59,835 nucleotides of DNA from a virus: IMG/VR virus record IMGVR_UViG_3300027754_000101, positions 1 to 59,835 of that record. One strand, 5' to 3'. The notes under the pieces were generated by a model. It did no database searches. It had not been told where the DNA came from and was given only the letters and a program-made list of their open reading frames with translations. Position numbers and translations under genes: made by a program. Of the stretch, positions 1 through 59,835 are shown piece after piece; the stretch's first letter is position 1, and each line of letters begins with the position of its first letter.

Positions 1-625
1 GGTAAAGTTATCTGCCAAGTTCCTGCTCCTGAGTTAGTCTCTGCTGGGTATATCTTGCCACCAAAAGTGATTGTAAAGCAACTGGAGATGGTAACTGGGA
101 AACAGACCAACTATGATCGTGATGCAAACAATTTGCTGGAAACCATTGCTGATAATCAAGTCAATAAGATTTTGATTTGTGCGAAGGCAACCAAGCAGAT
201 TGTGGCACTCGTATCAGAAACTGATTTCTGTTCAAAGTTAGAATCTCGTGGGTATTCTTGGATGTTCATTACTGCAAAAACTGGAGCAGTGATTGATGGT
301 AAATCGTGAGGTATTTTTCAACACTCTAAATGCCTGGGGCAAAGACTCATCTAAGAAGTTTGTTGTGCTACATCATAGCATCCTATCTGAGGGCATCAAT
401 GTATCAGGATTGGAAGCAGTATTGTTTATGCGCAATATGAATTACATTTCCATTTCGCAGACTATCGGAAGAGTGATTAGACTTGGTGATGAATCCAAAA
501 AGTTTGGTCTGGTTGTTGTTCCTGTTTACAATAGAGTTGGTATCTCCACTGCTAAATCTGTTCAGGCAGTTGTTGATATTATTTTCCACAAGGGTGAACC
601 TGCTATATCGGTGGTTCGCAGTTGA
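1..625 (+). pseudogene. DNA helicase, 3' part, split by a frameshift
   Basis: The first frame is open from the left edge to a TGA at 307-309. A second frame (+1) starts with ATG at 293 and ends with TGA at 623-625. The second part carries superfamily-2 helicase signatures: a motif V-like SILSEGINVSGLEAVLF and a motif VI QTIGRVIRLGD (Q-x2-G-R-x2-R). The first part looks like the linker/RecA2 start of the same protein. The protein reads as one helicase if about one base is restored near 296-305. The pieces overlap by 17 nt, so re-initiation is possible. The upstream ATPase half lies outside the window. Whether this is a real lesion, a sequencing error or a programmed shift cannot be decided here. 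Confidence 0.7.
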
Positions 626-636
626 GACCCAATGAA

Positions 637-673
637 ACCCCAGTCTACCACTGGGGTCAAAACCTGATTTTTT
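637..673 (+). terminator. Hairpin followed by T-run after helicase
   Basis: A perfect 8-bp stem, ACCCCAGT (637-644) with ACTGGGGT (650-657), encloses a CTACC loop. A six-T run lies at 668-673, about ten bases after the stem. It sits 12 bases after the helicase stop. The distance between stem and T-run is longer than in a classic intrinsic terminator, so termination strength is uncertain. Confidence 0.55.
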
Positions 674-744
674 GATGATTCTATCCTGAGGGTGTGATAG
701 GTCATTTACCACAAACGAAAACACCGATTTTTTGGAAAGTACAA

Positions 745-1296
745 ATGAAAAACTCTAATCGTTGGCAAGAGTATTGCGAGACTACCTTCAATAGTCTGCG
801 GGCAAACGTACACAACTGGGGCAAACCAAAGTTTAGTCGTCCTATCACACGCATTTACTATGCTTGCGGTGTGTTTGATTGTGGCACACCCAATCACACA
901 GGGTTTATAAGTGAGGCAGCATATCATAACAAACTGGAAGGCAAGAAAACTGTTCATGACCACTATCTTTCTCCGCAATTTGTTGGTAGAATGATTCTGG
1001 ACAATCCTGACACATACTTGCAAGACTTTGAGGTGTTTCGTGACATCTTCTGGAAATCTTGTGCCACAGTTGTTGTAACTGCGCAGGAGAACAATCAGTT
1101 GAGTTCGCTTACAACCAATGATGGTAATGACTACAAAGTAAGTGTGCCAACCGATGAAAAGTATGCTAGTCTGGGTATTAATCTGTATCGTCGTCCAGAC
1201 GGTAATATTAGATGGAAAAATGCACAACCAGTAATAGGAAATGGATTGTACTTTCCCGAGCATTTGATACAGTATGAAAAGGAGTTTTTAGTATGA
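745..1296 (+). CDS. Conserved phage protein of unknown function (183 aa)
   Basis: I chose the ATG at 745 (start MKNSNRWQEYC) over an in-frame GTG at 694, because the extra 17 residues overlap the T-run after the hairpin and look non-coding. The protein is soluble, rich in aromatic residues and His (for example VHDHYLSPQF), with Cys residues near the N-terminal third (YYACGVFDCG). No enzyme family is recognised. Its stop (TGA 1294-1296) overlaps the next ATG at 1293, so the two genes are probably translationally coupled. A 185-codon frame on the opposite strand is treated as a shadow. Confidence 0.7.
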   Translation: MKNSNRWQEYCETTFNSLRANVHNWGKPKFSRPITRIYYACGVFDCGTPNHTGFISEAAYHNKLEGKKTVHDHYLSPQFVGRMILDNPDTYLQDFEVFRDIFWKSCATVVVTAQENNQLSSLTTNDGNDYKVSVPTDEKYASLGINLYRRPDGNIRWKNAQPVIGNGLYFPEHLIQYEKEFLV

Positions 1297-1469
1297 ATAA
1301 AGGATTCTTGATTGATAAGGGTGTCTATGCAGCAATACCTTTCGGGGGGCAACTTATGATACTACATGATGGGCAACAGTTGAAGTTATGTAGAACTGAA
1401 AGTTCTGCACGAAATTATATTGATTCCTTAAGAAAGGGTAAGAGTGTAGCACAACTACCCATAGAATAA
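1293..1469 (+). CDS. Small protein of unknown function (58 aa)
   Basis: Begins MNKGFLIDKGVYAAIPFGGQ and ends AQLPIE. The start overlaps the upstream stop by ATGA, which supports a real coupled gene. There is no membrane segment or known motif. The stop lies seven bases before the first copy of the 30-bp GGGCCCC element. Confidence 0.6.
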   Translation: MNKGFLIDKGVYAAIPFGGQLMILHDGQQLKLCRTESSARNYIDSLRKGKSVAQLPIE

Positions 1470-1475
1470 ACTTTC

Positions 1476-1505
1476 TGGGCCCCTGAAAGTGTCCTTATTG
1501 TATGA
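1476..1505 (+). promoter_or_regulatory. 30-bp GGGCCCC element, copy 1
   Basis: TGGGCCCCTGAAAGTGTCC followed by TTATTGTATGA. This copy has TATTGT where most others have TATAGT. It lies directly upstream of the MutH-like gene. See the finding on this repeat family. Confidence 0.75.
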
Positions 1506-1516
1506 CTGCACTTCTT

Positions 1517-2107
1517 ATGAAACTAACTGTACTTCAAGTTTTATCTTTATTAAAAGTTACTGACTTTAGTAAATTTGAAAAACCTGATAAAAATAAAGGT
1601 TCTCGTGGTCAGTTATTAGAAACTGCTCTTGGGATTCCTAACAGTTCTGACCTTAAAGATCTTGCTGATGGTGAACTTAAGTCTTTTACTCTTGGTCAAT
1701 CTATTGCTGTTACACAGTTAAAACATTGTCTATCTGAAATAATTGATTACAAAGTATTATTTGAAAATAGTAAGGTTGGGAAAAAGTTACAACAAACCAT
1801 ATATGTTACATTCTCACGCTCTAACGATTATATAAACTCAACATTACTCAATGAAGAAATTCATCCTGAACACTATCAAGAATTGCGTGAAGATTACAAC
1901 CATATTTGTGATAAAATTCGTACCATATTTGATAATGATCAAGAATTAAATACTATCACAGGACCTAATGGTCTTCTGCAAATTCGTACTAAGGCAAGTA
2001 AATCAAATGGAAGTTACACTCCACTAACATTTAAAAATGTAACTCTTAAAAATAAGTATATGGCATTTTATTTGTGTGGTAAATTTGGTAAACAGTTGAC
2101 ATTCTGA
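1517..2107 (+). CDS. MutH/Sau3AI-type DNA endonuclease
   Basis: The sequence KGSRGQLLETALG followed by DLKDLADGELKSF matches the MutH/Sau3AI pattern KG-x2-GQLLE-x2-LG...D...G-x-ELK. The catalytic set would be E35, D45 or D48, E53 and K55, numbered from the ATG at 1517. An in-frame ATG at 1502 would add five residues but lies inside the 30-bp element. MutH and Sau3AI cut at GATC when it is unmethylated. The length (196 aa) fits a single catalytic domain such as MutH (about 230 aa). The next gene is a Dam-like methyltransferase, so the two together may form a GATC modification/cleavage pair. Family assignment rests on motif recognition; site specificity is inferred. Confidence 0.75.
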   Translation: MKLTVLQVLSLLKVTDFSKFEKPDKNKGSRGQLLETALGIPNSSDLKDLADGELKSFTLGQSIAVTQLKHCLSEIIDYKVLFENSKVGKKLQQTIYVTFSRSNDYINSTLLNEEIHPEHYQELREDYNHICDKIRTIFDNDQELNTITGPNGLLQIRTKASKSNGSYTPLTFKNVTLKNKYMAFYLCGKFGKQLTF

Positions 2108-2145
2108 TGAATTTGAGTATTATAGATACATAAAGACATAGTTTG

Positions 2146-2964
2146 ATGAATAAACCATTTCTAAAGTGGGCAGGAAACAAATATAGGGTTCTGCCCCATC
2201 TTATTCCGCATATTGGTAATCCTAAGCGTTATTGTGAACCATTTGGTGGTAGTCTTTCTGTTGCACTCAATACAGTAGCAGACCAATACATTCTCAATGA
2301 TGTGAATAAAGATTTGGTTGCAATCTATCAAAACTTAGTGAATCCAAATGATGATAGCTTCATCAAATACTGTGAGGAACTATTCACTTCAGAGAATAAC
2401 ACAAAGGAAGCATATTTAGAACTACGAGCACATTTTAACCAAGCAACAAATACTACAGAAAGAGCAAGATTATTTGTTTATTTGAATCGCCACTGTTTTA
2501 ATGGATTATCAAGATATAATAGTAAAGGTGGATTTAATGTTCCTTTCGGTAAGTATGATAAACCAGTATGCCCATCAGAACAAATGATGAACTTTAGAAT
2601 GTTTTTTCTTTCTAAACAATTAGTAAGATTTACTTCACTTTCTTTTGAAGATTCATCTCTTTACGAAGATTTAGAATCAGGTGATACTGTGTACTTTGAC
2701 CCTCCATATGTGCCTGCATCAAATACTTCAAACTTTACAAGTTATGCTACGAATGGATTTATTCACCAACAACAAACTGAATTAGCAGACCTTGCAGAAT
2801 CCCTTGCATCTAAGGGAATCAAAGTAATTGTATCAAATCACGATGTGGATATAACCAGAGAACTTTACAAAAATGCTACGATTTATCCTATTCAAGTGAC
2901 AAGAACTATTGCAGCAAAAGGTAGTAGTAGGATTAAAGCAAACGAACTTATTGCAGTATATTAG
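2146..2964 (+). CDS. dam: Dam-like N6-adenine DNA methyltransferase (D12 class)
   Basis: All main motifs of D12-class adenine methyltransferases are visible: FLKWAGNK at residues 5-12 (motif X), EPFGGS around residue 33 (S-adenosylmethionine-binding motif I) and DPPY at residues 185-188 (motif IV, catalytic). The length of 272 aa is typical of Dam/DpnM enzymes, which methylate adenine in GATC. I used the ATG at 2146; a TTG at 2143 adds one residue. Placement 38 bases after the MutH-like endonuclease suggests protection of phage GATC sites from that enzyme or from the host. Target sequence is inferred from family membership. Confidence 0.88.
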   Translation: MNKPFLKWAGNKYRVLPHLIPHIGNPKRYCEPFGGSLSVALNTVADQYILNDVNKDLVAIYQNLVNPNDDSFIKYCEELFTSENNTKEAYLELRAHFNQATNTTERARLFVYLNRHCFNGLSRYNSKGGFNVPFGKYDKPVCPSEQMMNFRMFFLSKQLVRFTSLSFEDSSLYEDLESGDTVYFDPPYVPASNTSNFTSYATNGFIHQQQTELADLAESLASKGIKVIVSNHDVDITRELYKNATIYPIQVTRTIAAKGSSRIKANELIAVY

Positions 2965-2970
2965 ATTCTT

Positions 2971-3000
2971 TGGGCCCCTGAAAGTGTCCTTATAGTATGA
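2971..3000 (+). promoter_or_regulatory. 30-bp GGGCCCC element, copy 2
   Basis: Canonical copy with the TATAGT box at 2991-2996. Its final ATGA contains the only plausible start codon (2997) of the downstream gene. This complicates reading TATAGT as a -10 box. Confidence 0.8.
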
Positions 3001-3872
3001 GCATACAAAACAAACATCAAGAACATTTTGAGGATCTAATCCTCACAGGTGACTTATCTGTTCTTGAGTTCTTTGATGGTGACTATCAAGTTTCTTTGAA
3101 GATTGATGGGTCTCCAGCAATAGTGTGGGGAACTAATCCTGCATCTGGAAACTTCTTTGTGGGCACCAAAAGTGTATTCAACAAAGTTAAACTGAAAATC
3201 AACGAATCACACGAAGATATTGATACAAATCACAGTGGTAATGTAGCACAAATATTACACTGTTGCCTAGATAGTTTACCTCGTACAGAGAACATTTATC
3301 AGGGTGACTTTATTGGGTTTGGTGGACTTTGTTCATATACTCCTAACACAATAACTTATCAGTTCCCTGAGATTGTAACACAAAGTATTATTATTGCACC
3401 ACATACAAAGTGGAGCACTGATGGTGAACTTAGAGATGCTTATGTATCTGGAACTACACCATTCTTCAATGATACTAACCATGTGAAGTTCGTGCAACCT
3501 TGTGTAGACTTTATTCGCATAACTTTACCTCAGGTTGATGTTGATGATGTTGAGTTCTTAAGTGTAAAACAAGCAGCAGAGGCAAAGAAACAAATCAATG
3601 CTTTGATTCGTTCTGGTAGTGAACTTAACCTTCGCAATCTAACTGAGATTCTTGTCTGCCAGAATCTTGCACATCTCTATCTCTCAATGATAGAAATCAA
3701 AGAGGACTTGATGGATATGATGATTGTATCAGACAGTCCAGTAGCATATATTAATGGTGAGAAGATCGTTGGTGAGGGTTTCGTCCTTAAGAATAGTAGC
3801 ATCATTATGAAGTTAGTGAACCGTGAAGTTTTTGCTTTTGCTAACTTCAATACTGCAAAGAACTGGGTATAA
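2997..3872 (+). CDS. Ligase-like nucleotidyltransferase-fold protein
   Basis: SLKIDGSPAIVWG places a K-x-D-G motif at K35-G38, as in motif I of covalent nucleotidyltransferases (DNA/RNA ligases and capping enzymes), where the lysine is adenylated. Near the C-terminus GEGFVLK (259-265) resembles ligase motif IV, and a lysine at 272 could serve as motif V. The length of 291 aa fits a minimal ligase core. I recall a phage family of unknown function (DUF6267) with this look but cannot confirm it. Enzymatic activity is inference; it might be an inactive or specialised RNA ligase. The start ATG 2997 lies within the repeated element. Confidence 0.6.
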   Translation: MSIQNKHQEHFEDLILTGDLSVLEFFDGDYQVSLKIDGSPAIVWGTNPASGNFFVGTKSVFNKVKLKINESHEDIDTNHSGNVAQILHCCLDSLPRTENIYQGDFIGFGGLCSYTPNTITYQFPEIVTQSIIIAPHTKWSTDGELRDAYVSGTTPFFNDTNHVKFVQPCVDFIRITLPQVDVDDVEFLSVKQAAEAKKQINALIRSGSELNLRNLTEILVCQNLAHLYLSMIEIKEDLMDMMIVSDSPVAYINGEKIVGEGFVLKNSSIIMKLVNREVFAFANFNTAKNWV

Positions 3873-3877
3873 ATCTC

Positions 3878-3907
3878 TGGGCCCCTGAAAGTGTCCTTAT
3901 AGTATGA
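3878..3907 (+). promoter_or_regulatory. 30-bp GGGCCCC element, copy 3
   Basis: Canonical copy, six bases after the stop of the nucleotidyltransferase-like gene. It is followed by a leader of the CCACTCACTCAAACC type and the ATG at 3931. Confidence 0.8.
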
Positions 3908-3930
3908 CCACTCACTCAAACCAAACCAAA

Positions 3931-4089
3931 ATGACATCCACAACTCAAACAACTCAAGAGTTCTTTACAGAAAACGAATGGGATATGATTTACAATTTCA
4001 TTGGTAATGCTCTTGATAATGATGATTATGATCGTGAAGATGTTTACTCTATTCGTGCTAAAATTCACAATCTCTTTCTTGTAAAATGA
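3931..4089 (+). CDS. Small acidic protein of unknown function (52 aa)
   Basis: Starts MTSTTQTTQEFFTENEW. I chose 3931 rather than the ATG at 3904 because 3904 is part of the repeated element, and 3931 follows the CAAACCAAACCAAA leader shared with neighbouring genes. The sequence is acidic (NALDNDDYDREDVY). The stop overlaps the next start by ATGA at 4086. Confidence 0.6.
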   Translation: MTSTTQTTQEFFTENEWDMIYNFIGNALDNDDYDREDVYSIRAKIHNLFLVK

Positions 4090-4208
4090 ACACTCCAAAC
4101 TGGAAACATAACTCTGGAAAGAGTAAACGAACAAAAGGTATGTGTAAGGGTCAGATTGTAGCACGTAAACAAGCACTCAAATCACTCAAACTGAAACTTT
4201 CCAAATGA
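4086..4208 (+). CDS. Small basic protein of unknown function (40 aa)
   Basis: Starts MNTPNWKHNSGKSKRTKG and is strongly basic (Lys/Arg rich, ending LKLKLSK). ATGA overlaps occur at both ends (4086 and 4205), so it is bracketed by coupled genes, which supports that it is real. A nucleic-acid-binding role is possible from its charge but not shown. Confidence 0.55.
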   Translation: MNTPNWKHNSGKSKRTKGMCKGQIVARKQALKSLKLKLSK

Positions 4209-4675
4209 CTGCCACCTTTTCTGATTACGTTGCCGAGCAAGATGCAAAGAACACTATTAGTTTGAAAGTCACAGAATGGTGCCTAATGTTATGTGATGCA
4301 CTGAAAGATAATTATACTAAGTATGCAATTCGTGGGCATCAACGTTCTGTTGAGAACTTTAACTTTACCTATGATGGATCTCCTTCAATTCAATCGCAAT
4401 ATCATCAACGCAAGATTGAGGAATTGAAGGCAGGTAATTGTCCGATTGATTATGTAATTGAGAGTGGCAGAAAGTATCACAAAATCATGTTTGTTGATGG
4501 TGGTGGTCATCACAGTGTTCACTGTTTTGTTGATAAGCAGACTGGTGAAGTTTATAAGTCTGCATCTTACAAAGCACCAGCAAAAGGTGTTAGATTTGAC
4601 CTGCGATTAATTAAAGATCGTGAATACTTATTTGCTAATGCTGATTGGTCGGGAGGATATTTATATGCTCGTTGA
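4205..4675 (+). CDS. Conserved phage protein of unknown function (156 aa)
   Basis: The central part HCFVDKQTGEVYKSASYKAPAKGVRFDLR resembles a motif that recurs in small phage proteins (H-C-F-V-D-x2-T-G-x2-Y-K...A-P-A-K), usually annotated as hypothetical. There are no membrane segments. Translation is coupled to the preceding 40-residue gene by ATGA. The function is unknown; expression in the early/middle accessory cluster is inferred from its neighbours. Confidence 0.75.
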   Translation: MTATFSDYVAEQDAKNTISLKVTEWCLMLCDALKDNYTKYAIRGHQRSVENFNFTYDGSPSIQSQYHQRKIEELKAGNCPIDYVIESGRKYHKIMFVDGGGHHSVHCFVDKQTGEVYKSASYKAPAKGVRFDLRLIKDREYLFANADWSGGYLYAR

Positions 4676-4693
4676 TAATGTAAAGGGGGGACG

Positions 4694-4716
4694 TGTAAAG
4701 TGTCTCTATAGTGTAA
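4694..4716 (+). promoter_or_regulatory. Diverged copy of the GGGCCCC element
   Basis: Reads TGTAAAGTGTCTCTATAGTG and is preceded by GGGGGGACG instead of GGGCCCC. The AAAGTGTC core and the TATAGT box are kept, with a small change in between. It precedes the gene at 4748 with a leader ending in CACTCAAACTCAA, as after the canonical copies. Confidence 0.55.
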
Positions 4717-4747
4717 GCACCAATCAATCAACTTCACTCAAACTCAA

Positions 4748-4927
4748 ATGAACAAACAAACCTGCATTGATGAACTGACAGCAACATTTAAGGATCGTCT
4801 TGAGTATTTAATTTGCACAGAGGATTACGACAGTGCCAGTGCAATTCATTCTGAATTTGTTGTCGGTGGAATTGAACCTGAAGATGGTGAATATATCTGG
4901 TTATTTGTTCCTAACCTTGTTTGTTAA
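4748..4927 (+). CDS. Small acidic protein of unknown function (59 aa)
   Basis: Starts MNKQTCIDELTATFKDRLEY and ends WLFVPNLVC. It follows the ACTCAA leader typical of this cluster and overlaps the next ATG in TAATG (4927). No family recognised. Confidence 0.6.
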   Translation: MNKQTCIDELTATFKDRLEYLICTEDYDSASAIHSEFVVGGIEPEDGEYIWLFVPNLVC

Positions 4928-5187
4928 TGACACACTCAAACCTCTCAAAGATCAAACCAAAACTAAGAACAACTGGTCAGGTCTCAGGTAACTTTGGAAG
5001 ACCTAAGTCTAAGGCAGGATCAACACTTAATGATCTTGGTGGTAGTGGCAACATAGGAGCATCACAAGACGAATATCTCAGTCGTCTTTATAGTGCCTTT
5101 GATAGTACCACAAACAAACAACTTCGTCAGTTTGCATTTACTGAAATCCGCAAGATTTTGATACAACGAAACTTATGGGAAGACTAA
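4927..5187 (+). CDS. Small protein of unknown function (86 aa)
   Basis: Starts MTHSNLSKIKPKLRTTGQ. The ATG at 4927 shares its first base with the last base of the previous stop codon. The N-terminal half is basic and Gly/Ser rich, apparently disordered; the C-terminal half (from about residue 45) looks helical and ends RKILIQRNLWED. No family recognised. Confidence 0.6.
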   Translation: MTHSNLSKIKPKLRTTGQVSGNFGRPKSKAGSTLNDLGGSGNIGASQDEYLSRLYSAFDSTTNKQLRQFAFTEIRKILIQRNLWED

Positions 5188-5199
5188 AGTAACTATCTC

Positions 5200-5229
5200 T
5201 GGGCCCCTGAAAGTGTCCTTATAGTATGA
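5200..5229 (+). promoter_or_regulatory. 30-bp GGGCCCC element, copy 4
   Basis: Canonical copy. Together with copy 5 (6036) it shares an extra 13-15 identical bases upstream (TAAAGTAACTATCTC), which suggests recent duplication of one into the other. Confidence 0.8.
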
Positions 5230-5240
5230 ACACAACTCAA

Positions 5241-5447
5241 ATGACTAACCAACCAAAACAGATGAAGTTCATCGGTAACTGCATTAACTCTTTTGATGAG
5301 AATGGTGATTGTATCATTCCTTTACTTCCATTCGCAAATGTTACAGAGTTCGCTCAACTTGTGGAAGAAAGTGATAATGTAGAGATTGGTGATTTTATTA
5401 TTCAATACGACGAAGAAACCGACGTTCATTCATTCTATTTCAACTGA
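5241..5447 (+). CDS. Small acidic protein of unknown function (68 aa)
   Basis: Starts MTNQPKQMKFIGNCINSF. The in-frame ATG at 5226 lies in the repeated element, and 5241 follows an ACAACTCAA leader, so 5241 is preferred; ATG 5262 is also possible. The protein is acidic and ends DVHSFYFN. Function unknown. Confidence 0.6.
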   Translation: MTNQPKQMKFIGNCINSFDENGDCIIPLLPFANVTEFAQLVEESDNVEIGDFIIQYDEETDVHSFYFN

Positions 5448-5460
5448 TGACTTACTCCAA

Positions 5461-5485
5461 CCTTTCAAAGTGCATCCTTAGTATG
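5461..5485 (+). promoter_or_regulatory. Decayed copy of the GGGCCCC element
   Basis: CCTTTCAAAGTGCATCCTTA followed by GTATG keeps the AAAGTG...TCCTTA...GTATG pattern but lacks GGGCCCC and a full TATAGT. It is followed by the same leader type (ACTCAAACCAAACCAAA) and the start at 5510. Confidence 0.4.
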
Positions 5486-5509
5486 AACACAAACTCAAAC
5501 CAAACCAAA

Positions 5510-5668
5510 ATGAAAAAAACTCATCGCTTTGTTTGTATGACTGAGGCAGTAGACTTTCTTACTGCTGAGTTTAACTGGACTCGCCAGGAATCTACACATT
5601 TTGTATGGGATAATCAATTCACAATGGGAACAGATCGTGCGACCTGGTTAACAGTTCCAAACAAATAG
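5510..5668 (+). CDS. Small protein of unknown function (52 aa)
   Basis: Starts MKKTHRFVCMTEAVDFLTAE. The frame is open back to 5447, but that extension would translate the decayed regulatory element. The ATG at 5510 directly follows a CAAACCAAACCAAA leader and is preferred. No family recognised. Confidence 0.6.
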   Translation: MKKTHRFVCMTEAVDFLTAEFNWTRQESTHFVWDNQFTMGTDRATWLTVPNK

Positions 5669-5673
5669 TACCA

Positions 5674-5883
5674 ATGATTGAAAATCGTGCTCGTATTCTT
5701 TCCAGTTTCATTATTTGTTTTGCCTACATCATTACAATGTACCACGACACAACTTTAGGATGCCGACTATATCTGGTGGGCAATTCTCTTGCCATTCCTT
5801 ATATGATTCGCCATAAGTGTTGGGATATTGTTGCTCTTTTATCTTTCTTAATTGTTGCTGGTTTACCAAAGGTTTTCTCATGA
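5674..5883 (+). CDS. Small membrane protein (69 aa)
   Basis: Two hydrophobic segments are visible, at about residues 8-22 (ILSSFIICFAYIITM) and 50-66 (DIVALLSFLIVAGLPKV), so it is probably a two-pass inner-membrane protein. It starts five bases after the previous stop. The stop overlaps the next ATG at 5880 (ATGA). Function unknown. Confidence 0.6.
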   Translation: MIENRARILSSFIICFAYIITMYHDTTLGCRLYLVGNSLAIPYMIRHKCWDIVALLSFLIVAGLPKVFS

Positions 5884-6023
5884 AGTATGAAGTTAAGTTG
5901 TATATTGGTGGCAAAGTATTCACCGAGGAAGTACATGCCAATAACAATCAAGACGCAAAAGTTACGGCACTTGCACGTAACCCAACTGCTAAAGTCATAG
6001 GAGTTAATGTAACATTTAAGTAA
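5880..6023 (+). CDS. Small protein of unknown function (47 aa)
   Basis: Starts MKYEVKLYIGGKVFTEEVHA and ends VIGVNVTFK; the pattern suggests a small beta-alpha-beta fold. The frame is open further upstream (5817), but the ATG at 5880 overlaps the preceding stop and gives a compact protein. The type resembles small conserved phage proteins with a beta strand, a helix (NNQDAKVTALARN) and a final strand. Confidence 0.6.
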   Translation: MKYEVKLYIGGKVFTEEVHANNNQDAKVTALARNPTAKVIGVNVTFK

Positions 6024-6035
6024 AGTAACTATCTC

Positions 6036-6065
6036 TGGGCCCCTGAAAGTGTCCTTATAGTATAA
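6036..6065 (+). promoter_or_regulatory. 30-bp GGGCCCC element, copy 5
   Basis: Canonical up to the TATAGT box but ends TATAA, so the embedded ATG is lost. The gene here starts 18 bases further on at 6083. This copy shows that the element does not need to contain a start codon. Confidence 0.8.
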
Positions 6066-6082
6066 CCACTCACTCAAACCAA

Positions 6083-6247
6083 ATGCAACTTTCAATCCGC
6101 TGTACTTCTGCTCCTTGGGAGAATGAAACCACTGATATAGATCGTGCCATTGATATTGCATATTCTCTCTCTGAAGAATACTCTTGCGATGTTCACTTAG
6201 TATACACTTCAACTGGAACTATTCATTCTGTTGTTTCTAACTACTAA
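6083..6247 (+). CDS. Small protein of unknown function (54 aa)
   Basis: Starts MQLSIRCTSAPWENETTDID and ends GTIHSVVSNY. The start follows a CCACTCACTCAAACCAA leader. No family recognised. Confidence 0.6.
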   Translation: MQLSIRCTSAPWENETTDIDRAIDIAYSLSEEYSCDVHLVYTSTGTIHSVVSNY

Positions 6248-6256
6248 TCAAACAAA

Positions 6257-6433
6257 ATGACATCAACTGTATTTGTTAAGTTCTCTTATGATGATAGACT
6301 TTCTCAAGAGATTGCTATCGACCTTGGAGTTGATATTGATTTAACAAAGAACTCTAACAGAAAAAAGTTAATCAATCGACTGTTAAAATCAGATCTAAAC
6401 ATTACTGAAGTTTCACTTTCTCAAACAAAATGA
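6257..6433 (+). CDS. Small protein of unknown function (58 aa)
   Basis: Starts MTSTVFVKFSYDDRLSQEIA after an AATCAAACAAA leader. Its stop overlaps the next gene by ATGA at 6430. The pattern is strand-helix-helix-strand. Function unknown. Confidence 0.6.
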   Translation: MTSTVFVKFSYDDRLSQEIAIDLGVDIDLTKNSNRKKLINRLLKSDLNITEVSLSQTK

Positions 6434-6645
6434 TTATCAAAGGTAACAATCCTGCACCTTTTAAGGTCAACAAAGGAATGAAAGGTTACAATGTTTGGGT
6501 ATATAAAAACAGCACAATACCCTCTGATGGTATTATCCGTCATCACTACAAATCATTAACAATCAAAGGTAAGTTCTTCTCCCGTAAGGATGCAACAGAA
6601 GTCGCATGGGATTATATTGAGAATCATTCTTATGCTGAATTATGA
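6430..6645 (+). CDS. Small basic protein of unknown function (71 aa)
   Basis: Starts MIIKGNNPAPFKVNKGMKGY, coupled by ATGA to the upstream gene. It is basic, with His residues mid-sequence (GIIRHHYKSL). No known motif. Confidence 0.6.
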   Translation: MIIKGNNPAPFKVNKGMKGYNVWVYKNSTIPSDGIIRHHYKSLTIKGKFFSRKDATEVAWDYIENHSYAEL

Positions 6646-6691
6646 TACAATAGAATCATCTAAAGTATTATTTAAGAAAAGTATTAAATCC

Positions 6692-6721
6692 TGGGCCCCT
6701 GAAAGTGTCCCTATAGTGTAG
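6692..6721 (+). promoter_or_regulatory. 30-bp GGGCCCC element, copy 6
   Basis: Core identical to the others except CCCTATAGTGTAG at the 3' end, so there is no embedded ATG. The downstream gene begins at 6746 after a CTAAACCAAACCAAA leader. Confidence 0.8.
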
Positions 6722-6745
6722 ACACCAAACCTAAACCAAACCAAA

Positions 6746-7072
6746 ATGAGAAAAATCGAATCCCTGATGAATGATGCAATCAGCAACAACACTCACTTCA
6801 AATCTGCTAATACTGAAGTTCAAACATTAGATGGAGTTTCTTATGTTTATCTTCATGGCAATAAGATTGCTGAGGTAAGCAACTCATTCATTCGTTTGTT
6901 TGATGGTGGGTATCAATCAAACACTACCAAGTCAAGAATCAATGCAATACTTTCTGAGCATGGATTATCTGGTGAAAGTGTATTCGCAAACAAAAAGACT
7001 TGGTTCGTAAATGTTATGACCTCAGGAGGACTTGCACCAGTTCCTTTCTTCTCATCGATGCGACTTGCATGA
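6746..7072 (+). CDS. Conserved phage protein of unknown function (108 aa)
   Basis: Starts MRKIESLMNDAISNNTHFKS and ends APVPFFSSMRLA. An internal SYVYLHGNKIAEVSNSFIRLFDGG segment looks like alternating beta strands. I recall similar small proteins in cyanophages but no function. First gene after element copy 6. Confidence 0.65.
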   Translation: MRKIESLMNDAISNNTHFKSANTEVQTLDGVSYVYLHGNKIAEVSNSFIRLFDGGYQSNTTKSRINAILSEHGLSGESVFANKKTWFVNVMTSGGLAPVPFFSSMRLA

Positions 7073-7112
7073 GTTTAAGTAAAACATCTTACCACACACT
7101 TATCAAACTCAA

Positions 7113-7328
7113 ATGACATTTCAACAAGCACTTCTTTCAGCGAATTATGTTTTAGACGAGAACAATTTTGACCTTGGTTGTTATGTCAAAACTGATTCTG
7201 ATAATTTCATTCACATCTATCAGGTAGGTGAGAATGAAGGAGAATGGAATTATGTTAAGATGACTGAGGAGTTTGATGTATTAACTGAGGTTACTTTTAA
7301 TCCTGACAAACAAACAGTTACTCTTTAA
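7113..7328 (+). CDS. Small acidic protein of unknown function (71 aa)
   Basis: Starts MTFQQALLSANYVLDENNFD after an ATCAAACTCAA leader. It is acidic and probably beta-rich (FIHIYQVGENEGEWNYVK). No family recognised. Confidence 0.6.
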   Translation: MTFQQALLSANYVLDENNFDLGCYVKTDSDNFIHIYQVGENEGEWNYVKMTEEFDVLTEVTFNPDKQTVTL

Positions 7329-7334
7329 GTTATT

Positions 7335-7577
7335 ATGAACCTCACACACAAAGTAAGAAGTTGGACAGTAACTCTACCAGTTGAGTTAGATGAAGAAAAA
7401 AAGTGGTGGAGAAGAAAACCAGGTAAACCAAGAAAGATGGGTGACCCATTATTACCACCAGAGGGTAAGATACCAAATAGAAATAGTAACGAACGAATGT
7501 TGCAAGGTTACTATCTAATGAAAAAGAAAGGTCTACAAGTTGATGCTCTCGAATCCCTAATCAATCAAATCAAATGA
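7335..7577 (+). CDS. Small basic protein of unknown function (80 aa)
   Basis: Starts MNLTHKVRSWTVTLPVELDE. The middle part is highly basic and proline rich (KKWWRRKPGKPRK). The C-terminal codons lie in a roughly 45-bp sequence repeated at 7763. The stop overlaps the next ATG at 7574. Confidence 0.55.
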   Translation: MNLTHKVRSWTVTLPVELDEEKKWWRRKPGKPRKMGDPLLPPEGKIPNRNSNERMLQGYYLMKKKGLQVDALESLINQIK

Positions 7578-7586
7578 CACTTGACA
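7538..7586 (+). repeat. Direct repeat, copy A
   Basis: The 3' end of the 80-residue gene plus the start of the next gene (AGTTGATGCTCTCGAATCCC ... AAATGACACTTGACA). Copy B at 7763-7806 is nearly identical but lacks one five-base ATCAA unit. Confidence 0.85.
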
Positions 7587-7735
7587 CACTGCACAATGTT
7601 TCACTCACCGAGAATGAGATATCAGTAATTCTCTATTACTTAGAAGAGGTTGCTAATAGGTCAAAGGAAGAGTATGACCCTGAGATTGATACTATCTTTG
7701 ACAAGTTACAATCAGTAGGTTACTCTTACAGTTAG
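7574..7735 (+). CDS. Small acidic protein of unknown function (53 aa)
   Basis: Starts MTLDTLHNVSLTENEISVIL and looks helical. It is coupled by ATGA to the upstream gene. Its first four residues (MTLD) are shared with the gene at 7794 because of the direct repeat. Confidence 0.6.
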   Translation: MTLDTLHNVSLTENEISVILYYLEEVANRSKEEYDPEIDTIFDKLQSVGYSYS

Positions 7736-7762
7736 TATCATTTAGAGGAAAAATGTTTTACC

Positions 7763-7806
7763 AGTTGATGCTCTCGAATCCCCAATCAATCAAATGACAC
7801 TTGACA
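7763..7806 (+). repeat. Direct repeat, copy B
   Basis: Copy of 7538-7586 with one ATCAA unit missing and one C/T change. It supplies the leader and first codons of the gene at 7794 and looks like a translation-signal duplication carried over during recombination. Confidence 0.85.
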
Positions 7807-8228
7807 ACGAAATCTTTCATCCTGCTTTCTTTGGTTATGAGAATCTTCCTGATAGTATTGAGATTGAAAACCGTAAATTGATTCCAGTAAAAGCATTACG
7901 TTTGAAGTATCAAGGAACCTCTAATAGTGATGGTGCATTTTGTGTCAAAAACATTCGTGCCCTCTGTAAGTTTCTAGAAATACAATTACATCGTCCAGTG
8001 AGAGGATTGTATTGTATTGAAGAACGTTATCAAAAGTTCTTTAATACTCTCTATCAATTTTATATCAAAGAAGTTTCATCATATAATATTCATTATTCAA
8101 ATCACTACTATAATTACAAGGGAGATTTGATGTGGTGCACCAAGAATTGGCGCACTGGTGAAATATTGCACGAAAAGAAATGTGATGGTAGAGTGATTAA
8201 AAATATATTCTATGGAGTGATGGTATAA
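7794..8228 (+). CDS. Phage protein of unknown function (144 aa)
   Basis: Starts MTLDNEIFHPAFFGYENLPD. Rich in Tyr and His in the middle (YNIHYSNHYYNYKGDLMW). The leader ATCAATCAA and first four codons come from the direct repeat. It is the last gene before the terminator at 8321. No family recognised. Confidence 0.65.
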   Translation: MTLDNEIFHPAFFGYENLPDSIEIENRKLIPVKALRLKYQGTSNSDGAFCVKNIRALCKFLEIQLHRPVRGLYCIEERYQKFFNTLYQFYIKEVSSYNIHYSNHYYNYKGDLMWCTKNWRTGEILHEKKCDGRVIKNIFYGVMV

Positions 8229-8320
8229 CACTTAAAGAGGAAGGAGTTTGCCTCATCTTTTCAACTAAAGTCACTCTGTAAAGTATAGATAATTTCTAAA
8301 TGTAGGTGGGTTGGTTAATA

Positions 8321-8350
8321 AGAGGAGACTGGTAATCTCCTCTCTTTTTT
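8321..8350 (+). terminator. Intrinsic terminator closing the accessory cluster
   Basis: An 8-bp stem, AGAGGAGA (8321-8328) with TCTCCTCT (8336-8343), and a 7-base loop are followed by CTTTTTT. A classic rho-independent terminator about 90 bases after the last gene of the small-gene cluster. Confidence 0.85.
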
Positions 8351-8690
8351 ATGCTTATTAATACGAATTCGTATCAAAATAATGTTAATATGAATTAAAA
8401 TCAATTAAAAAAGGTATTATTAATCATTATGACGTGTTTGTGTTGATTAGGATAAGTATTCGTAATGTGTATTTGTGATGTTCTTATATGTTGATGAATG
8501 TATGATACTTTGGTGAATTGTATGATATTTTGATGCTCTTATAAATGCTCAGAATCCTTGTTATCTTAGCGAGCATTCTATCACAAACACCCAGGAATGT
8601 CAACCCCCCGAATATTTCTCCCCACCAGCATTACAAAATCTCACAAATACTCTGAAAAACACACTAATACCTTATAAATACCCCCAAGGT
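8351..8690. other. AT-rich non-coding stretch with palindrome and repeats
   Basis: No credible gene in about 340 bases. It contains a perfect 14-bp palindrome ATACGAATTCGTAT (8361-8374), two short tandem-like repeats of TGTATGATA (near 8500-8530), and a 7-bp inverted repeat AATGCTC/GAGCATT (near 8546-8578). It separates a terminator from tandem promoters. It might be a regulatory or replication-origin region; that is speculation. Confidence 0.5.
8673..8680 (+). promoter_or_regulatory. Late promoter motif TATAAATA
   Basis: Exact T4-type late promoter octamer, 13 bases upstream of the sigma-70 -35 box of the next promoter. It would give the 59-residue gene at 8749 a late transcript in addition to an early one. 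Confidence 0.55.
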
Positions 8691-8692
8691 AC

Positions 8693-8721
8693 TTGACAAT
8701 GAACGACAGGTATCTTATACT
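8693..8721 (+). promoter_or_regulatory. Strong sigma-70-type promoter
   Basis: TTGACA (8693-8698), a 17-base spacer and TATACT (8716-8721). The -35 box is the exact consensus and the spacing is optimal, so it should be read by unmodified host RNA polymerase. It drives the small gene at 8749. Confidence 0.85.
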
Positions 8722-8748
8722 GTACACATACATAAATGGAGCACTATT

Positions 8749-8928
8749 ATGTCGGTTGCGTATTCCCAAGCACAGAAGCAAAAGTATAGAGTGACACTGG
8801 AACTTGATGTTCTGAATGACTTTGACCCACACAATATGGACTGGGCAAAAGTATTTAAGTTAGAACCAGCAGAACACTGTGAGGCATATGTAGAGGACTT
8901 AAGTACACCCGACAGTTTTAGTATGTAA
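8749..8928 (+). CDS. Small early protein of unknown function (59 aa)
   Basis: Starts MSVAYSQAQKQKYRVTLELD and ends YVEDLSTPDSFSM. It is acidic in the C-terminal half. The start is 28 bases after the -10 box of a consensus promoter; an ATG at 8736 is out of frame. The hairpin at 8946 follows directly, so this is a monocistronic unit. A strong early promoter in front of a tiny gene suggests a host-takeover role, but that is inference only. Confidence 0.7.
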   Translation: MSVAYSQAQKQKYRVTLELDVLNDFDPHNMDWAKVFKLEPAEHCEAYVEDLSTPDSFSM

Positions 8929-8945
8929 GGAATATTGGGGCAGTC

Positions 8946-8991
8946 AAGAATGTTGGGGGCAATAGTCTTGATTTAAGACCCCAACATTCTT
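8946..8991 (+). terminator. 13-bp perfect inverted repeat
   Basis: AAGAATGTTGGGG (8946-8958) pairs with CCCCAACATTCTT (8979-8991) around a 20-base loop. No T-run follows. The right arm runs into the late promoter octamer at 8991. It could stop or protect the early transcript of the 59-residue gene and keep it from entering the HNH gene. Confidence 0.7.
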
Positions 8992-8998
8992 ATAAATA
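8991..8998 (+). promoter_or_regulatory. Late promoter motif TATAAATA for the HNH gene
   Basis: Exact octamer whose first base is the last base of the inverted repeat. It lies 23 bases before the HNH start codon. Confidence 0.75.
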
Positions 8999-9021
8999 GT
9001 ATACCCCCAACACAGAAAAAA

Positions 9022-9555
9022 ATGAAAGAACACCCCAAGCATTCTGGTTACTTTATTACAGAAGATGGCCAGGTGTGGAGTTATTGGAAAACTCGCGGTA
9101 AACTTAATGGTAGAGGTGTAGATAGCTATATTGACTATACATCAAATCCTTACCTAAAAAAATCAAGTTTAAGAACTGATGGTAGGTATGATATGCCAAT
9201 AAAAGGAAAGAACTATAAACTGCACAGATTAGTAGCAGAAACTTACATCGAAAATCCATACAATCTTTTAGAGGTTAATCATATTGATGAGGATGTTTCT
9301 AATAATCACGTAAGCAACTTAGAGTGGTGCAATAGACAATATAATGCTGAATATTCGTTAGCAAAGTACTTTGATATTCTGCACGTAAAAACTAACAAAG
9401 TGTGTACTGTATTCAATATAACTCAGTGGTGTAAAGAAAATAAAGTCGATATATCAACCCTATACAAAACAAACAACACGCGAGCACCAAATAAGACAGT
9501 TAAAGGGTATAAACTATTAGGGGAGAATACTATCAGATATCGGGAGATTTTTTAG
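9022..9555 (+). CDS. Free-standing HNH homing endonuclease
   Basis: The N-terminal part (GYFITEDGQVWSYWKTRGK) resembles a NUMOD4 module. The HNH core runs from about residue 60 to 105: KLHRLVAETYIENPYN, then EVNHIDEDVSNNHVSNLEW with H68, H87 and D89 in the expected places. The C-terminal part (KVCTVFNITQWCKENKVDIS...) looks like a NUMOD1/helix-turn-helix DNA-binding module. At 177 aa it is a typical phage HNH homing enzyme that nicks or cuts DNA to spread its gene. No intron is visible around it. It has its own late promoter and no SD-like element beyond an A-rich leader. Confidence 0.9.
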   Translation: MKEHPKHSGYFITEDGQVWSYWKTRGKLNGRGVDSYIDYTSNPYLKKSSLRTDGRYDMPIKGKNYKLHRLVAETYIENPYNLLEVNHIDEDVSNNHVSNLEWCNRQYNAEYSLAKYFDILHVKTNKVCTVFNITQWCKENKVDISTLYKTNNTRAPNKTVKGYKLLGENTIRYREIF

Positions 9556-9588
9556 TATCTATGAATACTTAGAGTTTCTTACATGTTA

Positions 9589-9618
9589 TGGGCCCCTGAA
9601 AGTGTCCCTATAGTATGA
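9589..9618 (+). promoter_or_regulatory. 30-bp GGGCCCC element, copy 7
   Basis: Canonical copy with CCCTATAGTATGA. It is isolated from the other copies by the terminator, the 59-residue gene and the HNH gene. It is followed by a CCACTACCCAAACCAAG leader. Confidence 0.8.
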
Positions 9619-9635
9619 CCACTACCCAAACCAAG

Positions 9636-9893
9636 ATGACCTCTGCAACCTATCAACTCAATGCTCTTGATATTAGTTACAATGGGTGGAACAACTATGA
9701 AACCTGGAACGTTGCATTGTGGATAAACAATGATGAGAGTTTGTATAACTTAGCACAAGATTGTGGTGATTACGAAACTCTGGTAAAGTGTCTCTATGAT
9801 GAGTATGGAGTGACTGAAACAAAGGATGGAGTTAAGTTCAATTCTCCTAAGGTGAATGTGGTACAACTTAACTCTGATGTGTTCGATTTCTAA
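9636..9893 (+). CDS. Conserved phage protein with NYETWNVALWI motif (85 aa)
   Basis: Starts MTSATYQLNALDISYNGWNN. The NGWNNYETWNVALWINNDESLYNLA segment is a hallmark of a small family found in many phages (I recall DUF7249) of unknown function. I preferred the ATG at 9636, after the CAAACCAAG leader, over 9615 inside the repeated element. Confidence 0.75.
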   Translation: MTSATYQLNALDISYNGWNNYETWNVALWINNDESLYNLAQDCGDYETLVKCLYDEYGVTETKDGVKFNSPKVNVVQLNSDVFDF

Positions 9894-9973
9894 GTAACAA
9901 TCAAGAGGAATGAGATGCGCCTCTATAAAGACACTCACCACTCAAACAGTTAACTCAACTTTCTTTTGTTATT

Positions 9974-10108
9974 ATGTCTAAGTCTGTGATTCTTTCTTTG
10001 TTGGCACAAGGTAACACTGCCACCGAAATCTTGACGATTCTTGATATGCTTGTAGAGAGCATTGTTGAGGATAATATTGATAGTTGTGCTGAGGTGTTTG
10101 CAATCTGA
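9974..10108 (+). CDS. Small conserved cyanophage-type protein (44 aa)
   Basis: MSKSVILSLLAQGNTATEIL... DNIDSCAEVFAI. I recall very similar short proteins (MSKSVILSLLAQGN) in many cyanophages, without function. The leader contains CTCTATAAAG and an ACTCACCACTCAAACAG stretch like the ones after the repeated elements. Confidence 0.65.
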   Translation: MSKSVILSLLAQGNTATEILTILDMLVESIVEDNIDSCAEVFAI

Positions 10109-10159
10109 TAGTTAGCAACTGTGTGCCCCTAGGTCGTTAGACAGAGCGTGAGCGATGTG

Positions 10160-10188
10160 TTGACACCGTGGGGCAGCAGTGTTATACT
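10160..10188 (+). promoter_or_regulatory. Strong sigma-70-type promoter in a GC-rich region
   Basis: TTGACA (10160-10165), a 17-base spacer and TATACT (10183-10188). It has the same boxes and spacing as the promoter at 8693. Transcription should start near 10195 and enter a GC-rich leader. Confidence 0.85.
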
Positions 10189-10208
10189 TAGTGATGGGGG
10201 CAGTGTTT

Positions 10209-10334
10209 ATGGGGCGTCGGTTGGGCGTTGATGGCGGCGTTGCGTATATAAAAACCCTCCACTACCCTAACCTACACTGTATGTCTTTTTCGATCTATGT
10301 ATCACTCTCATATAAAAAATTCTCCCAGAAATGA
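10209..10334 (+). CDS. Possible small ORF in GC-rich leader (41 aa)
   Basis: Starts MGRRLGVDGGVAYIKTLHYP; in-frame ATGs at 10194 and 10281 would give 46 or 17 residues. The stop overlaps the ATG of the next gene at 10331 (ATGA), as in the coupled genes of this genome, which argues that at least the 3' part is translated. The GC-rich, CGT/CGG-containing first half is unlike neighbouring genes, and the region might instead be a structured RNA leader. Confidence 0.35.
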   Translation: MGRRLGVDGGVAYIKTLHYPNLHCMSFSIYVSLSYKKFSQK

Positions 10335-10486
10335 GAACGCATAAAACTAATTTCAGAAGAAGATCGCCCTACTGGAACTTCTTTAGAGTAGTTCTTGCAG
10401 GATGGATGATTAGGTACCCAAAACAAACATTCTTTATACCTCTTGGATTTTTATTAGTTCTCATATATAATGCTGTTGTGAAATAA
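10331..10486 (+). CDS. Small membrane protein (51 aa)
   Basis: Starts MRTHKTNFRRRSPYWNFFRV with a basic N-terminus, then one hydrophobic segment at about residues 34-50 (FFIPLGFLLVLIYNAVV). Probably a single-pass inner-membrane protein with the basic part in the cytoplasm. It is transcribed from the consensus promoter at 10160. Function unknown. Confidence 0.65.
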   Translation: MRTHKTNFRRRSPYWNFFRVVLAGWMIRYPKQTFFIPLGFLLVLIYNAVVK

Positions 10487-10517
10487 ATCATGACAAAAAA
10501 ATCCCCCAGTAAAAATA

Positions 10518-10718
10518 ATGTATAATACTGAAAAAATATATCACATATATGCAAAGGATAAATGTTTATTTCACTCAATTAAAGAAGAGGAATTTCATAC
10601 TACGTGGAAAACTATAAAAGGTATGGTTGGTATTATTAAAACTGACTATTGTATTCAAGATTTATCATATGAAGAACTTTCTTTAAATAAAGAAATTATT
10701 TTAAATTCTTCACATTAA
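10518..10718 (+). CDS. Small protein of unknown function (66 aa)
   Basis: Starts MYNTEKIYHIYAKDKCLFHS and ends NKEIILNSSH. Reminiscent of small conserved cyanophage proteins of unknown role; no motif recognised. It lies between the membrane-protein gene and the glycosyltransferase-like gene. Confidence 0.65.
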   Translation: MYNTEKIYHIYAKDKCLFHSIKEEEFHTTWKTIKGMVGIIKTDYCIQDLSYEELSLNKEIILNSSH

Positions 10719-10727
10719 TTTTCCATA

Positions 10728-10756
10728 TTGACAATACCTATATAAACTGTTAAAAT
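10728..10756 (+). promoter_or_regulatory. Candidate sigma-70-type promoter
   Basis: TTGACA (10728-10733), a 17-base spacer and TAAAAT (10751-10756), about 26 bases before the glycosyltransferase-like gene. The spacer contains CTATATAAAC. Weaker -10 than the other promoters. Confidence 0.5.
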
Positions 10757-10781
10757 TGAAATGAAGGTTGACTAAATTTTT

Positions 10782-11555
10782 ATGGCAAAAGGATTCACTG
10801 TAAAAGCATCAGCACCAAGGACATCAGCACCAACAGAAGATTGGGACTATGGTGCAATTAAAGAAAGAATGAAAGGAAAGAGTATAGTATTCTGTCTTCC
10901 AGGACGTGGATGCTCTTTTATATTTCTCAAGGCATTTGTACAACTTTGTTTTGATATTGTACAAAATGGAATGAGTATTCAGATCTCACAAGATTACTCA
11001 TCAATGGTAAACTTTGCACGTTGTAAATGTTTAGGTGCAAATGTATTAAGAGGTCCTAAGCAAATTCCGTGGGATGGAAAATTGCAATATGACTATCAAC
11101 TATGGATTGACTCTGACATTGTTTTTGATACAAATAAGTTTTGGCAACTTTGTGATATGGCACTCAATGCTGAAGGTGAAGAAAAAGAAATCGTTGGTGG
11201 ATGGTATGCCACGGAAGATGGGCACACAACATCTGTCGCACATTGGTTAGAAGAAGATGACTTCCGCAAGAATGGTGGAGTTATGAATCATGAAACTGTT
11301 GATAGTATCTCAAAGCGTCGTAAGCCCTTTACTGTTGACTATACAGGATTTGGTTGGGTATTGATTAAGAAAGGTGTATTTGAAAACCTTGAATACCCTT
11401 GGTTTGCACCTAAGATGCAAGTCTTTGAATCTGGTGCGGTCCAGGACATGTGTGGCGAGGATGTCTCATTCTGTCTTGATGCAATTGAAAAGGGATTCGA
11501 TATTTGGTGCGATCCTCGCATTCGTGTCGGACATGAAAAGACTCGTATTATTTAA
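10782..11555 (+). CDS. Glycosyltransferase-like protein (GT-A fold)
   Basis: A D-x-D motif at D110-D112 (LWIDSDIVFD) is typical of metal- and nucleotide-sugar binding in GT-A enzymes. The late segment GEDVSFCLDAIEKGFDIWCD matches the family pattern where an acidic E-D pair contacts the acceptor. The length of 257 aa fits. Similar proteins sit beside structural genes in many T4-like cyanophages, where modification of a virion protein or phage DNA is possible. Substrate unknown. The N-terminal ~20 residues (KASAPRTSAPTEDW) look disordered. Confidence 0.75.
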   Translation: MAKGFTVKASAPRTSAPTEDWDYGAIKERMKGKSIVFCLPGRGCSFIFLKAFVQLCFDIVQNGMSIQISQDYSSMVNFARCKCLGANVLRGPKQIPWDGKLQYDYQLWIDSDIVFDTNKFWQLCDMALNAEGEEKEIVGGWYATEDGHTTSVAHWLEEDDFRKNGGVMNHETVDSISKRRKPFTVDYTGFGWVLIKKGVFENLEYPWFAPKMQVFESGAVQDMCGEDVSFCLDAIEKGFDIWCDPRIRVGHEKTRII

Positions 11556-11569
11556 TATAGGATAATTAT

Positions 11570-11716
11570 ATGGCAGCAAATCGTAAATCACTGAGTGGTT
11601 CAGATGGTGTTGAGTCTCATCCCAAGAATACTCGACAGGGAAATGGGAAACACACAAAGTATACTGCAACGAGCAGAAACAACGCACGAAAACCTCGTAG
11701 AGGACAGGGTAAATAA
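11570..11716 (+). CDS. Small basic conserved protein (48 aa)
   Basis: MAANRKSLSGSDGVESHPKN...ARKPRRGQGK. Lys/Arg/Asn/Gly rich and probably disordered, perhaps nucleic-acid binding. Preceded by GGATAATTAT, a weak ribosome-binding candidate. It is followed at once by a terminator, so it ends the unit with the glycosyltransferase-like gene. Confidence 0.65.
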   Translation: MAANRKSLSGSDGVESHPKNTRQGNGKHTKYTATSRNNARKPRRGQGK

Positions 11717-11723
11717 TCTTTCA

Positions 11724-11752
11724 GGGCATCTCGTTATGAGGTGCCTTTTTAT
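11724..11752 (+). terminator. Intrinsic terminator
   Basis: GGCATCTC (11725-11732) pairs with GAGGTGCC (11738-11745) with one wobble and a 5-base loop, followed by TTTTTATT. It separates the glycosyltransferase unit from the baseplate genes. A small GAGAG/CTCTC hairpin follows at 11780-11792. Confidence 0.8.
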
Positions 11753-11844
11753 TGCTTGTGTGACCTTATAGATACTTATGAGAGGCGCTCTCGTCTCTCG
11801 CAGGAAGTTTGAATTGAACCATAAAAAACCATGAAAGTCTAAAA

Positions 11845-12540
11845 ATGTCTTACCTAAATCACAATCTTCCAACTTTTACTTGTTATATTCGTAATGAGTT
11901 TCTTTATAATCATAAAAAAAGGAATGGAGATGTAACTTTGTGTGACATACACTCTGTAGCATCCTTAGAGAAGCATGTACCCCTCTTTGAGGCGTTTCTA
12001 GAGAATGGGGTCAACTGGACTCGCAGACCAATTCATGCATTTTGTTGGAAACCAGATGCTCCAGTTTCAGAATTAGAAGAGTGTATGTGGTGGGATTGCT
12101 TTTCTCCTTATATTGATGTTCAGGTACGTTCAAGATTGGCTAACTTACGTGCTGAACTTATCAACTATAAGGGCAAAAAGAATGAAGGAACTTATATGTT
12201 TACTTTAGATTGGTCATGGGAATCAAAATCTACTTTGAACACGAACTTTAGTGAGACACCAGAGCATAAATGTGCTCATTTTTTCAAGATGGATAATGGA
12301 AACTTCTATGCATATCCAAATAATAAAATTTTATGGTATGACGATGCATGGACACGCAATAGAATTACCAAAAATCCAGGGTATGAAATCGATATGACTG
12401 AATATTCTGTTGAAAATCTTCGTAAAATTGAAACATCAGATGATTTTATGTACGAAGTAACGGAAATTAGGGATAGCAACCCCGTAAAAAGTTCTGATTT
12501 AACCAATCAGGAGCAAAAAAATGGGACAACCCTCGGATAG
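11845..12540 (+). CDS. Conserved phage protein upstream of the baseplate genes (231 aa)
   Basis: Starts MSYLNHNLPTFTCYIRNEFL. Tryptophan-rich (for example CMWWDCFSPYIDVQV, FTLDWSWESKS). I recall proteins like this at the same position before gp25 in cyanophages, without assigned function. The last 20 codons overlap the start of the next gene at 12521 in another frame. Function unknown; the position suggests a late or virion-associated role. Confidence 0.75.
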   Translation: MSYLNHNLPTFTCYIRNEFLYNHKKRNGDVTLCDIHSVASLEKHVPLFEAFLENGVNWTRRPIHAFCWKPDAPVSELEECMWWDCFSPYIDVQVRSRLANLRAELINYKGKKNEGTYMFTLDWSWESKSTLNTNFSETPEHKCAHFFKMDNGNFYAYPNNKILWYDDAWTRNRITKNPGYEIDMTEYSVENLRKIETSDDFMYEVTEIRDSNPVKSSDLTNQEQKNGTTLG

Positions 12541-12769
12541 AGACAAGGATTACATGAAAGAAGTGTGGGGAACTACAAAATTAATCACAGATTACATGGT
12601 AACACCACCAAAAATGCTTCGTGAGATTGCAAATGACGATTTAACACCAAAAAAACATGATTTTGTGACTCAAAACGAACTTCATGAGAAAATTCGTAAC
12701 GATGATGACTATGATGATTGGGAATATGGAGCAGAACCATTATATGAGTCAAAAAACTATAATAAATAA
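12521..12769 (+). CDS. Conserved small acidic protein (82 aa)
   Basis: Starts MGQPSDRDKDYMKEVWGTTK after an AGGAGCAAAAAA ribosome-binding sequence, and overlaps the upstream gene by 20 bases. The C-terminus is acidic (IRNDDDYDDWEYGAEP). Unknown function. The late promoter for gp25 lies across its stop codon. Confidence 0.7.
   Translation: MGQPSDRDKDYMKEVWGTTKLITDYMVTPPKMLREIANDDLTPKKHDFVTQNELHEKIRNDDDYDDWEYGAEPLYESKNYNK
12761..12768 (+). promoter_or_regulatory. Late promoter motif AATAAATA for gp25
   Basis: Matches the T4-type NATAAATA octamer and lies 20 bases before the gp25 start. It is the first late promoter of the baseplate block. Confidence 0.75.
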
Positions 12770-12788
12770 GATAGATTCAGAGCATTAA

Positions 12789-13190
12789 ATGCCTTTAGAA
12801 AGGGTAAGTCAAGGTTTTAAAGATATTAGTATGACTTTTCAGAGTAATCCTTTGAGTAGTGACTTGATTACCCTTAAAAATGAAAGCGCAATTGCACGTT
12901 CAATTCGAAATATTGTATTTACTGTACCAGGAGAGAAATTTTTTAATGAAAATTTTGGTTCTAGAGTAAGTAAGTCTTTATTTGAAAATGTTGACGATAT
13001 ATCGGCATCTATTATTCAGGATGAAATCGAAAATTCAATTTTAAATTATGAACCAAGAGTTGAATTGATTGAAGTTAAAACAAATCCTAACTATGATAAT
13101 AACGAATTTAATGTAACTATAATTTATAAAATTATTGGTGCTGATGTGTCTACGCAACAATTAGAGTTCGTCTTGCAACCTACTAGGTAA
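12789..13190 (+). CDS. 25: Baseplate wedge subunit gp25
   Basis: The 133-residue length and the pattern ESAIARSIRNIVFTVPGEKFFNENFGSRV match the gp25/GpW-like family, in which a conserved N-L-x4-GE-x5-P-x-FG stretch forms the core. gp25 joins the sheath-polymerisation surface of the baseplate to the wedge. It is followed two bases later by gp6, the usual pairing (gp25-gp6). Confidence 0.92.
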   Translation: MPLERVSQGFKDISMTFQSNPLSSDLITLKNESAIARSIRNIVFTVPGEKFFNENFGSRVSKSLFENVDDISASIIQDEIENSILNYEPRVELIEVKTNPNYDNNEFNVTIIYKIIGADVSTQQLEFVLQPTR

Positions 13191-13192
13191 AA

Positions 13193-15115
13193 ATGTCATT
13201 AGTAAATTTTTCAAATCTGGATTTTGACCAGATAAAAACTACTCTCAAAGATTATTTAAGATCAAATTCGAATTTTACAGATTATGATTTTGATGGTTCA
13301 AATTTATCTACAATTTTGGATGTATTAGCATACAACACTTATATCACTTCATACAATGCCAATATGGTAACTAATGAAGTTTTTATTGATAGTGCAACTC
13401 TTAGAGAAAATGTAGTAGCACTTGCAAGAAATATTGGATATGTACCAAGATCAAAAAAATCTGCAGAAGCTAATATTTCCTTTTTTGTAGACACTTCAAG
13501 TGAAACTCTAAAACCATCATCATTGATTCTAAACAAAGGTCCAGTTGCCTCGTCTTCAGGATCTTTTGGAAATTCCTCATTTATTTTTTCAATATTAAAT
13601 GATATAACTGTTCCAGTATTTGATAATATTGCATCATTTGATAATATTTTAGTGTATGAAGGAAATTTGTTATCTACAAATTTTACTGTAAGTTCTTTTA
13701 ATCCAAATCAAAGATTTATTATTCCTAATTCTGGAATTGACACACAACATATAAATGTTTTTGTATTGGAAGATGGATCGAGAGTAAAATATCAATTAAA
13801 AAACGATTTATTTGATCTCAATTCAGAATCTAGAATTTATTTTATTCAAGAAATTGAAGATGAAAGATATGAATTACTTTTTCCCGATGGAATTTTTGGT
13901 AGAAAACTTGAAGATGGTGATGAAATTGAAATTGAATATATTGTAAATAATGGCAATTTAGCAAATGGAATAAATCAATTTCTATTCAGCGGAAGGTTGA
14001 CATATATTAAAAATAATGATTTTATTAATATAACTTCTGGAATATCTTTAATATCAGCAAATACAAATTCAAGTGGTGGTGAAGTAATTGAGTCTGTGGA
14101 GTCTATTAAAAAATATGCACCAAAAGTTTATTCTTCTTACAATAGAGCATTGACTGTTAGTGACTATGAATCTTTAATACCTTCTCGCATATATCCAGAA
14201 ACAGAATCGTTGACAGTTTTTGGTGGTGAAGATTTATCTCCTCCACAATATGGAAAAGTCTTTATAAGCATTAAACCAAGAAATGGTGATTTTATACCCA
14301 ATTTAATTAAAGAAAATATTAAAAATAAACTTAAAAAATATGCTGTTGCAGGTATTGTTCCTGAAATATTAGATTTAAAATATCTTGAAGTTGAGGTAGA
14401 TTCGAAAATATATTACAATACAAATTTGGCACCAAATTCTGCATATGTAAAAAGCATTATAAACTCAAATATAGAAAAATATGCGGAATCTAGCGAGTTA
14501 AATAAGTATGGGGCCAAATTTAAATATAGTAAATTTTTAAAAGTTATAGATCAAAGTGATCCATCAATAACTTCAAATATAACAACTGTTCAAATGAGAA
14601 GAGACTTGAGAATTGTTGCAAATTCCTTTGTTGAGTATCAAATAGGTTTTGGCAATGAATTTCACATAAAGGCATCTCAATTTAATATTAAAACAACATC
14701 TTTTAAAGCAAGAATAAGAAATCAAATTAAAGATGTATATTTTACAGATATTGTCGATAGTAATGATTCTACAAAAGGAAATATTTTTATTTTTAGTTTA
14801 CCTTCACCAGCATCTAAAGATTTTGTTATAGAAAATCAAAATGCTGGGACTGTTGATTATAAAAACGGAGTTATAACGTTAAATACTATTAATATAATTT
14901 CTGCAAAATTTAAAGATGGACGAGAAATTATAGAAATAGCAGCAATTCCACATTCCAATGATGTGATTGGAAAACAAGATTTATATTTAAGACTAGATAT
15001 AAGTAAGAGCAATTTTGAAATGATTCAAGATTCAATCTCATCAGGATTGGATTTTTCAGCTTCTAATTACACAGTATCCTCAAGTTATAGTAATGACAAT
15101 TTAGTAAGATTATAA
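13193..15115 (+). CDS. 6: Baseplate wedge subunit gp6
   Basis: The N-terminal segment LKDYLRSNSNFTDYDFDGSN followed by LDVLAYNTYITSYNANMV matches gp6 of T4-like phages (baseplate J-like family). The length of 640 aa is close to T4 gp6 (660 aa). gp6 forms the dimeric ring that holds the wedges together and changes shape during sheath contraction. It sits between gp25 and the giant wedge-associated protein. Confidence 0.92.
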   Translation: MSLVNFSNLDFDQIKTTLKDYLRSNSNFTDYDFDGSNLSTILDVLAYNTYITSYNANMVTNEVFIDSATLRENVVALARNIGYVPRSKKSAEANISFFVDTSSETLKPSSLILNKGPVASSSGSFGNSSFIFSILNDITVPVFDNIASFDNILVYEGNLLSTNFTVSSFNPNQRFIIPNSGIDTQHINVFVLEDGSRVKYQLKNDLFDLNSESRIYFIQEIEDERYELLFPDGIFGRKLEDGDEIEIEYIVNNGNLANGINQFLFSGRLTYIKNNDFINITSGISLISANTNSSGGEVIESVESIKKYAPKVYSSYNRALTVSDYESLIPSRIYPETESLTVFGGEDLSPPQYGKVFISIKPRNGDFIPNLIKENIKNKLKKYAVAGIVPEILDLKYLEVEVDSKIYYNTNLAPNSAYVKSIINSNIEKYAESSELNKYGAKFKYSKFLKVIDQSDPSITSNITTVQMRRDLRIVANSFVEYQIGFGNEFHIKASQFNIKTTSFKARIRNQIKDVYFTDIVDSNDSTKGNIFIFSLPSPASKDFVIENQNAGTVDYKNGVITLNTINIISAKFKDGREIIEIAAIPHSNDVIGKQDLYLRLDISKSNFEMIQDSISSGLDFSASNYTVSSSYSNDNLVRL

Positions 15116-15119
15116 TAAA

Positions 15120-18100
15120 ATGACAGAAAAAAGAGTTCAATTCAATAACATTGTTAAAAATCAACTTCCAGAATATGTAAGAGAAGAATTTCCTCTTATT
15201 TTAGAATTTTTATCGCAATATTATATTGGGCAAGAGTATCAGGGGGCCCCTGCTGATTTAATACAAAATATTGATCGTTATATAAAACTAAATGAAAATA
15301 CCAATTTTAATCAAAATATCAAATTAAACGGTAATATTTCTTTTGATGATACTACAATTAATATTGATGCAGATTTTGGAACAACAGATGATTTTCCGGA
15401 TTCTTATGGACTTTTTAAAATAAATGATGAAATAATTACGTATAAAAATAAAGACAAATATTCTTTTTTAAATTGTATAAGAGGATTTTCTGGAATAACT
15501 TCATATAAAAAAATTGGAAACCCAGAATCATTACTTTTTGAGTCTTCAATATCAGAAGAGCATAATTCTGGAGATAACGTAGAGAATTTGAGTGTTTTAT
15601 TTTTGAAAGAATTTTTAAGTAAAATAAAAAAACAATTTCTGCCAGGATTTGATGAAAGAAATTTGGTAACTAAAAAAGTACAAAGATTTCCTGGTGGACC
15701 AAGTGATGATTTTTCTTTAGATCAAAATATTTTTATTAAACAATCAAAAGATTTTTATTCATCTAAGGGAACTGACCAATCATTTAAAATTCTATTCTTA
15801 GCCCTTTATGGGGAAAATGTTGAAGTAATAAAACCAAGAGAGTTCTTATTTAGACCATCAGATGCTGGTTATAAAATAACAAATAATTTAGTTGTTGAAA
15901 GTGTATCTGGAAATCCATTTGAATTGGAAAATCTAACTCTTCGTCAGGATTCATACTTTAATATAACAAAAGCATTTTCACCAGTAACAAAAGTGGAAAA
16001 AGTAAATTCCGGAATTGGTACGATAAGTTACTATGAAATAAGTTTAGATTCTGGATATGATAGAGATATTGCAGTTGATGGTGCAATTTATGGAAAATTT
16101 TCAGTTCATCCAAAAACAAAAATAATCGGAGAAGTTTTAATAGGACAAACTTACATTGATGTAGATTCTACTCTAGGGTTTCCTTTAAGTGGAGAATTGT
16201 CTTTAACATACCCAAATGGAGAATCTGGTATTATTAATTATGAGTCAAAAACTTTCACACAATTTTCAAATTGTTCTGGGATAACAGCAACTATATCAGA
16301 TAATACTTCAATTGATATTAATACTTTTGCATATGCTTATGTTGGGATTGGAACCTCAAATTTAATAACAGTTAAAATACGATCAGTTTTAAATTCTCTA
16401 AATATAAACTATGATTCATATTATCATGCTGTCGGAGAAAAACTTAAAATAAAAACTTTAGGTATAAGTTTAAAAGATAAACTATCAAACAATTGGTATT
16501 TCAATACATCCCCATCATTTGAAGTTGAAAAAATCAATTCTCAACTTCCAGGAACTTATCGTATTATTTTATTTGATTCTCACGTATTTAGAATAGGTGA
16601 TTCAATAGAAATCAAAGGTTCTGATGGGTCAATATATAAATTGAGTATAAAAAATATTTTAAGTGATAAAGTTTTTGATTGTGATGGACAATTTAATATA
16701 AACTTAAATTCTAAATTTATTTTAAAAAGAAATAGAACAAAAGCAGTTTCAACAAAATATAATATCAATACAATTGATGCAAATGTTCAAAATGTATATA
16801 AACTTGATAATAGGATATTAGTTTCTTCTTCATCTATTCCATATTATTCAAAACCAATTAATACCCAACTATTATCATATAGTTTAAATGGTATATTTCC
16901 TGAGAGTGAAATTTTTAAAATAACAATAAATTCAGATCATGGATTATATACTGGTGATGCTGTTTATTATACTCCAGAAAAAGATGGTGATACAGTTTTA
17001 AGTTCTCTATTTGAAGAGGGGATTTATTATGTTAAAAGAATAAATCAAAATGATATTAAATTGTCTAGAAGTAGATCAAATATTTTCAATGAAATTTATG
17101 TTAGATTATCTTCGGATAAAAATGTAGTTAATAATAAACTTGAATTATTGTATTTTAAAGGAAAATCTTTAGCAAATCAAAAACTTTTGAGAGAAATTTC
17201 TCCTCCTATAAACGATGGTAATTTATATCCCACAAATCCGGGACAAACTGGAATATTGATAAATGGAGTAGAAATTTTAAATTACAAATCAATAGATTCA
17301 ATTTATTATGGAAATATTGAAAATATAAATGTTGTTGCTGGTGGAGAAGAATATGATATTATAAATCTTCCACAATTAATAATTAGAGATTCTATTGGAA
17401 TTGGTGCCACTGGATATGTGGCAGTGAAAGGAAATTTAAAAGAAATAAAAATTATAAACCAAGGATTCGATTATTTAGAAACTCCCACAATAAAAATATC
17501 TGGAGGCAACGGAAGAGATGCCACAGCAGAAGTAATATTAACTGATACGTTACATCAAGTATCATTCAACTCAGAAGAAAAGTCAGCATTAGTTAATATA
17601 TCAAATAATACTATAGGATTTTCAACATACCACAAATTTAGAAATAACGAACTATTAATTTATAAAACTTTTTCACAAAAAGCAATATCTGGATTGACAA
17701 CTGATTCAAGTTATTATGTCTCGGTCCAAAATCCAACTACGATAAAGTTGTATAAAACTTCAAATGATTCTATTTTAGGAATTAATACAGTACCTTTGAT
17801 TTCATATGGTAAAGGAAATCATACTTTTGAAGCATATAATAAGAAAAAAATAGTAAGTAAGATCACAGTAATAAATCCTGGAATAGATTATGAAAATAAA
17901 AAGAGAACTTGTTCACCTGTAGGAATTATTACATCTCTTGATTTAATACGAATTGTTGATCATGATTATAAATCCGGAGAGTTATTGACATATTCCGTTG
18001 ATGGATCAGCTGCTTCAGGAATATCAACCACAAGTCAATATTACGTTACAAGAATTGATAAAGATAGTTTTAAACTATCAAACATAGGACCATCATCAAA

Positions 18101-21100
18101 TAATCAAAGTTTTTTTTATGAAACAAAACAATATGTAAATATTGAAAGTGTTGGTCTTGGTACTCACATATTTAATTATCCTGAAATAACAGTAGAAGTA
18201 ATTGGAAATATAGGAATTTCATCAGTTTCAACTGATGAATTTAAATGTAAGGTGCAACCAATTTTTCAAGGTGAAATAACTTCTGTTCATTTGACAAATA
18301 AAGGAACACAATATGGATCTTCTGATATTATTAATTATAAAAGAGAACCAGAAATTGAAGTAACAAGTGGTTCTGGTGCAGTTTTATATCCAATTGTTGT
18401 TAATGGAAAAATTATAGAAATTTTAATTAATGATGGAGGAGATTTATATACGTCACCACCAGAACTTATAGTAGATGGGAATGGGTCAGGTTGTGTATTG
18501 ACTGCAATTTTAACTAATGGTAAAATAACATCAGTAAAAGTTGTAAGTTCTGGAATTGAATATCTTCAGAATTTAACAAGTATAAAAGTTATTTCTTCTG
18601 GATCTGGAGCAAAATTTATATCCAATATAAAATCTTGGAACGTTAATTTATTTAAAAAATATTTTGATGTTCTCAATGATGATGATGGTGTAATTTATAC
18701 TAATATTAATAAAAATTATGGATTGGAATACTGTCATTTATATGCTCCTAGAGAACTTAGGAAAACATCTTATTCTACAGATTCTTCAGGGATTCCAAAA
18801 TATTTAGAAACTGATTTACAACAACTTAATGGAATAGGGAGAGAAATTGATTCTCTCAATCATTCACCAATAATAGGGTGGGCTTATGATGGAAACCCCA
18901 TTTATGGACCTTATGGTTATATAACAAAAAAAGGTGGTAATGTTGCTAGAATGAAATCTGGATATATTTTATCTTTAGATTCCAATAGACCATTACTCCC
19001 TCCAGAGTTTTTTGTTGAGGACTTTAAATATTTTCCATCAGATGATGAAACTGTTTTAGATGAAAATAATGGAAGATTTTGCAAAACACCAGATTTTCCA
19101 AATGGTACTTATGCTTATTTTGCAACTTTTGAACCTACTTTAGATAGTGGTGGTATTTTTAATGGGTTTAGAAAACCAAAGTTTCCATATTTGATAGGAA
19201 AAAATTATTCATCAAAACCCAATTCATTTAATTTCAATCCAAATTCGAATCAAGACGAATATAATCTAAATGATAATACTTGGTTGAGGAATTCTTATTC
19301 ATATAACTTTAATAAAAAAAATAGTTATTATGAGTATATGATTTTTCCAAATAAATTGAAAGAGCAAATATCTGAAGTAAAAACAGTAGATGTTGGATCA
19401 ATTGAAGGTGTTGGTATTACATCAGGGGGAATAAATTATAAGGTTGGTGATGAATTAGTATTAGATGTAACAAATATCGGGAGTGGCGGATTTAAATCTA
19501 AAGTATCAAAAATTTCAGGAAAAGAAATAAATTCTGTCAGTGTTTCAAGTACTAGTATTACAAACGTAGAATTTTATCCTATAGGTGGAGGAGGAAATTT
19601 TATTGGATTCTCATCTTCTCCTCACAAATTAAACAATTTTGATACAATTGAAATATCTGGATTAAGCACATCAGCATCATTTGTAGAAGGGTTTTACAAA
19701 ATAGGTGTATCTACAAATAATTTTTTATTGTCGGGAATAGGAACAACGACTATAGGAATATCATCTACTGGAGTGACTGGGATAGTTACTTATATTTCAG
19801 TTAAAGGTAGTTTACTATATCCAGATGTTAGAGAAAACGATATTTTACAAATTGATCAAGAAAAAGTAAAAGTTTTAAATGTTGATGTACTTTCATCTAG
19901 AATTAGAATATTAAGAGAAATTGATGGAACAATTGGGTCTGCCCATACTTCAAATACTCCAGTATATGAAATCTCAAGAAAATTCAATGTGAATGTTGGG
20001 TATAGAACTTCTTTTTTAAACTTAAAAAATGTAGAAATTTATTTCAATCCTTTAGAATCTTTAGGACTAGGAACTATTTCTGGAGTTGGGATTGGTACAA
20101 CTATAAAATTTTCAAATCCTGGTGCCGGACTGACAGAAATTTTTATACCAACAAAAACAATTTATATTCCAAGTCATAATTTAGAAACCGGAGACAGTTT
20201 GCTTTACAATTCTAATGGTGGAAGTACTATACAGACATTCACATCTGGAATTGGAACGACTTCAATATCAAATAACACAATATTCTATGTTGCAAAAATA
20301 ACTTCAGACCTAATAGGAATATCAACAGTTAAAGTTGGTATTGGAACTACTGGAACAATTGTTGGAATTGCTTCAACTACACAAAACATAAGTACACTTC
20401 ATTTTAGTGGTATTGGTACCGGTTTTTATCATAGTTTTAAAGTAAATTACCCAGAAATTTTAACTGGAAGAATTGATAAAAATATTGTGACAGTTTCCAC
20501 TGCAGAAACACATGGACTGTCAAATAAAGACTTTGTTACTATTAAAGTAAATCCGAAAATATCAAAAACTTTTATAGTAAAATATAATGATTATAATAGA
20601 AGGACGACAATAGGATCTAAATCATTTTCATCTGCAGGAATCAATACTACTACAAATACTATAACTATTGTAAGACATAAACTTTTAGGTGGACAAAAAG
20701 TAATTCATACTGCTGATTTTCCTTCTGGTGGATTAGAAAATAATAAAATTTATTATATTAATGTGGTAGATAGAGATAATATTAGACTTTCAAACACTTT
20801 TTATGATTCAACTAGTTTAAAACCTTCAACGATTAATATAACAAGTTCATCTGATGGGTTATTATCTTTAATTAATCCCACAATAGAAGCGTATAGAAAT
20901 TCTAAATTAATTTTTGATCTTTCAGATTCTTCATTATCTCATGCTCAAGAAACTTTATCTGTTTCATCTTTTGATTTTAACTTATTTGTTGCCTCAAATT
21001 TTAATAAAAAATATGAAAAAATAGAAGACAATCTTATTACAATTCAAAAGCAAGGGATTATTGGGGTTTCTACCAATGCTCAAGTATCGGTTACTGTAAA

Positions 21101-24100
21101 TGAAAATACACCAGAATTATTATATTATAAATTAAATCCAACAAATCTCATTTCAATACCAGAAATTAAAAAAGAAATAGTAACAGATAATGAAGTATTT
21201 GGAAATAATAGTATTTTTGTTAGAGATAGTTTTTATAATGGAGATCATGAAATTTTAGTTTCAACTGGAAGCACCTTCACATATAATTTGGAGGCATATC
21301 CAGAAGAAATATCATATACAAGTGAAAATTCTGAAATAAATTATATTACAGATTCTGTAAATGTATCTGGACCAATAAATTCTGTGGATATTATCAGTGG
21401 TGGTTATAATTTTGATATTCTACCAGGAATATCTTCAATTATTACTAATAATGGTATCGGTGCGATTTTAGATTTGCAAAGTTCTTCTATTGGTGCAATT
21501 AAAAGTACACAAATAAAGAATATAGGATTTGATTATCCAACAGACTTTACTATGAGGCCAACTTTTAGAATTCCGAAAATTTTAAAATTAGAACCACTAT
21601 CTTCATTTGATAATATTGGAATTACTTCTTCTGGAATTGGATATGCTATTGCGCCAAAATTAATAGTTATTGATGGAAAAACTAAAAATAGAATAAATGA
21701 TGTAGATCTTAGATATAACGTATCTGATAGTTCAGTATCTATATTAAAAAATACAAAAGGATTATTTCAAATAATTCCAACAATTTTACCAATTCAAAAT
21801 TGTAATGGAGTTGGCATATCAAGTATATCTTACAATTCATCTACTAAAGATGTAACATTAACATTGTCTGTTGGATTTACTACAGTTTTTGGATTCCCAT
21901 TTTCAATAAATGATAAAATTATTGTAGAAGGTGTTTCTATTGGTACTGGTACTACAGCAAGAGGATATAATTCAGAAAATTATAATTATGAACTTTTTAC
22001 TATTACAAATGTAAATCCCAATTATGGTGGATTAACAGCAAATATTACGTACAATTTGAGTCAATTTTTATCAGAAGGCGAAAGTCCAGGAATTTTTGTT
22101 TCAGTGGAATCTTCGGGAGTAGTAGTACCAGAAAAATATTTTCCAATATTTAATTTAAAATTGAAGAAAAATATTTTTTATTTGGGAGAAGAAGTTACAA
22201 CTCTTTCAAATGACAATTTTGGGAAAATGTTTAGATTTGATCCAATAACAGAATATGCAATAATTGAAACTACAGATGATTTTGAAGAAGGTCAAATTTT
22301 ATTAGGAAAATCTTCTGGTGCCCAAGCACTAATAACTCAATCACAGGGATTTGAATTTGATTATAAACTAGATTCATTTTCAAAAGTTTATGGTGGATGG
22401 TCTTATGATGCTGGTATATTGAATGAAACTTCACAAAGAATTCAAGATAGTTTTTATTATCAAAATTTTTCTTATTCACTTAAATCAAAGGTAAACTATG
22501 ATGATTGGAATGACGTTGTAAGTAATTTAAATCATACTTCAGGATTTAAAAAGTTTTCAGACTATCAATTAGAATCAAATACATTGAATATCAATTCTTT
22601 AGTGGTTGGTTCAAGTGATGTTGATTTGAGAATAGATTTAGTTGGAGTTGTAGATTTGAATTGTGTTTATAATTTTGATTTAGTTTCTGAAAATGCATTA
22701 AATATAGATTCAAATATAGTATCTGACGAGATAATATTTAATAGTGTAATATTGAAAGATTACAACGAATCTATTGGAAATAGAGTATTATTATTTGACG
22801 ATATAAGTAACCAATTTAATAGTAACCCAAGACCTACTCAATATAGTGTTGTACATAGGGTTGCTGCTTCTTATGCAAGAACACAAAAATATATTATCTT
22901 TACTAAAGATGCAAGATATACAGATGAAAAAAAATTAACAGTAGCTACATTTTTAATTGATAATAATAACCTTACATATTTAAATCAATATGGAGTTGAG
23001 GGACAAGATGATTTGGGTGATTTTGATGTTACAGTAGATGGTTCAGATGTAATATTACAATTTTATCCACATAAGTTTAGTGTGAATGATTATGATACAA
23101 CATCAATATCATATAATTTAAAAGATTCTTTAACCTCTGTTGGAAGTTCTGATTTTGGGTGTGTGAGTATAGCAACTTCCAGTATTTCAGTTTCTTCCGG
23201 ATCAACTACTACAATAGTTGGAATTGCTGTTACGTACACTTCTTCTAAAATTCTAGTGGAAATAGGAACTCCAAATGGTTTATTTCAATATGATGAGTTG
23301 AATTTAGTTCATAATGGGTCAGACGTTAATTTATTGGAATTTGGTAAAATAAACAATCTTAATGATGATGAATATGTTGGTTCTGGATTGGGCACATATA
23401 ATGCATATATTTCAGGATCTAAAATTAATTTAGATTTTGCACCAAACCCTGGAATTGCAGCAACAGTTAATCTAATTAGAATTTCTATTGGTGATACTTC
23501 ATCTACAGGGATTGGAACATATCAAATGAGACATGTTCTTATTAGAGGAAGTTCTACATCAATAGCATCTTCAACTTCACCAATATCAAATGTTATTGAA
23601 ACATATGATCAAACATATGATGCAGCATATTTTATCGTTCAAGTTTCTGATGTAACAAATAACAGACATCAAATGTCTGAAGTTTTGGTCATTGACAATG
23701 AAACTTATTCACAAACATATCAAACAGAATATGCTGTTGTCGAAACTTCTTCTGGACTAGGAACCATAGGATCTACATGCTCAACTTTTACAAATTTAAC
23801 TTTTACACCCAATCCAAATATAGATGTGGTAGTTAAGGTTTATATGAATGCATTTAAATATGACGAAACCTTGCTACCAGATCAAATAAATTTTAATAAT
23901 GCAATTATTGAAACAGATTTTTCTGAATATTTTGGAACTGAAACTGATATTAAAAGGGAATTTGGATTGACATATGAAACTTATCCAGTATTTGTAAGGG
24001 ACTTTTTAGGAAATGAGAGTTCTGTAGTAAATGTTGTAGACAGTACTATTAAATTACCAAATCATTTCTTTGTTACTGGAGAAAAACTCACGTATACTTA

Positions 24101-27100
24101 TGCTGGAGTTGGTTCAACACAAGCTATTGGTATTGCTGTTACCTCAGTTATTGGTGTTGGAGTTACTGATAAACTTCCAACAACAGTTTATGTAGTTAAA
24201 ATTGATGATAAAACTATAAAATTATCTGAGAGTGCAGAAAATGCTCTCAAATTAATTCCAATCACATTTAATTTGACAAATGTTGGAATAGGAACTTCAC
24301 ATACACTGACAGCACACAATCAAAATAACAAAGTATTAATATCTTTAGATAATAATATACAATCACCAGTTGTTTCAACTTCACAAACAACATCTCTTGC
24401 TAAAGAAGTTAACTCCATTGATGATATAATTTATTTTACTGGTATAACTTCTTTCTTTGGTAGTGATTTAATTAGAATTGGAAGTGAAATTCTCAGAATT
24501 GATGGTGTTGGAATAGGAAGTACTAATGCAATAAGAGTAAAAAGATCTTGGTTAGGAACAAATTATGCTGGTTATTCTACCGGATCTTTGGTGACAAAAG
24601 TTACAGGAAATTATAACATAGTTGGAAATAATTTAAATTTTGTATCTGCACCTTACGGAAATATTCCATTATCGACATCAACAAATAGACCAGATGAAAG
24701 AGACTGGTTAGGAATATCTACTAGTTCTAAATTTCATGGAAGAATGTTCATGCGGTCTGGTGAATTAAATAATTCTAATGAAACTTATTATAGAAATTAT
24801 ATATTTGATGACATATCAGATTCTTTTACCGGAATAATATCTACTTTTACATTAAAATCATCAGGAGCAAATGTAACAGGAATATCAACAAACAACGCAA
24901 TTATATTAATAAATGAAATATTTCAAGATCCTTTTGTTATAGGTGGAGAATCAGATAATTATATCTTGTCAGAATCTCTAGGAGAAACCAATATTACATT
25001 TGTGGGATCTGCATTAACAATTGCGAATGATATAGGAATTTCTTCTTTTCCTAGAGGAGGAATGATAGTTTCTGTTGGATCTAGTAGTGGGTTTGGATAT
25101 CAACCACTAATATCAGCAGGTGGAACTTCTATTATTTCTATTGCAGGAACTGTTCAATCTATCAGTATTGGAAATACGGGATCTGGATATAGAGTTTCTA
25201 CTAATTATCAAATTTTATCAAAAACATCATCTGCTGTTGGAATTGGATCTACTATAATATTTTTACAAAATGAAAATAGTATATTTGGTATATTAAATCT
25301 TTTAAATACTGGATCAAATTGTACTATAGGTGTTGGAACTTATGTATTACCAACAAGTATAGTTTCTATTGCATCAACCTTTATTCGTATTGGAGTTGGA
25401 AGTACTAACTCATATAGTATTCCATCAGGAACTTCTGTAAGTGTGAATATTTCTAATCCTCAAATAGGAATAGTAAATGTCGGTGTTGCAAATAGTTCAG
25501 TAGGTGTTGCAACAGTTACTCATATTGGATTTGCAACTATTATTTCAGGAAGAATCTCATCATCGGTATCAATTACTAATACTGGATCTGGATATACTAC
25601 TTCAAATCCTCCTATTGTAATAATTGATGACCCAAGTTCATATTCTAATATCTCACTCAGATATAGTTCATCTTCTTCTGGATTTGGAACTGAAGCAAAA
25701 ATTGATGTTGTAGTTGGCCAAGGATCGAGTATCATAGATTTTGAAATTAAATCTACTGGATATGGATATGGACAGGGACAAATTTTAACTTTACCTATTG
25801 GTGGATTGTCTGGAATACCAACAACTTCTGGTTATATCCCTTTTGAAATAACAATAGAAAAAACAATTAATGATAAATTTTCTGGATGGAGTGTTGGAGA
25901 ATTGCAAGTTCTTGATAATTTTGATTCTTTATTCAATGGTAAAAGAAGAGTTTTTTCTTTAAAATTAGCAGGAGAGGTAATTGCTATTTTTTCTGGTCCT
26001 GGATCCAATATTAAGGTAGAATATACTTTGTTAGTCTTTATTAATAGTATTTTGCAAGTTCCAGGAGAGGGATATTTATTTAAAGGTGGTACTAATATAA
26101 TATTCACAGAGGCACCAAAAGAAGGAGACACTTCAAATATTATTTTTTATAGAGGAACTGGTGATATTGATGTAGTTGAAAGAGAAGTTTTAAGTACAGT
26201 AAAATCTGGAGACAATCTGACAATAGAATATTCAGCATCTCTTAATCAATCTCCAATTCTTCTAGAAGAAGAGAGACTTATTATTGATATTCCTAGTGTA
26301 AATATAGTTTCTACAAATTCGTATTATGGTCCAGGAAATGTTGATGATCCAGATCTTTTAAGACCAGTTAAATGGTGTAGACAAGTAGAAGATGTTTTTA
26401 TAAATTCTAAAATAGTAGGAAAGAGTAGGGATTTATATGAATCATCTATAAGTCCTTCAGCATATTTAATTAAATCTGTTGGGATGGGTGATACGGAAGT
26501 TTTTGTTGATAATATTCGTCCATTTTTTAATCCAATAAATGAATTTAATTCACTAGCTGTTGGATTAAATCCTTTATTAGATCATTTGTCTTTTCAAAAA
26601 AGTATTTTTATAATTTCACAGGATCCTAAAGTTTCTGCCTCTGCAACTGCTATTGTTTCTGCGACAGGCACAATATCATCAGTTGTGATTACAGACGGTG
26701 GAGTAGGTTATAGCACTGCCACAGTGAGTTTTGGTTCGACAGTTGGTAGCGGTACAACAACTCAGGCATTTGGATCAGTAATTGTTGGTGTAGGAGGAAC
26801 AATCACTGGAATTGCAATTACAAATCCTGGAGTTGGGTATACATCATCAAATCCACCTCAGGTTTTAATTTCTTCACCAGTTGTTACTACAGAAATTAGT
26901 GGAGTTTCTTCTTATTCAGGAGATTCTGGAGTTATTGTTGGATTTGGAACTACCACACAATCATCTACAGATAAACTTATATTTGATTTCTATATTCCAC
27001 AAGATTCTTTCTTGAGAAATACTTCTATAGTTGGAACTGCTATTACTTTAAGTTCTATTAGTGTCAATGATTACTTTACTGTTTATGATTCTAATGTTGG

Positions 27101-27566
27101 TTTTGGAAGTACAGTTTTGATATCCAGAAATAATAATAATGAAATTATTGGATTCGGAACAAATTTTGCAGATAACGTGTATCAAGTTGATTCTGTGGTT
27201 AATGTAAGTGTTGCAAATACTATGATTGGCATTGCAACAGTTGGTACTGCAACAACAACAGTAAGAAGAGTTTATGCTCGAATATCTGGAGTTGGAACAA
27301 TTAACTTTAGTTCTACCTTAATAACTTTTGATTCAACGTCTTCAGTGTTCACATTTGATAATGTTGGAAGTGTTGGAAGTGGATTTACAGGAGTTGTTAC
27401 TCCATCAAATTACTTCGGAAACTTTAGTTGGGGTAAGATACAATTATCAGCAAGAAAAGAACCAAATGAATTCAATTTTTATGGTGATCGAAGATCTGGT
27501 GGAATTACAACATCAGCAATTGTTCAAAGAACTAAACCACTCAAATTTAAGAACTATTTGATCTAA
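15120..27566 (+). CDS. Giant virion structural protein (4148 aa), probable baseplate/tail component
   Basis: One uninterrupted 12.4-kb frame. The N-terminus (VQFNNIVKNQLPEYVREEFP) resembles the giant proteins that follow gp6 in cyanomyoviruses, in the place where T4 has gp7 (1032 aa). Most of the protein is beta-rich, with many imperfect modules of the type I-x3-N-x-G-x-GY-x4-P-x-I and IGIGT/GVGT runs. A YHYH-like domain lies at about residues 1245-1345 (WAYDGNPIYGPYGY ... PDFPNGTYAYF), with the namesake YHYH degenerated to YAYF. Another recognisable block is near residue 3200 (RPDERDWLG). No peptidase motif or membrane segment. Its role as a gp7 equivalent or a tail-fibre-like extension is inferred from position. 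Confidence 0.85.
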   Translation: MTEKRVQFNNIVKNQLPEYVREEFPLILEFLSQYYIGQEYQGAPADLIQNIDRYIKLNENTNFNQNIKLNGNISFDDTTINIDADFGTTDDFPDSYGLFKINDEIITYKNKDKYSFLNCIRGFSGITSYKKIGNPESLLFESSISEEHNSGDNVENLSVLFLKEFLSKIKKQFLPGFDERNLVTKKVQRFPGGPSDDFSLDQNIFIKQSKDFYSSKGTDQSFKILFLALYGENVEVIKPREFLFRPSDAGYKITNNLVVESVSGNPFELENLTLRQDSYFNITKAFSPVTKVEKVNSGIGTISYYEISLDSGYDRDIAVDGAIYGKFSVHPKTKIIGEVLIGQTYIDVDSTLGFPLSGELSLTYPNGESGIINYESKTFTQFSNCSGITATISDNTSIDINTFAYAYVGIGTSNLITVKIRSVLNSLNINYDSYYHAVGEKLKIKTLGISLKDKLSNNWYFNTSPSFEVEKINSQLPGTYRIILFDSHVFRIGDSIEIKGSDGSIYKLSIKNILSDKVFDCDGQFNINLNSKFILKRNRTKAVSTKYNINTIDANVQNVYKLDNRILVSSSSIPYYSKPINTQLLSYSLNGIFPESEIFKITINSDHGLYTGDAVYYTPEKDGDTVLSSLFEEGIYYVKRINQNDIKLSRSRSNIFNEIYVRLSSDKNVVNNKLELLYFKGKSLANQKLLREISPPINDGNLYPTNPGQTGILINGVEILNYKSIDSIYYGNIENINVVAGGEEYDIINLPQLIIRDSIGIGATGYVAVKGNLKEIKIINQGFDYLETPTIKISGGNGRDATAEVILTDTLHQVSFNSEEKSALVNISNNTIGFSTYHKFRNNELLIYKTFSQKAISGLTTDSSYYVSVQNPTTIKLYKTSNDSILGINTVPLISYGKGNHTFEAYNKKKIVSKITVINPGIDYENKKRTCSPVGIITSLDLIRIVDHDYKSGELLTYSVDGSAASGISTTSQYYVTRIDKDSFKLSNIGPSSNNQSFFYETKQYVNIESVGLGTHIFNYPEITVEVIGNIGISSVSTDEFKCKVQPIFQGEITSVHLTNKGTQYGSSDIINYKREPEIEVTSGSGAVLYPIVVNGKIIEILINDGGDLYTSPPELIVDGNGSGCVLTAILTNGKITSVKVVSSGIEYLQNLTSIKVISSGSGAKFISNIKSWNVNLFKKYFDVLNDDDGVIYTNINKNYGLEYCHLYAPRELRKTSYSTDSSGIPKYLETDLQQLNGIGREIDSLNHSPIIGWAYDGNPIYGPYGYITKKGGNVARMKSGYILSLDSNRPLLPPEFFVEDFKYFPSDDETVLDENNGRFCKTPDFPNGTYAYFATFEPTLDSGGIFNGFRKPKFPYLIGKNYSSKPNSFNFNPNSNQDEYNLNDNTWLRNSYSYNFNKKNSYYEYMIFPNKLKEQISEVKTVDVGSIEGVGITSGGINYKVGDELVLDVTNIGSGGFKSKVSKISGKEINSVSVSSTSITNVEFYPIGGGGNFIGFSSSPHKLNNFDTIEISGLSTSASFVEGFYKIGVSTNNFLLSGIGTTTIGISSTGVTGIVTYISVKGSLLYPDVRENDILQIDQEKVKVLNVDVLSSRIRILREIDGTIGSAHTSNTPVYEISRKFNVNVGYRTSFLNLKNVEIYFNPLESLGLGTISGVGIGTTIKFSNPGAGLTEIFIPTKTIYIPSHNLETGDSLLYNSNGGSTIQTFTSGIGTTSISNNTIFYVAKITSDLIGISTVKVGIGTTGTIVGIASTTQNISTLHFSGIGTGFYHSFKVNYPEILTGRIDKNIVTVSTAETHGLSNKDFVTIKVNPKISKTFIVKYNDYNRRTTIGSKSFSSAGINTTTNTITIVRHKLLGGQKVIHTADFPSGGLENNKIYYINVVDRDNIRLSNTFYDSTSLKPSTINITSSSDGLLSLINPTIEAYRNSKLIFDLSDSSLSHAQETLSVSSFDFNLFVASNFNKKYEKIEDNLITIQKQGIIGVSTNAQVSVTVNENTPELLYYKLNPTNLISIPEIKKEIVTDNEVFGNNSIFVRDSFYNGDHEILVSTGSTFTYNLEAYPEEISYTSENSEINYITDSVNVSGPINSVDIISGGYNFDILPGISSIITNNGIGAILDLQSSSIGAIKSTQIKNIGFDYPTDFTMRPTFRIPKILKLEPLSSFDNIGITSSGIGYAIAPKLIVIDGKTKNRINDVDLRYNVSDSSVSILKNTKGLFQIIPTILPIQNCNGVGISSISYNSSTKDVTLTLSVGFTTVFGFPFSINDKIIVEGVSIGTGTTARGYNSENYNYELFTITNVNPNYGGLTANITYNLSQFLSEGESPGIFVSVESSGVVVPEKYFPIFNLKLKKNIFYLGEEVTTLSNDNFGKMFRFDPITEYAIIETTDDFEEGQILLGKSSGAQALITQSQGFEFDYKLDSFSKVYGGWSYDAGILNETSQRIQDSFYYQNFSYSLKSKVNYDDWNDVVSNLNHTSGFKKFSDYQLESNTLNINSLVVGSSDVDLRIDLVGVVDLNCVYNFDLVSENALNIDSNIVSDEIIFNSVILKDYNESIGNRVLLFDDISNQFNSNPRPTQYSVVHRVAASYARTQKYIIFTKDARYTDEKKLTVATFLIDNNNLTYLNQYGVEGQDDLGDFDVTVDGSDVILQFYPHKFSVNDYDTTSISYNLKDSLTSVGSSDFGCVSIATSSISVSSGSTTTIVGIAVTYTSSKILVEIGTPNGLFQYDELNLVHNGSDVNLLEFGKINNLNDDEYVGSGLGTYNAYISGSKINLDFAPNPGIAATVNLIRISIGDTSSTGIGTYQMRHVLIRGSSTSIASSTSPISNVIETYDQTYDAAYFIVQVSDVTNNRHQMSEVLVIDNETYSQTYQTEYAVVETSSGLGTIGSTCSTFTNLTFTPNPNIDVVVKVYMNAFKYDETLLPDQINFNNAIIETDFSEYFGTETDIKREFGLTYETYPVFVRDFLGNESSVVNVVDSTIKLPNHFFVTGEKLTYTYAGVGSTQAIGIAVTSVIGVGVTDKLPTTVYVVKIDDKTIKLSESAENALKLIPITFNLTNVGIGTSHTLTAHNQNNKVLISLDNNIQSPVVSTSQTTSLAKEVNSIDDIIYFTGITSFFGSDLIRIGSEILRIDGVGIGSTNAIRVKRSWLGTNYAGYSTGSLVTKVTGNYNIVGNNLNFVSAPYGNIPLSTSTNRPDERDWLGISTSSKFHGRMFMRSGELNNSNETYYRNYIFDDISDSFTGIISTFTLKSSGANVTGISTNNAIILINEIFQDPFVIGGESDNYILSESLGETNITFVGSALTIANDIGISSFPRGGMIVSVGSSSGFGYQPLISAGGTSIISIAGTVQSISIGNTGSGYRVSTNYQILSKTSSAVGIGSTIIFLQNENSIFGILNLLNTGSNCTIGVGTYVLPTSIVSIASTFIRIGVGSTNSYSIPSGTSVSVNISNPQIGIVNVGVANSSVGVATVTHIGFATIISGRISSSVSITNTGSGYTTSNPPIVIIDDPSSYSNISLRYSSSSSGFGTEAKIDVVVGQGSSIIDFEIKSTGYGYGQGQILTLPIGGLSGIPTTSGYIPFEITIEKTINDKFSGWSVGELQVLDNFDSLFNGKRRVFSLKLAGEVIAIFSGPGSNIKVEYTLLVFINSILQVPGEGYLFKGGTNIIFTEAPKEGDTSNIIFYRGTGDIDVVEREVLSTVKSGDNLTIEYSASLNQSPILLEEERLIIDIPSVNIVSTNSYYGPGNVDDPDLLRPVKWCRQVEDVFINSKIVGKSRDLYESSISPSAYLIKSVGMGDTEVFVDNIRPFFNPINEFNSLAVGLNPLLDHLSFQKSIFIISQDPKVSASATAIVSATGTISSVVITDGGVGYSTATVSFGSTVGSGTTTQAFGSVIVGVGGTITGIAITNPGVGYTSSNPPQVLISSPVVTTEISGVSSYSGDSGVIVGFGTTTQSSTDKLIFDFYIPQDSFLRNTSIVGTAITLSSISVNDYFTVYDSNVGFGSTVLISRNNNNEIIGFGTNFADNVYQVDSVVNVSVANTMIGIATVGTATTTVRRVYARISGVGTINFSSTLITFDSTSSVFTFDNVGSVGSGFTGVVTPSNYFGNFSWGKIQLSARKEPNEFNFYGDRRSGGITTSAIVQRTKPLKFKNYLI

Positions 27567-27569
27567 ATA
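27563..27569 (+). promoter_or_regulatory. Variant late promoter motif CTAAATA
   Basis: Lies across the stop of the giant gene and 22 bases before the next start. It deviates from NATAAATA in one place; the same variant occurs before gp3 (55630). Confidence 0.4.
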
Positions 27570-27591
27570 CTTATAAACTAAAATATCCATA

Positions 27592-28200
27592 ATGGCAAGA
27601 GTAGCAATAAACACAGGAGCATCTGCAAATGACGGAACAGGTACTAATTTAAGATCTGCTGGTGGGATTCTCAATAGTAATTTTTTAGAACTTTATACTT
27701 ATTTGGGAGCAGGAAGTACAACAGTTCTCTCTGCTCCACTATGGAGTTCCACAAATGCAGGGATTAACACACTCAGAAATGTTGGAATAGGAACCACAAA
27801 TCCAACAGAAAAACTTACAGTTGTTGGAGTAACATCATCAACATCATTTTATGGAGATTCATCATATACTGCAAGTGGTAGATGGACATTAGGTGCCAAT
27901 GGATCTGCTGATTATACTTTCACTGGAATTGGATTTACTCAGACAACTAATGATCCGGTTCTTTATCTTGCAAGAGGTAGAGTTTATGAGTTTGTAAATA
28001 ACTCTGGTGGTAGCCATCCATTTCAAATACGTTTAAGTAATGGTGGTGCTGCGTATAGTGATGGTGTCACTAATAATGGTGGTGCAAGTGGTGTTATAAG
28101 ATTTGAAATTCCATTTAGTGCTCCAAATACTTTATATTATCAATGTACTTCTCATTCTGGAATGGGAAACACAATAAGTGTTTATCCAAATACAATCTAA
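27592..28200 (+). CDS. Virion protein with C-terminal cupredoxin-like domain
   Basis: The N-terminal ~35 residues (NTGASANDGTGTNLRSAGG ... NSNFLELY) form the small tail/fibre domain common in phage structural proteins. It is followed by VGIGTTNPTEKLTVVG, a motif frequent in fibre stalks. Residues ~118-198 look like a cupredoxin: YEFVNNSGGSHPFQI supplies H142, and LYYQCTSHSGMGN supplies C185, H188 and M191. The C-x2-H-x2-M spacing is the one in amicyanin. All four type-1 copper ligands are present, so copper binding is plausible. It lies between the giant protein and gp8, so it is probably in the baseplate or tail. Function in the virion unknown. Confidence 0.8.
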   Translation: MARVAINTGASANDGTGTNLRSAGGILNSNFLELYTYLGAGSTTVLSAPLWSSTNAGINTLRNVGIGTTNPTEKLTVVGVTSSTSFYGDSSYTASGRWTLGANGSADYTFTGIGFTQTTNDPVLYLARGRVYEFVNNSGGSHPFQIRLSNGGAAYSDGVTNNGGASGVIRFEIPFSAPNTLYYQCTSHSGMGNTISVYPNTI

Positions 28201-28207
28201 AATACCT

Positions 28208-28215
28208 AATAAATA
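28208..28215 (+). promoter_or_regulatory. Late promoter motif AATAAATA for gp8
   Basis: Exact NATAAATA match eight bases after the preceding stop and 18 bases before the gp8 start. Confidence 0.75.
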
Positions 28216-28233
28216 ATAAAAAAAGACTATAAA

Positions 28234-29790
28234 ATGGCAGCAATCATAACTGATCAAATTAGAATATTAAATGCAAAGAATTTTGTTGCGGGTGTAACAA
28301 CATCTACAAATACATATTATTCTTTTGTTGGGTTAACTAATCCAACAAATATACAATCTGATTGGGATTCAAACCCCCCAAGTCCTTCTGATAATTTTGA
28401 TGAGGAAAATAATTATTGGGACACAATGATTGCATTAAAAAAAATAGATAAAAGTGATATTGCATTAGTTGTACCCAAACGTTTTTGGGTATCTGGAACA
28501 ACTTATGATATGTATCGTCATGATTATAGTATTTCAAAGCAAGCAAGGTCAGGGTCCACTAATTTATATTCTTCTAGGTATTTTTTAGTTAACAGCGATT
28601 ATCGAGTTTACATTTGTTTACAAAATGGCACAACTCCAGAAACTCCAAATGGACAACCTTCATTAGATGAACCAGTATTTACAGATTTGGAACCAAAATC
28701 TGCAGGAACTACTGGAGATGGGTATATTTGGAAATACTTATATACTATAAAACCATCTGAGATATCAAAGTTCGAATCTGTTGATTTTATTTCTGTACCA
28801 TCAAATTGGGAAACATCTGTTGAAAATGCTGCAATACGAGATAATGCTATTGATGGATCAATCAAAATAGTTACTATTCTCGACAGAGGTGTTGGTGTTG
28901 GAGTAGCTAACGGAACTTACACAAGAGTTCCAATTAAAGGTGACGGCATTGGGGCAGAGTGTACTATATCTATTGATAATGATCAAAAAGTTGAGTCTAT
29001 TACGGTATCAAATCAAGGGTCTGAATACACTTATGGAAATGTTGATTTAGCAGCAGGAAATATTCCAGTAACATCTACTAATCCAATATTTAATGTAATT
29101 ATTCCTCCAGATGGTGGTCATGGTGCAAATATTTACAGAGAACTTGGTGTAAAAAATGTTCTTCTATATTCAAGAATTGAAAATGATGTTGAAAATCCAG
29201 ATTTTATTACTGGAAATCAAATTTCTAGAATTGGCATAGTAGAAAATCCAAAAGCATATGAATCTATACAGAATTTAAGTTTAAGTAAAGCAAGCGCTGT
29301 TTATGCAATAAAATTAACAGGTAATGCAGCAACATCAGCTACATTTCAGATAAATACCACTATTACACAAACAATAGGGTCAGGAATAACAGCGGCTGGT
29401 AAAGTAATAAGTTATGATCAAACCACTACAGTTTTAAAATATTGGCAAGATAGGACTCTTGCTGGATTTACAACAACTCCAGGAGCAGGAATAGGAATAA
29501 CAAATCCTATCTATGGATATGAGTTAAACAAATTTTTAAGTTCTCCTTTAAGTGGTGGAAGTTTAATAATCAATGGCGGATCAGTTCCACTTGGTATCGA
29601 CACCTCATTTACTGGTATATCTACTGTAATAAATAATAGAACATACTATCTTGGACAGTCATTTACTAATGGTTTGTCTAATCCAGAGGTTAAAAAGCAC
29701 ACTGGAAACATAATTTATGTTGATAATCGCCCATCAATTACAAGGTCAACCAATCAAAAGGAAGACATCAAAGTAATATTGCAATTTTAA
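28234..29790 (+). CDS. 8: Baseplate wedge subunit gp8
   Basis: The C-terminus (HTGNIIYVDNRPSITR, then QKEDIKVILQF) matches T4 gp8 (H-S-G-x-M-I-Y-M-E-N-R-P...EEINILFTF). The N-terminal half has YWDTMIALKKIDKSDIALVVPKR and GDGYIWKYLYTI, as in T4 gp8. At 518 aa it is longer than T4 gp8 (334 aa); the extra is mostly Gly/Thr/Ile-rich beta sequence in the second half. gp8 forms a dimer in the wedge that binds the sheath-baseplate periphery. Confidence 0.92.
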   Translation: MAAIITDQIRILNAKNFVAGVTTSTNTYYSFVGLTNPTNIQSDWDSNPPSPSDNFDEENNYWDTMIALKKIDKSDIALVVPKRFWVSGTTYDMYRHDYSISKQARSGSTNLYSSRYFLVNSDYRVYICLQNGTTPETPNGQPSLDEPVFTDLEPKSAGTTGDGYIWKYLYTIKPSEISKFESVDFISVPSNWETSVENAAIRDNAIDGSIKIVTILDRGVGVGVANGTYTRVPIKGDGIGAECTISIDNDQKVESITVSNQGSEYTYGNVDLAAGNIPVTSTNPIFNVIIPPDGGHGANIYRELGVKNVLLYSRIENDVENPDFITGNQISRIGIVENPKAYESIQNLSLSKASAVYAIKLTGNAATSATFQINTTITQTIGSGITAAGKVISYDQTTTVLKYWQDRTLAGFTTTPGAGIGITNPIYGYELNKFLSSPLSGGSLIINGGSVPLGIDTSFTGISTVINNRTYYLGQSFTNGLSNPEVKKHTGNIIYVDNRPSITRSTNQKEDIKVILQF

Positions 29791-29796
29791 AAAAAA

Positions 29797-32700
29797 ATGT
29801 CACAGGTTACTAATCTCAACGTTTCTCCATACTTCGATGATTACAATTCCCCAGAGGTGGGAGCAAAAGATAAAGATTATTATCAGGTTCTCTTCAAACC
29901 TGGATATCCTGTACAAGCAAGAGAATTAACTACTTTACAGTCAATATTACAAAATCAAATAGAAAAATTTGGACAACACTTTTTTAAAGAAGGTGCAAAA
30001 GTTATTCCAGGAAATACTGGATATAATGTTTTTTATTACGCAGTTCAACTTCAAAATACTTACATTGGAGTACCAATAGATGTTTATGTAAATTCATTAA
30101 TTGGGAAAAAAATTACAGGATTAACTTCGGGTGTTTCGGCAGTTGTTGATAGAATTTTATTGTCAAAAGATTCTGAAAAAAGAAATACAACTCTTTATAT
30201 TCAATATTTAAATTCAAATCCAGATAATAATACTTTAGAAGATTTTTCTAGCGGAGAATTATTAATTTGTTCTGAAAATATTAATACAGAGCAGTTGGGT
30301 ACAACAATAATTCCAGCAGGAGAACCTTTTGCGTCTACTATACAAACAAATCCAAATTCTGTTGGATCTGCATTTTCAATAACAAATGGCGTTTATTTCA
30401 TTCGTGGAAGATTTATAAATGTAGATTCTGAGGTTTTATTATTAGATCAATATTCAAATATTCCAAGTTATAGAGTTGGATTAATAATTACAGAAAAAAT
30501 TGTAAATTCTGATATAGATGAAAGTTTAAATGACAATTCAAGAGGATTTAATAATTATTCTGCTCCAGGTTCTGATAGATTAAAAATAACTCTTAGATTA
30601 GGTAAAAAATCTTTAGATAACTTTGATGATAATGATTTTGTGGAATTGGCCACAGTTCAAAATGGAATTTTGAGATCTAAAAAAACTAATACTGAATACA
30701 ATTTAATAGCAGATGAATTTGCTAGAAGAACTTTTTCAGAATCTGGTGACTATACTATAAAACCATTTGATATTTCAATTAAAGAATCACTTAACAATAG
30801 AGAAGGAAATGGTGGAATATTTTTTGAAGATCGTTTAACTAATGGTGGTTCAGTTCCAAATAAAGATTTGGCATTATATCAAATATCTCCTGGAAAAGCA
30901 TTCGTTCGCGGATACGAAGTAGAAATTATAAGTTCAAATTTTTTAGATATTCCAAAACCAAGAACATCAACAACTGTAGACAATCAAGCAATTAGTTTTA
31001 ATACTGGATCCACTTTTACATTAAACAGAGTATATGGTACACCTTTAACTGGTATTGGAAATACTTATGTCTTAAGTTTAAGAGATGAAAGAGTTGGAAC
31101 TTTCAGCACAATTGCATCAGGAAAAGAAATTGGTGTTGCCAGAGTTTATGATTTTTATTTAGAATCTGGTTCATATGATGTTGCCAATTCCAATTTAAAT
31201 CGTTGGAGTATTTCTTTATATGATATACAAACAGTATCAGAAATAACACTAAATCAACCAATTACTTTAAGTGTTCCTACATTTATTAAAGGCAAGAGAA
31301 GTGGTGCCACTGCATTTTTAAAGGATGCCATAGATAATAAATCAACGTTCTCTATTTATCAACAAAATGGAAACTTTGTTTCTAATGAATCATTTATAAT
31401 AAATGGAATTGATAATACAAGAGTTTCAATAGCAGTAACTTCTTATGGAATTTCTGATGTCAAATCAGTTTATGGAATAGTTGGATCAGCAAAAACTTTC
31501 ACATCTGATATTTTACAATCAAATTTATTTCAAGTTGGGTCTGCAAATATTTCACCAATTCATTCTGGAATTAGCACAGTTACAACTACAAATGTTAATT
31601 TTCCCAATAATGATTTAAAGATAAATTCTTTAGTTCAATATAGTGATCCTAACCACCTAGATCCGATATTTGCAAAAATAGTTGGAATTAGCACAAGTAG
31701 TGTAACTATTGTTGGTGTGGCAACAGTTACTGGTATATGTACAGGAAAATTACCAACCAACAATCTTTCTGTATCCGATTTTAAAGTTTTAACAACAAGA
31801 TTAAATTTTTCATCCGATAATACCTTTTTTACTAGGTTATCAAAATCAAATGTGTCAAATGTCGATTTAAAAAATTCTACATTAACTATCAGAAAAACTT
31901 ATAGTAATGTTGATATTCAGAATGGAAAACTATCGTCAACAGTATCTGCTGGGATTAATGAAACTTTTTTACCATTTGATGAGGAAAGATATACATTAGT
32001 ACGATCAGATGGTTCTTATGAAATTTTAACTTCAGATAAATTTGAGTTTACTTTAGGATCGCAATCTTTAATGATCTATGGATTAGGATCAAATGATGTT
32101 GGATGTACTCTCCATACAACATTGAGAAAAATTTCACCAACAAATAAAATTAAAATTAAAAAAAGAATTAATACTTTAATTGTAGATAAATCATCTAAAC
32201 CATCATCCGGAATCGGATCTACAACTTTAAATGATGGATTAATCTATGGCAATTATCCATATGGCACTAGAATTCAAGATGAATTAATCTCTTTAAATGT
32301 TCCTGATGTAATTAAAATTTTTGGTATTTTTGAATCTATTGATAATAATACACCATCAGCTCCAAAAATGACTCTTAGTTCTATTATTAGTCCAACATCA
32401 AAAACTTCAGATTTAATTATAGGTGAAAAAATTATAGGAAGAAATTCTGGTGCGGTAGGGTTGATTGCTGAAAGATTAACAGATTCTCAAATAACATTTA
32501 TTCCAATTTCCAGTTCAAACTTTTCGGAAGGAGAAGTGATTAAATGTCAAGAATCTAATATAGATGCAATTATCACTTCTTTGTCTAGTTCTAGTTTAGA
32601 TATTTCATCTAAATTTACATTTTCATCGGGACAAAATAATTATTTTTATGACATTGGAACTTTATCGAGAAAATCAAAAATATCTGCTCCATTAAGAAAA

Positions 32701-35700
32701 ATTAAAGTTTATTTTCTCAATGGTTATTATGATTCTTCTGATAATGGAGATATCACAACCATAAATTCTTATAATAGTTTTGATTATTCTACAGAAGTAC
32801 AAAGAGTGAGTGGTTTAAGAAATACAGACATTATCGATATAAGACCAGCAGTTTCAAATTATAGTGTTTTAGAAAATTCTAGATCTCCATTTGAATTTTA
32901 TGGCAGAACATTTAATTCTTCTGGAAGTTCTGCAACAAATATTTTAGCATCAGACGAACCTATATCAATATCATTTTCACATTATCTTGGTAGAACTGAT
33001 AGAATTTTTGTGTCATCAGATGGAAAACTTCAAGTTTCATATGGTGTACCATCAGAAAAATTTGAACCTCCAATTTCAATAGAGGGTGCTCTTGAGATTG
33101 GTTCAATAAAACTTCCACCTTATCTTTACAATGTAGGAGATGCTTCTATTAAATTTTTGGAAAATAAAGGTTATACAATGTCTGATATCAGAAGACTTGA
33201 AAATAGAATTAAAAATTTAGAATACTATACATCATTATCATTATTGGAAACAAATACTGCAAATCTTTTTATTCCAGACTCGAATGGTTTAAATAAATTT
33301 AAGTCAGGATTTTTTGTAGATAATTTTAAAACACTATTTTCTCAAGAAGAATCATTTGAAATTAAGAATAGTATAGATGTTAAAAATAGTGAAATAAGAC
33401 CTAGACACTACACCACATCTTTGGATTTAATTACTGGACCGGTTGTTAATGCAGATTCAAATAGAGATTTAGCATTTATTCAACCAGAGGGAATTAATAT
33501 TAAAAAAACAGGAGATATTATTACTTTAAATTATACTGAAGTAGAATGGTTAAAACAAACTTTTGCAACTAGAACAGAAAGTATTACCCCATATATTATT
33601 AGTTTCTGGCAAGCAACATTAGAATTGACTCCACCATCAGATACTTGGGTAGATACAGTTCTCTTACAACCAAAAATTATTAATCAGGAAGGTAACTATG
33701 CAGAAACTGTTGCAACTGCTGTTATAAATCTTGGATTTAATCCAAATACTGGATTTGCTCCTGTTGCATGGAATTCCTGGGAAACGAATTGGATTGGAGA
33801 AGAAAAAATTACCAACACTACACAAAGAAATGAAGCATCTCGTAGGCATATAGGTAGTAGTGAAACTTGGCGTGATGGTGGTGGGTGGACATGGAGGAAT
33901 GATACTTTTCAAACTACAGTAACTACTACTGAGGATACAACACAAGAAACTATAACGACTGGACAAGAATCTAGAGGTGGATCTCAAACTTTTATTTCTG
34001 AGCAATTTGATGTTACTGCTCAAGGAGAAAAACTTTTAAGTAGAGATTTAGTTGCTTTTATGAGATCTAGAAATGTACAACTAGTTTGCAAAAGATTAAA
34101 ACCACTTACAAGATTGTATGCATTTTTTGATAACATTGAAGTTACTCAATATTGTGTTCCAAAACTTTTAAATATAAGTATGAAGTCTGGCGTTTTTATA
34201 GTTGGAGAAACTGTTATAGGAACATTAGATACATCTGGAGTAAACAGAAGTACTCCTGGAACAACACCAAGAATTACCTTTAGAGTAGCATCATCAAAAC
34301 ATAAAGAAGGCCCATATAATGCTCCAACTTCACAATTTACACAAAATCCATATTCATCAAGAGTTATACCACCATCTTATTCATCAACTTCAGAAATACT
34401 TAACATAGATACATTTTCATTATCAGACAAAGTTCAAGGAGAGTATGGTGGTTGGGTATCATCTGGAATGATATTTGTTGGACAAACTAGTGGAGCTGTT
34501 GCAACATTAAATGATTTTAAATTGATATCGAGTATTTCTTCAGATTGGATAGGAAGTTTTTTCATACCAGACCCAAATGTTTCAACAAACCCAAGATTTG
34601 AAACTGGAACTAAAGTATTAACATTAATTAATAATGAAAGAAATGATCAAAATAAAGCAACAACAATTGGAGAAGAGTCTTATTCCTCAAGTGGTATTTT
34701 AGAAACTTTTCAAGAAGATATCATATCTGTTAGAAATGCAAGAATAGAAAACAAACAATTATTTGAACAAAGAGCAATATTCAGTACAACAGGACCTCAA
34801 CTTATAAAATCAATAATTACTGGACAGACAACTAGATCGGAGTCTCAAGATGTTTTTGTTGATCCTTTAGCACAATCATTTTTAGTTGAAGAACCTAATG
34901 GTATTTTTATTACAAGTTGTGAAGTTTATTTTCAATCTAAGGATGATGCAGAGATTCCATGCATATTCCAACTAAGAACTATGCAAACAGGAGTTCCAAC
35001 TCAAAAAATATTACCATTTTCTGAAGTAGTTTTAAGTCCAGATGAAGTGAATGTATCTAATGATGGATCTGTTCCAACTAAATTTACCTTTAAATCTCCG
35101 GTATATTTGGAAGGTGGTGGAACATCATATGCGATGTGCTTGTTATCACTTTCTACTAAATATCAAGTTTATATTTCTAGAGTTGGTGAAGAAGACATTC
35201 AAACTCAAACATTTATATCAAACCAGCCGTATTTGGGGTCGCTTTTTAAATCTCAAAATGGATCAACATGGGATGCAAGTCAGTGGGAAGATTTAAAGTT
35301 TAACTTGTATAGAGCTGAATTTGCAACTAAAGGTAATGTTCAATTTTATAACCCCATTCTTTCTGAAGGAAATAGTCAGGTTGCAAATCTTTTATCTGAT
35401 CCTTTAAGTCTAAATTCTAGAGAAATTAGAATAGGTCTATCAACTTCAATCACAGATTCTGGACTGAAATTGGGAAATACAATTGTACAGCAGGGTACAA
35501 ATGCAACCGGGAATTATGTTGGTAGTGCTGGATCCGCTACAGGTTCTCTTACAATAACTAACTCTGGTATTGGATATACTCCATCTTCTGGAGGAAAAAC
35601 TTTTAATGGTATAAATTTGGTTACAATTAGTGGTAGCGGAAGAAATGCAACAGCAAATATAACAATAAGTAACGGAGTTTCTGTAGCTGCCACAATTAGT

Positions 35701-37347
35701 AATGGTGGATTTGGTTATAGAATTGGCGATGTTTTGGGAATAGGAACAATGGGAAACATTCCTATTGGAAGAAATGCTAGATTATCTGTAGTTTCTATAG
35801 GAAACACTAATGAATTAATTTTAAGTGATGTTCAGGGAGAATTTATTGTTTCTGGAGTTGGAAACACAGTTAGATACAATAATAATTCTGGAGATAATGT
35901 TGGATTAAATTCAATGTCTGGAGGAAATGTTCAGATTAGCAATATTCAAGTGGTAAATGACGGTCTTCATATTTTGGTGAATCATGTAAATCATGGAATG
36001 CATTTTGCAGACAATTATGTTACTTTATCAAATATTCAGTCTGATGTTTTACCAACAAAACTTTCTTTAGCATACACTTCAGATTCAACTTCAGCACTTT
36101 CTGTTGAAAATGCATCTTCATTTTCAACTTTTGAAAATGTTGGAGTGGGAACAACAAATCCAGGTTACCTGTTAATTCAAGATGAAATAATATCATATAC
36201 TCAAGTTTCTGGAAATACTATTGGTGGAACTATCACCAGAATTTTCTCACCAACAACAAACGTTCCTGGGGAAATAAGCATAGCTTTGTTTAAAAGAGAT
36301 TACCCAGCAGGAACATTAGTTTATAAGTACGAATTGGGTGGTGTTTCTTTGAGAAGAATTAATAAAACACACAATTTACAAGATTCTACAATTTCAGATT
36401 CAATATCATTCGATTCTTATAATATAAAAGTAAATACTGCATTAGATGGAATTGATAGAAGCAGTGATTCTGGTTATCCAAAACTTTACATGAATAAAAC
36501 AAGATTTGCTGGGGGTAATAACATTAAAGCAACACAAAATATTCCATTTGAAATTATTTCACCCATGATTCAAAATACCACTGTTTCTGGAACCAAACTT
36601 GACGGAAAAATCAGAACTATCACTGGGCAGAGTATTAGTGGATCTGAAATTCCATATCAAAATAGCGGATTCGAAAATATTTCAATAAACAAATCAAACT
36701 ATCTAAGTAGTACAAGATTAATATGTTCTAATGTAAATGAAACAAATAATCTTATAGGATTAAACTTACCTGGAAATAAATCATTCAATATTCAATTGGA
36801 TTTGGAAACGGTTGACACTAGAGTTTCACCAGTTATCGATAGTCAAAGAATTAATGCTATATTTGTTTCAAATAGAGTTAATAGTGTTATCACAGATTAT
36901 GCTGAAGATAACAGAGTAAATGACCCATTAACAGACCCTACATCTTTTCAATATATCACTAAAGAAATATCAGTAGAAAATCCTGCAACATCTTTAAAAG
37001 TTATATTATCTGCATATATCAATGAATATTCAGATATAAGAGTATTTTATGCAATAGGAGATAAATCAGGATTGAAACCTATATTTGTACCTTTTCCAGG
37101 ATATTTAAATTTGGATTATAGAGGTAGAGTTATTGATTCGACAAATAATGATGGAACATCTGATTCTTTAGTTTCAAGGTCTCAATCTCTTCAATTTGAA
37201 TCATCTTTAATTGATTTTAAAGAGTATACTTTTACTGCAGATGAATTACCATCATTTAAATTTTATAGAATTAAATTCTTAGCAACTTCAACAAATCAAA
37301 CTTATCCACCAAGAGTAAAAGAGTTCAGAACAATTTCTTTAGCATAA
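29797..37347 (+). CDS. Large DUF4815-type virion protein (2516 aa)
   Basis: The N-terminal region (SPYFDDYNSPEVGAKDKDYY, then VLFKPGYPVQARELTTLQS) matches the DUF4815 family of phage structural proteins. The protein is rich in beta sequence and contains modules seen in the giant protein, e.g. a VGVGTTNPGYLLIQDEIISY block near residue 2110 and GIGYTPSSGG repeats near 1920-2000. The C-terminus (VSPVIDSQRINAIFVSNRVN...) looks like a conserved closing domain. It lies just after gp8, where T4 has gp9/gp10, so a peripheral baseplate or fibre-attachment role is likely but unproven. It is followed closely by a small coiled-coil gene. Confidence 0.8.
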   Translation: MSQVTNLNVSPYFDDYNSPEVGAKDKDYYQVLFKPGYPVQARELTTLQSILQNQIEKFGQHFFKEGAKVIPGNTGYNVFYYAVQLQNTYIGVPIDVYVNSLIGKKITGLTSGVSAVVDRILLSKDSEKRNTTLYIQYLNSNPDNNTLEDFSSGELLICSENINTEQLGTTIIPAGEPFASTIQTNPNSVGSAFSITNGVYFIRGRFINVDSEVLLLDQYSNIPSYRVGLIITEKIVNSDIDESLNDNSRGFNNYSAPGSDRLKITLRLGKKSLDNFDDNDFVELATVQNGILRSKKTNTEYNLIADEFARRTFSESGDYTIKPFDISIKESLNNREGNGGIFFEDRLTNGGSVPNKDLALYQISPGKAFVRGYEVEIISSNFLDIPKPRTSTTVDNQAISFNTGSTFTLNRVYGTPLTGIGNTYVLSLRDERVGTFSTIASGKEIGVARVYDFYLESGSYDVANSNLNRWSISLYDIQTVSEITLNQPITLSVPTFIKGKRSGATAFLKDAIDNKSTFSIYQQNGNFVSNESFIINGIDNTRVSIAVTSYGISDVKSVYGIVGSAKTFTSDILQSNLFQVGSANISPIHSGISTVTTTNVNFPNNDLKINSLVQYSDPNHLDPIFAKIVGISTSSVTIVGVATVTGICTGKLPTNNLSVSDFKVLTTRLNFSSDNTFFTRLSKSNVSNVDLKNSTLTIRKTYSNVDIQNGKLSSTVSAGINETFLPFDEERYTLVRSDGSYEILTSDKFEFTLGSQSLMIYGLGSNDVGCTLHTTLRKISPTNKIKIKKRINTLIVDKSSKPSSGIGSTTLNDGLIYGNYPYGTRIQDELISLNVPDVIKIFGIFESIDNNTPSAPKMTLSSIISPTSKTSDLIIGEKIIGRNSGAVGLIAERLTDSQITFIPISSSNFSEGEVIKCQESNIDAIITSLSSSSLDISSKFTFSSGQNNYFYDIGTLSRKSKISAPLRKIKVYFLNGYYDSSDNGDITTINSYNSFDYSTEVQRVSGLRNTDIIDIRPAVSNYSVLENSRSPFEFYGRTFNSSGSSATNILASDEPISISFSHYLGRTDRIFVSSDGKLQVSYGVPSEKFEPPISIEGALEIGSIKLPPYLYNVGDASIKFLENKGYTMSDIRRLENRIKNLEYYTSLSLLETNTANLFIPDSNGLNKFKSGFFVDNFKTLFSQEESFEIKNSIDVKNSEIRPRHYTTSLDLITGPVVNADSNRDLAFIQPEGINIKKTGDIITLNYTEVEWLKQTFATRTESITPYIISFWQATLELTPPSDTWVDTVLLQPKIINQEGNYAETVATAVINLGFNPNTGFAPVAWNSWETNWIGEEKITNTTQRNEASRRHIGSSETWRDGGGWTWRNDTFQTTVTTTEDTTQETITTGQESRGGSQTFISEQFDVTAQGEKLLSRDLVAFMRSRNVQLVCKRLKPLTRLYAFFDNIEVTQYCVPKLLNISMKSGVFIVGETVIGTLDTSGVNRSTPGTTPRITFRVASSKHKEGPYNAPTSQFTQNPYSSRVIPPSYSSTSEILNIDTFSLSDKVQGEYGGWVSSGMIFVGQTSGAVATLNDFKLISSISSDWIGSFFIPDPNVSTNPRFETGTKVLTLINNERNDQNKATTIGEESYSSSGILETFQEDIISVRNARIENKQLFEQRAIFSTTGPQLIKSIITGQTTRSESQDVFVDPLAQSFLVEEPNGIFITSCEVYFQSKDDAEIPCIFQLRTMQTGVPTQKILPFSEVVLSPDEVNVSNDGSVPTKFTFKSPVYLEGGGTSYAMCLLSLSTKYQVYISRVGEEDIQTQTFISNQPYLGSLFKSQNGSTWDASQWEDLKFNLYRAEFATKGNVQFYNPILSEGNSQVANLLSDPLSLNSREIRIGLSTSITDSGLKLGNTIVQQGTNATGNYVGSAGSATGSLTITNSGIGYTPSSGGKTFNGINLVTISGSGRNATANITISNGVSVAATISNGGFGYRIGDVLGIGTMGNIPIGRNARLSVVSIGNTNELILSDVQGEFIVSGVGNTVRYNNNSGDNVGLNSMSGGNVQISNIQVVNDGLHILVNHVNHGMHFADNYVTLSNIQSDVLPTKLSLAYTSDSTSALSVENASSFSTFENVGVGTTNPGYLLIQDEIISYTQVSGNTIGGTITRIFSPTTNVPGEISIALFKRDYPAGTLVYKYELGGVSLRRINKTHNLQDSTISDSISFDSYNIKVNTALDGIDRSSDSGYPKLYMNKTRFAGGNNIKATQNIPFEIISPMIQNTTVSGTKLDGKIRTITGQSISGSEIPYQNSGFENISINKSNYLSSTRLICSNVNETNNLIGLNLPGNKSFNIQLDLETVDTRVSPVIDSQRINAIFVSNRVNSVITDYAEDNRVNDPLTDPTSFQYITKEISVENPATSLKVILSAYINEYSDIRVFYAIGDKSGLKPIFVPFPGYLNLDYRGRVIDSTNNDGTSDSLVSRSQSLQFESSLIDFKEYTFTADELPSFKFYRIKFLATSTNQTYPPRVKEFRTISLA

Positions 37348-37351
37348 TGAA

Positions 37352-37576
37352 ATGAAAGAATATTTAAAAGTTACTGGTCATAATAATTTTATTAGAGATC
37401 CAAAAACAAATTCAATTATAAACACAAATATGTCAAATTATAATGAATATCTTATTGTAAAGGATATCAAATTAAAAGAAGATAAAAAAGTGCAAACTAT
37501 AGAAGAAGAAGTTTATAATATTAAAAATGATATTAGTGAAATTAAATCACTTTTAAAAGAACTCTTAAAGAAATAA
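37352..37576 (+). CDS. Small coiled-coil protein conserved near neck genes (74 aa)
   Basis: Starts MKEYLKVTGHNNFIRDPKTN. The C-terminal third (VYNIKNDISEIKSLLKELLK) has heptad spacing typical of a coiled coil. I recall short proteins with MKEYLKV-x-GH-x3-RD at this position in cyanophages, function unknown. The start is only four bases after the upstream stop. Confidence 0.75.
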   Translation: MKEYLKVTGHNNFIRDPKTNSIINTNMSNYNEYLIVKDIKLKEDKKVQTIEEEVYNIKNDISEIKSLLKELLKK

Positions 37577-37588
37577 TCTTTACTAAAT

Positions 37589-37596
37589 CATAAATA
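37589..37596 (+). promoter_or_regulatory. Late promoter motif CATAAATA for gp13
   Basis: NATAAATA match 20 bases before the gp13 start; an AAGGAAG ribosome-binding sequence follows it. Confidence 0.75.
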
Positions 37597-37615
37597 TTTT
37601 AAAGGAAGCAAATAA

Positions 37616-38461
37616 ATGGCACAACCAACTACTCGACAAGAACTTATAGATTATTGTAAAAGAAAGTTGGGAGCACCAGTGCTTGAAATTAATGTTGCAG
37701 ATGAACAAATTGATGATTTGGTAGATGATGCAATACAACTATTTCAAGAACGTCATTTTGATGGAGTTTACCCTACCTTTTACAAATATCAAATAACTCA
37801 GAATGATATAAACAGAGGTAGGTCACCTGGAAATAATTCTGTTGTTGGACTTGTAACTACCACAGTAACAACAAATATTGTGGGTACTGCAACGACTTTT
37901 AGATATACGGAAAATAGTAATTATTTACAAGTACCACCAAATATAATTGGAGTAAATAAAATATTTCAATTTGATGGTAATAATGCCATTACCAATAATA
38001 TGTTCAGTATAAAATATCAATTATTTCTAAATGATGTATATTCTTTTGGAGCTCTTGAGATATTAAGTTATGCAATGGTCAAAACATATCTGGAAGATTT
38101 GGATTTTTTATTGAACACTCAAAAACAAATAAGATTTAATAAAAGACAAGATAGATTATATTTAGATATTGATTGGAGTAGTATTTCTGTAGGAACTTAC
38201 ATTATTATTGATTGTTATTCAACTTTAGACCCAAATGATTATGTAAGAATTTATAATGATTCCTTTTTAAAACCATACTTAACATCATTAATCAAACGTC
38301 AATGGGGTCAAAATTTAATTAAATTTCAAGGAGTGAAACTCCCTGGTGGAATAGAACTAAATGGAAGACAAATATATGATGATGGTCAAAAAGAAATTGA
38401 TGCATTAATGGAAAAAATGTCAAATACTTATGAACTTCCTCCTTTTGATCTTATAGGATAA
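37616..38461 (+). CDS. 13: Neck protein gp13
   Basis: Starts MAQPTTRQELIDYCKRKLGA, the usual gp13 opening (ELIDYCLRxLGAPV), then DEQIDDLVDDAIQLFQERHFDG. The length of 281 aa compares with 309 aa in T4. gp13 forms the neck with gp14 that seals the filled head and connects it to the tail. Its stop overlaps the gp14 start (ATG 38461). Confidence 0.92.
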   Translation: MAQPTTRQELIDYCKRKLGAPVLEINVADEQIDDLVDDAIQLFQERHFDGVYPTFYKYQITQNDINRGRSPGNNSVVGLVTTTVTTNIVGTATTFRYTENSNYLQVPPNIIGVNKIFQFDGNNAITNNMFSIKYQLFLNDVYSFGALEILSYAMVKTYLEDLDFLLNTQKQIRFNKRQDRLYLDIDWSSISVGTYIIIDCYSTLDPNDYVRIYNDSFLKPYLTSLIKRQWGQNLIKFQGVKLPGGIELNGRQIYDDGQKEIDALMEKMSNTYELPPFDLIG

Positions 38462-39903
38462 TGTTAAATCCATTTTTTCTTCAGGGGTCAAATAGTGAAC
38501 AAAATCTTGTTCAAGATTTAATTAATGAACAGTTGAGAATGTATGGTGTTGAAGTTTACTATTTACCAAGAAGGTATGTCACAGAAAAAACTATTATAAG
38601 AGAAGTAATTGAATCACAATTTGTTGATGCATATCCATTAGAAGCATACATTGAAAATTATGAGGGATATGAAGGTAATACAACTATATTATCAAAATTT
38701 GGAATTCAATCATCACAGGAAATAAGTTTAATCATATCTCAAGAAAGATTTGAAACTTATATTACACCTCTAATCAAAAATAAATCAAACATAAAATTAT
38801 CAACAAGACCAAAAGAAGGTGATTTAATATATTTTCCTTTAGGGGATAGATTATTTGAAATAAAGTTTGTAGAGCACGAAAAACCTTTTTATCAACTTCA
38901 AAAAAATTATGTATACTTATTAAAATGTGAATTGTTTAGGTATGAGGATGAAGTTATTGATACTAATATTGATGAAATTGATAATATTTTAATTGGTGAA
39001 GATGGTGGAACTTCAGAGGATGGAATTGATACTATTTTAGGACAAACTCAAACTCTCACTTTAGTTGGAGTTGGAATAACAGCAACAGCTATTGTTGGTA
39101 TAGTAACTTTTGGTGGAATTAGATTTATTACTGTTACAAATAGAGGTGGTGGTTATACATCAACACCAATTGTTGGAATATCTTCTGCACCATCAGGTGG
39201 AAAAACTGGGATTGCCACTGCTACTATGATAGGTGGTATTGTAGTTTGTAATGATAATGTAAACACAAATGCTCAATCTGTACAAAGTGTCCAAATTATA
39301 AATCCTGGTTTAGGGTATACTAGTGTTCCTGGAGTTAGATTTATAGGTGGTGGAGGGTCTGGGGCAGCAGCAACTGCCACAATTGGTAATAACATTATTG
39401 GTATTGTGACAGTTACAAGTGGTGGTTCTGGTTACTCAACATCACCTACAATAACATTTACAAATCAAATATTTAATATTGGAGTTTCTACTGTTTCTGC
39501 TGCTGCGACTGCAATAGTAAGTGCAGCAGGAACTATTACTGCAATTAGAATTACAAATGCAGGTTTGGGGTATAGTGTTGCACCATCAATATCAATTAGT
39601 CAACCATCAATGACATCATCTGGAACTTTCATATTTAATGAAACAGTAACAGGTTCTTCGAGTGGAACTACTGCAAAAGTAAGAACTTGGAGTTCTATAT
39701 CAAATGTTTTAGAAGTTTCTAATGTTTCTGGTGCATTTGTAATTGGAGAAAATATTGTTGGAACAGCATCAAGTGCATCTCATCAATTAAGGAATATTGA
39801 TTTAAATTCAAATAATGATGGGTTTGCAGATAATTCTTCAATTGAAACAGAAGCAGATTCAATCATTGATTTTAGTGAAAAAAATCCATTTGGTACCCCA
39901 TGA
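38461..39903 (+). CDS. 14: Neck protein gp14 with inserted beta-repeat region
   Basis: Residues 1-170 (MLNPFFLQGSNSEQNLVQDL, YGVEVYYLPRRYVTEKTI) match gp14 of T4-like phages. T4 gp14 is 256 aa; here 480 aa. From about residue 190 to 420 there are four modules of the type ITNxGxGYTSxPxV (e.g. NRGGGYTSTPIVGI, NPGLGYTSVPGV, TSGGSGYSTSP). The C-terminus (DFSEKNPFGTP) looks like the conserved gp14 end. The repeats resemble those in the giant protein and in the DUF4815 protein. Confidence 0.88.
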   Translation: MLNPFFLQGSNSEQNLVQDLINEQLRMYGVEVYYLPRRYVTEKTIIREVIESQFVDAYPLEAYIENYEGYEGNTTILSKFGIQSSQEISLIISQERFETYITPLIKNKSNIKLSTRPKEGDLIYFPLGDRLFEIKFVEHEKPFYQLQKNYVYLLKCELFRYEDEVIDTNIDEIDNILIGEDGGTSEDGIDTILGQTQTLTLVGVGITATAIVGIVTFGGIRFITVTNRGGGYTSTPIVGISSAPSGGKTGIATATMIGGIVVCNDNVNTNAQSVQSVQIINPGLGYTSVPGVRFIGGGGSGAAATATIGNNIIGIVTVTSGGSGYSTSPTITFTNQIFNIGVSTVSAAATAIVSAAGTITAIRITNAGLGYSVAPSISISQPSMTSSGTFIFNETVTGSSSGTTAKVRTWSSISNVLEVSNVSGAFVIGENIVGTASSASHQLRNIDLNSNNDGFADNSSIETEADSIIDFSEKNPFGTP

Positions 39904-39928
39904 ATAATATTTGCAATAATTATAATGG

Positions 39929-39935
39929 TTAAATA
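39929..39935 (+). promoter_or_regulatory. Weak late-promoter-like motif TTAAATA before gp15
   Basis: Deviates from NATAAATA in one base. Lies 22 bases before the gp15 start, at the usual distance. Low certainty. Confidence 0.3.
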
Positions 39936-39956
39936 GTAGTATAATAGGTACTTATT

Positions 39957-40958
39957 ATGTTTGAATATTTTTACAACGAAATTTTAAGAAAAACTATCGT
40001 ATCTTTTGGGACTCTGTTTAACAATATCTCTATTAAACATACAAACTCTTCAGATGATGTAGTTAGTGTTATAAAAGTTCCATTTGCATATGGACCTACA
40101 CAAAAGTTTCTTGCAAGATTAAATCAGTCACCAGATTTGAATAAATCTACGGCTATTACTCTACCTAGAATGTCTTTTGAATTTACTGGTTTAACTTATG
40201 ATCCATCTAGAAAATTAACTACGACTCAAACATTTATTGCAAAAGACCCAGATACTGGTATTGAAACAAAAAAAATGTATATGCCAGTTCCATATAATAT
40301 GCAATTTGAATTGTCAATTATGTCAAAACTAAATGATGATGCATTACAAATTGTTGAACAAATTTTACCTTATTTTCAACCAGCATATAACTTAACAGTT
40401 TCTTTAGTAGAGTCTATTCAAGAAAAAAGAGATATACCTATTATTTTAGAAAATGTGACCATGCAAGATGATTATGAAGGTGATTTTTCTACAAGAAGAG
40501 TTTTATTATATACTTTGAGATTTACAGCAAAAACTTATCTGTTTGGACCTGTTTCTAGTGTAAGTAAAGATATTATTAAATCCTCAAAAATCAGTTATCT
40601 TGCAGGTACAGATACTAATAATGCCACAAGAGAAGTTGTGTATACTGCAACACCAAGAGCAATAAAAAATTACACAGGTATTGTTCTTACGACAGTAGCA
40701 AAAGATTTTTCAGTATCAGAAATATTAATAAATGTTGAAAGTGCAAGTGGAATTACAGTTGGAACATATTTAGAAATTGAAGGTGAAGAATTATTTGTAA
40801 AATCTAAAATTGGTAATGTATTAACTGTAGAAAGAGGAAGAGATGGTACTACAATTACATCACATTTAAGAGGAGAAAAAATTAAATCAATTACACAATC
40901 TGATAATTTACTAATAGAAGATGGTGATAATTTTGGATTTAATGGTTCTACACAATAG
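39957..40958 (+). CDS. 15: Tail terminator / sheath-completion protein gp15
   Basis: Starts MFEYFYNEILRKTIVSFGTL and has FELSIMSKLNDDALQIVEQI followed by LPYFQPAYN, both matching T4 gp15 (MFGYFYN..., D-x-QIVEQILPYFQP). T4 gp15 is 272 aa; this protein has 333. Residues ~255-310 (GTYLEIEGEELFVKSKIGNV, then RGRDGTT) form an extra module that recurs in other virion proteins of this phage. gp15 caps the tail and binds the neck. Confidence 0.92.
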   Translation: MFEYFYNEILRKTIVSFGTLFNNISIKHTNSSDDVVSVIKVPFAYGPTQKFLARLNQSPDLNKSTAITLPRMSFEFTGLTYDPSRKLTTTQTFIAKDPDTGIETKKMYMPVPYNMQFELSIMSKLNDDALQIVEQILPYFQPAYNLTVSLVESIQEKRDIPIILENVTMQDDYEGDFSTRRVLLYTLRFTAKTYLFGPVSSVSKDIIKSSKISYLAGTDTNNATREVVYTATPRAIKNYTGIVLTTVAKDFSVSEILINVESASGITVGTYLEIEGEELFVKSKIGNVLTVERGRDGTTITSHLRGEKIKSITQSDNLLIEDGDNFGFNGSTQ

Positions 40959-40961
40959 AAA

Positions 40962-41396
40962 ATGACAAAAAAATTCGATAGTTTAAACGATGCATTTGAT
41001 ATTGCTGGAGAAGTAGTATCAAAACAAATTGAAACAAATGAAGAAAAAATTGAAAAAATATCCTCTTCAGTTGATGATATAAAAAAAGATTATGAATATA
41101 CTAGAGGAAACTTGTATTCTTTAATTGAAAAAGGACAAGAAGCAATTAATGGTATTCTTGAACTTGCTCAAGAAAGTGAAATGCCAAGAGCATATGAAGT
41201 TGCTGGGCAACTCATTAAAAATGTTGCCGATGCAACTGATAAACTAATGGAACTTCAAAAGAAACTAAAAGATATTGATGAAGGAAAACCAAAGGGACCA
41301 ACAAATGTGACAAATGCACTTTTTATTGGTTCAACAGCAGAACTTTCTAAAATACTTAAACAGCAATACAAAAATGAAGACATTCAAACAGTTTAG
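40962..41396 (+). CDS. 16: Terminase small subunit gp16
   Basis: A helical, coiled-coil-rich protein of 144 aa (T4 gp16: 164 aa). The conserved segment DYEYTRGNLYSLIEKGQEAI followed by NGILELAQESEMPRAYEVAG is the signature of T4-type small terminases. It starts genome packaging by binding DNA and regulating gp17. Located, as usual, shortly before gp17, but here two inserted genes (41374 and 41526) separate them. Confidence 0.92.
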   Translation: MTKKFDSLNDAFDIAGEVVSKQIETNEEKIEKISSSVDDIKKDYEYTRGNLYSLIEKGQEAINGILELAQESEMPRAYEVAGQLIKNVADATDKLMELQKKLKDIDEGKPKGPTNVTNALFIGSTAELSKILKQQYKNEDIQTV

Positions 41397-41526
41397 AGAA
41401 GAGTGGACTAATAAATATAAAAAAGATATTGATTGCTCAAATCCAAAAGGATTTTCTCAACGTGCTCATTGCGCAGGGAGAAAAAAAAGAGCAAGAGGTG
41501 AAGAAACTAAATCTAAATCAATTTAA
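41374..41526 (+). CDS. Small basic Cys-containing protein (50 aa)
   Basis: Starts MKTFKQFREEWTNKYKKDID, then CSNPKGFSQRAHCAGRKKRA. The C-x-NPKGFSQRAHC pattern recurs in short modules of marine phage virion proteins. The gene overlaps the end of gp16 in another frame; the frame is open upstream, but ATG 41374 gives the conserved MKTFKQF start. The stop overlaps the start of the next gene (ATG 41526). It may be related to the modules in the 688-residue neighbour. Confidence 0.65.
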   Translation: MKTFKQFREEWTNKYKKDIDCSNPKGFSQRAHCAGRKKRARGEETKSKSI

Positions 41527-43592
41527 TGAAATTTTCAAAATTCTCTCATAAAACTCCACATCTAAAAGGAAAACAACATCAGTTGGATCCTAATTTAGAT
41601 TTGAAACAGTTGGTTCACCATGCAACAGTTCAATATGTTGATCGTGATGTTGATGGGGATGTTGATGTTTATGATAACCCAAAGAAAAAAACACCAGATG
41701 AAAATCCAGTTGGAGTTGATTTTGACAATCTTTCAAAAAAATTAATTGCAAAACAAAAAGGTGAAATTAAACATACCAAAAGAGGTATGGCATATGAAGA
41801 TACTGTGAATGAAGAACCTAGAATTGCAAGAAAACCTGGGCAACCAACAAATTCTAAAAAACACTCTGACCTTTATACCGATGAAAATCCTAAAGGTACT
41901 ATTGGTGGATTAGGATTTAAAGATGTTGTAACAGCAAAACAATCAGTTTCTAAAATTAAAGACTCTGGAAAAACCCATGCACATAAAATCCAGGCAGCAA
42001 TTGCTATGGAACAAAGAGCAAAAGTAATGGGTAAAAGTTCAGAAGCAGCAGTTTTTAGAAGTTTTATTAATTCCATGAAAGAAAAAACAAAGGAAATGAA
42101 CGAAGAAGGTCTTCGTGATTGGTTTGGTAAATCTAAATCAAAGGATGGAAAACCTGGTTGGGTACAATCAGATGGATCTCCGTGTGCTAATGATCCTGGA
42201 GAAACCAAAACTCCTAAGTGTTTCTCACGAGATAAATTAGCAAGTATGAGTAAAGGTGAAGTAGCATCTGCAGTAAGAAGAAAAAGAGAAAAAGATCCAG
42301 GGCAGCAATCAAAATCAGGTTCTGCAGCACCAACTTATGTTTCCACCGATTCCCCCACAAAAAAAATGAAAGAAGAATTTTTTAAAGAAAATCATAAAGC
42401 AATTGCTGCTGGAAAAGAAAAAGATGAAGAAGGGTATATGGCAAGCACCGAGATGGATACAATTGATAGTGCTGTTAAAAAATTAAGAAAAATCATCAAT
42501 AAAGGTGACTCACAATTACCTGCCTGGGTTCAATCTAAAATTACCAAAGCAGCAGATTATATTGATACTGCAGCAGACTATTTGGATAGTAATGAAATGT
42601 CTGAAGAATCTGACAAAAAAACTAAAGGTAGTGGGACTAAAGATGCTTGTTATACTAAAGTAAAATCAAGATATTCAGTTTGGCCTTCAGCATATGCATC
42701 AGGAGCACTTGTAAAATGTCGTAAAGTTGGTGCTGCTAATTGGGGAAATAAATCAGAAGAATTAGAAATATCTTTAGTTGAAAAAATACTTGGTGAAGAA
42801 AAGTGTGGTAAAGGAATGTATTGGTGCAATACAAATAAAGAATGTAAACCTCTACCAAAAGGGTTTGATGTCCCTGGACAAAAAATCAAACCAACTGAGG
42901 TTGGTATTGGGAAACCAGTAGAAGGGTCTTGTAGTAAAACAAAAAAAGGAAAAGATTGTCCAGTACACGGAATGGATGAGTGTCCAATGAGTGTTGATGA
43001 GGCATGTTGGACTGGATATAAGAAAAAAGGTATGAAAACTATGTTTGGTAAAAAATATCCAAACTGTGTAAAAGTTGAAAATGTTGAAATTGAAGAGTCA
43101 GTTCGCATTCCAGCAAAAACAGGTAATATTATTTCGGTGATGTTTAATTGGAGAGGTAAAACTTATGGAACAAAAATATTTTTCCCACAGATAAGTATCC
43201 CAACTAGAAAGGATGTTGAGTATGAAATTCAAAAAATTTACCCTGATTGTAGAATTTTGACTTTCAAAGTTTCTGAATTTGTTCCTGGGCAACCATTAAT
43301 TTATGTTAACAAATCTATGAATGAAGAAATTGAAATAGAAGAGGGTGCTGCTTGGACTAAAAAGTCTGGTAAAAATTCTGAAGGTGGTTTAAATGAGAAG
43401 GGTCGTAAATCTTACGAAGCAGATAATCCTGGTAGTGACCTCAAAGCACCTTCAACGAAAGTTGGAAATCCCCGCAGAAAGAGTTTCTGTGCTCGTATGA
43501 AAGGTATGAAGTCAAAACTTACAAGTCCAAAAACAGCAAGAGATCCAGACAGTAGGATTAATAAATCATTGAGAGCTTGGAATTGTAACTAA
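41526..43592 (+). CDS. Multi-domain Lys/Cys-rich virion-associated protein (688 aa)
   Basis: No enzyme motif, but at least five short basic modules are visible: GLRDWFGKSKSKDGKPGWV with a following C-x13-C (around 195-235); TKDACYTKVKSRYSVWPSAY with ASGALVKCRKVG (about 373-406); CGKGMYWCNTNKECKPLPKG (about 426-445); DEACWTGYKKKGMKTMFGKK (about 494-515); and a C-terminal SFCARMKGMKSKLTSPKTAR followed by DPDSRINKSLRAWNC. Such modules are shared among marine phage proteins (I recall DUF5872- and DUF6321-like names). High Lys content suggests DNA or capsid-lumen binding. It overlaps gp17 by one base. Placement between gp16 and gp17 hints at a packaged internal protein; unproven. Confidence 0.7.
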   Translation: MKFSKFSHKTPHLKGKQHQLDPNLDLKQLVHHATVQYVDRDVDGDVDVYDNPKKKTPDENPVGVDFDNLSKKLIAKQKGEIKHTKRGMAYEDTVNEEPRIARKPGQPTNSKKHSDLYTDENPKGTIGGLGFKDVVTAKQSVSKIKDSGKTHAHKIQAAIAMEQRAKVMGKSSEAAVFRSFINSMKEKTKEMNEEGLRDWFGKSKSKDGKPGWVQSDGSPCANDPGETKTPKCFSRDKLASMSKGEVASAVRRKREKDPGQQSKSGSAAPTYVSTDSPTKKMKEEFFKENHKAIAAGKEKDEEGYMASTEMDTIDSAVKKLRKIINKGDSQLPAWVQSKITKAADYIDTAADYLDSNEMSEESDKKTKGSGTKDACYTKVKSRYSVWPSAYASGALVKCRKVGAANWGNKSEELEISLVEKILGEEKCGKGMYWCNTNKECKPLPKGFDVPGQKIKPTEVGIGKPVEGSCSKTKKGKDCPVHGMDECPMSVDEACWTGYKKKGMKTMFGKKYPNCVKVENVEIEESVRIPAKTGNIISVMFNWRGKTYGTKIFFPQISIPTRKDVEYEIQKIYPDCRILTFKVSEFVPGQPLIYVNKSMNEEIEIEEGAAWTKKSGKNSEGGLNEKGRKSYEADNPGSDLKAPSTKVGNPRRKSFCARMKGMKSKLTSPKTARDPDSRINKSLRAWNCN

Positions 43593-44479
43593 TGCCACCC
43601 ACTAATGATGTTTATCTTGGTAACCCTTTATTAAAAAAAGCAAATACCCCAATTGAATTTACTCAAGAACAAATTATTGAATTTGTTAGGTCTAAAGAAG
43701 ATCCTGTATATTTTGCAAAAAATTATGTAAAAATTGTTACATTGGATCATGGATTACAACCATTCAAGATGTATCCGTTTCAAGAAAAACTTGTAAATAA
43801 ATTTCACGAGAATAGATTTAATATATGTAAGATGCCTCGTCAAACAGGTAAAAGCACTACGGTTGTTTCATACCTTCTTCATTATGCTGTCTTTAATGAT
43901 AATGTAAATATTGGTATATTAGCAAACAAGGCAGCAACCGCAAGAGAACTTTTAGATCGTCTCCAAACCGCATATGAAAATCTACCAAAATGGATGCAGC
44001 AAGGTATTATCTCTTGGAACAAAGGTTCTTTGGAACTTGAGAACGGAAGTAAAATCTTGGCTGCTTCTACTTCTGCTTCTGCGGTTCGTGGTATGTCATT
44101 CAATATTCTATTTTTGGACGAATTTGCATTCGTTCCAAATCACATCGCAGAATCTTTCTTTGCATCAGTATATCCAACAATTACTTCAGGTAAAAATACA
44201 AAAGTAATCATTGTATCTACACCTCATGGTATGAATCATTTCTACCGTATGTGGCATGATGCTGAGAAAGGAAAAAATGAATATATTTTTACTGATGTTC
44301 ATTGGAGTGAAGTTCCAGGAAGAGATTTAGAATGGAAAGCACAGACAATAGCAAATACAAGTGAACAGCAATTCAAAGTTGAATTTGAGTGTTTGAGTGG
44401 GGATACTCAAATAGAGATTAAAAATGTAAATGATAAAATAGAAAGTGTATCTATGGAAGAACTCTATGAACGAATGTAA
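43592..44479 (+). CDS. 17: Terminase large subunit gp17, N-terminal half fused to N-intein
   Basis: Residues 1-266 are the gp17 ATPase domain: Walker A with R83-Q-T-G-K87-S88 (KMPRQTGKSTT) and Walker B with D176-E177 (ILFLDEFAF). From C267 the protein is no longer terminase: CLSGDTQIEIKNVNDKI... is a class-1 intein N-terminus (C1, then G-D-T) of only 29 residues ending in YERM and TAG-free stop TAA at 44477. The N-extein breaks at ...QQFKVEFE just before the ATPase-nuclease linker. Function requires trans-splicing to the C-half encoded at 45070. Packaging motor of the phage. Confidence 0.93.
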   Translation: MPPTNDVYLGNPLLKKANTPIEFTQEQIIEFVRSKEDPVYFAKNYVKIVTLDHGLQPFKMYPFQEKLVNKFHENRFNICKMPRQTGKSTTVVSYLLHYAVFNDNVNIGILANKAATARELLDRLQTAYENLPKWMQQGIISWNKGSLELENGSKILAASTSASAVRGMSFNILFLDEFAFVPNHIAESFFASVYPTITSGKNTKVIIVSTPHGMNHFYRMWHDAEKGKNEYIFTDVHWSEVPGRDLEWKAQTIANTSEQQFKVEFECLSGDTQIEIKNVNDKIESVSMEELYERM

Positions 44480-44490
44480 GTTTATAGGAT

Positions 44491-44498
44491 TATAAATA
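44491..44498 (+). promoter_or_regulatory. Late promoter motif TATAAATA inside the intein cassette
   Basis: Exact T4-type octamer, 12 bases after the stop of the N-half gene and 10 bases before the GIY-YIG start. It could provide separate late transcription of the endonuclease and the C-half of gp17. Confidence 0.65.
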
Positions 44499-44507
44499 AA
44501 AATAAAA

Positions 44508-45077
44508 ATGTATTATATATACTTTCTCAGAGATGAAAACGACAATGTTAAATATGTTGGTCAAACTAAAGATCCAACTACTAGAAAACGAGATCATAAA
44601 AAAATAAAACCACAACACATTTTTGAAATTATAGAAGAAACTGATATTGCAGAAAATGCAAAAAATTTAGAAATTGAATATATAAAAAAACATAATACAT
44701 ATAAAACTGGATGGAACAAATCACCAGGAGGAGAAGGTTTTGATGAGTATGATAGAAAAGGAATTGGTGGTGCAAATAAAGGAAACATTCCTTGGAATAA
44801 AGGAGTAAAAAATTGTTTCTCTCAAGAAACAATAGAAAAAATGAAAAATACTAGAAAAGGTAGAGTTTTTGTTAGAAAAATTTCTGACGATCAAATAAAA
44901 GAAATTAGATTGTTATATGAAAAAAAACCAAGTTTATTGAATGTTGGATTGATAATGAAAAATGGTAGAGAAATGTCTTATATTCAGGCATTTTGTAAAG
45001 AATATGCTAGTAAATATAATTTAACTCCACAAGGAGTAAAAAGAATAATATTAAAGGAGTGTTGGAAAAATGTTTAA
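44508..45077 (+). CDS. GIY-YIG homing endonuclease in the split-intein locus
   Basis: The N-terminal domain has YYIYFL (2-7) and KYVGQT (15-20), the GIY and YIG strands, followed by R26 and H30 at the expected catalytic helix. A NUMOD3-like motif follows (GNIPWNKGVKNCFSQETIEK, about 86-106). The C-terminal 50 residues look like a helix-turn-helix DNA-binding part. At 189 aa it is a compact homing enzyme. Its stop overlaps the start of the C-half gene by eight bases, so the C-half is probably translated by coupling, with AAAGGAG about 12 bases ahead as ribosome-binding site. Confidence 0.9.
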   Translation: MYYIYFLRDENDNVKYVGQTKDPTTRKRDHKKIKPQHIFEIIEETDIAENAKNLEIEYIKKHNTYKTGWNKSPGGEGFDEYDRKGIGGANKGNIPWNKGVKNCFSQETIEKMKNTRKGRVFVRKISDDQIKEIRLLYEKKPSLLNVGLIMKNGREMSYIQAFCKEYASKYNLTPQGVKRIILKECWKNV

Positions 45078-46233
45078 ACTCAATAAAAATACATTAATAA
45101 AAACTCCTACTGGATTCAAAACTTTTTCTGGAATTCAAAAAGTATATAAGCCTTTTTATCATTGGATAATTTTTGATGATGAAACAGAAATAAAATGTTC
45201 AGAAAATCATTCATTTGGTAGTGAAAAAATAAAAGCATCTAATATTAAAGTAGATGACTTTTTGCAAGGGAAGAGGGTTGTATATAATGAAATAGTGGAG
45301 GAGGGAATATATCTTTATGATTTATTGGATGTTGGAGAAGATAATTTATATTATTCAAACAGTATAATATCACATAACTGTGAGTTTCTTGGTTCAGTTG
45401 ATACTTTGATTGCACCAAGCAAACTCAGATCACTTGTCTATGAGCATCCTAAGACTCGTAATGCTGGTTTAGATGTTTATGTGGATGCGAATGAGGAATG
45501 TGATTACGTCATCACTGTAGACGTTGCTAGAGGGGTAGGGATTGATTATTCGGCATTTGTAGTTGTTGATATTACACAGTTTCCTCATAAAGTTGTTGCA
45601 AAATACCGAAACAACGAAATTAAACCGATGATGTTTCCAAATATCATTTATGAGGTAGCAAAAAATTATAATAATGCATTTATATTATGTGAAGTTAATG
45701 ATGTTGGAGATCAGGTTGCAAGTATTCTTCAGTATGATTTGGAGTATAGTAATTTGTTGATGTGCTCTATGAGAGGAAGAGCAGGTCAAATTGTAGGACA
45801 GGGATTTTCTGGAAAGAAAACTCAACTTGGAGTAAAAATGTCCAAGACTGTTAAAAAAATCGGGTGCTTAAATCTCAAAACTATGATTGAAGAGGATAAG
45901 TTGAACTTTAATGATTATGAGATTATGAGTGAACTTACCACATTCATTCAAAAACACAATTCGTTTGAGGCAGAAGAAGGATGTAACGATGACTTAGCAA
46001 TGTGTCTTGTCATCTATGCTTGGTTAGTAGCACAAGATTATTTTAAAGAACTCACAGATCAAGATGTAAGAAAAAGACTTTATGAAGAGCAAAAAAATCA
46101 AATAGAACAGGATATGGCTCCATTTGGTTTTGTTTCTGATGGGTTGGATGAAACAAGTTTCACTGATGTTGATGGTGATCGTTGGTTTACTGATGAGTAT
46201 GGTGATCGGTCTTTTATGTGGAATTATATGTAA
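45070..46233 (+). CDS. 17: C-intein fused to terminase large subunit gp17, C-terminal half
   Basis: Residues 1-103 form the C-intein: block B-like CSENH (His47), then YDLLDVGEDNLYYSNSIISHN, with penultimate His102 and terminal Asn103. The next residue is Cys104, the +1 nucleophile. Residues 104-387 are the gp17 nuclease domain: DVARGVGIDYSAF with the first metal-binding Asp, LCEVNDVGDQV with Glu, and GCNDDLAMCLVIYAW with the final Asp. The C-extein begins CEFLGSVDTLI. Together with the 266-residue N-extein this gives a 550-residue terminase, close to known cyanophage gp17. Confidence 0.93.
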   Translation: MFKLNKNTLIKTPTGFKTFSGIQKVYKPFYHWIIFDDETEIKCSENHSFGSEKIKASNIKVDDFLQGKRVVYNEIVEEGIYLYDLLDVGEDNLYYSNSIISHNCEFLGSVDTLIAPSKLRSLVYEHPKTRNAGLDVYVDANEECDYVITVDVARGVGIDYSAFVVVDITQFPHKVVAKYRNNEIKPMMFPNIIYEVAKNYNNAFILCEVNDVGDQVASILQYDLEYSNLLMCSMRGRAGQIVGQGFSGKKTQLGVKMSKTVKKIGCLNLKTMIEEDKLNFNDYEIMSELTTFIQKHNSFEAEEGCNDDLAMCLVIYAWLVAQDYFKELTDQDVRKRLYEEQKNQIEQDMAPFGFVSDGLDETSFTDVDGDRWFTDEYGDRSFMWNYM

Positions 46234-46244
46234 ATAAAAGATTT

Positions 46245-46252
46245 GATAAATA
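46245..46252 (+). promoter_or_regulatory. Late promoter motif GATAAATA for gp18
   Basis: NATAAATA match 12 bases after the gp17 stop and 36 bases before gp18; a GGAG ribosome-binding sequence precedes the start. Confidence 0.75.
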
Positions 46253-46287
46253 TTTCTTAGATAAACTGAGAATTTACGGAGAAAAAA

Positions 46288-48486
46288 ATGGCGACTCCTC
46301 AATTATCTCCAGGCGTACTCGTCAGAGAGGTTGATTTAACGGTAGGAAGAGCTGATAATGTACTTGATAATATTGGTGCAATTGCAGGACCCTTTCCAAT
46401 TGGACCAGTAGATTATCCAATTGATATTTCAACAGAACAGGATTTAATCAACGTATTTGGAAAACCACTCTCAACAGATTCCCAATACGAATATTGGATG
46501 AGTGCTTCCTCATACCTTTCTTATGGGGGTATTCTTAAGGTTGTAAGAACCGATGGATCAACTTTGAATAATGCAAATGCCGGAGTTGGAGCTGCCTCTA
46601 CTTCAGCATTAAAAATTGAAAATTATGATGATTATACAAATAATCACTCAGACGGAAATAATTTCACTTATGCAGCAAAGAACCCAGGAACTTGGGCAAA
46701 TAATTTAAAAGTTTGTTTTATTGATAATTTAGCAGATCAGACAATTGGTATTACCACAACAAACCTTTCAAATGCTGGTGCAACTATTGGGTTTGGTGTT
46801 ACAACTGCACTCACAAATATTGCTCTTGCCGGATCAGGAACAACATCACTCTTTAATGGTTATTTAAAGGGTATTATTACTGGTGTTACGACTGATGCTA
46901 CAGGTGGAAATAGTACTATTGATGTAAGAATTGTTTCTAGAGTTTCATCAGGAAATACAGAAACTTTAATTGATTATGCAGAAAATTCTTCTACTGCATC
47001 ATATTCTACTTCAAGTTCTCTTCGTTTCGTCAACAATTCTGGAATCAATACAGGAACATCAGCATCTTCTCCGATTACTCCTTCCACAGTTGTTGATTGG
47101 TACGGACAACAAACTCTTGGTCTTACAAATTCCACAATTTATTGGAAGTCAATTGCACCGAAACCAGTCACAAATCAATATTCACTTGATAGAGCTGGTG
47201 AAAATGATGCTCTCCATATTGCAGTTGTTGATGATAGAGGAACAATCACAGGAAATTCGGGAACAATTATTGAAAAATTCGTAAGTCTTTCCAAGGCATT
47301 TGATTCAATTTCTGCAGTAAATTCTCCTCAAAAGATTTGGTACAAACAGTTTCTTGCCGATTTCTCTTCTCAAGTTTATGCAGGAAGCAATCCTTCCAGT
47401 GCTGCTGATTCATATCACGGAACTGCTCCAAGAGCAGTAGGGTTCAGTACATCATTTACTCCATACACAACCTCACAAGGTCTCTGGGGTCAAAATGCAC
47501 AGGGAATAACCTTCTCTTCAATCGGAAATGAATCATACACTCTCTCAGGAGGTGTTGATTATTCTGCTACTAATGGAATGCAGGCATCTCTTGGAGATTT
47601 GATTGACTCATATCAACTCTTTAGTAATAAAGATGAGATTCAAGTAGATTATCTCATTATGGGTCCAGGTCTTACGAATCAAGTGGATTCACAGGCAAAG
47701 GCAAATTATTTAATTTCTCTTGCAGGTTCAAGAGGAGATGCTGTTGCATGTATTGGTCCACACAGAGCAAACTTAGTTAATATTACAAATACTACGACTC
47801 AAACAACAAATCTGATTCAATATTTCAGTTCACTTCAATCATCTTCTTATGCAATCTTTGATAGTGGATACAAGTATACCTATGATAGGTTCAACAATCA
47901 GTTCCGTTACATTCCTTGTAATGCTGATGTTGCCGGTCTAATGACTCGCACTAATATTGTTGCATATCCTTGGTTCTCTCCTGCAGGTCAGCAAAGAGGA
48001 ATTTTAAATAATGTAGTTAAACTTGCATATAATCCAAATAAGGCACAAAGGGACCAACTTTACCCACAAAGAATAAATTCAATTATAACTCAACCTGGAG
48101 TTGGAACTCTTCTTTTTGGAGACAAGACTGCTCTTGGATATGCATCTGCGTTTGATAGAATTAACGTTCGTCGTTTGTTCCTTACAATTGAGCAAACACT
48201 ACAAAGAGCTGCACAGGCACAACTCTTTGAATTGAATGATGAACTTACAAGAGCAAACTTTAAGAATATTGTTGAACCATACCTTCGTGATGTAGAAGCA
48301 AAGAGAGGTCTCTACGGATTCTTGGTTGTTTGCGATACTTCAAATAACACTCCTGATGTGATTGATAATAATGAGTTCCGTGCTGATATCTTCCTGAAAC
48401 CAACCAAATCAATTAATTATGTAACTCTCACTTTTGTTGCAACTCGCACTGGTGTTAGTTTTGAAGAAGTTGCTGGAACTGTTTAA
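46288..48486 (+). CDS. 18: Tail sheath protein gp18
   Basis: Starts MATPQLSPGVLVREVDLTVG, the standard gp18 opening (SPG-V-x2-R-E-x-D). The C-terminal part has GDKTALGYASAFDRINVRRL and EPYLRDVEAKRGLYGFLVVCDTSNNTPDVID as in contractile sheath proteins, with C-terminal domains forming the tube-contacting interior. The length of 732 aa compares with 659 aa in T4. It forms the contractile outer tail. Confidence 0.95.
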   Translation: MATPQLSPGVLVREVDLTVGRADNVLDNIGAIAGPFPIGPVDYPIDISTEQDLINVFGKPLSTDSQYEYWMSASSYLSYGGILKVVRTDGSTLNNANAGVGAASTSALKIENYDDYTNNHSDGNNFTYAAKNPGTWANNLKVCFIDNLADQTIGITTTNLSNAGATIGFGVTTALTNIALAGSGTTSLFNGYLKGIITGVTTDATGGNSTIDVRIVSRVSSGNTETLIDYAENSSTASYSTSSSLRFVNNSGINTGTSASSPITPSTVVDWYGQQTLGLTNSTIYWKSIAPKPVTNQYSLDRAGENDALHIAVVDDRGTITGNSGTIIEKFVSLSKAFDSISAVNSPQKIWYKQFLADFSSQVYAGSNPSSAADSYHGTAPRAVGFSTSFTPYTTSQGLWGQNAQGITFSSIGNESYTLSGGVDYSATNGMQASLGDLIDSYQLFSNKDEIQVDYLIMGPGLTNQVDSQAKANYLISLAGSRGDAVACIGPHRANLVNITNTTTQTTNLIQYFSSLQSSSYAIFDSGYKYTYDRFNNQFRYIPCNADVAGLMTRTNIVAYPWFSPAGQQRGILNNVVKLAYNPNKAQRDQLYPQRINSIITQPGVGTLLFGDKTALGYASAFDRINVRRLFLTIEQTLQRAAQAQLFELNDELTRANFKNIVEPYLRDVEAKRGLYGFLVVCDTSNNTPDVIDNNEFRADIFLKPTKSINYVTLTFVATRTGVSFEEVAGTV

Positions 48487-48490
48487 TTAA

Positions 48491-48498
48491 AATAAATA
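48491..48498 (+). promoter_or_regulatory. Late promoter motif AATAAATA for gp19
   Basis: NATAAATA match right after the gp18 stop and 21 bases before gp19; AAAGGAG lies between, a good ribosome-binding site. Confidence 0.75.
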
Positions 48499-48519
48499 AA
48501 TTAAAAGGAGAATCCAAAA

Positions 48520-49089
48520 ATGGCAACACAAAAGACTATCACTGATTTTAAAACGGCACTTGTTGGTGGTGGTGCTCGTCCTAATCTGTTTGAAGTTTCA
48601 ATTGGCAACATTCCATCACCAGCAGGAACTCTTCCTGAAAAATTTGTAGTGCTATGTAAGGCAGCTAATCTACCTGCCTCAAACGTTGCATCTATTGATG
48701 TTCCTTTTCGTGGAAGAATTTTTAAGGTTGCTGGTGATAGAACCTTTGATACTTGGCAAATTACTGTCATTAATGACAACGATTTTGCGATTAGGAAGGT
48801 TATGGAAGATTGGATGCAGCATATTGCTCAATATAAGGATGCAAGTGGTACTACCGATCCTGCTACATATATGGCAAATGCAACAGTGACTCAGTTGAGC
48901 AGAAGTGCATCAACAATTACAGCATCAAGCACTAGTGGTGTTGCCGATGCCAAACAATACATATTTGAGGATATTTTTCCAACTAATATTTCTGCAATTG
49001 ATCTTTCCTTTGATACATCAGATACGATTGAAGAATTTACTGTTGAATTTCAAGTGAATTACTGGTATCCTGCAGAAAAGACCAATTGA
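48520..49089 (+). CDS. 19: Tail tube protein gp19
   Basis: The pattern RPNLFEVSIGNIPSPAG with DVPFRGRIFKVAGDRTFDTW and TVEFQVNYWYPAEK matches gp19 of T4-like phages. The length of 189 aa compares with 163 aa in T4. Hexameric rings form the inner tail tube inside the sheath. Position directly after gp18 is universal in this group. Confidence 0.95.
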   Translation: MATQKTITDFKTALVGGGARPNLFEVSIGNIPSPAGTLPEKFVVLCKAANLPASNVASIDVPFRGRIFKVAGDRTFDTWQITVINDNDFAIRKVMEDWMQHIAQYKDASGTTDPATYMANATVTQLSRSASTITASSTSGVADAKQYIFEDIFPTNISAIDLSFDTSDTIEEFTVEFQVNYWYPAEKTN

Positions 49090-49096
49090 TAGGGTC

Positions 49097-49104
49097 AATA
49101 AATA
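49097..49104 (+). promoter_or_regulatory. Late promoter motif AATAAATA for gp20
   Basis: NATAAATA match 22 bases before the gp20 start. Confidence 0.75.
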
Positions 49105-49126
49105 GTATAAACTGATTAAATAAATT

Positions 49127-50815
49127 ATGGCAAGGTTGTTTGGATTCTCAATTGAAAATAGTGAACCAGTATCTCCTACTGTGGTTTCCCCCGTTCCTCC
49201 TAATAATGAGGACGGGGTTGATCATTATTTAACTAGTGGTTTTTTTGGTTCTTATGTTGATATTGAGGGAGTATATCGCACAGAATATGATTTAATCAAA
49301 AGATATCGTGAGATGGCACTACACCCGGAATGTGATAGTGCAATTGAAGATGTTGTAAATGAGGCAATCGTATCAGACACAAATGATAGTCCTATTACGA
49401 TTGAACTTTCAAATTTAAGTGCAAGTGATGGAATTAAGGACAAAATACGCAAAGAATTTAAATATATTTTAGAACTTTTAGATTTTGATAAAAAATCTCA
49501 CGAAATTTATAGAAATTGGTATATTGATGGGAGATTATATTATCACAAAGTTATTGATTTAAAGAGACCTGAATTGGGAATTCAGGAGATGAGATATATT
49601 GATTCACTTAAGATGAGATATGTTCGTCAGGCAAAAAAGACCGATAATGATAAGTATAAATTATCAAACAGAAATGTTGATAATCCAATGGATTATGAGT
49701 TTCCTGAAATTGAGGAATATTTCATATATAATCCAAAAATGACGTATCCAACAGGTACTCCGGCACCAGGAGCACTTGGAGGTTCTTCCAGTGGAATCAA
49801 GATGTCAAAAGATTCCATTACTTACTGTACTTCTGGTTTAGTAGATCGCAATAAAGGGTCAACTCTCTCATATCTTCATAAGGCAATCAAGTCTCTCAAT
49901 CAATTGAGAATGATTGAGGATAGTCTCGTAATATATCGTCTCTCTCGTGCTCCTGAAAGAAGAATATTCTATATTGATGTTGGTAATCTTCCAAAGGTAA
50001 AGGCAGAGCAATATCTTCGTGATGTAATGAATCGTTATCGTAATAAGCAAGTGTATGATTCTGCGACTGGAGAAATTCGTGATGATAAGAAGTTTATGGC
50101 AATGCTTGAGGATTTCTGGTTACCTCGTCGTGAAGGTGGTAGAGGAACTGAAATCACTACACTTCCTGGTGGTCAGAATCTTGGTGAAATCACAGATATT
50201 GAGTATTTTAAGAAAAAACTTTTCCGTTCTCTAAATGTTCCTACATCAAGAATGGATGGAGAAGGTGGATTTAATCTTGGTCGTTCATCAGAAATCTTAA
50301 GAGATGAAGTTAAGTTTAGTAAATTTGTTGCTCGTTTAAGAAAAAGATTTTCTGTAATGTTTAGTGATATGCTCAAGACTCAATTGATTCTAAAAAATAT
50401 TATTACTCCAGAAGATTGGGAGATAATGAATGAGCATATTCAGTATGATTTCCTATATGATAATCATTTTGCCGAACTGAAGAATACAGAACTATTAAAT
50501 GAAAGACTTACGATGGTCGCAACTGCAGAACCATATATTGGTAAGTATTTTTCACAAGATTATGTAAGAAGAAATATTCTTCGTCAAACTGATATTGAAA
50601 TTATTGAACAGGACGATTTGATTAAAAAAGAAATTGGGAAGGGTATTATTCCAGATCCAAATCAACCTATAGACCCAGCAACAGGAATGCCAATAGATTC
50701 AACATCTCAAATGGATTTGGGGCAACCAGTGATGGAGCCAGATTTAAAAGGTGATGAAAAAATCGTTTCACCAAGGCAAAAAGCAATGGAAATGCCGAAG
50801 GGTGGAGAGATATAA
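49127..50815 (+). CDS. 20: Portal protein gp20
   Basis: Sequence blocks MALHPECDSAIEDVVNEAIV, LYYHKVIDLKRPELGIQEMR and RLSRAPERRIFYIDVGNLPK are the well-known conserved gp20 segments used to type cyanophages. The length of 562 aa is near T4 gp20 (524 aa). Twelve copies form the portal vertex through which gp17 packages DNA. The C-terminal ~80 residues are Pro/Gln/Asp-rich and flexible. A late promoter overlaps its stop. Confidence 0.96.
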   Translation: MARLFGFSIENSEPVSPTVVSPVPPNNEDGVDHYLTSGFFGSYVDIEGVYRTEYDLIKRYREMALHPECDSAIEDVVNEAIVSDTNDSPITIELSNLSASDGIKDKIRKEFKYILELLDFDKKSHEIYRNWYIDGRLYYHKVIDLKRPELGIQEMRYIDSLKMRYVRQAKKTDNDKYKLSNRNVDNPMDYEFPEIEEYFIYNPKMTYPTGTPAPGALGGSSSGIKMSKDSITYCTSGLVDRNKGSTLSYLHKAIKSLNQLRMIEDSLVIYRLSRAPERRIFYIDVGNLPKVKAEQYLRDVMNRYRNKQVYDSATGEIRDDKKFMAMLEDFWLPRREGGRGTEITTLPGGQNLGEITDIEYFKKKLFRSLNVPTSRMDGEGGFNLGRSSEILRDEVKFSKFVARLRKRFSVMFSDMLKTQLILKNIITPEDWEIMNEHIQYDFLYDNHFAELKNTELLNERLTMVATAEPYIGKYFSQDYVRRNILRQTDIEIIEQDDLIKKEIGKGIIPDPNQPIDPATGMPIDSTSQMDLGQPVMEPDLKGDEKIVSPRQKAMEMPKGGEI

Positions 50816-50818
50816 ATA
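50811..50818 (+). promoter_or_regulatory. Late promoter motif TATAAATA
   Basis: Exact octamer overlapping the gp20 stop codon, 10 bases before the prohead core gene. Confidence 0.75.
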
Positions 50819-50827
50819 GAAGCAGTT

Positions 50828-51022
50828 ATGTCTAATGGTAATAAAATGGATGATTTAATGGATATGATTGTTGCTGATGAATCACCATCACAAATCAGTG
50901 ATAAGATCAAAGATATGCTATTTTCCAAATCAGCAGAAAGAATTGATGCTTTCCGACCCGTTGTATCATCCGCAATGTTTGGTGATTCTGAGGTTGAAAA
51001 CGAAGAGTATGATGAAGAGTGA
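50828..51022 (+). CDS. 67: Prohead core protein, gp67-like (64 aa)
   Basis: Small acidic protein with DKIKDMLFSKSAERIDAFRP and a C-terminus of Glu/Asp residues (SEVENEEYDEE). Its position between gp20 and gp21 and its acidic tail match gp67, a core protein of the prohead scaffold that is degraded by gp21. Sequence identity with T4 gp67 (80 aa) is weak, so the assignment rests mainly on context. Confidence 0.65.
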   Translation: MSNGNKMDDLMDMIVADESPSQISDKIKDMLFSKSAERIDAFRPVVSSAMFGDSEVENEEYDEE

Positions 51023-51028
51023 TAAATA
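51021..51028 (+). promoter_or_regulatory. Late promoter motif GATAAATA
   Basis: NATAAATA match overlapping the gp67-like stop, 30 bases before the next gene. Confidence 0.7.
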
Positions 51029-51057
51029 TAAAAAGGATCATATAAGTAGAAAATTCA

Positions 51058-51630
51058 ATGTCTGATACATCCTTTAAACTTTTTGCTGATAAAATGGGTG
51101 CTACTACAGCAACTCAATATATTGGTAAAAAGGGAGAAATTTTTTACGATATTGATGGAACAACTCCAATTCGTCTATCGGATGGTGTAACACCTGGAGG
51201 TATTCCATTTGGTATTACAAATACATCAACAACATTTACTCCACAATTCAAAACTGTTTCTGGTAACACACTTGCTGGAACTGTGACTACTGGTTCTTAT
51301 GTTCTTCAGGGATTAATCTGCCACTTTAGAATTAATGTTAATTTTGCAGCTACATCAGATTTCGGTTCTGCCAGCCAGTATCAATTCACATTACCATTTG
51401 ATACTGCACATACTGTAACCATTCGTGGTGGAACTTTACATGCTCCTAACCCTAATGATGCAATTTATCATATTGCAGGAATTACAGATATTGCTGAATC
51501 TTCAATTATAATGAAATTATATTATTCTGGAAGTGCAACAGACTTGGCATGGAAGTCCACTACTCCAGTAACTGCAACAAATAACTATAGTCACTTTGAT
51601 ATTTCTGGTGCTTATCAAATCGCAGTATAA
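51058..51630 (+). CDS. Virion protein with Mtd-type N-terminal domain (190 aa)
   Basis: Residues ~1-50 (FKLFADKMGATTATQYIGKK, then GEIFYDIDGTTPIRLSDGVT) match the small N-terminal domain found in phage tropism determinants and fibre or decoration proteins (Mtd_N-like; F-x-L-x-R-x3-G-T-x6-G-E-I-x-Y-D...L-S-D-G-x-T-x-G-G). The rest is Thr/Ser/Gly-rich beta sequence. In this locus it is likely a head-decoration or accessory surface protein; inserted between gp67-like and gp21 genes. Confidence 0.65.
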   Translation: MSDTSFKLFADKMGATTATQYIGKKGEIFYDIDGTTPIRLSDGVTPGGIPFGITNTSTTFTPQFKTVSGNTLAGTVTTGSYVLQGLICHFRINVNFAATSDFGSASQYQFTLPFDTAHTVTIRGGTLHAPNPNDAIYHIAGITDIAESSIIMKLYYSGSATDLAWKSTTPVTATNNYSHFDISGAYQIAV

Positions 51631-51650
51631 ATTTCAAGAACTTGTAAAGT

Positions 51651-51658
51651 AATAAATA
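51651..51658 (+). promoter_or_regulatory. Late promoter motif AATAAATA
   Basis: NATAAATA match 24 bases before the gene at 51683. Confidence 0.75.
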
Positions 51659-51682
51659 ACTAAAAGTGTATCTCATAAAATA

Positions 51683-52228
51683 ATGGCTCATAGACCAGTT
51701 GGGGCTGGATCCTCATTCAACTTCACAGCAGGAACTGCATCAACATCTTCTGCATTTTCAGTTCAATCAAGTGTTGTAAGAGTAGTTGCTGTAGGTGGTG
51801 CTGCATTTGTTGCCGTTGGAGCAACTCCTTCTGCTACTAATGCTGATTATTATGTTCCCTCTGGTGGAACTGCAACACTTGCACTCACAAAGGCATCTAA
51901 TCGTGTTGTTGGAGTCACAACAGGAACTACAACAATCGTGACTGTACCAGAAGGAACTCAAGTTCCCTTTGGTGTTGGAGATTATGTAACTTTGAGTGGT
52001 TCAACATACCATAACTTCACACATCAACAAGTTCTTTCAGTTGATACTTCTTCCGGAGTTGGTGGGTATTTTCAGTCAAGAATGACTGTGAATTATAACT
52101 CAAGTGGTATTGCAACAGCATTCTCATCCGCAGATGCGTTTGTTATCACATCAAATAAAGTTTCTGCATATGGGGTTGGTGCAGGAACTCTTTATTATCA
52201 ACAAGTACAAATTTCCGGAGATGCCTGA
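51683..52228 (+). CDS. Ala/Gly/Thr-rich probable head-associated protein (181 aa)
   Basis: Starts MAHRPVGAGSSFNFTAGTAS. Entirely beta-type, low-charge sequence (VRVVAVGGAAFVAVGATPSA, DYYVPSGGTATLAL). I recall similar proteins in the same place in cyanophages, without name. Own late promoter; the stop overlaps the gp21 start at 52228. Probably a virion surface protein; function inferred from location. Confidence 0.65.
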   Translation: MAHRPVGAGSSFNFTAGTASTSSAFSVQSSVVRVVAVGGAAFVAVGATPSATNADYYVPSGGTATLALTKASNRVVGVTTGTTTIVTVPEGTQVPFGVGDYVTLSGSTYHNFTHQQVLSVDTSSGVGGYFQSRMTVNYNSSGIATAFSSADAFVITSNKVSAYGVGAGTLYYQQVQISGDA

Positions 52229-52878
52229 TGAAACTTATTACCGAAGAGATAGAATCAGTAGAAGTGATTACTGAAAGTATAAATGGAAAGAAAACTCTTT
52301 ATATCAAAGGACCATTTCTTCAGACCGAACAACCAAATCGGAATAAAAGAATTTATCGTATGCCCGTGATGGAACGTGAGGTCAAAAGATATACAGAGCA
52401 ATATGTAAATAAAGGTCGTGCTCTTGGTGAACTCGGACATCCAGATGGTCCAACAGTCAATCTGGACAGAGTTTCTCATAAAATTACAGAACTTTATCGT
52501 GAAGGTAATAATTTTATTGGTAAGGCACAAATTCTTTCCACTCCTATGGGTAAGATTGCAGAGGCACTTCTCAAAGAAGGTGTGATGCTCGGTGTTTCTT
52601 CTCGTGGTATTGGTTCACTAAGACCAACTCAAAATGGATATAGTGAAGTTGGTGAAGATTTTATGCTCGCAACTGCTGCTGATATTGTTGCAGACCCCTC
52701 TGCACCTGATGCATTCGTTCAGGGGATTATGGAAGGTAAGGAATGGGTATGGGATGGTGGAGTGCTTCGTGAGCATTCTGCAAGGAAAGCATACAATAGA
52801 ATAAATACATTAGTTTCACAAAAACAACTGGAAGAGAATAGATTGAATCTTTTCAACGATTTTCTAAATTCGTTGTAA
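52228..52878 (+). CDS. 21: Prohead core protease gp21
   Basis: The GELGHPDGP motif (catalytic His71) and GVSSRGIGS (catalytic Ser124 or Ser125) are the signature of the gp21/U9-S78 prohead proteases. An acidic residue in DIVADPSAPDA may complete the active site. The length of 216 aa matches T4 gp21 (212 aa). It cleaves scaffold and capsid proteins during head maturation. Directly upstream of gp22 and gp23, as in T4. Confidence 0.95.
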   Translation: MKLITEEIESVEVITESINGKKTLYIKGPFLQTEQPNRNKRIYRMPVMEREVKRYTEQYVNKGRALGELGHPDGPTVNLDRVSHKITELYREGNNFIGKAQILSTPMGKIAEALLKEGVMLGVSSRGIGSLRPTQNGYSEVGEDFMLATAADIVADPSAPDAFVQGIMEGKEWVWDGGVLREHSARKAYNRINTLVSQKQLEENRLNLFNDFLNSL

Positions 52879-52888
52879 ATTATTAAAT

Positions 52889-52900
52889 TATAAATAAATA
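52889..52900 (+). promoter_or_regulatory. Overlapping late promoter motifs before gp22
   Basis: TATAAATAAATA contains two overlapping octamers (52889-52896 and 52893-52900), 33-45 bases before the gp22 start. CGGAGAG close to the start is a ribosome-binding candidate. Confidence 0.75.
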
Positions 52901-52933
52901 TAGATTTCATAAAAAGAAAATCGGAGAGTTCAA

Positions 52934-54097
52934 ATGTCTCGTGGAGATTTACAAGAAATGGAAGTAGGCACAAAGCAATCCAAAACTGCTGTGAATGCTA
53001 ATGCACCAGCACCTAACCCAATGAGTCACTTAAGTGGTTCAACACCAGGTCAAACTGGTAGTTGGGAAGATTTAGGTGGTCCTACACCTGAGAATTATCG
53101 TTCTGATGATGATTCTGCAAAACTTAAGACCCCTGAAGGAACACTCAAGCAAGTTAGAGATGTTGTTAACAAGGGTGCAAGAAGTGCAGATCCTATGAAG
53201 GGTATGGCAAAAGAAGATGCTGATTATGATGAAGAAGATGAAGAACTTCTAGAAGCCAAAGAAGAGGATGAAGAGGAAGAGGGTGACGAAGAAGAAGATA
53301 ACAAGAAAAATGGTAAGAAAAGTAAAAAGGAAGAAGATGACGAAGAGGAAGATGATGAGGATCTAAAAGAAGAGTTTGATCTTGAAGAAGATGTAAATGC
53401 TCTTCTCGGTGGAGAAGAACTCTCCGAAGAGTTCAGAGAAAAAGCAAAACTTGTTTTTGAATCTGCACTCAGATCAAAAATTGGTGAAATCAAAGAATCT
53501 CTTGAGATCAGATATGCTGAAGCACTTGTAGAAGAAATTGAAGAAATCAAAGAAGCATTGAATGATCGTGTAGATTCTTATCTTGAATATGTTGCTGATG
53601 AGTGGTTTGCTGAAAACACACTCTCAATTGAAAAGGGTCTAAAAGAAGAACTCACTGAGTCCTTCTTGACTGGTCTGAAAGGACTTTTTGAAGAACATTA
53701 TGTAACAATCCCTGAAGATAAATATGATGTTCTAGAGAGCATGGTAAACAAACTTGATGATATGGAGACGAAACTCAACGAGCAGATTGAGAAAAACGTT
53801 TCACTCAACAGTCGTCTCGCAGAGTCGGTTGCTGATGGAATCTTAGATCAAATTTCTGAGGGTCTTGCGTACACTCAGAAAGAGAAGCTCGCCTCACTTG
53901 CCGAAAGTGTAGAGTTTGAAAGTGAAGAAGAATATCGTGAAAAACTGGAGACACTAAAGGAATCTTATTTTCCAACAAAAATGATTTCTCCATATGCTAA
54001 AACCGAAACCCTTTCTGAGGGATTAGATTCGGCACCAGAATCTGTTTCAGGTTCTATGGCTGCATATCTAAACACACTTTCAAAATTTAGCAAATAA
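52934..54097 (+). CDS. 22: Prohead scaffold protein gp22
   Basis: Very acidic middle (about residues 95-155, runs of Glu/Asp and Lys) followed by a long helical part with coiled-coil character (NALNDRVDSYLEYVADEWFA, EDKYDVLESMVNKLDDMETK). The segment DRVDSYLEYVADEW is conserved in gp22 of T4-like phages. At 387 aa it is longer than T4 gp22 (269 aa), mainly through the acidic insert. It forms the prohead core and is degraded by gp21. gp23 follows 53 bases later. Confidence 0.92.
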   Translation: MSRGDLQEMEVGTKQSKTAVNANAPAPNPMSHLSGSTPGQTGSWEDLGGPTPENYRSDDDSAKLKTPEGTLKQVRDVVNKGARSADPMKGMAKEDADYDEEDEELLEAKEEDEEEEGDEEEDNKKNGKKSKKEEDDEEEDDEDLKEEFDLEEDVNALLGGEELSEEFREKAKLVFESALRSKIGEIKESLEIRYAEALVEEIEEIKEALNDRVDSYLEYVADEWFAENTLSIEKGLKEELTESFLTGLKGLFEEHYVTIPEDKYDVLESMVNKLDDMETKLNEQIEKNVSLNSRLAESVADGILDQISEGLAYTQKEKLASLAESVEFESEEEYREKLETLKESYFPTKMISPYAKTETLSEGLDSAPESVSGSMAAYLNTLSKFSK

Positions 54098-54150
54098 TTG
54101 AATTTAACATAATTCAAACGCAAACATTCACTTACAAAAGGTAAAAGCAA

Positions 54151-55581
54151 ATGTTCCAATCCGAACAATTGCAGGACAAGTGGGCACCACTTCTCAACTA
54201 TGAAGGTCTTGATCCAATCAAAGATTCTCATCGTAGAGCAGTAACCGCAGTTCTGCTAGAAAACCAAGAAAGATTTTTAAGAGAGCAATCCTCATTTGAT
54301 AATGGTTCATTATCAATGTTGATGGAGTCACCAACCAACAGTGGCAATGCTGCTGGTGCTTCTGGTGCTTTTGGTGGTAGTGCTGCTGCTGGCGGACCTA
54401 CTGCTGGTTTTGATCCCGTATTGATTTCACTCATCCGTCGTTCAATGCCCAACCTGGTCGCATATGACCTTGCTGGTGTACAACCAATGAGTGGTCCTAC
54501 TGGACTCATCTTCGCAATGCGTTCACGTTATACCAATCAGTCCGGTAACGAAGCATTCTTCAATGAAGTAGACTCCGCATTCTCTGGTCAGGATGCTGGT
54601 CTTGATGAATCTGCTGGATTCAGTGATGGTGCTGCTGGTATTGGTACCACTGTTCAAGGTGGAACCAACCCTTCAGTTCTCAACCCCGTTGGCACTGCGA
54701 CTTCTACTGCCTACAACGTAGGTCAGGGAATGGTTACTGGTGATGCTGAGAATCTTGATGGTACTGGTTCTGATGCATTCAATCAGATGGCTTTCTCAAT
54801 CGAGAAAGTAACTGTGACTGCTAAATCCAGAGCACTCAAGGCCGAGTATTCATTAGAACTCGCACAAGATCTCAAGGCAATCCACGGTTTGAATGCCGAA
54901 GCAGAACTTGCGAATATTCTGTCTACAGAGATTCTTGCTGAAATCAACCGTGAGGTTATCAGAACCATCTACAAGGTGGCTGAGCAAGGTGCTGTACAGA
55001 ATACCGCAACTGCTGGTATCTTTGACCTTGACGTTGACTCCAATGGTCGTTGGTCAGTTGAGAAGTTCAAAGGACTTCTTTTCCAGATTGAGCGTGATGC
55101 TAACGCAATCGCACAAAGAACTCGTCGTGGAAAGGGCAACATCGTAATGTGTTCTGCTGACGTTGCTTCAGCACTCACAATGGCAGGTGTGCTTGATTAT
55201 ACTCCTGCTCTGAACTCGAACCTCAACGTTGATGACACCGGAAATACTTTTGCTGGTACTCTGATGGGTAAATTCCGTGTATATATTGACCCATATTCTG
55301 CTAACCTGACCACTGCTAACGCAACTCCAGGTAACCAGTATTATGTGGTTGGTTATAAGGGTTCTTCCCCTTATGATGCCGGACTATTCTATTGCCCTTA
55401 TGTTCCTCTCCAAATGGTTCGTGCCGTTGGTGAGAATTCCTTCCAACCAAAAATTGGATTCAAGACCCGTTATGGTCTTGTTGCCAATCCATTTGCTGAA
55501 GGAACTGATCAAGGTCTAGGAAGACTTAGAGTGAATGTTAACCGTTACTACAGACGTGTTGCTGTAAAAAATCTAATGTGA
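54151..55581 (+). CDS. 23: Major capsid protein gp23
   Basis: LLNYEGLDPIKDSHRRAVTA, then FDPVLISLIRRSMPNLVAYD and GVQPMSGPTGLIFAMRSRY are the universal gp23 blocks. The length of 476 aa compares with 521 aa in T4. An L-M-E sequence at 57-59, before a flexible Gly/Ala-rich stretch, is a candidate gp21 cleavage site (the protease prefers hydrophobic-x-Glu); inferred. No late promoter octamer is seen in the 53-base gap to gp22, but AAAAGG precedes the start. C-ending codons are more frequent than in the neighbours, fitting very high expression. Confidence 0.97.
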   Translation: MFQSEQLQDKWAPLLNYEGLDPIKDSHRRAVTAVLLENQERFLREQSSFDNGSLSMLMESPTNSGNAAGASGAFGGSAAAGGPTAGFDPVLISLIRRSMPNLVAYDLAGVQPMSGPTGLIFAMRSRYTNQSGNEAFFNEVDSAFSGQDAGLDESAGFSDGAAGIGTTVQGGTNPSVLNPVGTATSTAYNVGQGMVTGDAENLDGTGSDAFNQMAFSIEKVTVTAKSRALKAEYSLELAQDLKAIHGLNAEAELANILSTEILAEINREVIRTIYKVAEQGAVQNTATAGIFDLDVDSNGRWSVEKFKGLLFQIERDANAIAQRTRRGKGNIVMCSADVASALTMAGVLDYTPALNSNLNVDDTGNTFAGTLMGKFRVYIDPYSANLTTANATPGNQYYVVGYKGSSPYDAGLFYCPYVPLQMVRAVGENSFQPKIGFKTRYGLVANPFAEGTDQGLGRLRVNVNRYYRRVAVKNLM

Positions 55582-55599
55582 GTCTTCTCACAAATCTTC

Positions 55600-55627
55600 A
55601 AAGGGGCCCATATGGGTCCCTTTTTTT
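55600..55627 (+). terminator. Intrinsic terminator after gp23
   Basis: AAGGGGCCCA (55601-55610) pairs with TATGGGTCCCTT (55611-55622) with one G-T wobble, followed by a T-run to 55627. It lies 19 bases after the gp23 stop and ends the capsid operon. Confidence 0.9.
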
Positions 55628-55629
55628 AT

Positions 55630-55636
55630 CTAAATA
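55630..55636 (+). promoter_or_regulatory. Variant late promoter motif CTAAATA before gp3
   Basis: One-base deviation from NATAAATA, directly after the terminator and 12 bases before the gp3 start; same variant as at 27563. Confidence 0.45.
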
Positions 55637-55647
55637 TTTAAAAAAAA

Positions 55648-56205
55648 ATGGCATCTACTACATCAGGTCAAATTGAAAATCGTAATTTTCTTTCACCAAG
55701 TGGATTTAAGTTCACGATAAAAAGAAGTCCCAAAGTTGCATTTTTTTGTAATGAGGCAAATATTCCAGATTTAACTCTTGGAATTGCAATTCAACCAACA
55801 TATCTAAAAGATATTGATACTCCAGGAGATAAAATTGTTTTTGGGGATTTGAATCTGCGTTTTATGGTAGATGAAGATCTTGAAAATTATATGGAGATTC
55901 AAAATTGGATTCGTGGTTTGGGATATCCAGAAAAATTGGAAGAGATTTATAATCTTCAAAATAATGGATTTACGAATTCAAAGTATGTTCAAAAATCAAT
56001 GGACATATATTCTGATGGAACACTTCAGGTATTAAGTAGTAATTTTGTTCCAAATTTTCAAATTAGATTTAATGACTTATTTCCATATTCATTGACAACA
56101 TTATCATTTACTGCTACTGATTCAGACATTCAGTACTTTACAGCAGAGGTGAGTTTCAAGTATACTATCTACAATATAACCGATTTAAGTGGAACTCCAT
56201 TATGA
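55648..56205 (+). CDS. 3: Tail completion protein gp3 (tube-fold family)
   Basis: 185 aa, like T4 gp3 (176 aa), and at the cyanophage gp3 position between gp23 and uvsY. The body (GDLNLRFMVDEDLENYMEIQ, FNDLFPYSLTTLSFTATDSD, FTAEVSFKYTIYNI) has the tail-tube fold pattern also seen in gp19 and gp54. gp3 terminates the tail tube before head joining. gp54 would be the alternative, but context favours gp3. The stop overlaps the uvsY start. Confidence 0.82.
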   Translation: MASTTSGQIENRNFLSPSGFKFTIKRSPKVAFFCNEANIPDLTLGIAIQPTYLKDIDTPGDKIVFGDLNLRFMVDEDLENYMEIQNWIRGLGYPEKLEEIYNLQNNGFTNSKYVQKSMDIYSDGTLQVLSSNFVPNFQIRFNDLFPYSLTTLSFTATDSDIQYFTAEVSFKYTIYNITDLSGTPL

Positions 56206-56639
56206 GTATTGATCTTGAAAAAATTCAAGAGATGTGGGAAAAGGACGCAAAAATAGATCCAGATAATCTTCATACAGAATCTTTAAATATACCAGTTCTT
56301 CACGCAAAATATTTTAATCTTTATAATACAATTGTTCTTTTAAGAAAAAAAGCAGAGCAACAAAAGAAAAATATTCATCACGAAAGATATGAATACTTCT
56401 CTGGAAAGGCAGACCCGGATGTTTATGTAGAGAATCCATTTCCAAAGAAAATTCGGGATAAGGAAACTATGCAAAAATATCTTGATGCAGATGATAAACT
56501 TTCATCTATTAATATGAAAATTTGTTATTATGATACGATCTTATATTATCTTGAAAGTATATTAAAAGTCATTCAAAATCGCACATATCAAATTAAGAAC
56601 TCAATTGAATTTCTGCGATTTAATGCTGGATTGGGGTGA
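56202..56639 (+). CDS. uvsY: Recombination mediator UvsY
   Basis: 145 aa (T4: 137 aa). The block KIQEMWEKDAKIDPDNLHTE with ERYEYFSGKADP and ...NRTYQIKNSIEFLRFNAG matches UvsY (DLQEELKKDVFID..., DYYSGRGD, SRGFAIKHIQDMRAFEAG). UvsY helps load the UvsX recombinase onto single-stranded DNA in place of gp32. It starts by ATGA overlap with gp3. Confidence 0.93.
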   Translation: MSIDLEKIQEMWEKDAKIDPDNLHTESLNIPVLHAKYFNLYNTIVLLRKKAEQQKKNIHHERYEYFSGKADPDVYVENPFPKKIRDKETMQKYLDADDKLSSINMKICYYDTILYYLESILKVIQNRTYQIKNSIEFLRFNAGLG

Positions 56640-56646
56640 ATAAATA
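56639..56646 (+). promoter_or_regulatory. Late promoter motif AATAAATA before uvsW
   Basis: NATAAATA match overlapping the uvsY stop, 21 bases before the uvsW GTG start. In T4, UvsW is likewise made late, to switch replication to recombination-dependent initiation. Confidence 0.7.
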
Positions 56647-56667
56647 CTCATAGACATATGAATCTTT

Positions 56668-58143
56668 GTGACAGATACTACAGAAAATCTTATTATATCT
56701 AAGTCTAACGAAGTATTTTTAAAAATAAAAACAGAACCTCATATTGAATATGAACTGAGAGATCATTTCAAATTTGAAGTTCCCGGTGCAAAATTTATGC
56801 CTCAGTATCGAGGGAGAAATTGGAATGGGGAAATACACTTATTCGATATTAGAAGTAAACAAATATATGTGGGTCTTTTAGATAAAGTTATAAATTTTTG
56901 CGAACAATTCAATTACACATATAAGTTTGAAAATAATAAATTTTATGGTCAACCTTTTGAGGTGAATGAGGGAATATCATTAGAGGGTGTAAAGGATTAT
57001 ATGAGTTCTATTTGCTCCCATACTCCTCGTGATTATCAAGTGGATGGAGTATACGATGCACTAAAATATAATCGAAAACTGCTGATATCACCCACTGCCT
57101 CAGGAAAATCTCTGATGATTTATTCAATCGTAAGATACTATGTAGATAAAGGGCAAAAAATTCTTTTAGTTGTTCCAACGACATCTCTTGTAGAGCAGAT
57201 GTATAAGGATTTTGAGGATTATGGTTGGGATTCTGAGTCATATTGCCACAAAATTTATTCTGGTAGAGAAAAGACAAATGAACACTCAGTGACAATTACT
57301 ACCTGGCAGTCTATTTATAAATTGGAAAGGTCTTTCTTTGAGGACTATAATGTAATTATAGGTGATGAAGCTCATTTATTCAAGAGCAAGTCACTGATTC
57401 AGATTATGACGAAACTTCATCATGCAAAGTATCGTTTTGGATTTACCGGTACTCTTGATGGTACTCAGACTCATAAATGGGTATTAGAGGGATTGTTTGG
57501 TCCTTCTTATAAAGTTACGAGAACTGATGAGTTAATGAAACAGGGTCATCTTTCACAATTAGATATTCAGTGTATTGTCCTCAAACATCCTCCTCAAAAG
57601 TTTGATGTTTATGAAGATGAAATACAATATCTTATCTCTCACGAACAGAGAAATAGATTTATTACAAACTTGACTTTAGATCTAAAGGGAAACACTCTGG
57701 TATTATATTCAAGAGTAGAAACACACGGAGCAATACTTTACGAAAATATAAATAAAAATAAGCAAAGTGATCGTAAAGTCTTTTTTATTCACGGTGGAGT
57801 GAATGCTGAAGAAAGAGAATTAGTTCGTGAGATTACTGAAAAAGAAAAGAATGCTATTATAGTTGCTTCCTATGGAACATTTTCCACTGGTATCAATATC
57901 AAAAATCTACATAATGTAATTTTTGCCTCTCCAAGTAAATCAAGAATACGAAATCTTCAAAGTATTGGAAGAGTTCTTCGTAAAGGCAAAGATAAAGTCA
58001 AAGCAACACTTTATGATATTGCCGATGATTGTACTTATAACTCAAAAAAGAATTATACACTCAATCATTTGATAGAACGAATTAAAATATATAATGAAGA
58101 AAATTTTAATTATGAAATAGTCACAATACAACTAAAAAAATGA
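56668..58143 (+). CDS. uvsW: RNA-DNA/DNA helicase UvsW
   Basis: Superfamily-2 helicase with Walker A SPTASGKS (K147), DEAH box at D233-H236 (VIIGDEAHLF), motif III FGFTGTL and motif VI QSIGRVLRKGK. The length of 491 aa compares with 503 aa in T4. The N-terminal double-psi-like part begins after GTG at 56668; no ATG is available nearby in frame. UvsW unwinds R-loops and branched DNA. The stop overlaps the next ATG at 58140. Confidence 0.95.
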   Translation: MTDTTENLIISKSNEVFLKIKTEPHIEYELRDHFKFEVPGAKFMPQYRGRNWNGEIHLFDIRSKQIYVGLLDKVINFCEQFNYTYKFENNKFYGQPFEVNEGISLEGVKDYMSSICSHTPRDYQVDGVYDALKYNRKLLISPTASGKSLMIYSIVRYYVDKGQKILLVVPTTSLVEQMYKDFEDYGWDSESYCHKIYSGREKTNEHSVTITTWQSIYKLERSFFEDYNVIIGDEAHLFKSKSLIQIMTKLHHAKYRFGFTGTLDGTQTHKWVLEGLFGPSYKVTRTDELMKQGHLSQLDIQCIVLKHPPQKFDVYEDEIQYLISHEQRNRFITNLTLDLKGNTLVLYSRVETHGAILYENINKNKQSDRKVFFIHGGVNAEERELVREITEKEKNAIIVASYGTFSTGINIKNLHNVIFASPSKSRIRNLQSIGRVLRKGKDKVKATLYDIADDCTYNSKKNYTLNHLIERIKIYNEENFNYEIVTIQLKK

Positions 58144-58532
58144 TAGAGGAAGATTTTTACTGCACTCTCAAACTTAAGTCTGGTGAAGAAGTTTTTGCCA
58201 AAGTTGCAGCCTCAGAAGAGGAAGAGAGAACTTTTTTGATTGTCTCAAACCCAATTGTAATCTCTGAATATAAAAGTAGAGGTGGTGAATCTGGATATAA
58301 GATAGAACCCTGGTTGAAGACGACAACAGAAGATATGTTTATTATCAAACTTGATGATGTTTTGACTCTTTCTGAATCTTATGATATTGAAATGATATCA
58401 ATGTATCAATCTTATTTGAGACAATCTTATAAGAAAAAAAATAATGAATCAAACATTAATCGTCAAATGGGATATCTCTCAAGTGTAAATGATGCTAAAG
58501 ATATCTTAGAGAAGCTCTATGAAAGTAGCTAA
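58140..58532 (+). CDS. Conserved small protein between uvsW and gene 55 (130 aa)
   Basis: The N-terminal ~75 residues (YCTLKLKSGEEVFAKVAASE, TFLIVSNPIVISEY) suggest a small beta-barrel similar to Sm/Hfq-like folds: a GEEVFAKV strand followed by a V-x-NP-x-VI strand. The C-terminal half is helical. It is conserved at this place in cyanophages in my recollection but without experimental role. An RNA-related role is only a guess. ATGA coupling with uvsW. Confidence 0.65.
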   Translation: MIEEDFYCTLKLKSGEEVFAKVAASEEEERTFLIVSNPIVISEYKSRGGESGYKIEPWLKTTTEDMFIIKLDDVLTLSESYDIEMISMYQSYLRQSYKKKNNESNINRQMGYLSSVNDAKDILEKLYESS

Positions 58533-58580
58533 TATAACTTTTCAACCCTCACAAAGGTTATTCTATCAGATTTGAGAAAC

Positions 58581-58609
58581 TTGTCAACTATTTCTAAAAG
58601 TGTTATAAT
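58581..58609 (+). promoter_or_regulatory. Sigma-70-type promoter of gene 55
   Basis: TTGTCA (58581-58586), a 17-base spacer and TATAAT (58604-58609). A consensus -10 and optimal spacing indicate expression by host polymerase before late transcription, as needed for the late sigma factor. Confidence 0.8.
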
Positions 58610-58621
58610 ATCTACATAATA

Positions 58622-58690
58622 ATGAGTAAAACTTATGATCACCACAAACATTATGACCAAAAGAAAAAGGTCAGAACATTACGTAAATAA
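58622..58690 (+). CDS. Possible 22-residue leader ORF overlapping gene 55
   Basis: ATG at 58622 is the first start codon after the promoter and opens a frame reading MSKTYDHHKHYDQKKKVRTL-R-K, rich in His and Lys. It overlaps the gene 55 start region in a different frame. It may be a leader peptide or chance; reported because a ribosome on this message would meet it first. Confidence 0.3.
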   Translation: MSKTYDHHKHYDQKKKVRTLRK

Positions 58691-59174
58691 TAAAGAGTTT
58701 CTTGCTGCTCTCACAAAGTATCGTGAGGATGTTGAAATCAGCTTTATCAGAAAGTATGGTAGAGAACCAACAAGAGAAGATAGGTCAAAAGGATGGGATA
58801 CAAAATCACAAATACCAAGATATATTGGTGAGTGTTTTTTGAAGATTGCAAATCATCTCTCTTTCAAACCAAACTTCGTAAACTATATGTTCAAGGAAGA
58901 TATGATTTCTGATGGTATTGAAAACTGTGTTCAGTATATTCATAACTTTGACCCAGAGAAATCACAGAACCCATTTGCGTATTTTACTCAGATTATTCAC
59001 TATGCCTTTCTTCGTCGTATTCAAAAAGAAAAACGTCAGTTAGAAATCAAAAATAAGATTCTTGAACGTTCTGAATACTCTGAGGTCTTTACCGATGATA
59101 ATACAGTTGACACCGGAAACTATTCAGACTATAATAGCATCAAGGATGGAATCCACTCTAAACTTCGTTATTGA
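58653..59174 (+). CDS. 55: Late-transcription sigma factor gp55
   Basis: The segment HYVNNKEFLAALTKYRED matches the gp55 N-terminus (YNYVNNKELLQAI in T4), followed by MFKEDMISDGIENCVQYIHN with NFDPEKSQNPFAYFTQIIHY, the sigma region 2-like core. I chose the ATG at 58653 (MTKRKRSEHY); ATG 58635 would add six residues. The length of 173 aa compares with 185 in T4. gp55 directs RNA polymerase to the late NATAAATA promoters with the sliding clamp. The stop (59172-59174) directly abuts the gp47 start. Confidence 0.93.
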   Translation: MTKRKRSEHYVNNKEFLAALTKYREDVEISFIRKYGREPTREDRSKGWDTKSQIPRYIGECFLKIANHLSFKPNFVNYMFKEDMISDGIENCVQYIHNFDPEKSQNPFAYFTQIIHYAFLRRIQKEKRQLEIKNKILERSEYSEVFTDDNTVDTGNYSDYNSIKDGIHSKLRY

Positions 59175-59835
59175 ATGAAAGTCGCAATCATCACTGACAC
59201 TCACTATGGTTGCCGAAAAGGTTCTAAACTTTTTCAAGATTATTTTGAGTCATTTTATAAAAACATTTTTTTCCCGACACTGGAACAGCACGGGATTACA
59301 ACTGTTATTCATATGGGAGATGCCTTTGATAGTCGTAAATCAATTGATTATCAAAGTTTAGAATGGACAAAAAGAGTTGTTTTAGATCCTCTTTCAAAAT
59401 ACAACGTTCATATGTTAGTGGGAAATCACGATGCATATTATAAGAACACGAATAATGTAAATTCCCCATCTCTTCTACTTCAAAATTACTCTAATATCAA
59501 AACTTATAGTGATCCAGAAGTAGTTAAAATAGGAAATTTGAATACTCTTTTCATTCCTTGGATATGTGCCGATAATGAAGAAAAAACTTTACGTCTCATA
59601 AAAAAAAGTGGATGTAAGGTTGCGATGGGACACTTGGAACTAAATGGATTTGAAGCCTATCGTGGACATACGATGGATGATGGTATGGATTCTATAGTTT
59701 TTGATGGGCTTACAAAAGTATTTTCTGGGCATTATCATACTCGTTCTACTAATGGTGTCGTTTTTTATTTGGGAAATCCTTATGAAATGTATTGGAATGA
59801 TGTAAATGATACTCGTGGATTTCATATTTTTGATA
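59175..59835 (+). CDS. 47: Recombination exonuclease subunit gp47 (Mre11/SbcD type), 5' part
   Basis: Calcineurin-like phosphoesterase motifs in order: TDTHYG (D8, H10), MGDAFDSRKS (D49-like), GNHDAYY, GHLE and GHYHTRS. The frame is open to the right edge (220 codons seen; T4 gp47 is 339 aa), so about one third is missing. With gp46 it forms the Mre11-Rad50-like nuclease that processes DNA ends for recombination and degrades host DNA. The start ATG follows gene 55 with no gap. Confidence 0.94.
   Translation, partial: MKVAIITDTHYGCRKGSKLFQDYFESFYKNIFFPTLEQHGITTVIHMGDAFDSRKSIDYQSLEWTKRVVLDPLSKYNVHMLVGNHDAYYKNTNNVNSPSLLLQNYSNIKTYSDPEVVKIGNLNTLFIPWICADNEEKTLRLIKKSGCKVAMGHLELNGFEAYRGHTMDDGMDSIVFDGLTKVFSGHYHTRSTNGVVFYLGNPYEMYWNDVNDTRGFHIFD

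Follow-up and report, generated by a model that had tools for sequence, protein, structure and literature searches.

A putative copper-binding cupredoxin tip on a gp9-like baseplate fibre protein of a probable marine T4-like cyanophage

The virus DNA analysed here (IMG/VR virus record IMGVR_UViG_3300027754_000101, positions 1 to 59,835; the whole stretch of 59,835 nucleotides is referred to as the window) encodes at 27592..28200 on the + strand a gp9-like baseplate fibre protein of 202 aa, which matches PHROG_677, 'baseplate wedge tail fiber protein connector', with an E-value of 4.4e-48 and ends in a predicted cupredoxin domain with the four ligands of a type-1 copper site. Based on its sequence and on structural models, it seems fairly probable that this protein is a gp9-like fibre of a marine T4-like phage whose cupredoxin tip binds copper and is used for host contact. 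The open reading frame given in the first-pass annotation proved to be real, with an ATG start.

The genomic context of this gene is that of a T4-type baseplate gene cluster, in which it lies between the positions of gp7 and gp8. The cluster comprises gp25 (12789-13190), the baseplate wedge gene gp6 (13193..15115, + strand; PHROG_219, E = 9e-188), which fixes the context as T4-type, and, upstream of the cupredoxin gene, a giant protein of 4148 aa (15120..27566, + strand), assigned to the gp7 position by synteny with cyanophage gp7. The latter matches the YHYH family (PF14240, E = 3.8e-19) as well as, below the cut-off, Baseplate_wedge (E = 5e-5). Downstream, baseplate wedge gp8 (28234..29790, + strand; PHROG_438, E = 1.5e-158; 66% identity to gp8 of S-SM2) is followed by a gene for a 2516-aa protein, and genes for capsid, portal, sheath and tube lie beyond the cluster. 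The resulting gene order gp7 - gp9 - gp8 is matched in P-TIM68 and RB11-B. As the major capsid protein of the window shares 80-86% identity with its counterparts in Synechococcus and Prochlorococcus myoviruses, the source is likely a marine cyanophage, and the virus is probably a marine T4-like phage with a cyanobacterial host. Elsewhere in the window (span 43592-46233), the terminase large subunit is encoded in two pieces (43592-44479 and 45070-46233) with a homing endonuclease (44508-45077) between them, and a 231-aa protein at 11845-12540 matches a PHROG named ferredoxin (E = 1.8e-48) and no Pfam family.

The N-terminus of the 202-aa protein is of the tail/fibre type, as had been suggested by the first-pass annotation. 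Residues 5-58 match T4 gp10 chains in a sequence search of the PDB (E = 6e-4), a PHROG of baseplate wedge subunits matches the same end (E = 1e-5), and the Pfam family T4_gp9_10_N (PF07880) is hit weakly and below its cut-off (E = 0.0013). Hence, the protein combines a gp9/10-type N-terminus with a match to the PHROG_677 family profile, and residues 1-58 (27592..27765, + strand) are assigned to a T4 gp9/gp10-like baseplate anchor. NCBIfam gave no match to the protein. When it was searched by itself against PDB sequences, the highest-ranking matches apart from gp10 were antibody chains and transketolase, which are considered chance. The anchor is followed by a very short fibre shaft of residues 59-95 (27766..27876, + strand) with one GIGTTNP-type repeat, at which position relatives carry several hundred extra residues, and then by the cupredoxin domain of residues ~96-200 (27877..28191, + strand), supported by the AF2 model, by Foldseek and by matches of relatives to PF00127.

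This arrangement is found repeatedly among relatives. Out of 153 cupredoxin-domain ORFs, 82 also possess a gp9/10-type anchor at the N-terminus; in 73 of these 82 the domain ends no more than seven residues from the C-terminus, while the ORFs range from 207 to 1189 aa in length. The immediate upstream neighbour is gp7 in 56 of the 82, and the immediate downstream neighbour is gp8 in 57. The window protein is the shortest one found to carry both anchor and cupredoxin. Two proteins of 871 and 780 aa (L002 and L005) are 80-93% identical to it at both ends and have a far longer shaft, which indicates a variable shaft between conserved ends. From its position in the sequence, the cupredoxin domain would form the exposed tip of the fibre. 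Proteins of the T7-like cyanophages P-SCSP2 and P-GSP1 carry the same domain at the N-terminus, and in a tail fibre of pelagiphage HTVC028P it lies close to the C-terminus; it is thus a module of several tail proteins. A YHYH domain lies at 18837-19136 of the window, corresponding to residues 1240-1339 of the 4148-aa protein adjoining the cupredoxin gene, and in other cyanophages the gene following gp9 encodes a full-ligand cupredoxin and then a YHYH domain that is interrupted by a ligand-less cupredoxin. YHYH and cupredoxin domains seem to travel together.

Structure prediction bears out the comparison with cupredoxins that had been proposed for the C-terminal part. An AF2 model of this domain, computed with an alignment of 84 relatives, displays eight strands at a pLDDT of 93.9 and a pTM of 0.86, superseding a single-sequence model with a pLDDT of only 33. 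In a Foldseek search against the PDB, copper cupredoxins make up nearly all of the top 50 matches, 21 of them with E-values of at most 0.001. The best match is nitrite reductase 2dv6 (E = 1.3e-4), others being rusticyanin, AcoP, plastocyanin, amicyanin, laccases and CuA domains, and the TM-scores of the domain model against solved cupredoxins amount to ~0.45-0.58. At the sequence level, the window protein on its own matches none of the Pfam copper families, while 45 of the 84 relatives match Copper-bind (PF00127) at E-values of up to 1, the best being 6e-5. A profile of the domain retrieved copper nitrite reductase 2vmj as its first-ranked PDB match (E = 0.0022) and plastocyanin 1b3i (E = 0.15), the latter with all four ligands in register. 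Since 2vmj has an amicyanin-type CTPHPFM loop, on which its match leans, close kinship with this enzyme is not taken as proven. HHalign against 20 cyanobacterial plastocyanins likewise aligned the four ligands at an E-value of 0.0015, yet with a probability of just 16.6%. Taken alone, the predicted cupredoxin fold of the C-terminal domain is nearly certain. Similar predicted folds are also displayed by 'beta-sandwich proteins' from Marseillevirus- and pithovirus-like viruses (BFVD matches A0A481YWX9, A0A481Z7Q7, A0A481YY19 and A0A481Z6J5).

Within this fold, H142, C185, H188 and M191 were confirmed at the positions and with the C-x2-H-x2-M spacing given by the first-pass annotation. The 202-aa protein contains just two histidines, one cysteine and two methionines, one of which is M1; each of the two histidines, the cysteine and the single internal methionine is hence one of the four proposed ligands. 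According to the AF2 strands and the plastocyanin alignment, they sit at the canonical type-1 strand and loop positions: as in cupredoxins, H142 is located between strands 131-136 and 144-147, C185 closes strand 180-185, and H188 and M191 belong to the loop preceding the last strand. A chance motif can be ruled out, as the pattern H-x30-60-C-x2-H-x2-M is absent from a set of 3,445 unrelated ORFs (539,111 aa) and did not arise in any of 20,000 shuffled versions of the protein sequence.

All four residues are unchanged in 88 of 88 distinct domains, and synonymous codons are used at each of the three ligand sites that have two codons. On the + strand, the codon of H142, in an HPF motif (28015..28017), is CAT in 65 and CAC in 19 cases, that of C185 at the end of strand 7 (28144..28146) TGT in 57 and TGC in 27, and that of H188 (28153..28155) CAT in 37 and CAC in 47; the codon of the axial ligand M191 lies at 28162..28164. 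H142 and C185 align directly with the corresponding residues of plastocyanin, and M191 aligns with the plastocyanin methionine across a two-residue gap. Pro143, directly after the first histidine, is present in 87 of the 88 domains. The invariance of C185 and H188 in this set is partly built in, as some of the search patterns contained YYQCT-x-H; H142 and M191 were part of no search pattern. Because the patterns held C185 and H188, the ligand test was repeated without motif selection by tblastn on named phages. Here, 31 of 39 domains keep His, Cys, His and Met, and all four ligands are retained in 35 of 44 domains with less than 70% mutual identity, at identities to the window domain as low as 18%. 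In the remaining nine, Cys185 as well as His188 is missing or fails to align; such joint loss would be expected if a metal site is either maintained or abandoned as a whole. The earlier reading as a type-1 copper domain has gained a predicted cupredoxin fold, a complete ligand set, a loop of amicyanin-type length and purifying selection on the ligands, and copper binding by the predicted domain is likely.

The ligand-incomplete copies bear on another explanation, according to which the domain is a structural beta-sandwich only, i.e. a cupredoxin-derived accessory fibre domain comparable to the Ig-like domains of tails, in which the ligand residues would serve packing or form an apo site and the virion would contain no bound metal. 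In seven cyanophages (P-SSM3, P-SSM4, Syn19, S-RIM2, syn9, S-TIM4 and ACG-2014a), the long product of the gene that follows gp9 contains a second copy without the ligands. A natural ligand-less domain was also observed in the tail fibre of S-B05 (L124, 7440-9785), in which the first histidine is replaced by phenylalanine, the cysteine by alanine and the second histidine by valine, with the methionine kept (F, A, V, M). The persistence of such copies implies that the metal is dispensable for the fold, and it agrees with a purely structural role, as does the modular occurrence of the domain in C-terminal, internal, N-terminal or tandem position across tail proteins. Packing, however, leaves unexplained why four ligands should stay invariant down to 18% identity while their codons change synonymously, and why the cysteine and the second histidine should disappear together. 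A metal-free structural role is therefore regarded as rather unlikely.

Phages are assembled in the cytoplasm, where copper is scarce, which counts against a copper site. Zinc is available there, and sites composed of histidine and cysteine readily take it up; zinc or another ion might accordingly occupy the site, or a free Cys185 might be used chemically. Methionine, however, is a poor zinc ligand, and the invariant methionine as fourth ligand together with the C-T-x-H-x2-M loop matches blue-copper sites, so that a different metal or a free cysteine appears very improbable. If copper is the metal, it could be acquired after lysis or from the copper of the dying host, since the protein carries a phage anchor in place of an export signal. 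In the proposed mechanism, the T4 gp9/gp10-type anchor would attach the fibre, and the unusually short shaft would carry the C-terminal cupredoxin as an exposed tip; copper would be held in the mature virion at H142, C185, H188 and M191, where the metal site might lock the tip loops, and the tip face might be used in contact with the host surface. A metal-binding tip or adhesin domain is the most likely function.

A more active role of the metal has also been weighed, in which contact with a reductant on the host surface makes the copper cycle between Cu(I) and Cu(II) and triggers a baseplate rearrangement, or electrons are exchanged with a host protein. Type-1 relatives of known function, such as plastocyanin, amicyanin and rusticyanin, perform electron transfer and are among the Foldseek neighbours of the domain, which also shares the ligand loop length of amicyanin. 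The sequence features nevertheless fit redox and structural copper alike, and no partner, reductant or second redox domain is tied to the protein. Additionally, the gene is optional, as S-SM2 and SynMITS9220M01, close relatives of the window phage, lack it between gp7 and gp8, so that some lineages can do without it at this locus. Hence, a redox-active tip is quite unlikely, and electron transfer by the domain is possible but unsupported. For the marine T4-like cyanophages as a group, redox-active type-1 copper on baseplate fibres, serving host contact or triggering, is unlikely as well. T4 gp9 is trimeric and present on six wedges, which would amount to up to 18 copper centres per particle if the same applied here. 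If redox copper were used throughout the group, infection would depend on copper and phage particles would hold a share of ocean copper.

Returning to the metal-binding tip, the earlier assignment to the virion is supported by a protein that is built alike. S-SZBM1_206 (498 aa) shares with the window protein the anchor (51% identity over 39 aa) and the C-terminal domain with the four ligands (43% identity), and it was detected by mass spectrometry in CsCl-purified S-SZBM1 virions with nine peptides and 24.9% coverage (PMC9146016). By analogy, this supports the window protein as a virion protein. S-CREM2, for which a virion proteome has also been published (PMC10665884), was absent from the phage search results and gives no link to the domain.

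The domain is no oddity of this one phage: several hundred marine phages among those sequenced have it, as do some bacteria in proteins that they secrete. By tblastn, relatives of the protein turned up in 325 records out of 50,697 for phages, almost exclusively Synechococcus and Prochlorococcus phages, and the 'gp9' proteins of hundreds of cyanophage records carry the domain as their C-terminal tip. In cellular genomes, it was detected in 3 of 244 cyanobacteria, 17 of 185 Gammaproteobacteria and 9 of 198 Bacteroidota, and nearly all bacterial copies scanned display the His, Cys, His, Met pattern. In one gammaproteobacterial chromosomal family (L154-L162; ~450-535 aa), the cupredoxin lies close to the N-terminus and a long tail of helical appearance comes after it. 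Capture of a host plastocyanin gene in a fibre is not supported, given the rarity of the domain in cyanobacteria (3 of 244), which have ordinary plastocyanins.

Cupredoxins as such are well known; a conserved cupredoxin tip on phage baseplate fibres was not found in the literature searched. This literature search, with subscription papers mostly outside its coverage, returned no description of a copper domain in phage tails, and a CASP15 paper mentioning copper-binding and a tail fiber is unrelated. In S-SCSM2R, a gene annotated 'PetE' (L152, 5911-6417) encodes this tail-type domain and is adjacent to a structural gene of the peptidase S8 type. Since this homologue bears the name 'PetE' in GenBank, annotators have already met the likeness, and some phage 'PetE' (plastocyanin) genes may be tail proteins and not photosynthesis genes. 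Cyanophages kill a large share of the ocean's photosynthesisers, and a conserved metal site appears to be present at the fibre tip of these phages. Hence, virus particles may carry copper, which would provide a chemical handle on cyanophage host contact and connect infection with copper levels.

Among known systems, the closest are the cyanophage gp9 connectors of PHROG_677 (S-RIM8, Syn19, P-SSM4, S-SZBM1_206), with which the window protein shares the gp9/10 N-terminus, the adjacency to gp7 and gp8 and the C-terminal cupredoxin with His, Cys, His and Met, although these connectors are usually ~400-550 aa long with a longer shaft. T4 gp9 and gp10 resemble it in the N-terminal baseplate-binding stretch and differ in everything beyond residue ~58, as no T4 gp9 or gp10 sequence matched the cupredoxin part. 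With amicyanin, plastocyanin and pseudoazurin (PF00127), the domain has in common the cupredoxin fold, the His-Cys-His-Met order and the C-T dipeptide, and with amicyanin in particular the ligand loop C-x2-H-x2-M, represented by C185, H188 and M191. In contrast to these proteins, it shares only ~22% identity with them and sits on a virion protein without export signal, and it has a proline after the first histidine where plastocyanin, azurin and amicyanin have an asparagine. Amicyanin, moreover, is exported to the periplasm and has methylamine dehydrogenase as gene partner, whereas the phage gene lies in a baseplate cluster and encodes a T4 gp9/10-type anchor, and no dehydrogenase is present among the genes scanned. 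The type-1 domains of multicopper oxidases and copper nitrite reductases provide the best Foldseek match (2dv6), and at the first ligand the His-Pro of the phage domain is reminiscent of 'VNNTGTYHPMHIH' in McoA (6ttd), but the phage protein has a single cupredoxin domain and no type-2 or type-3 ligands. Finally, the secreted cupredoxin-domain proteins of Gammaproteobacteria and Bacteroidota share the same profile and the His-Cys-His-Met pattern; unlike the window protein, they are chromosomally encoded, are ~450-550 aa long and carry no phage anchor, and a lipoprotein-like signal is present in at least one of them.
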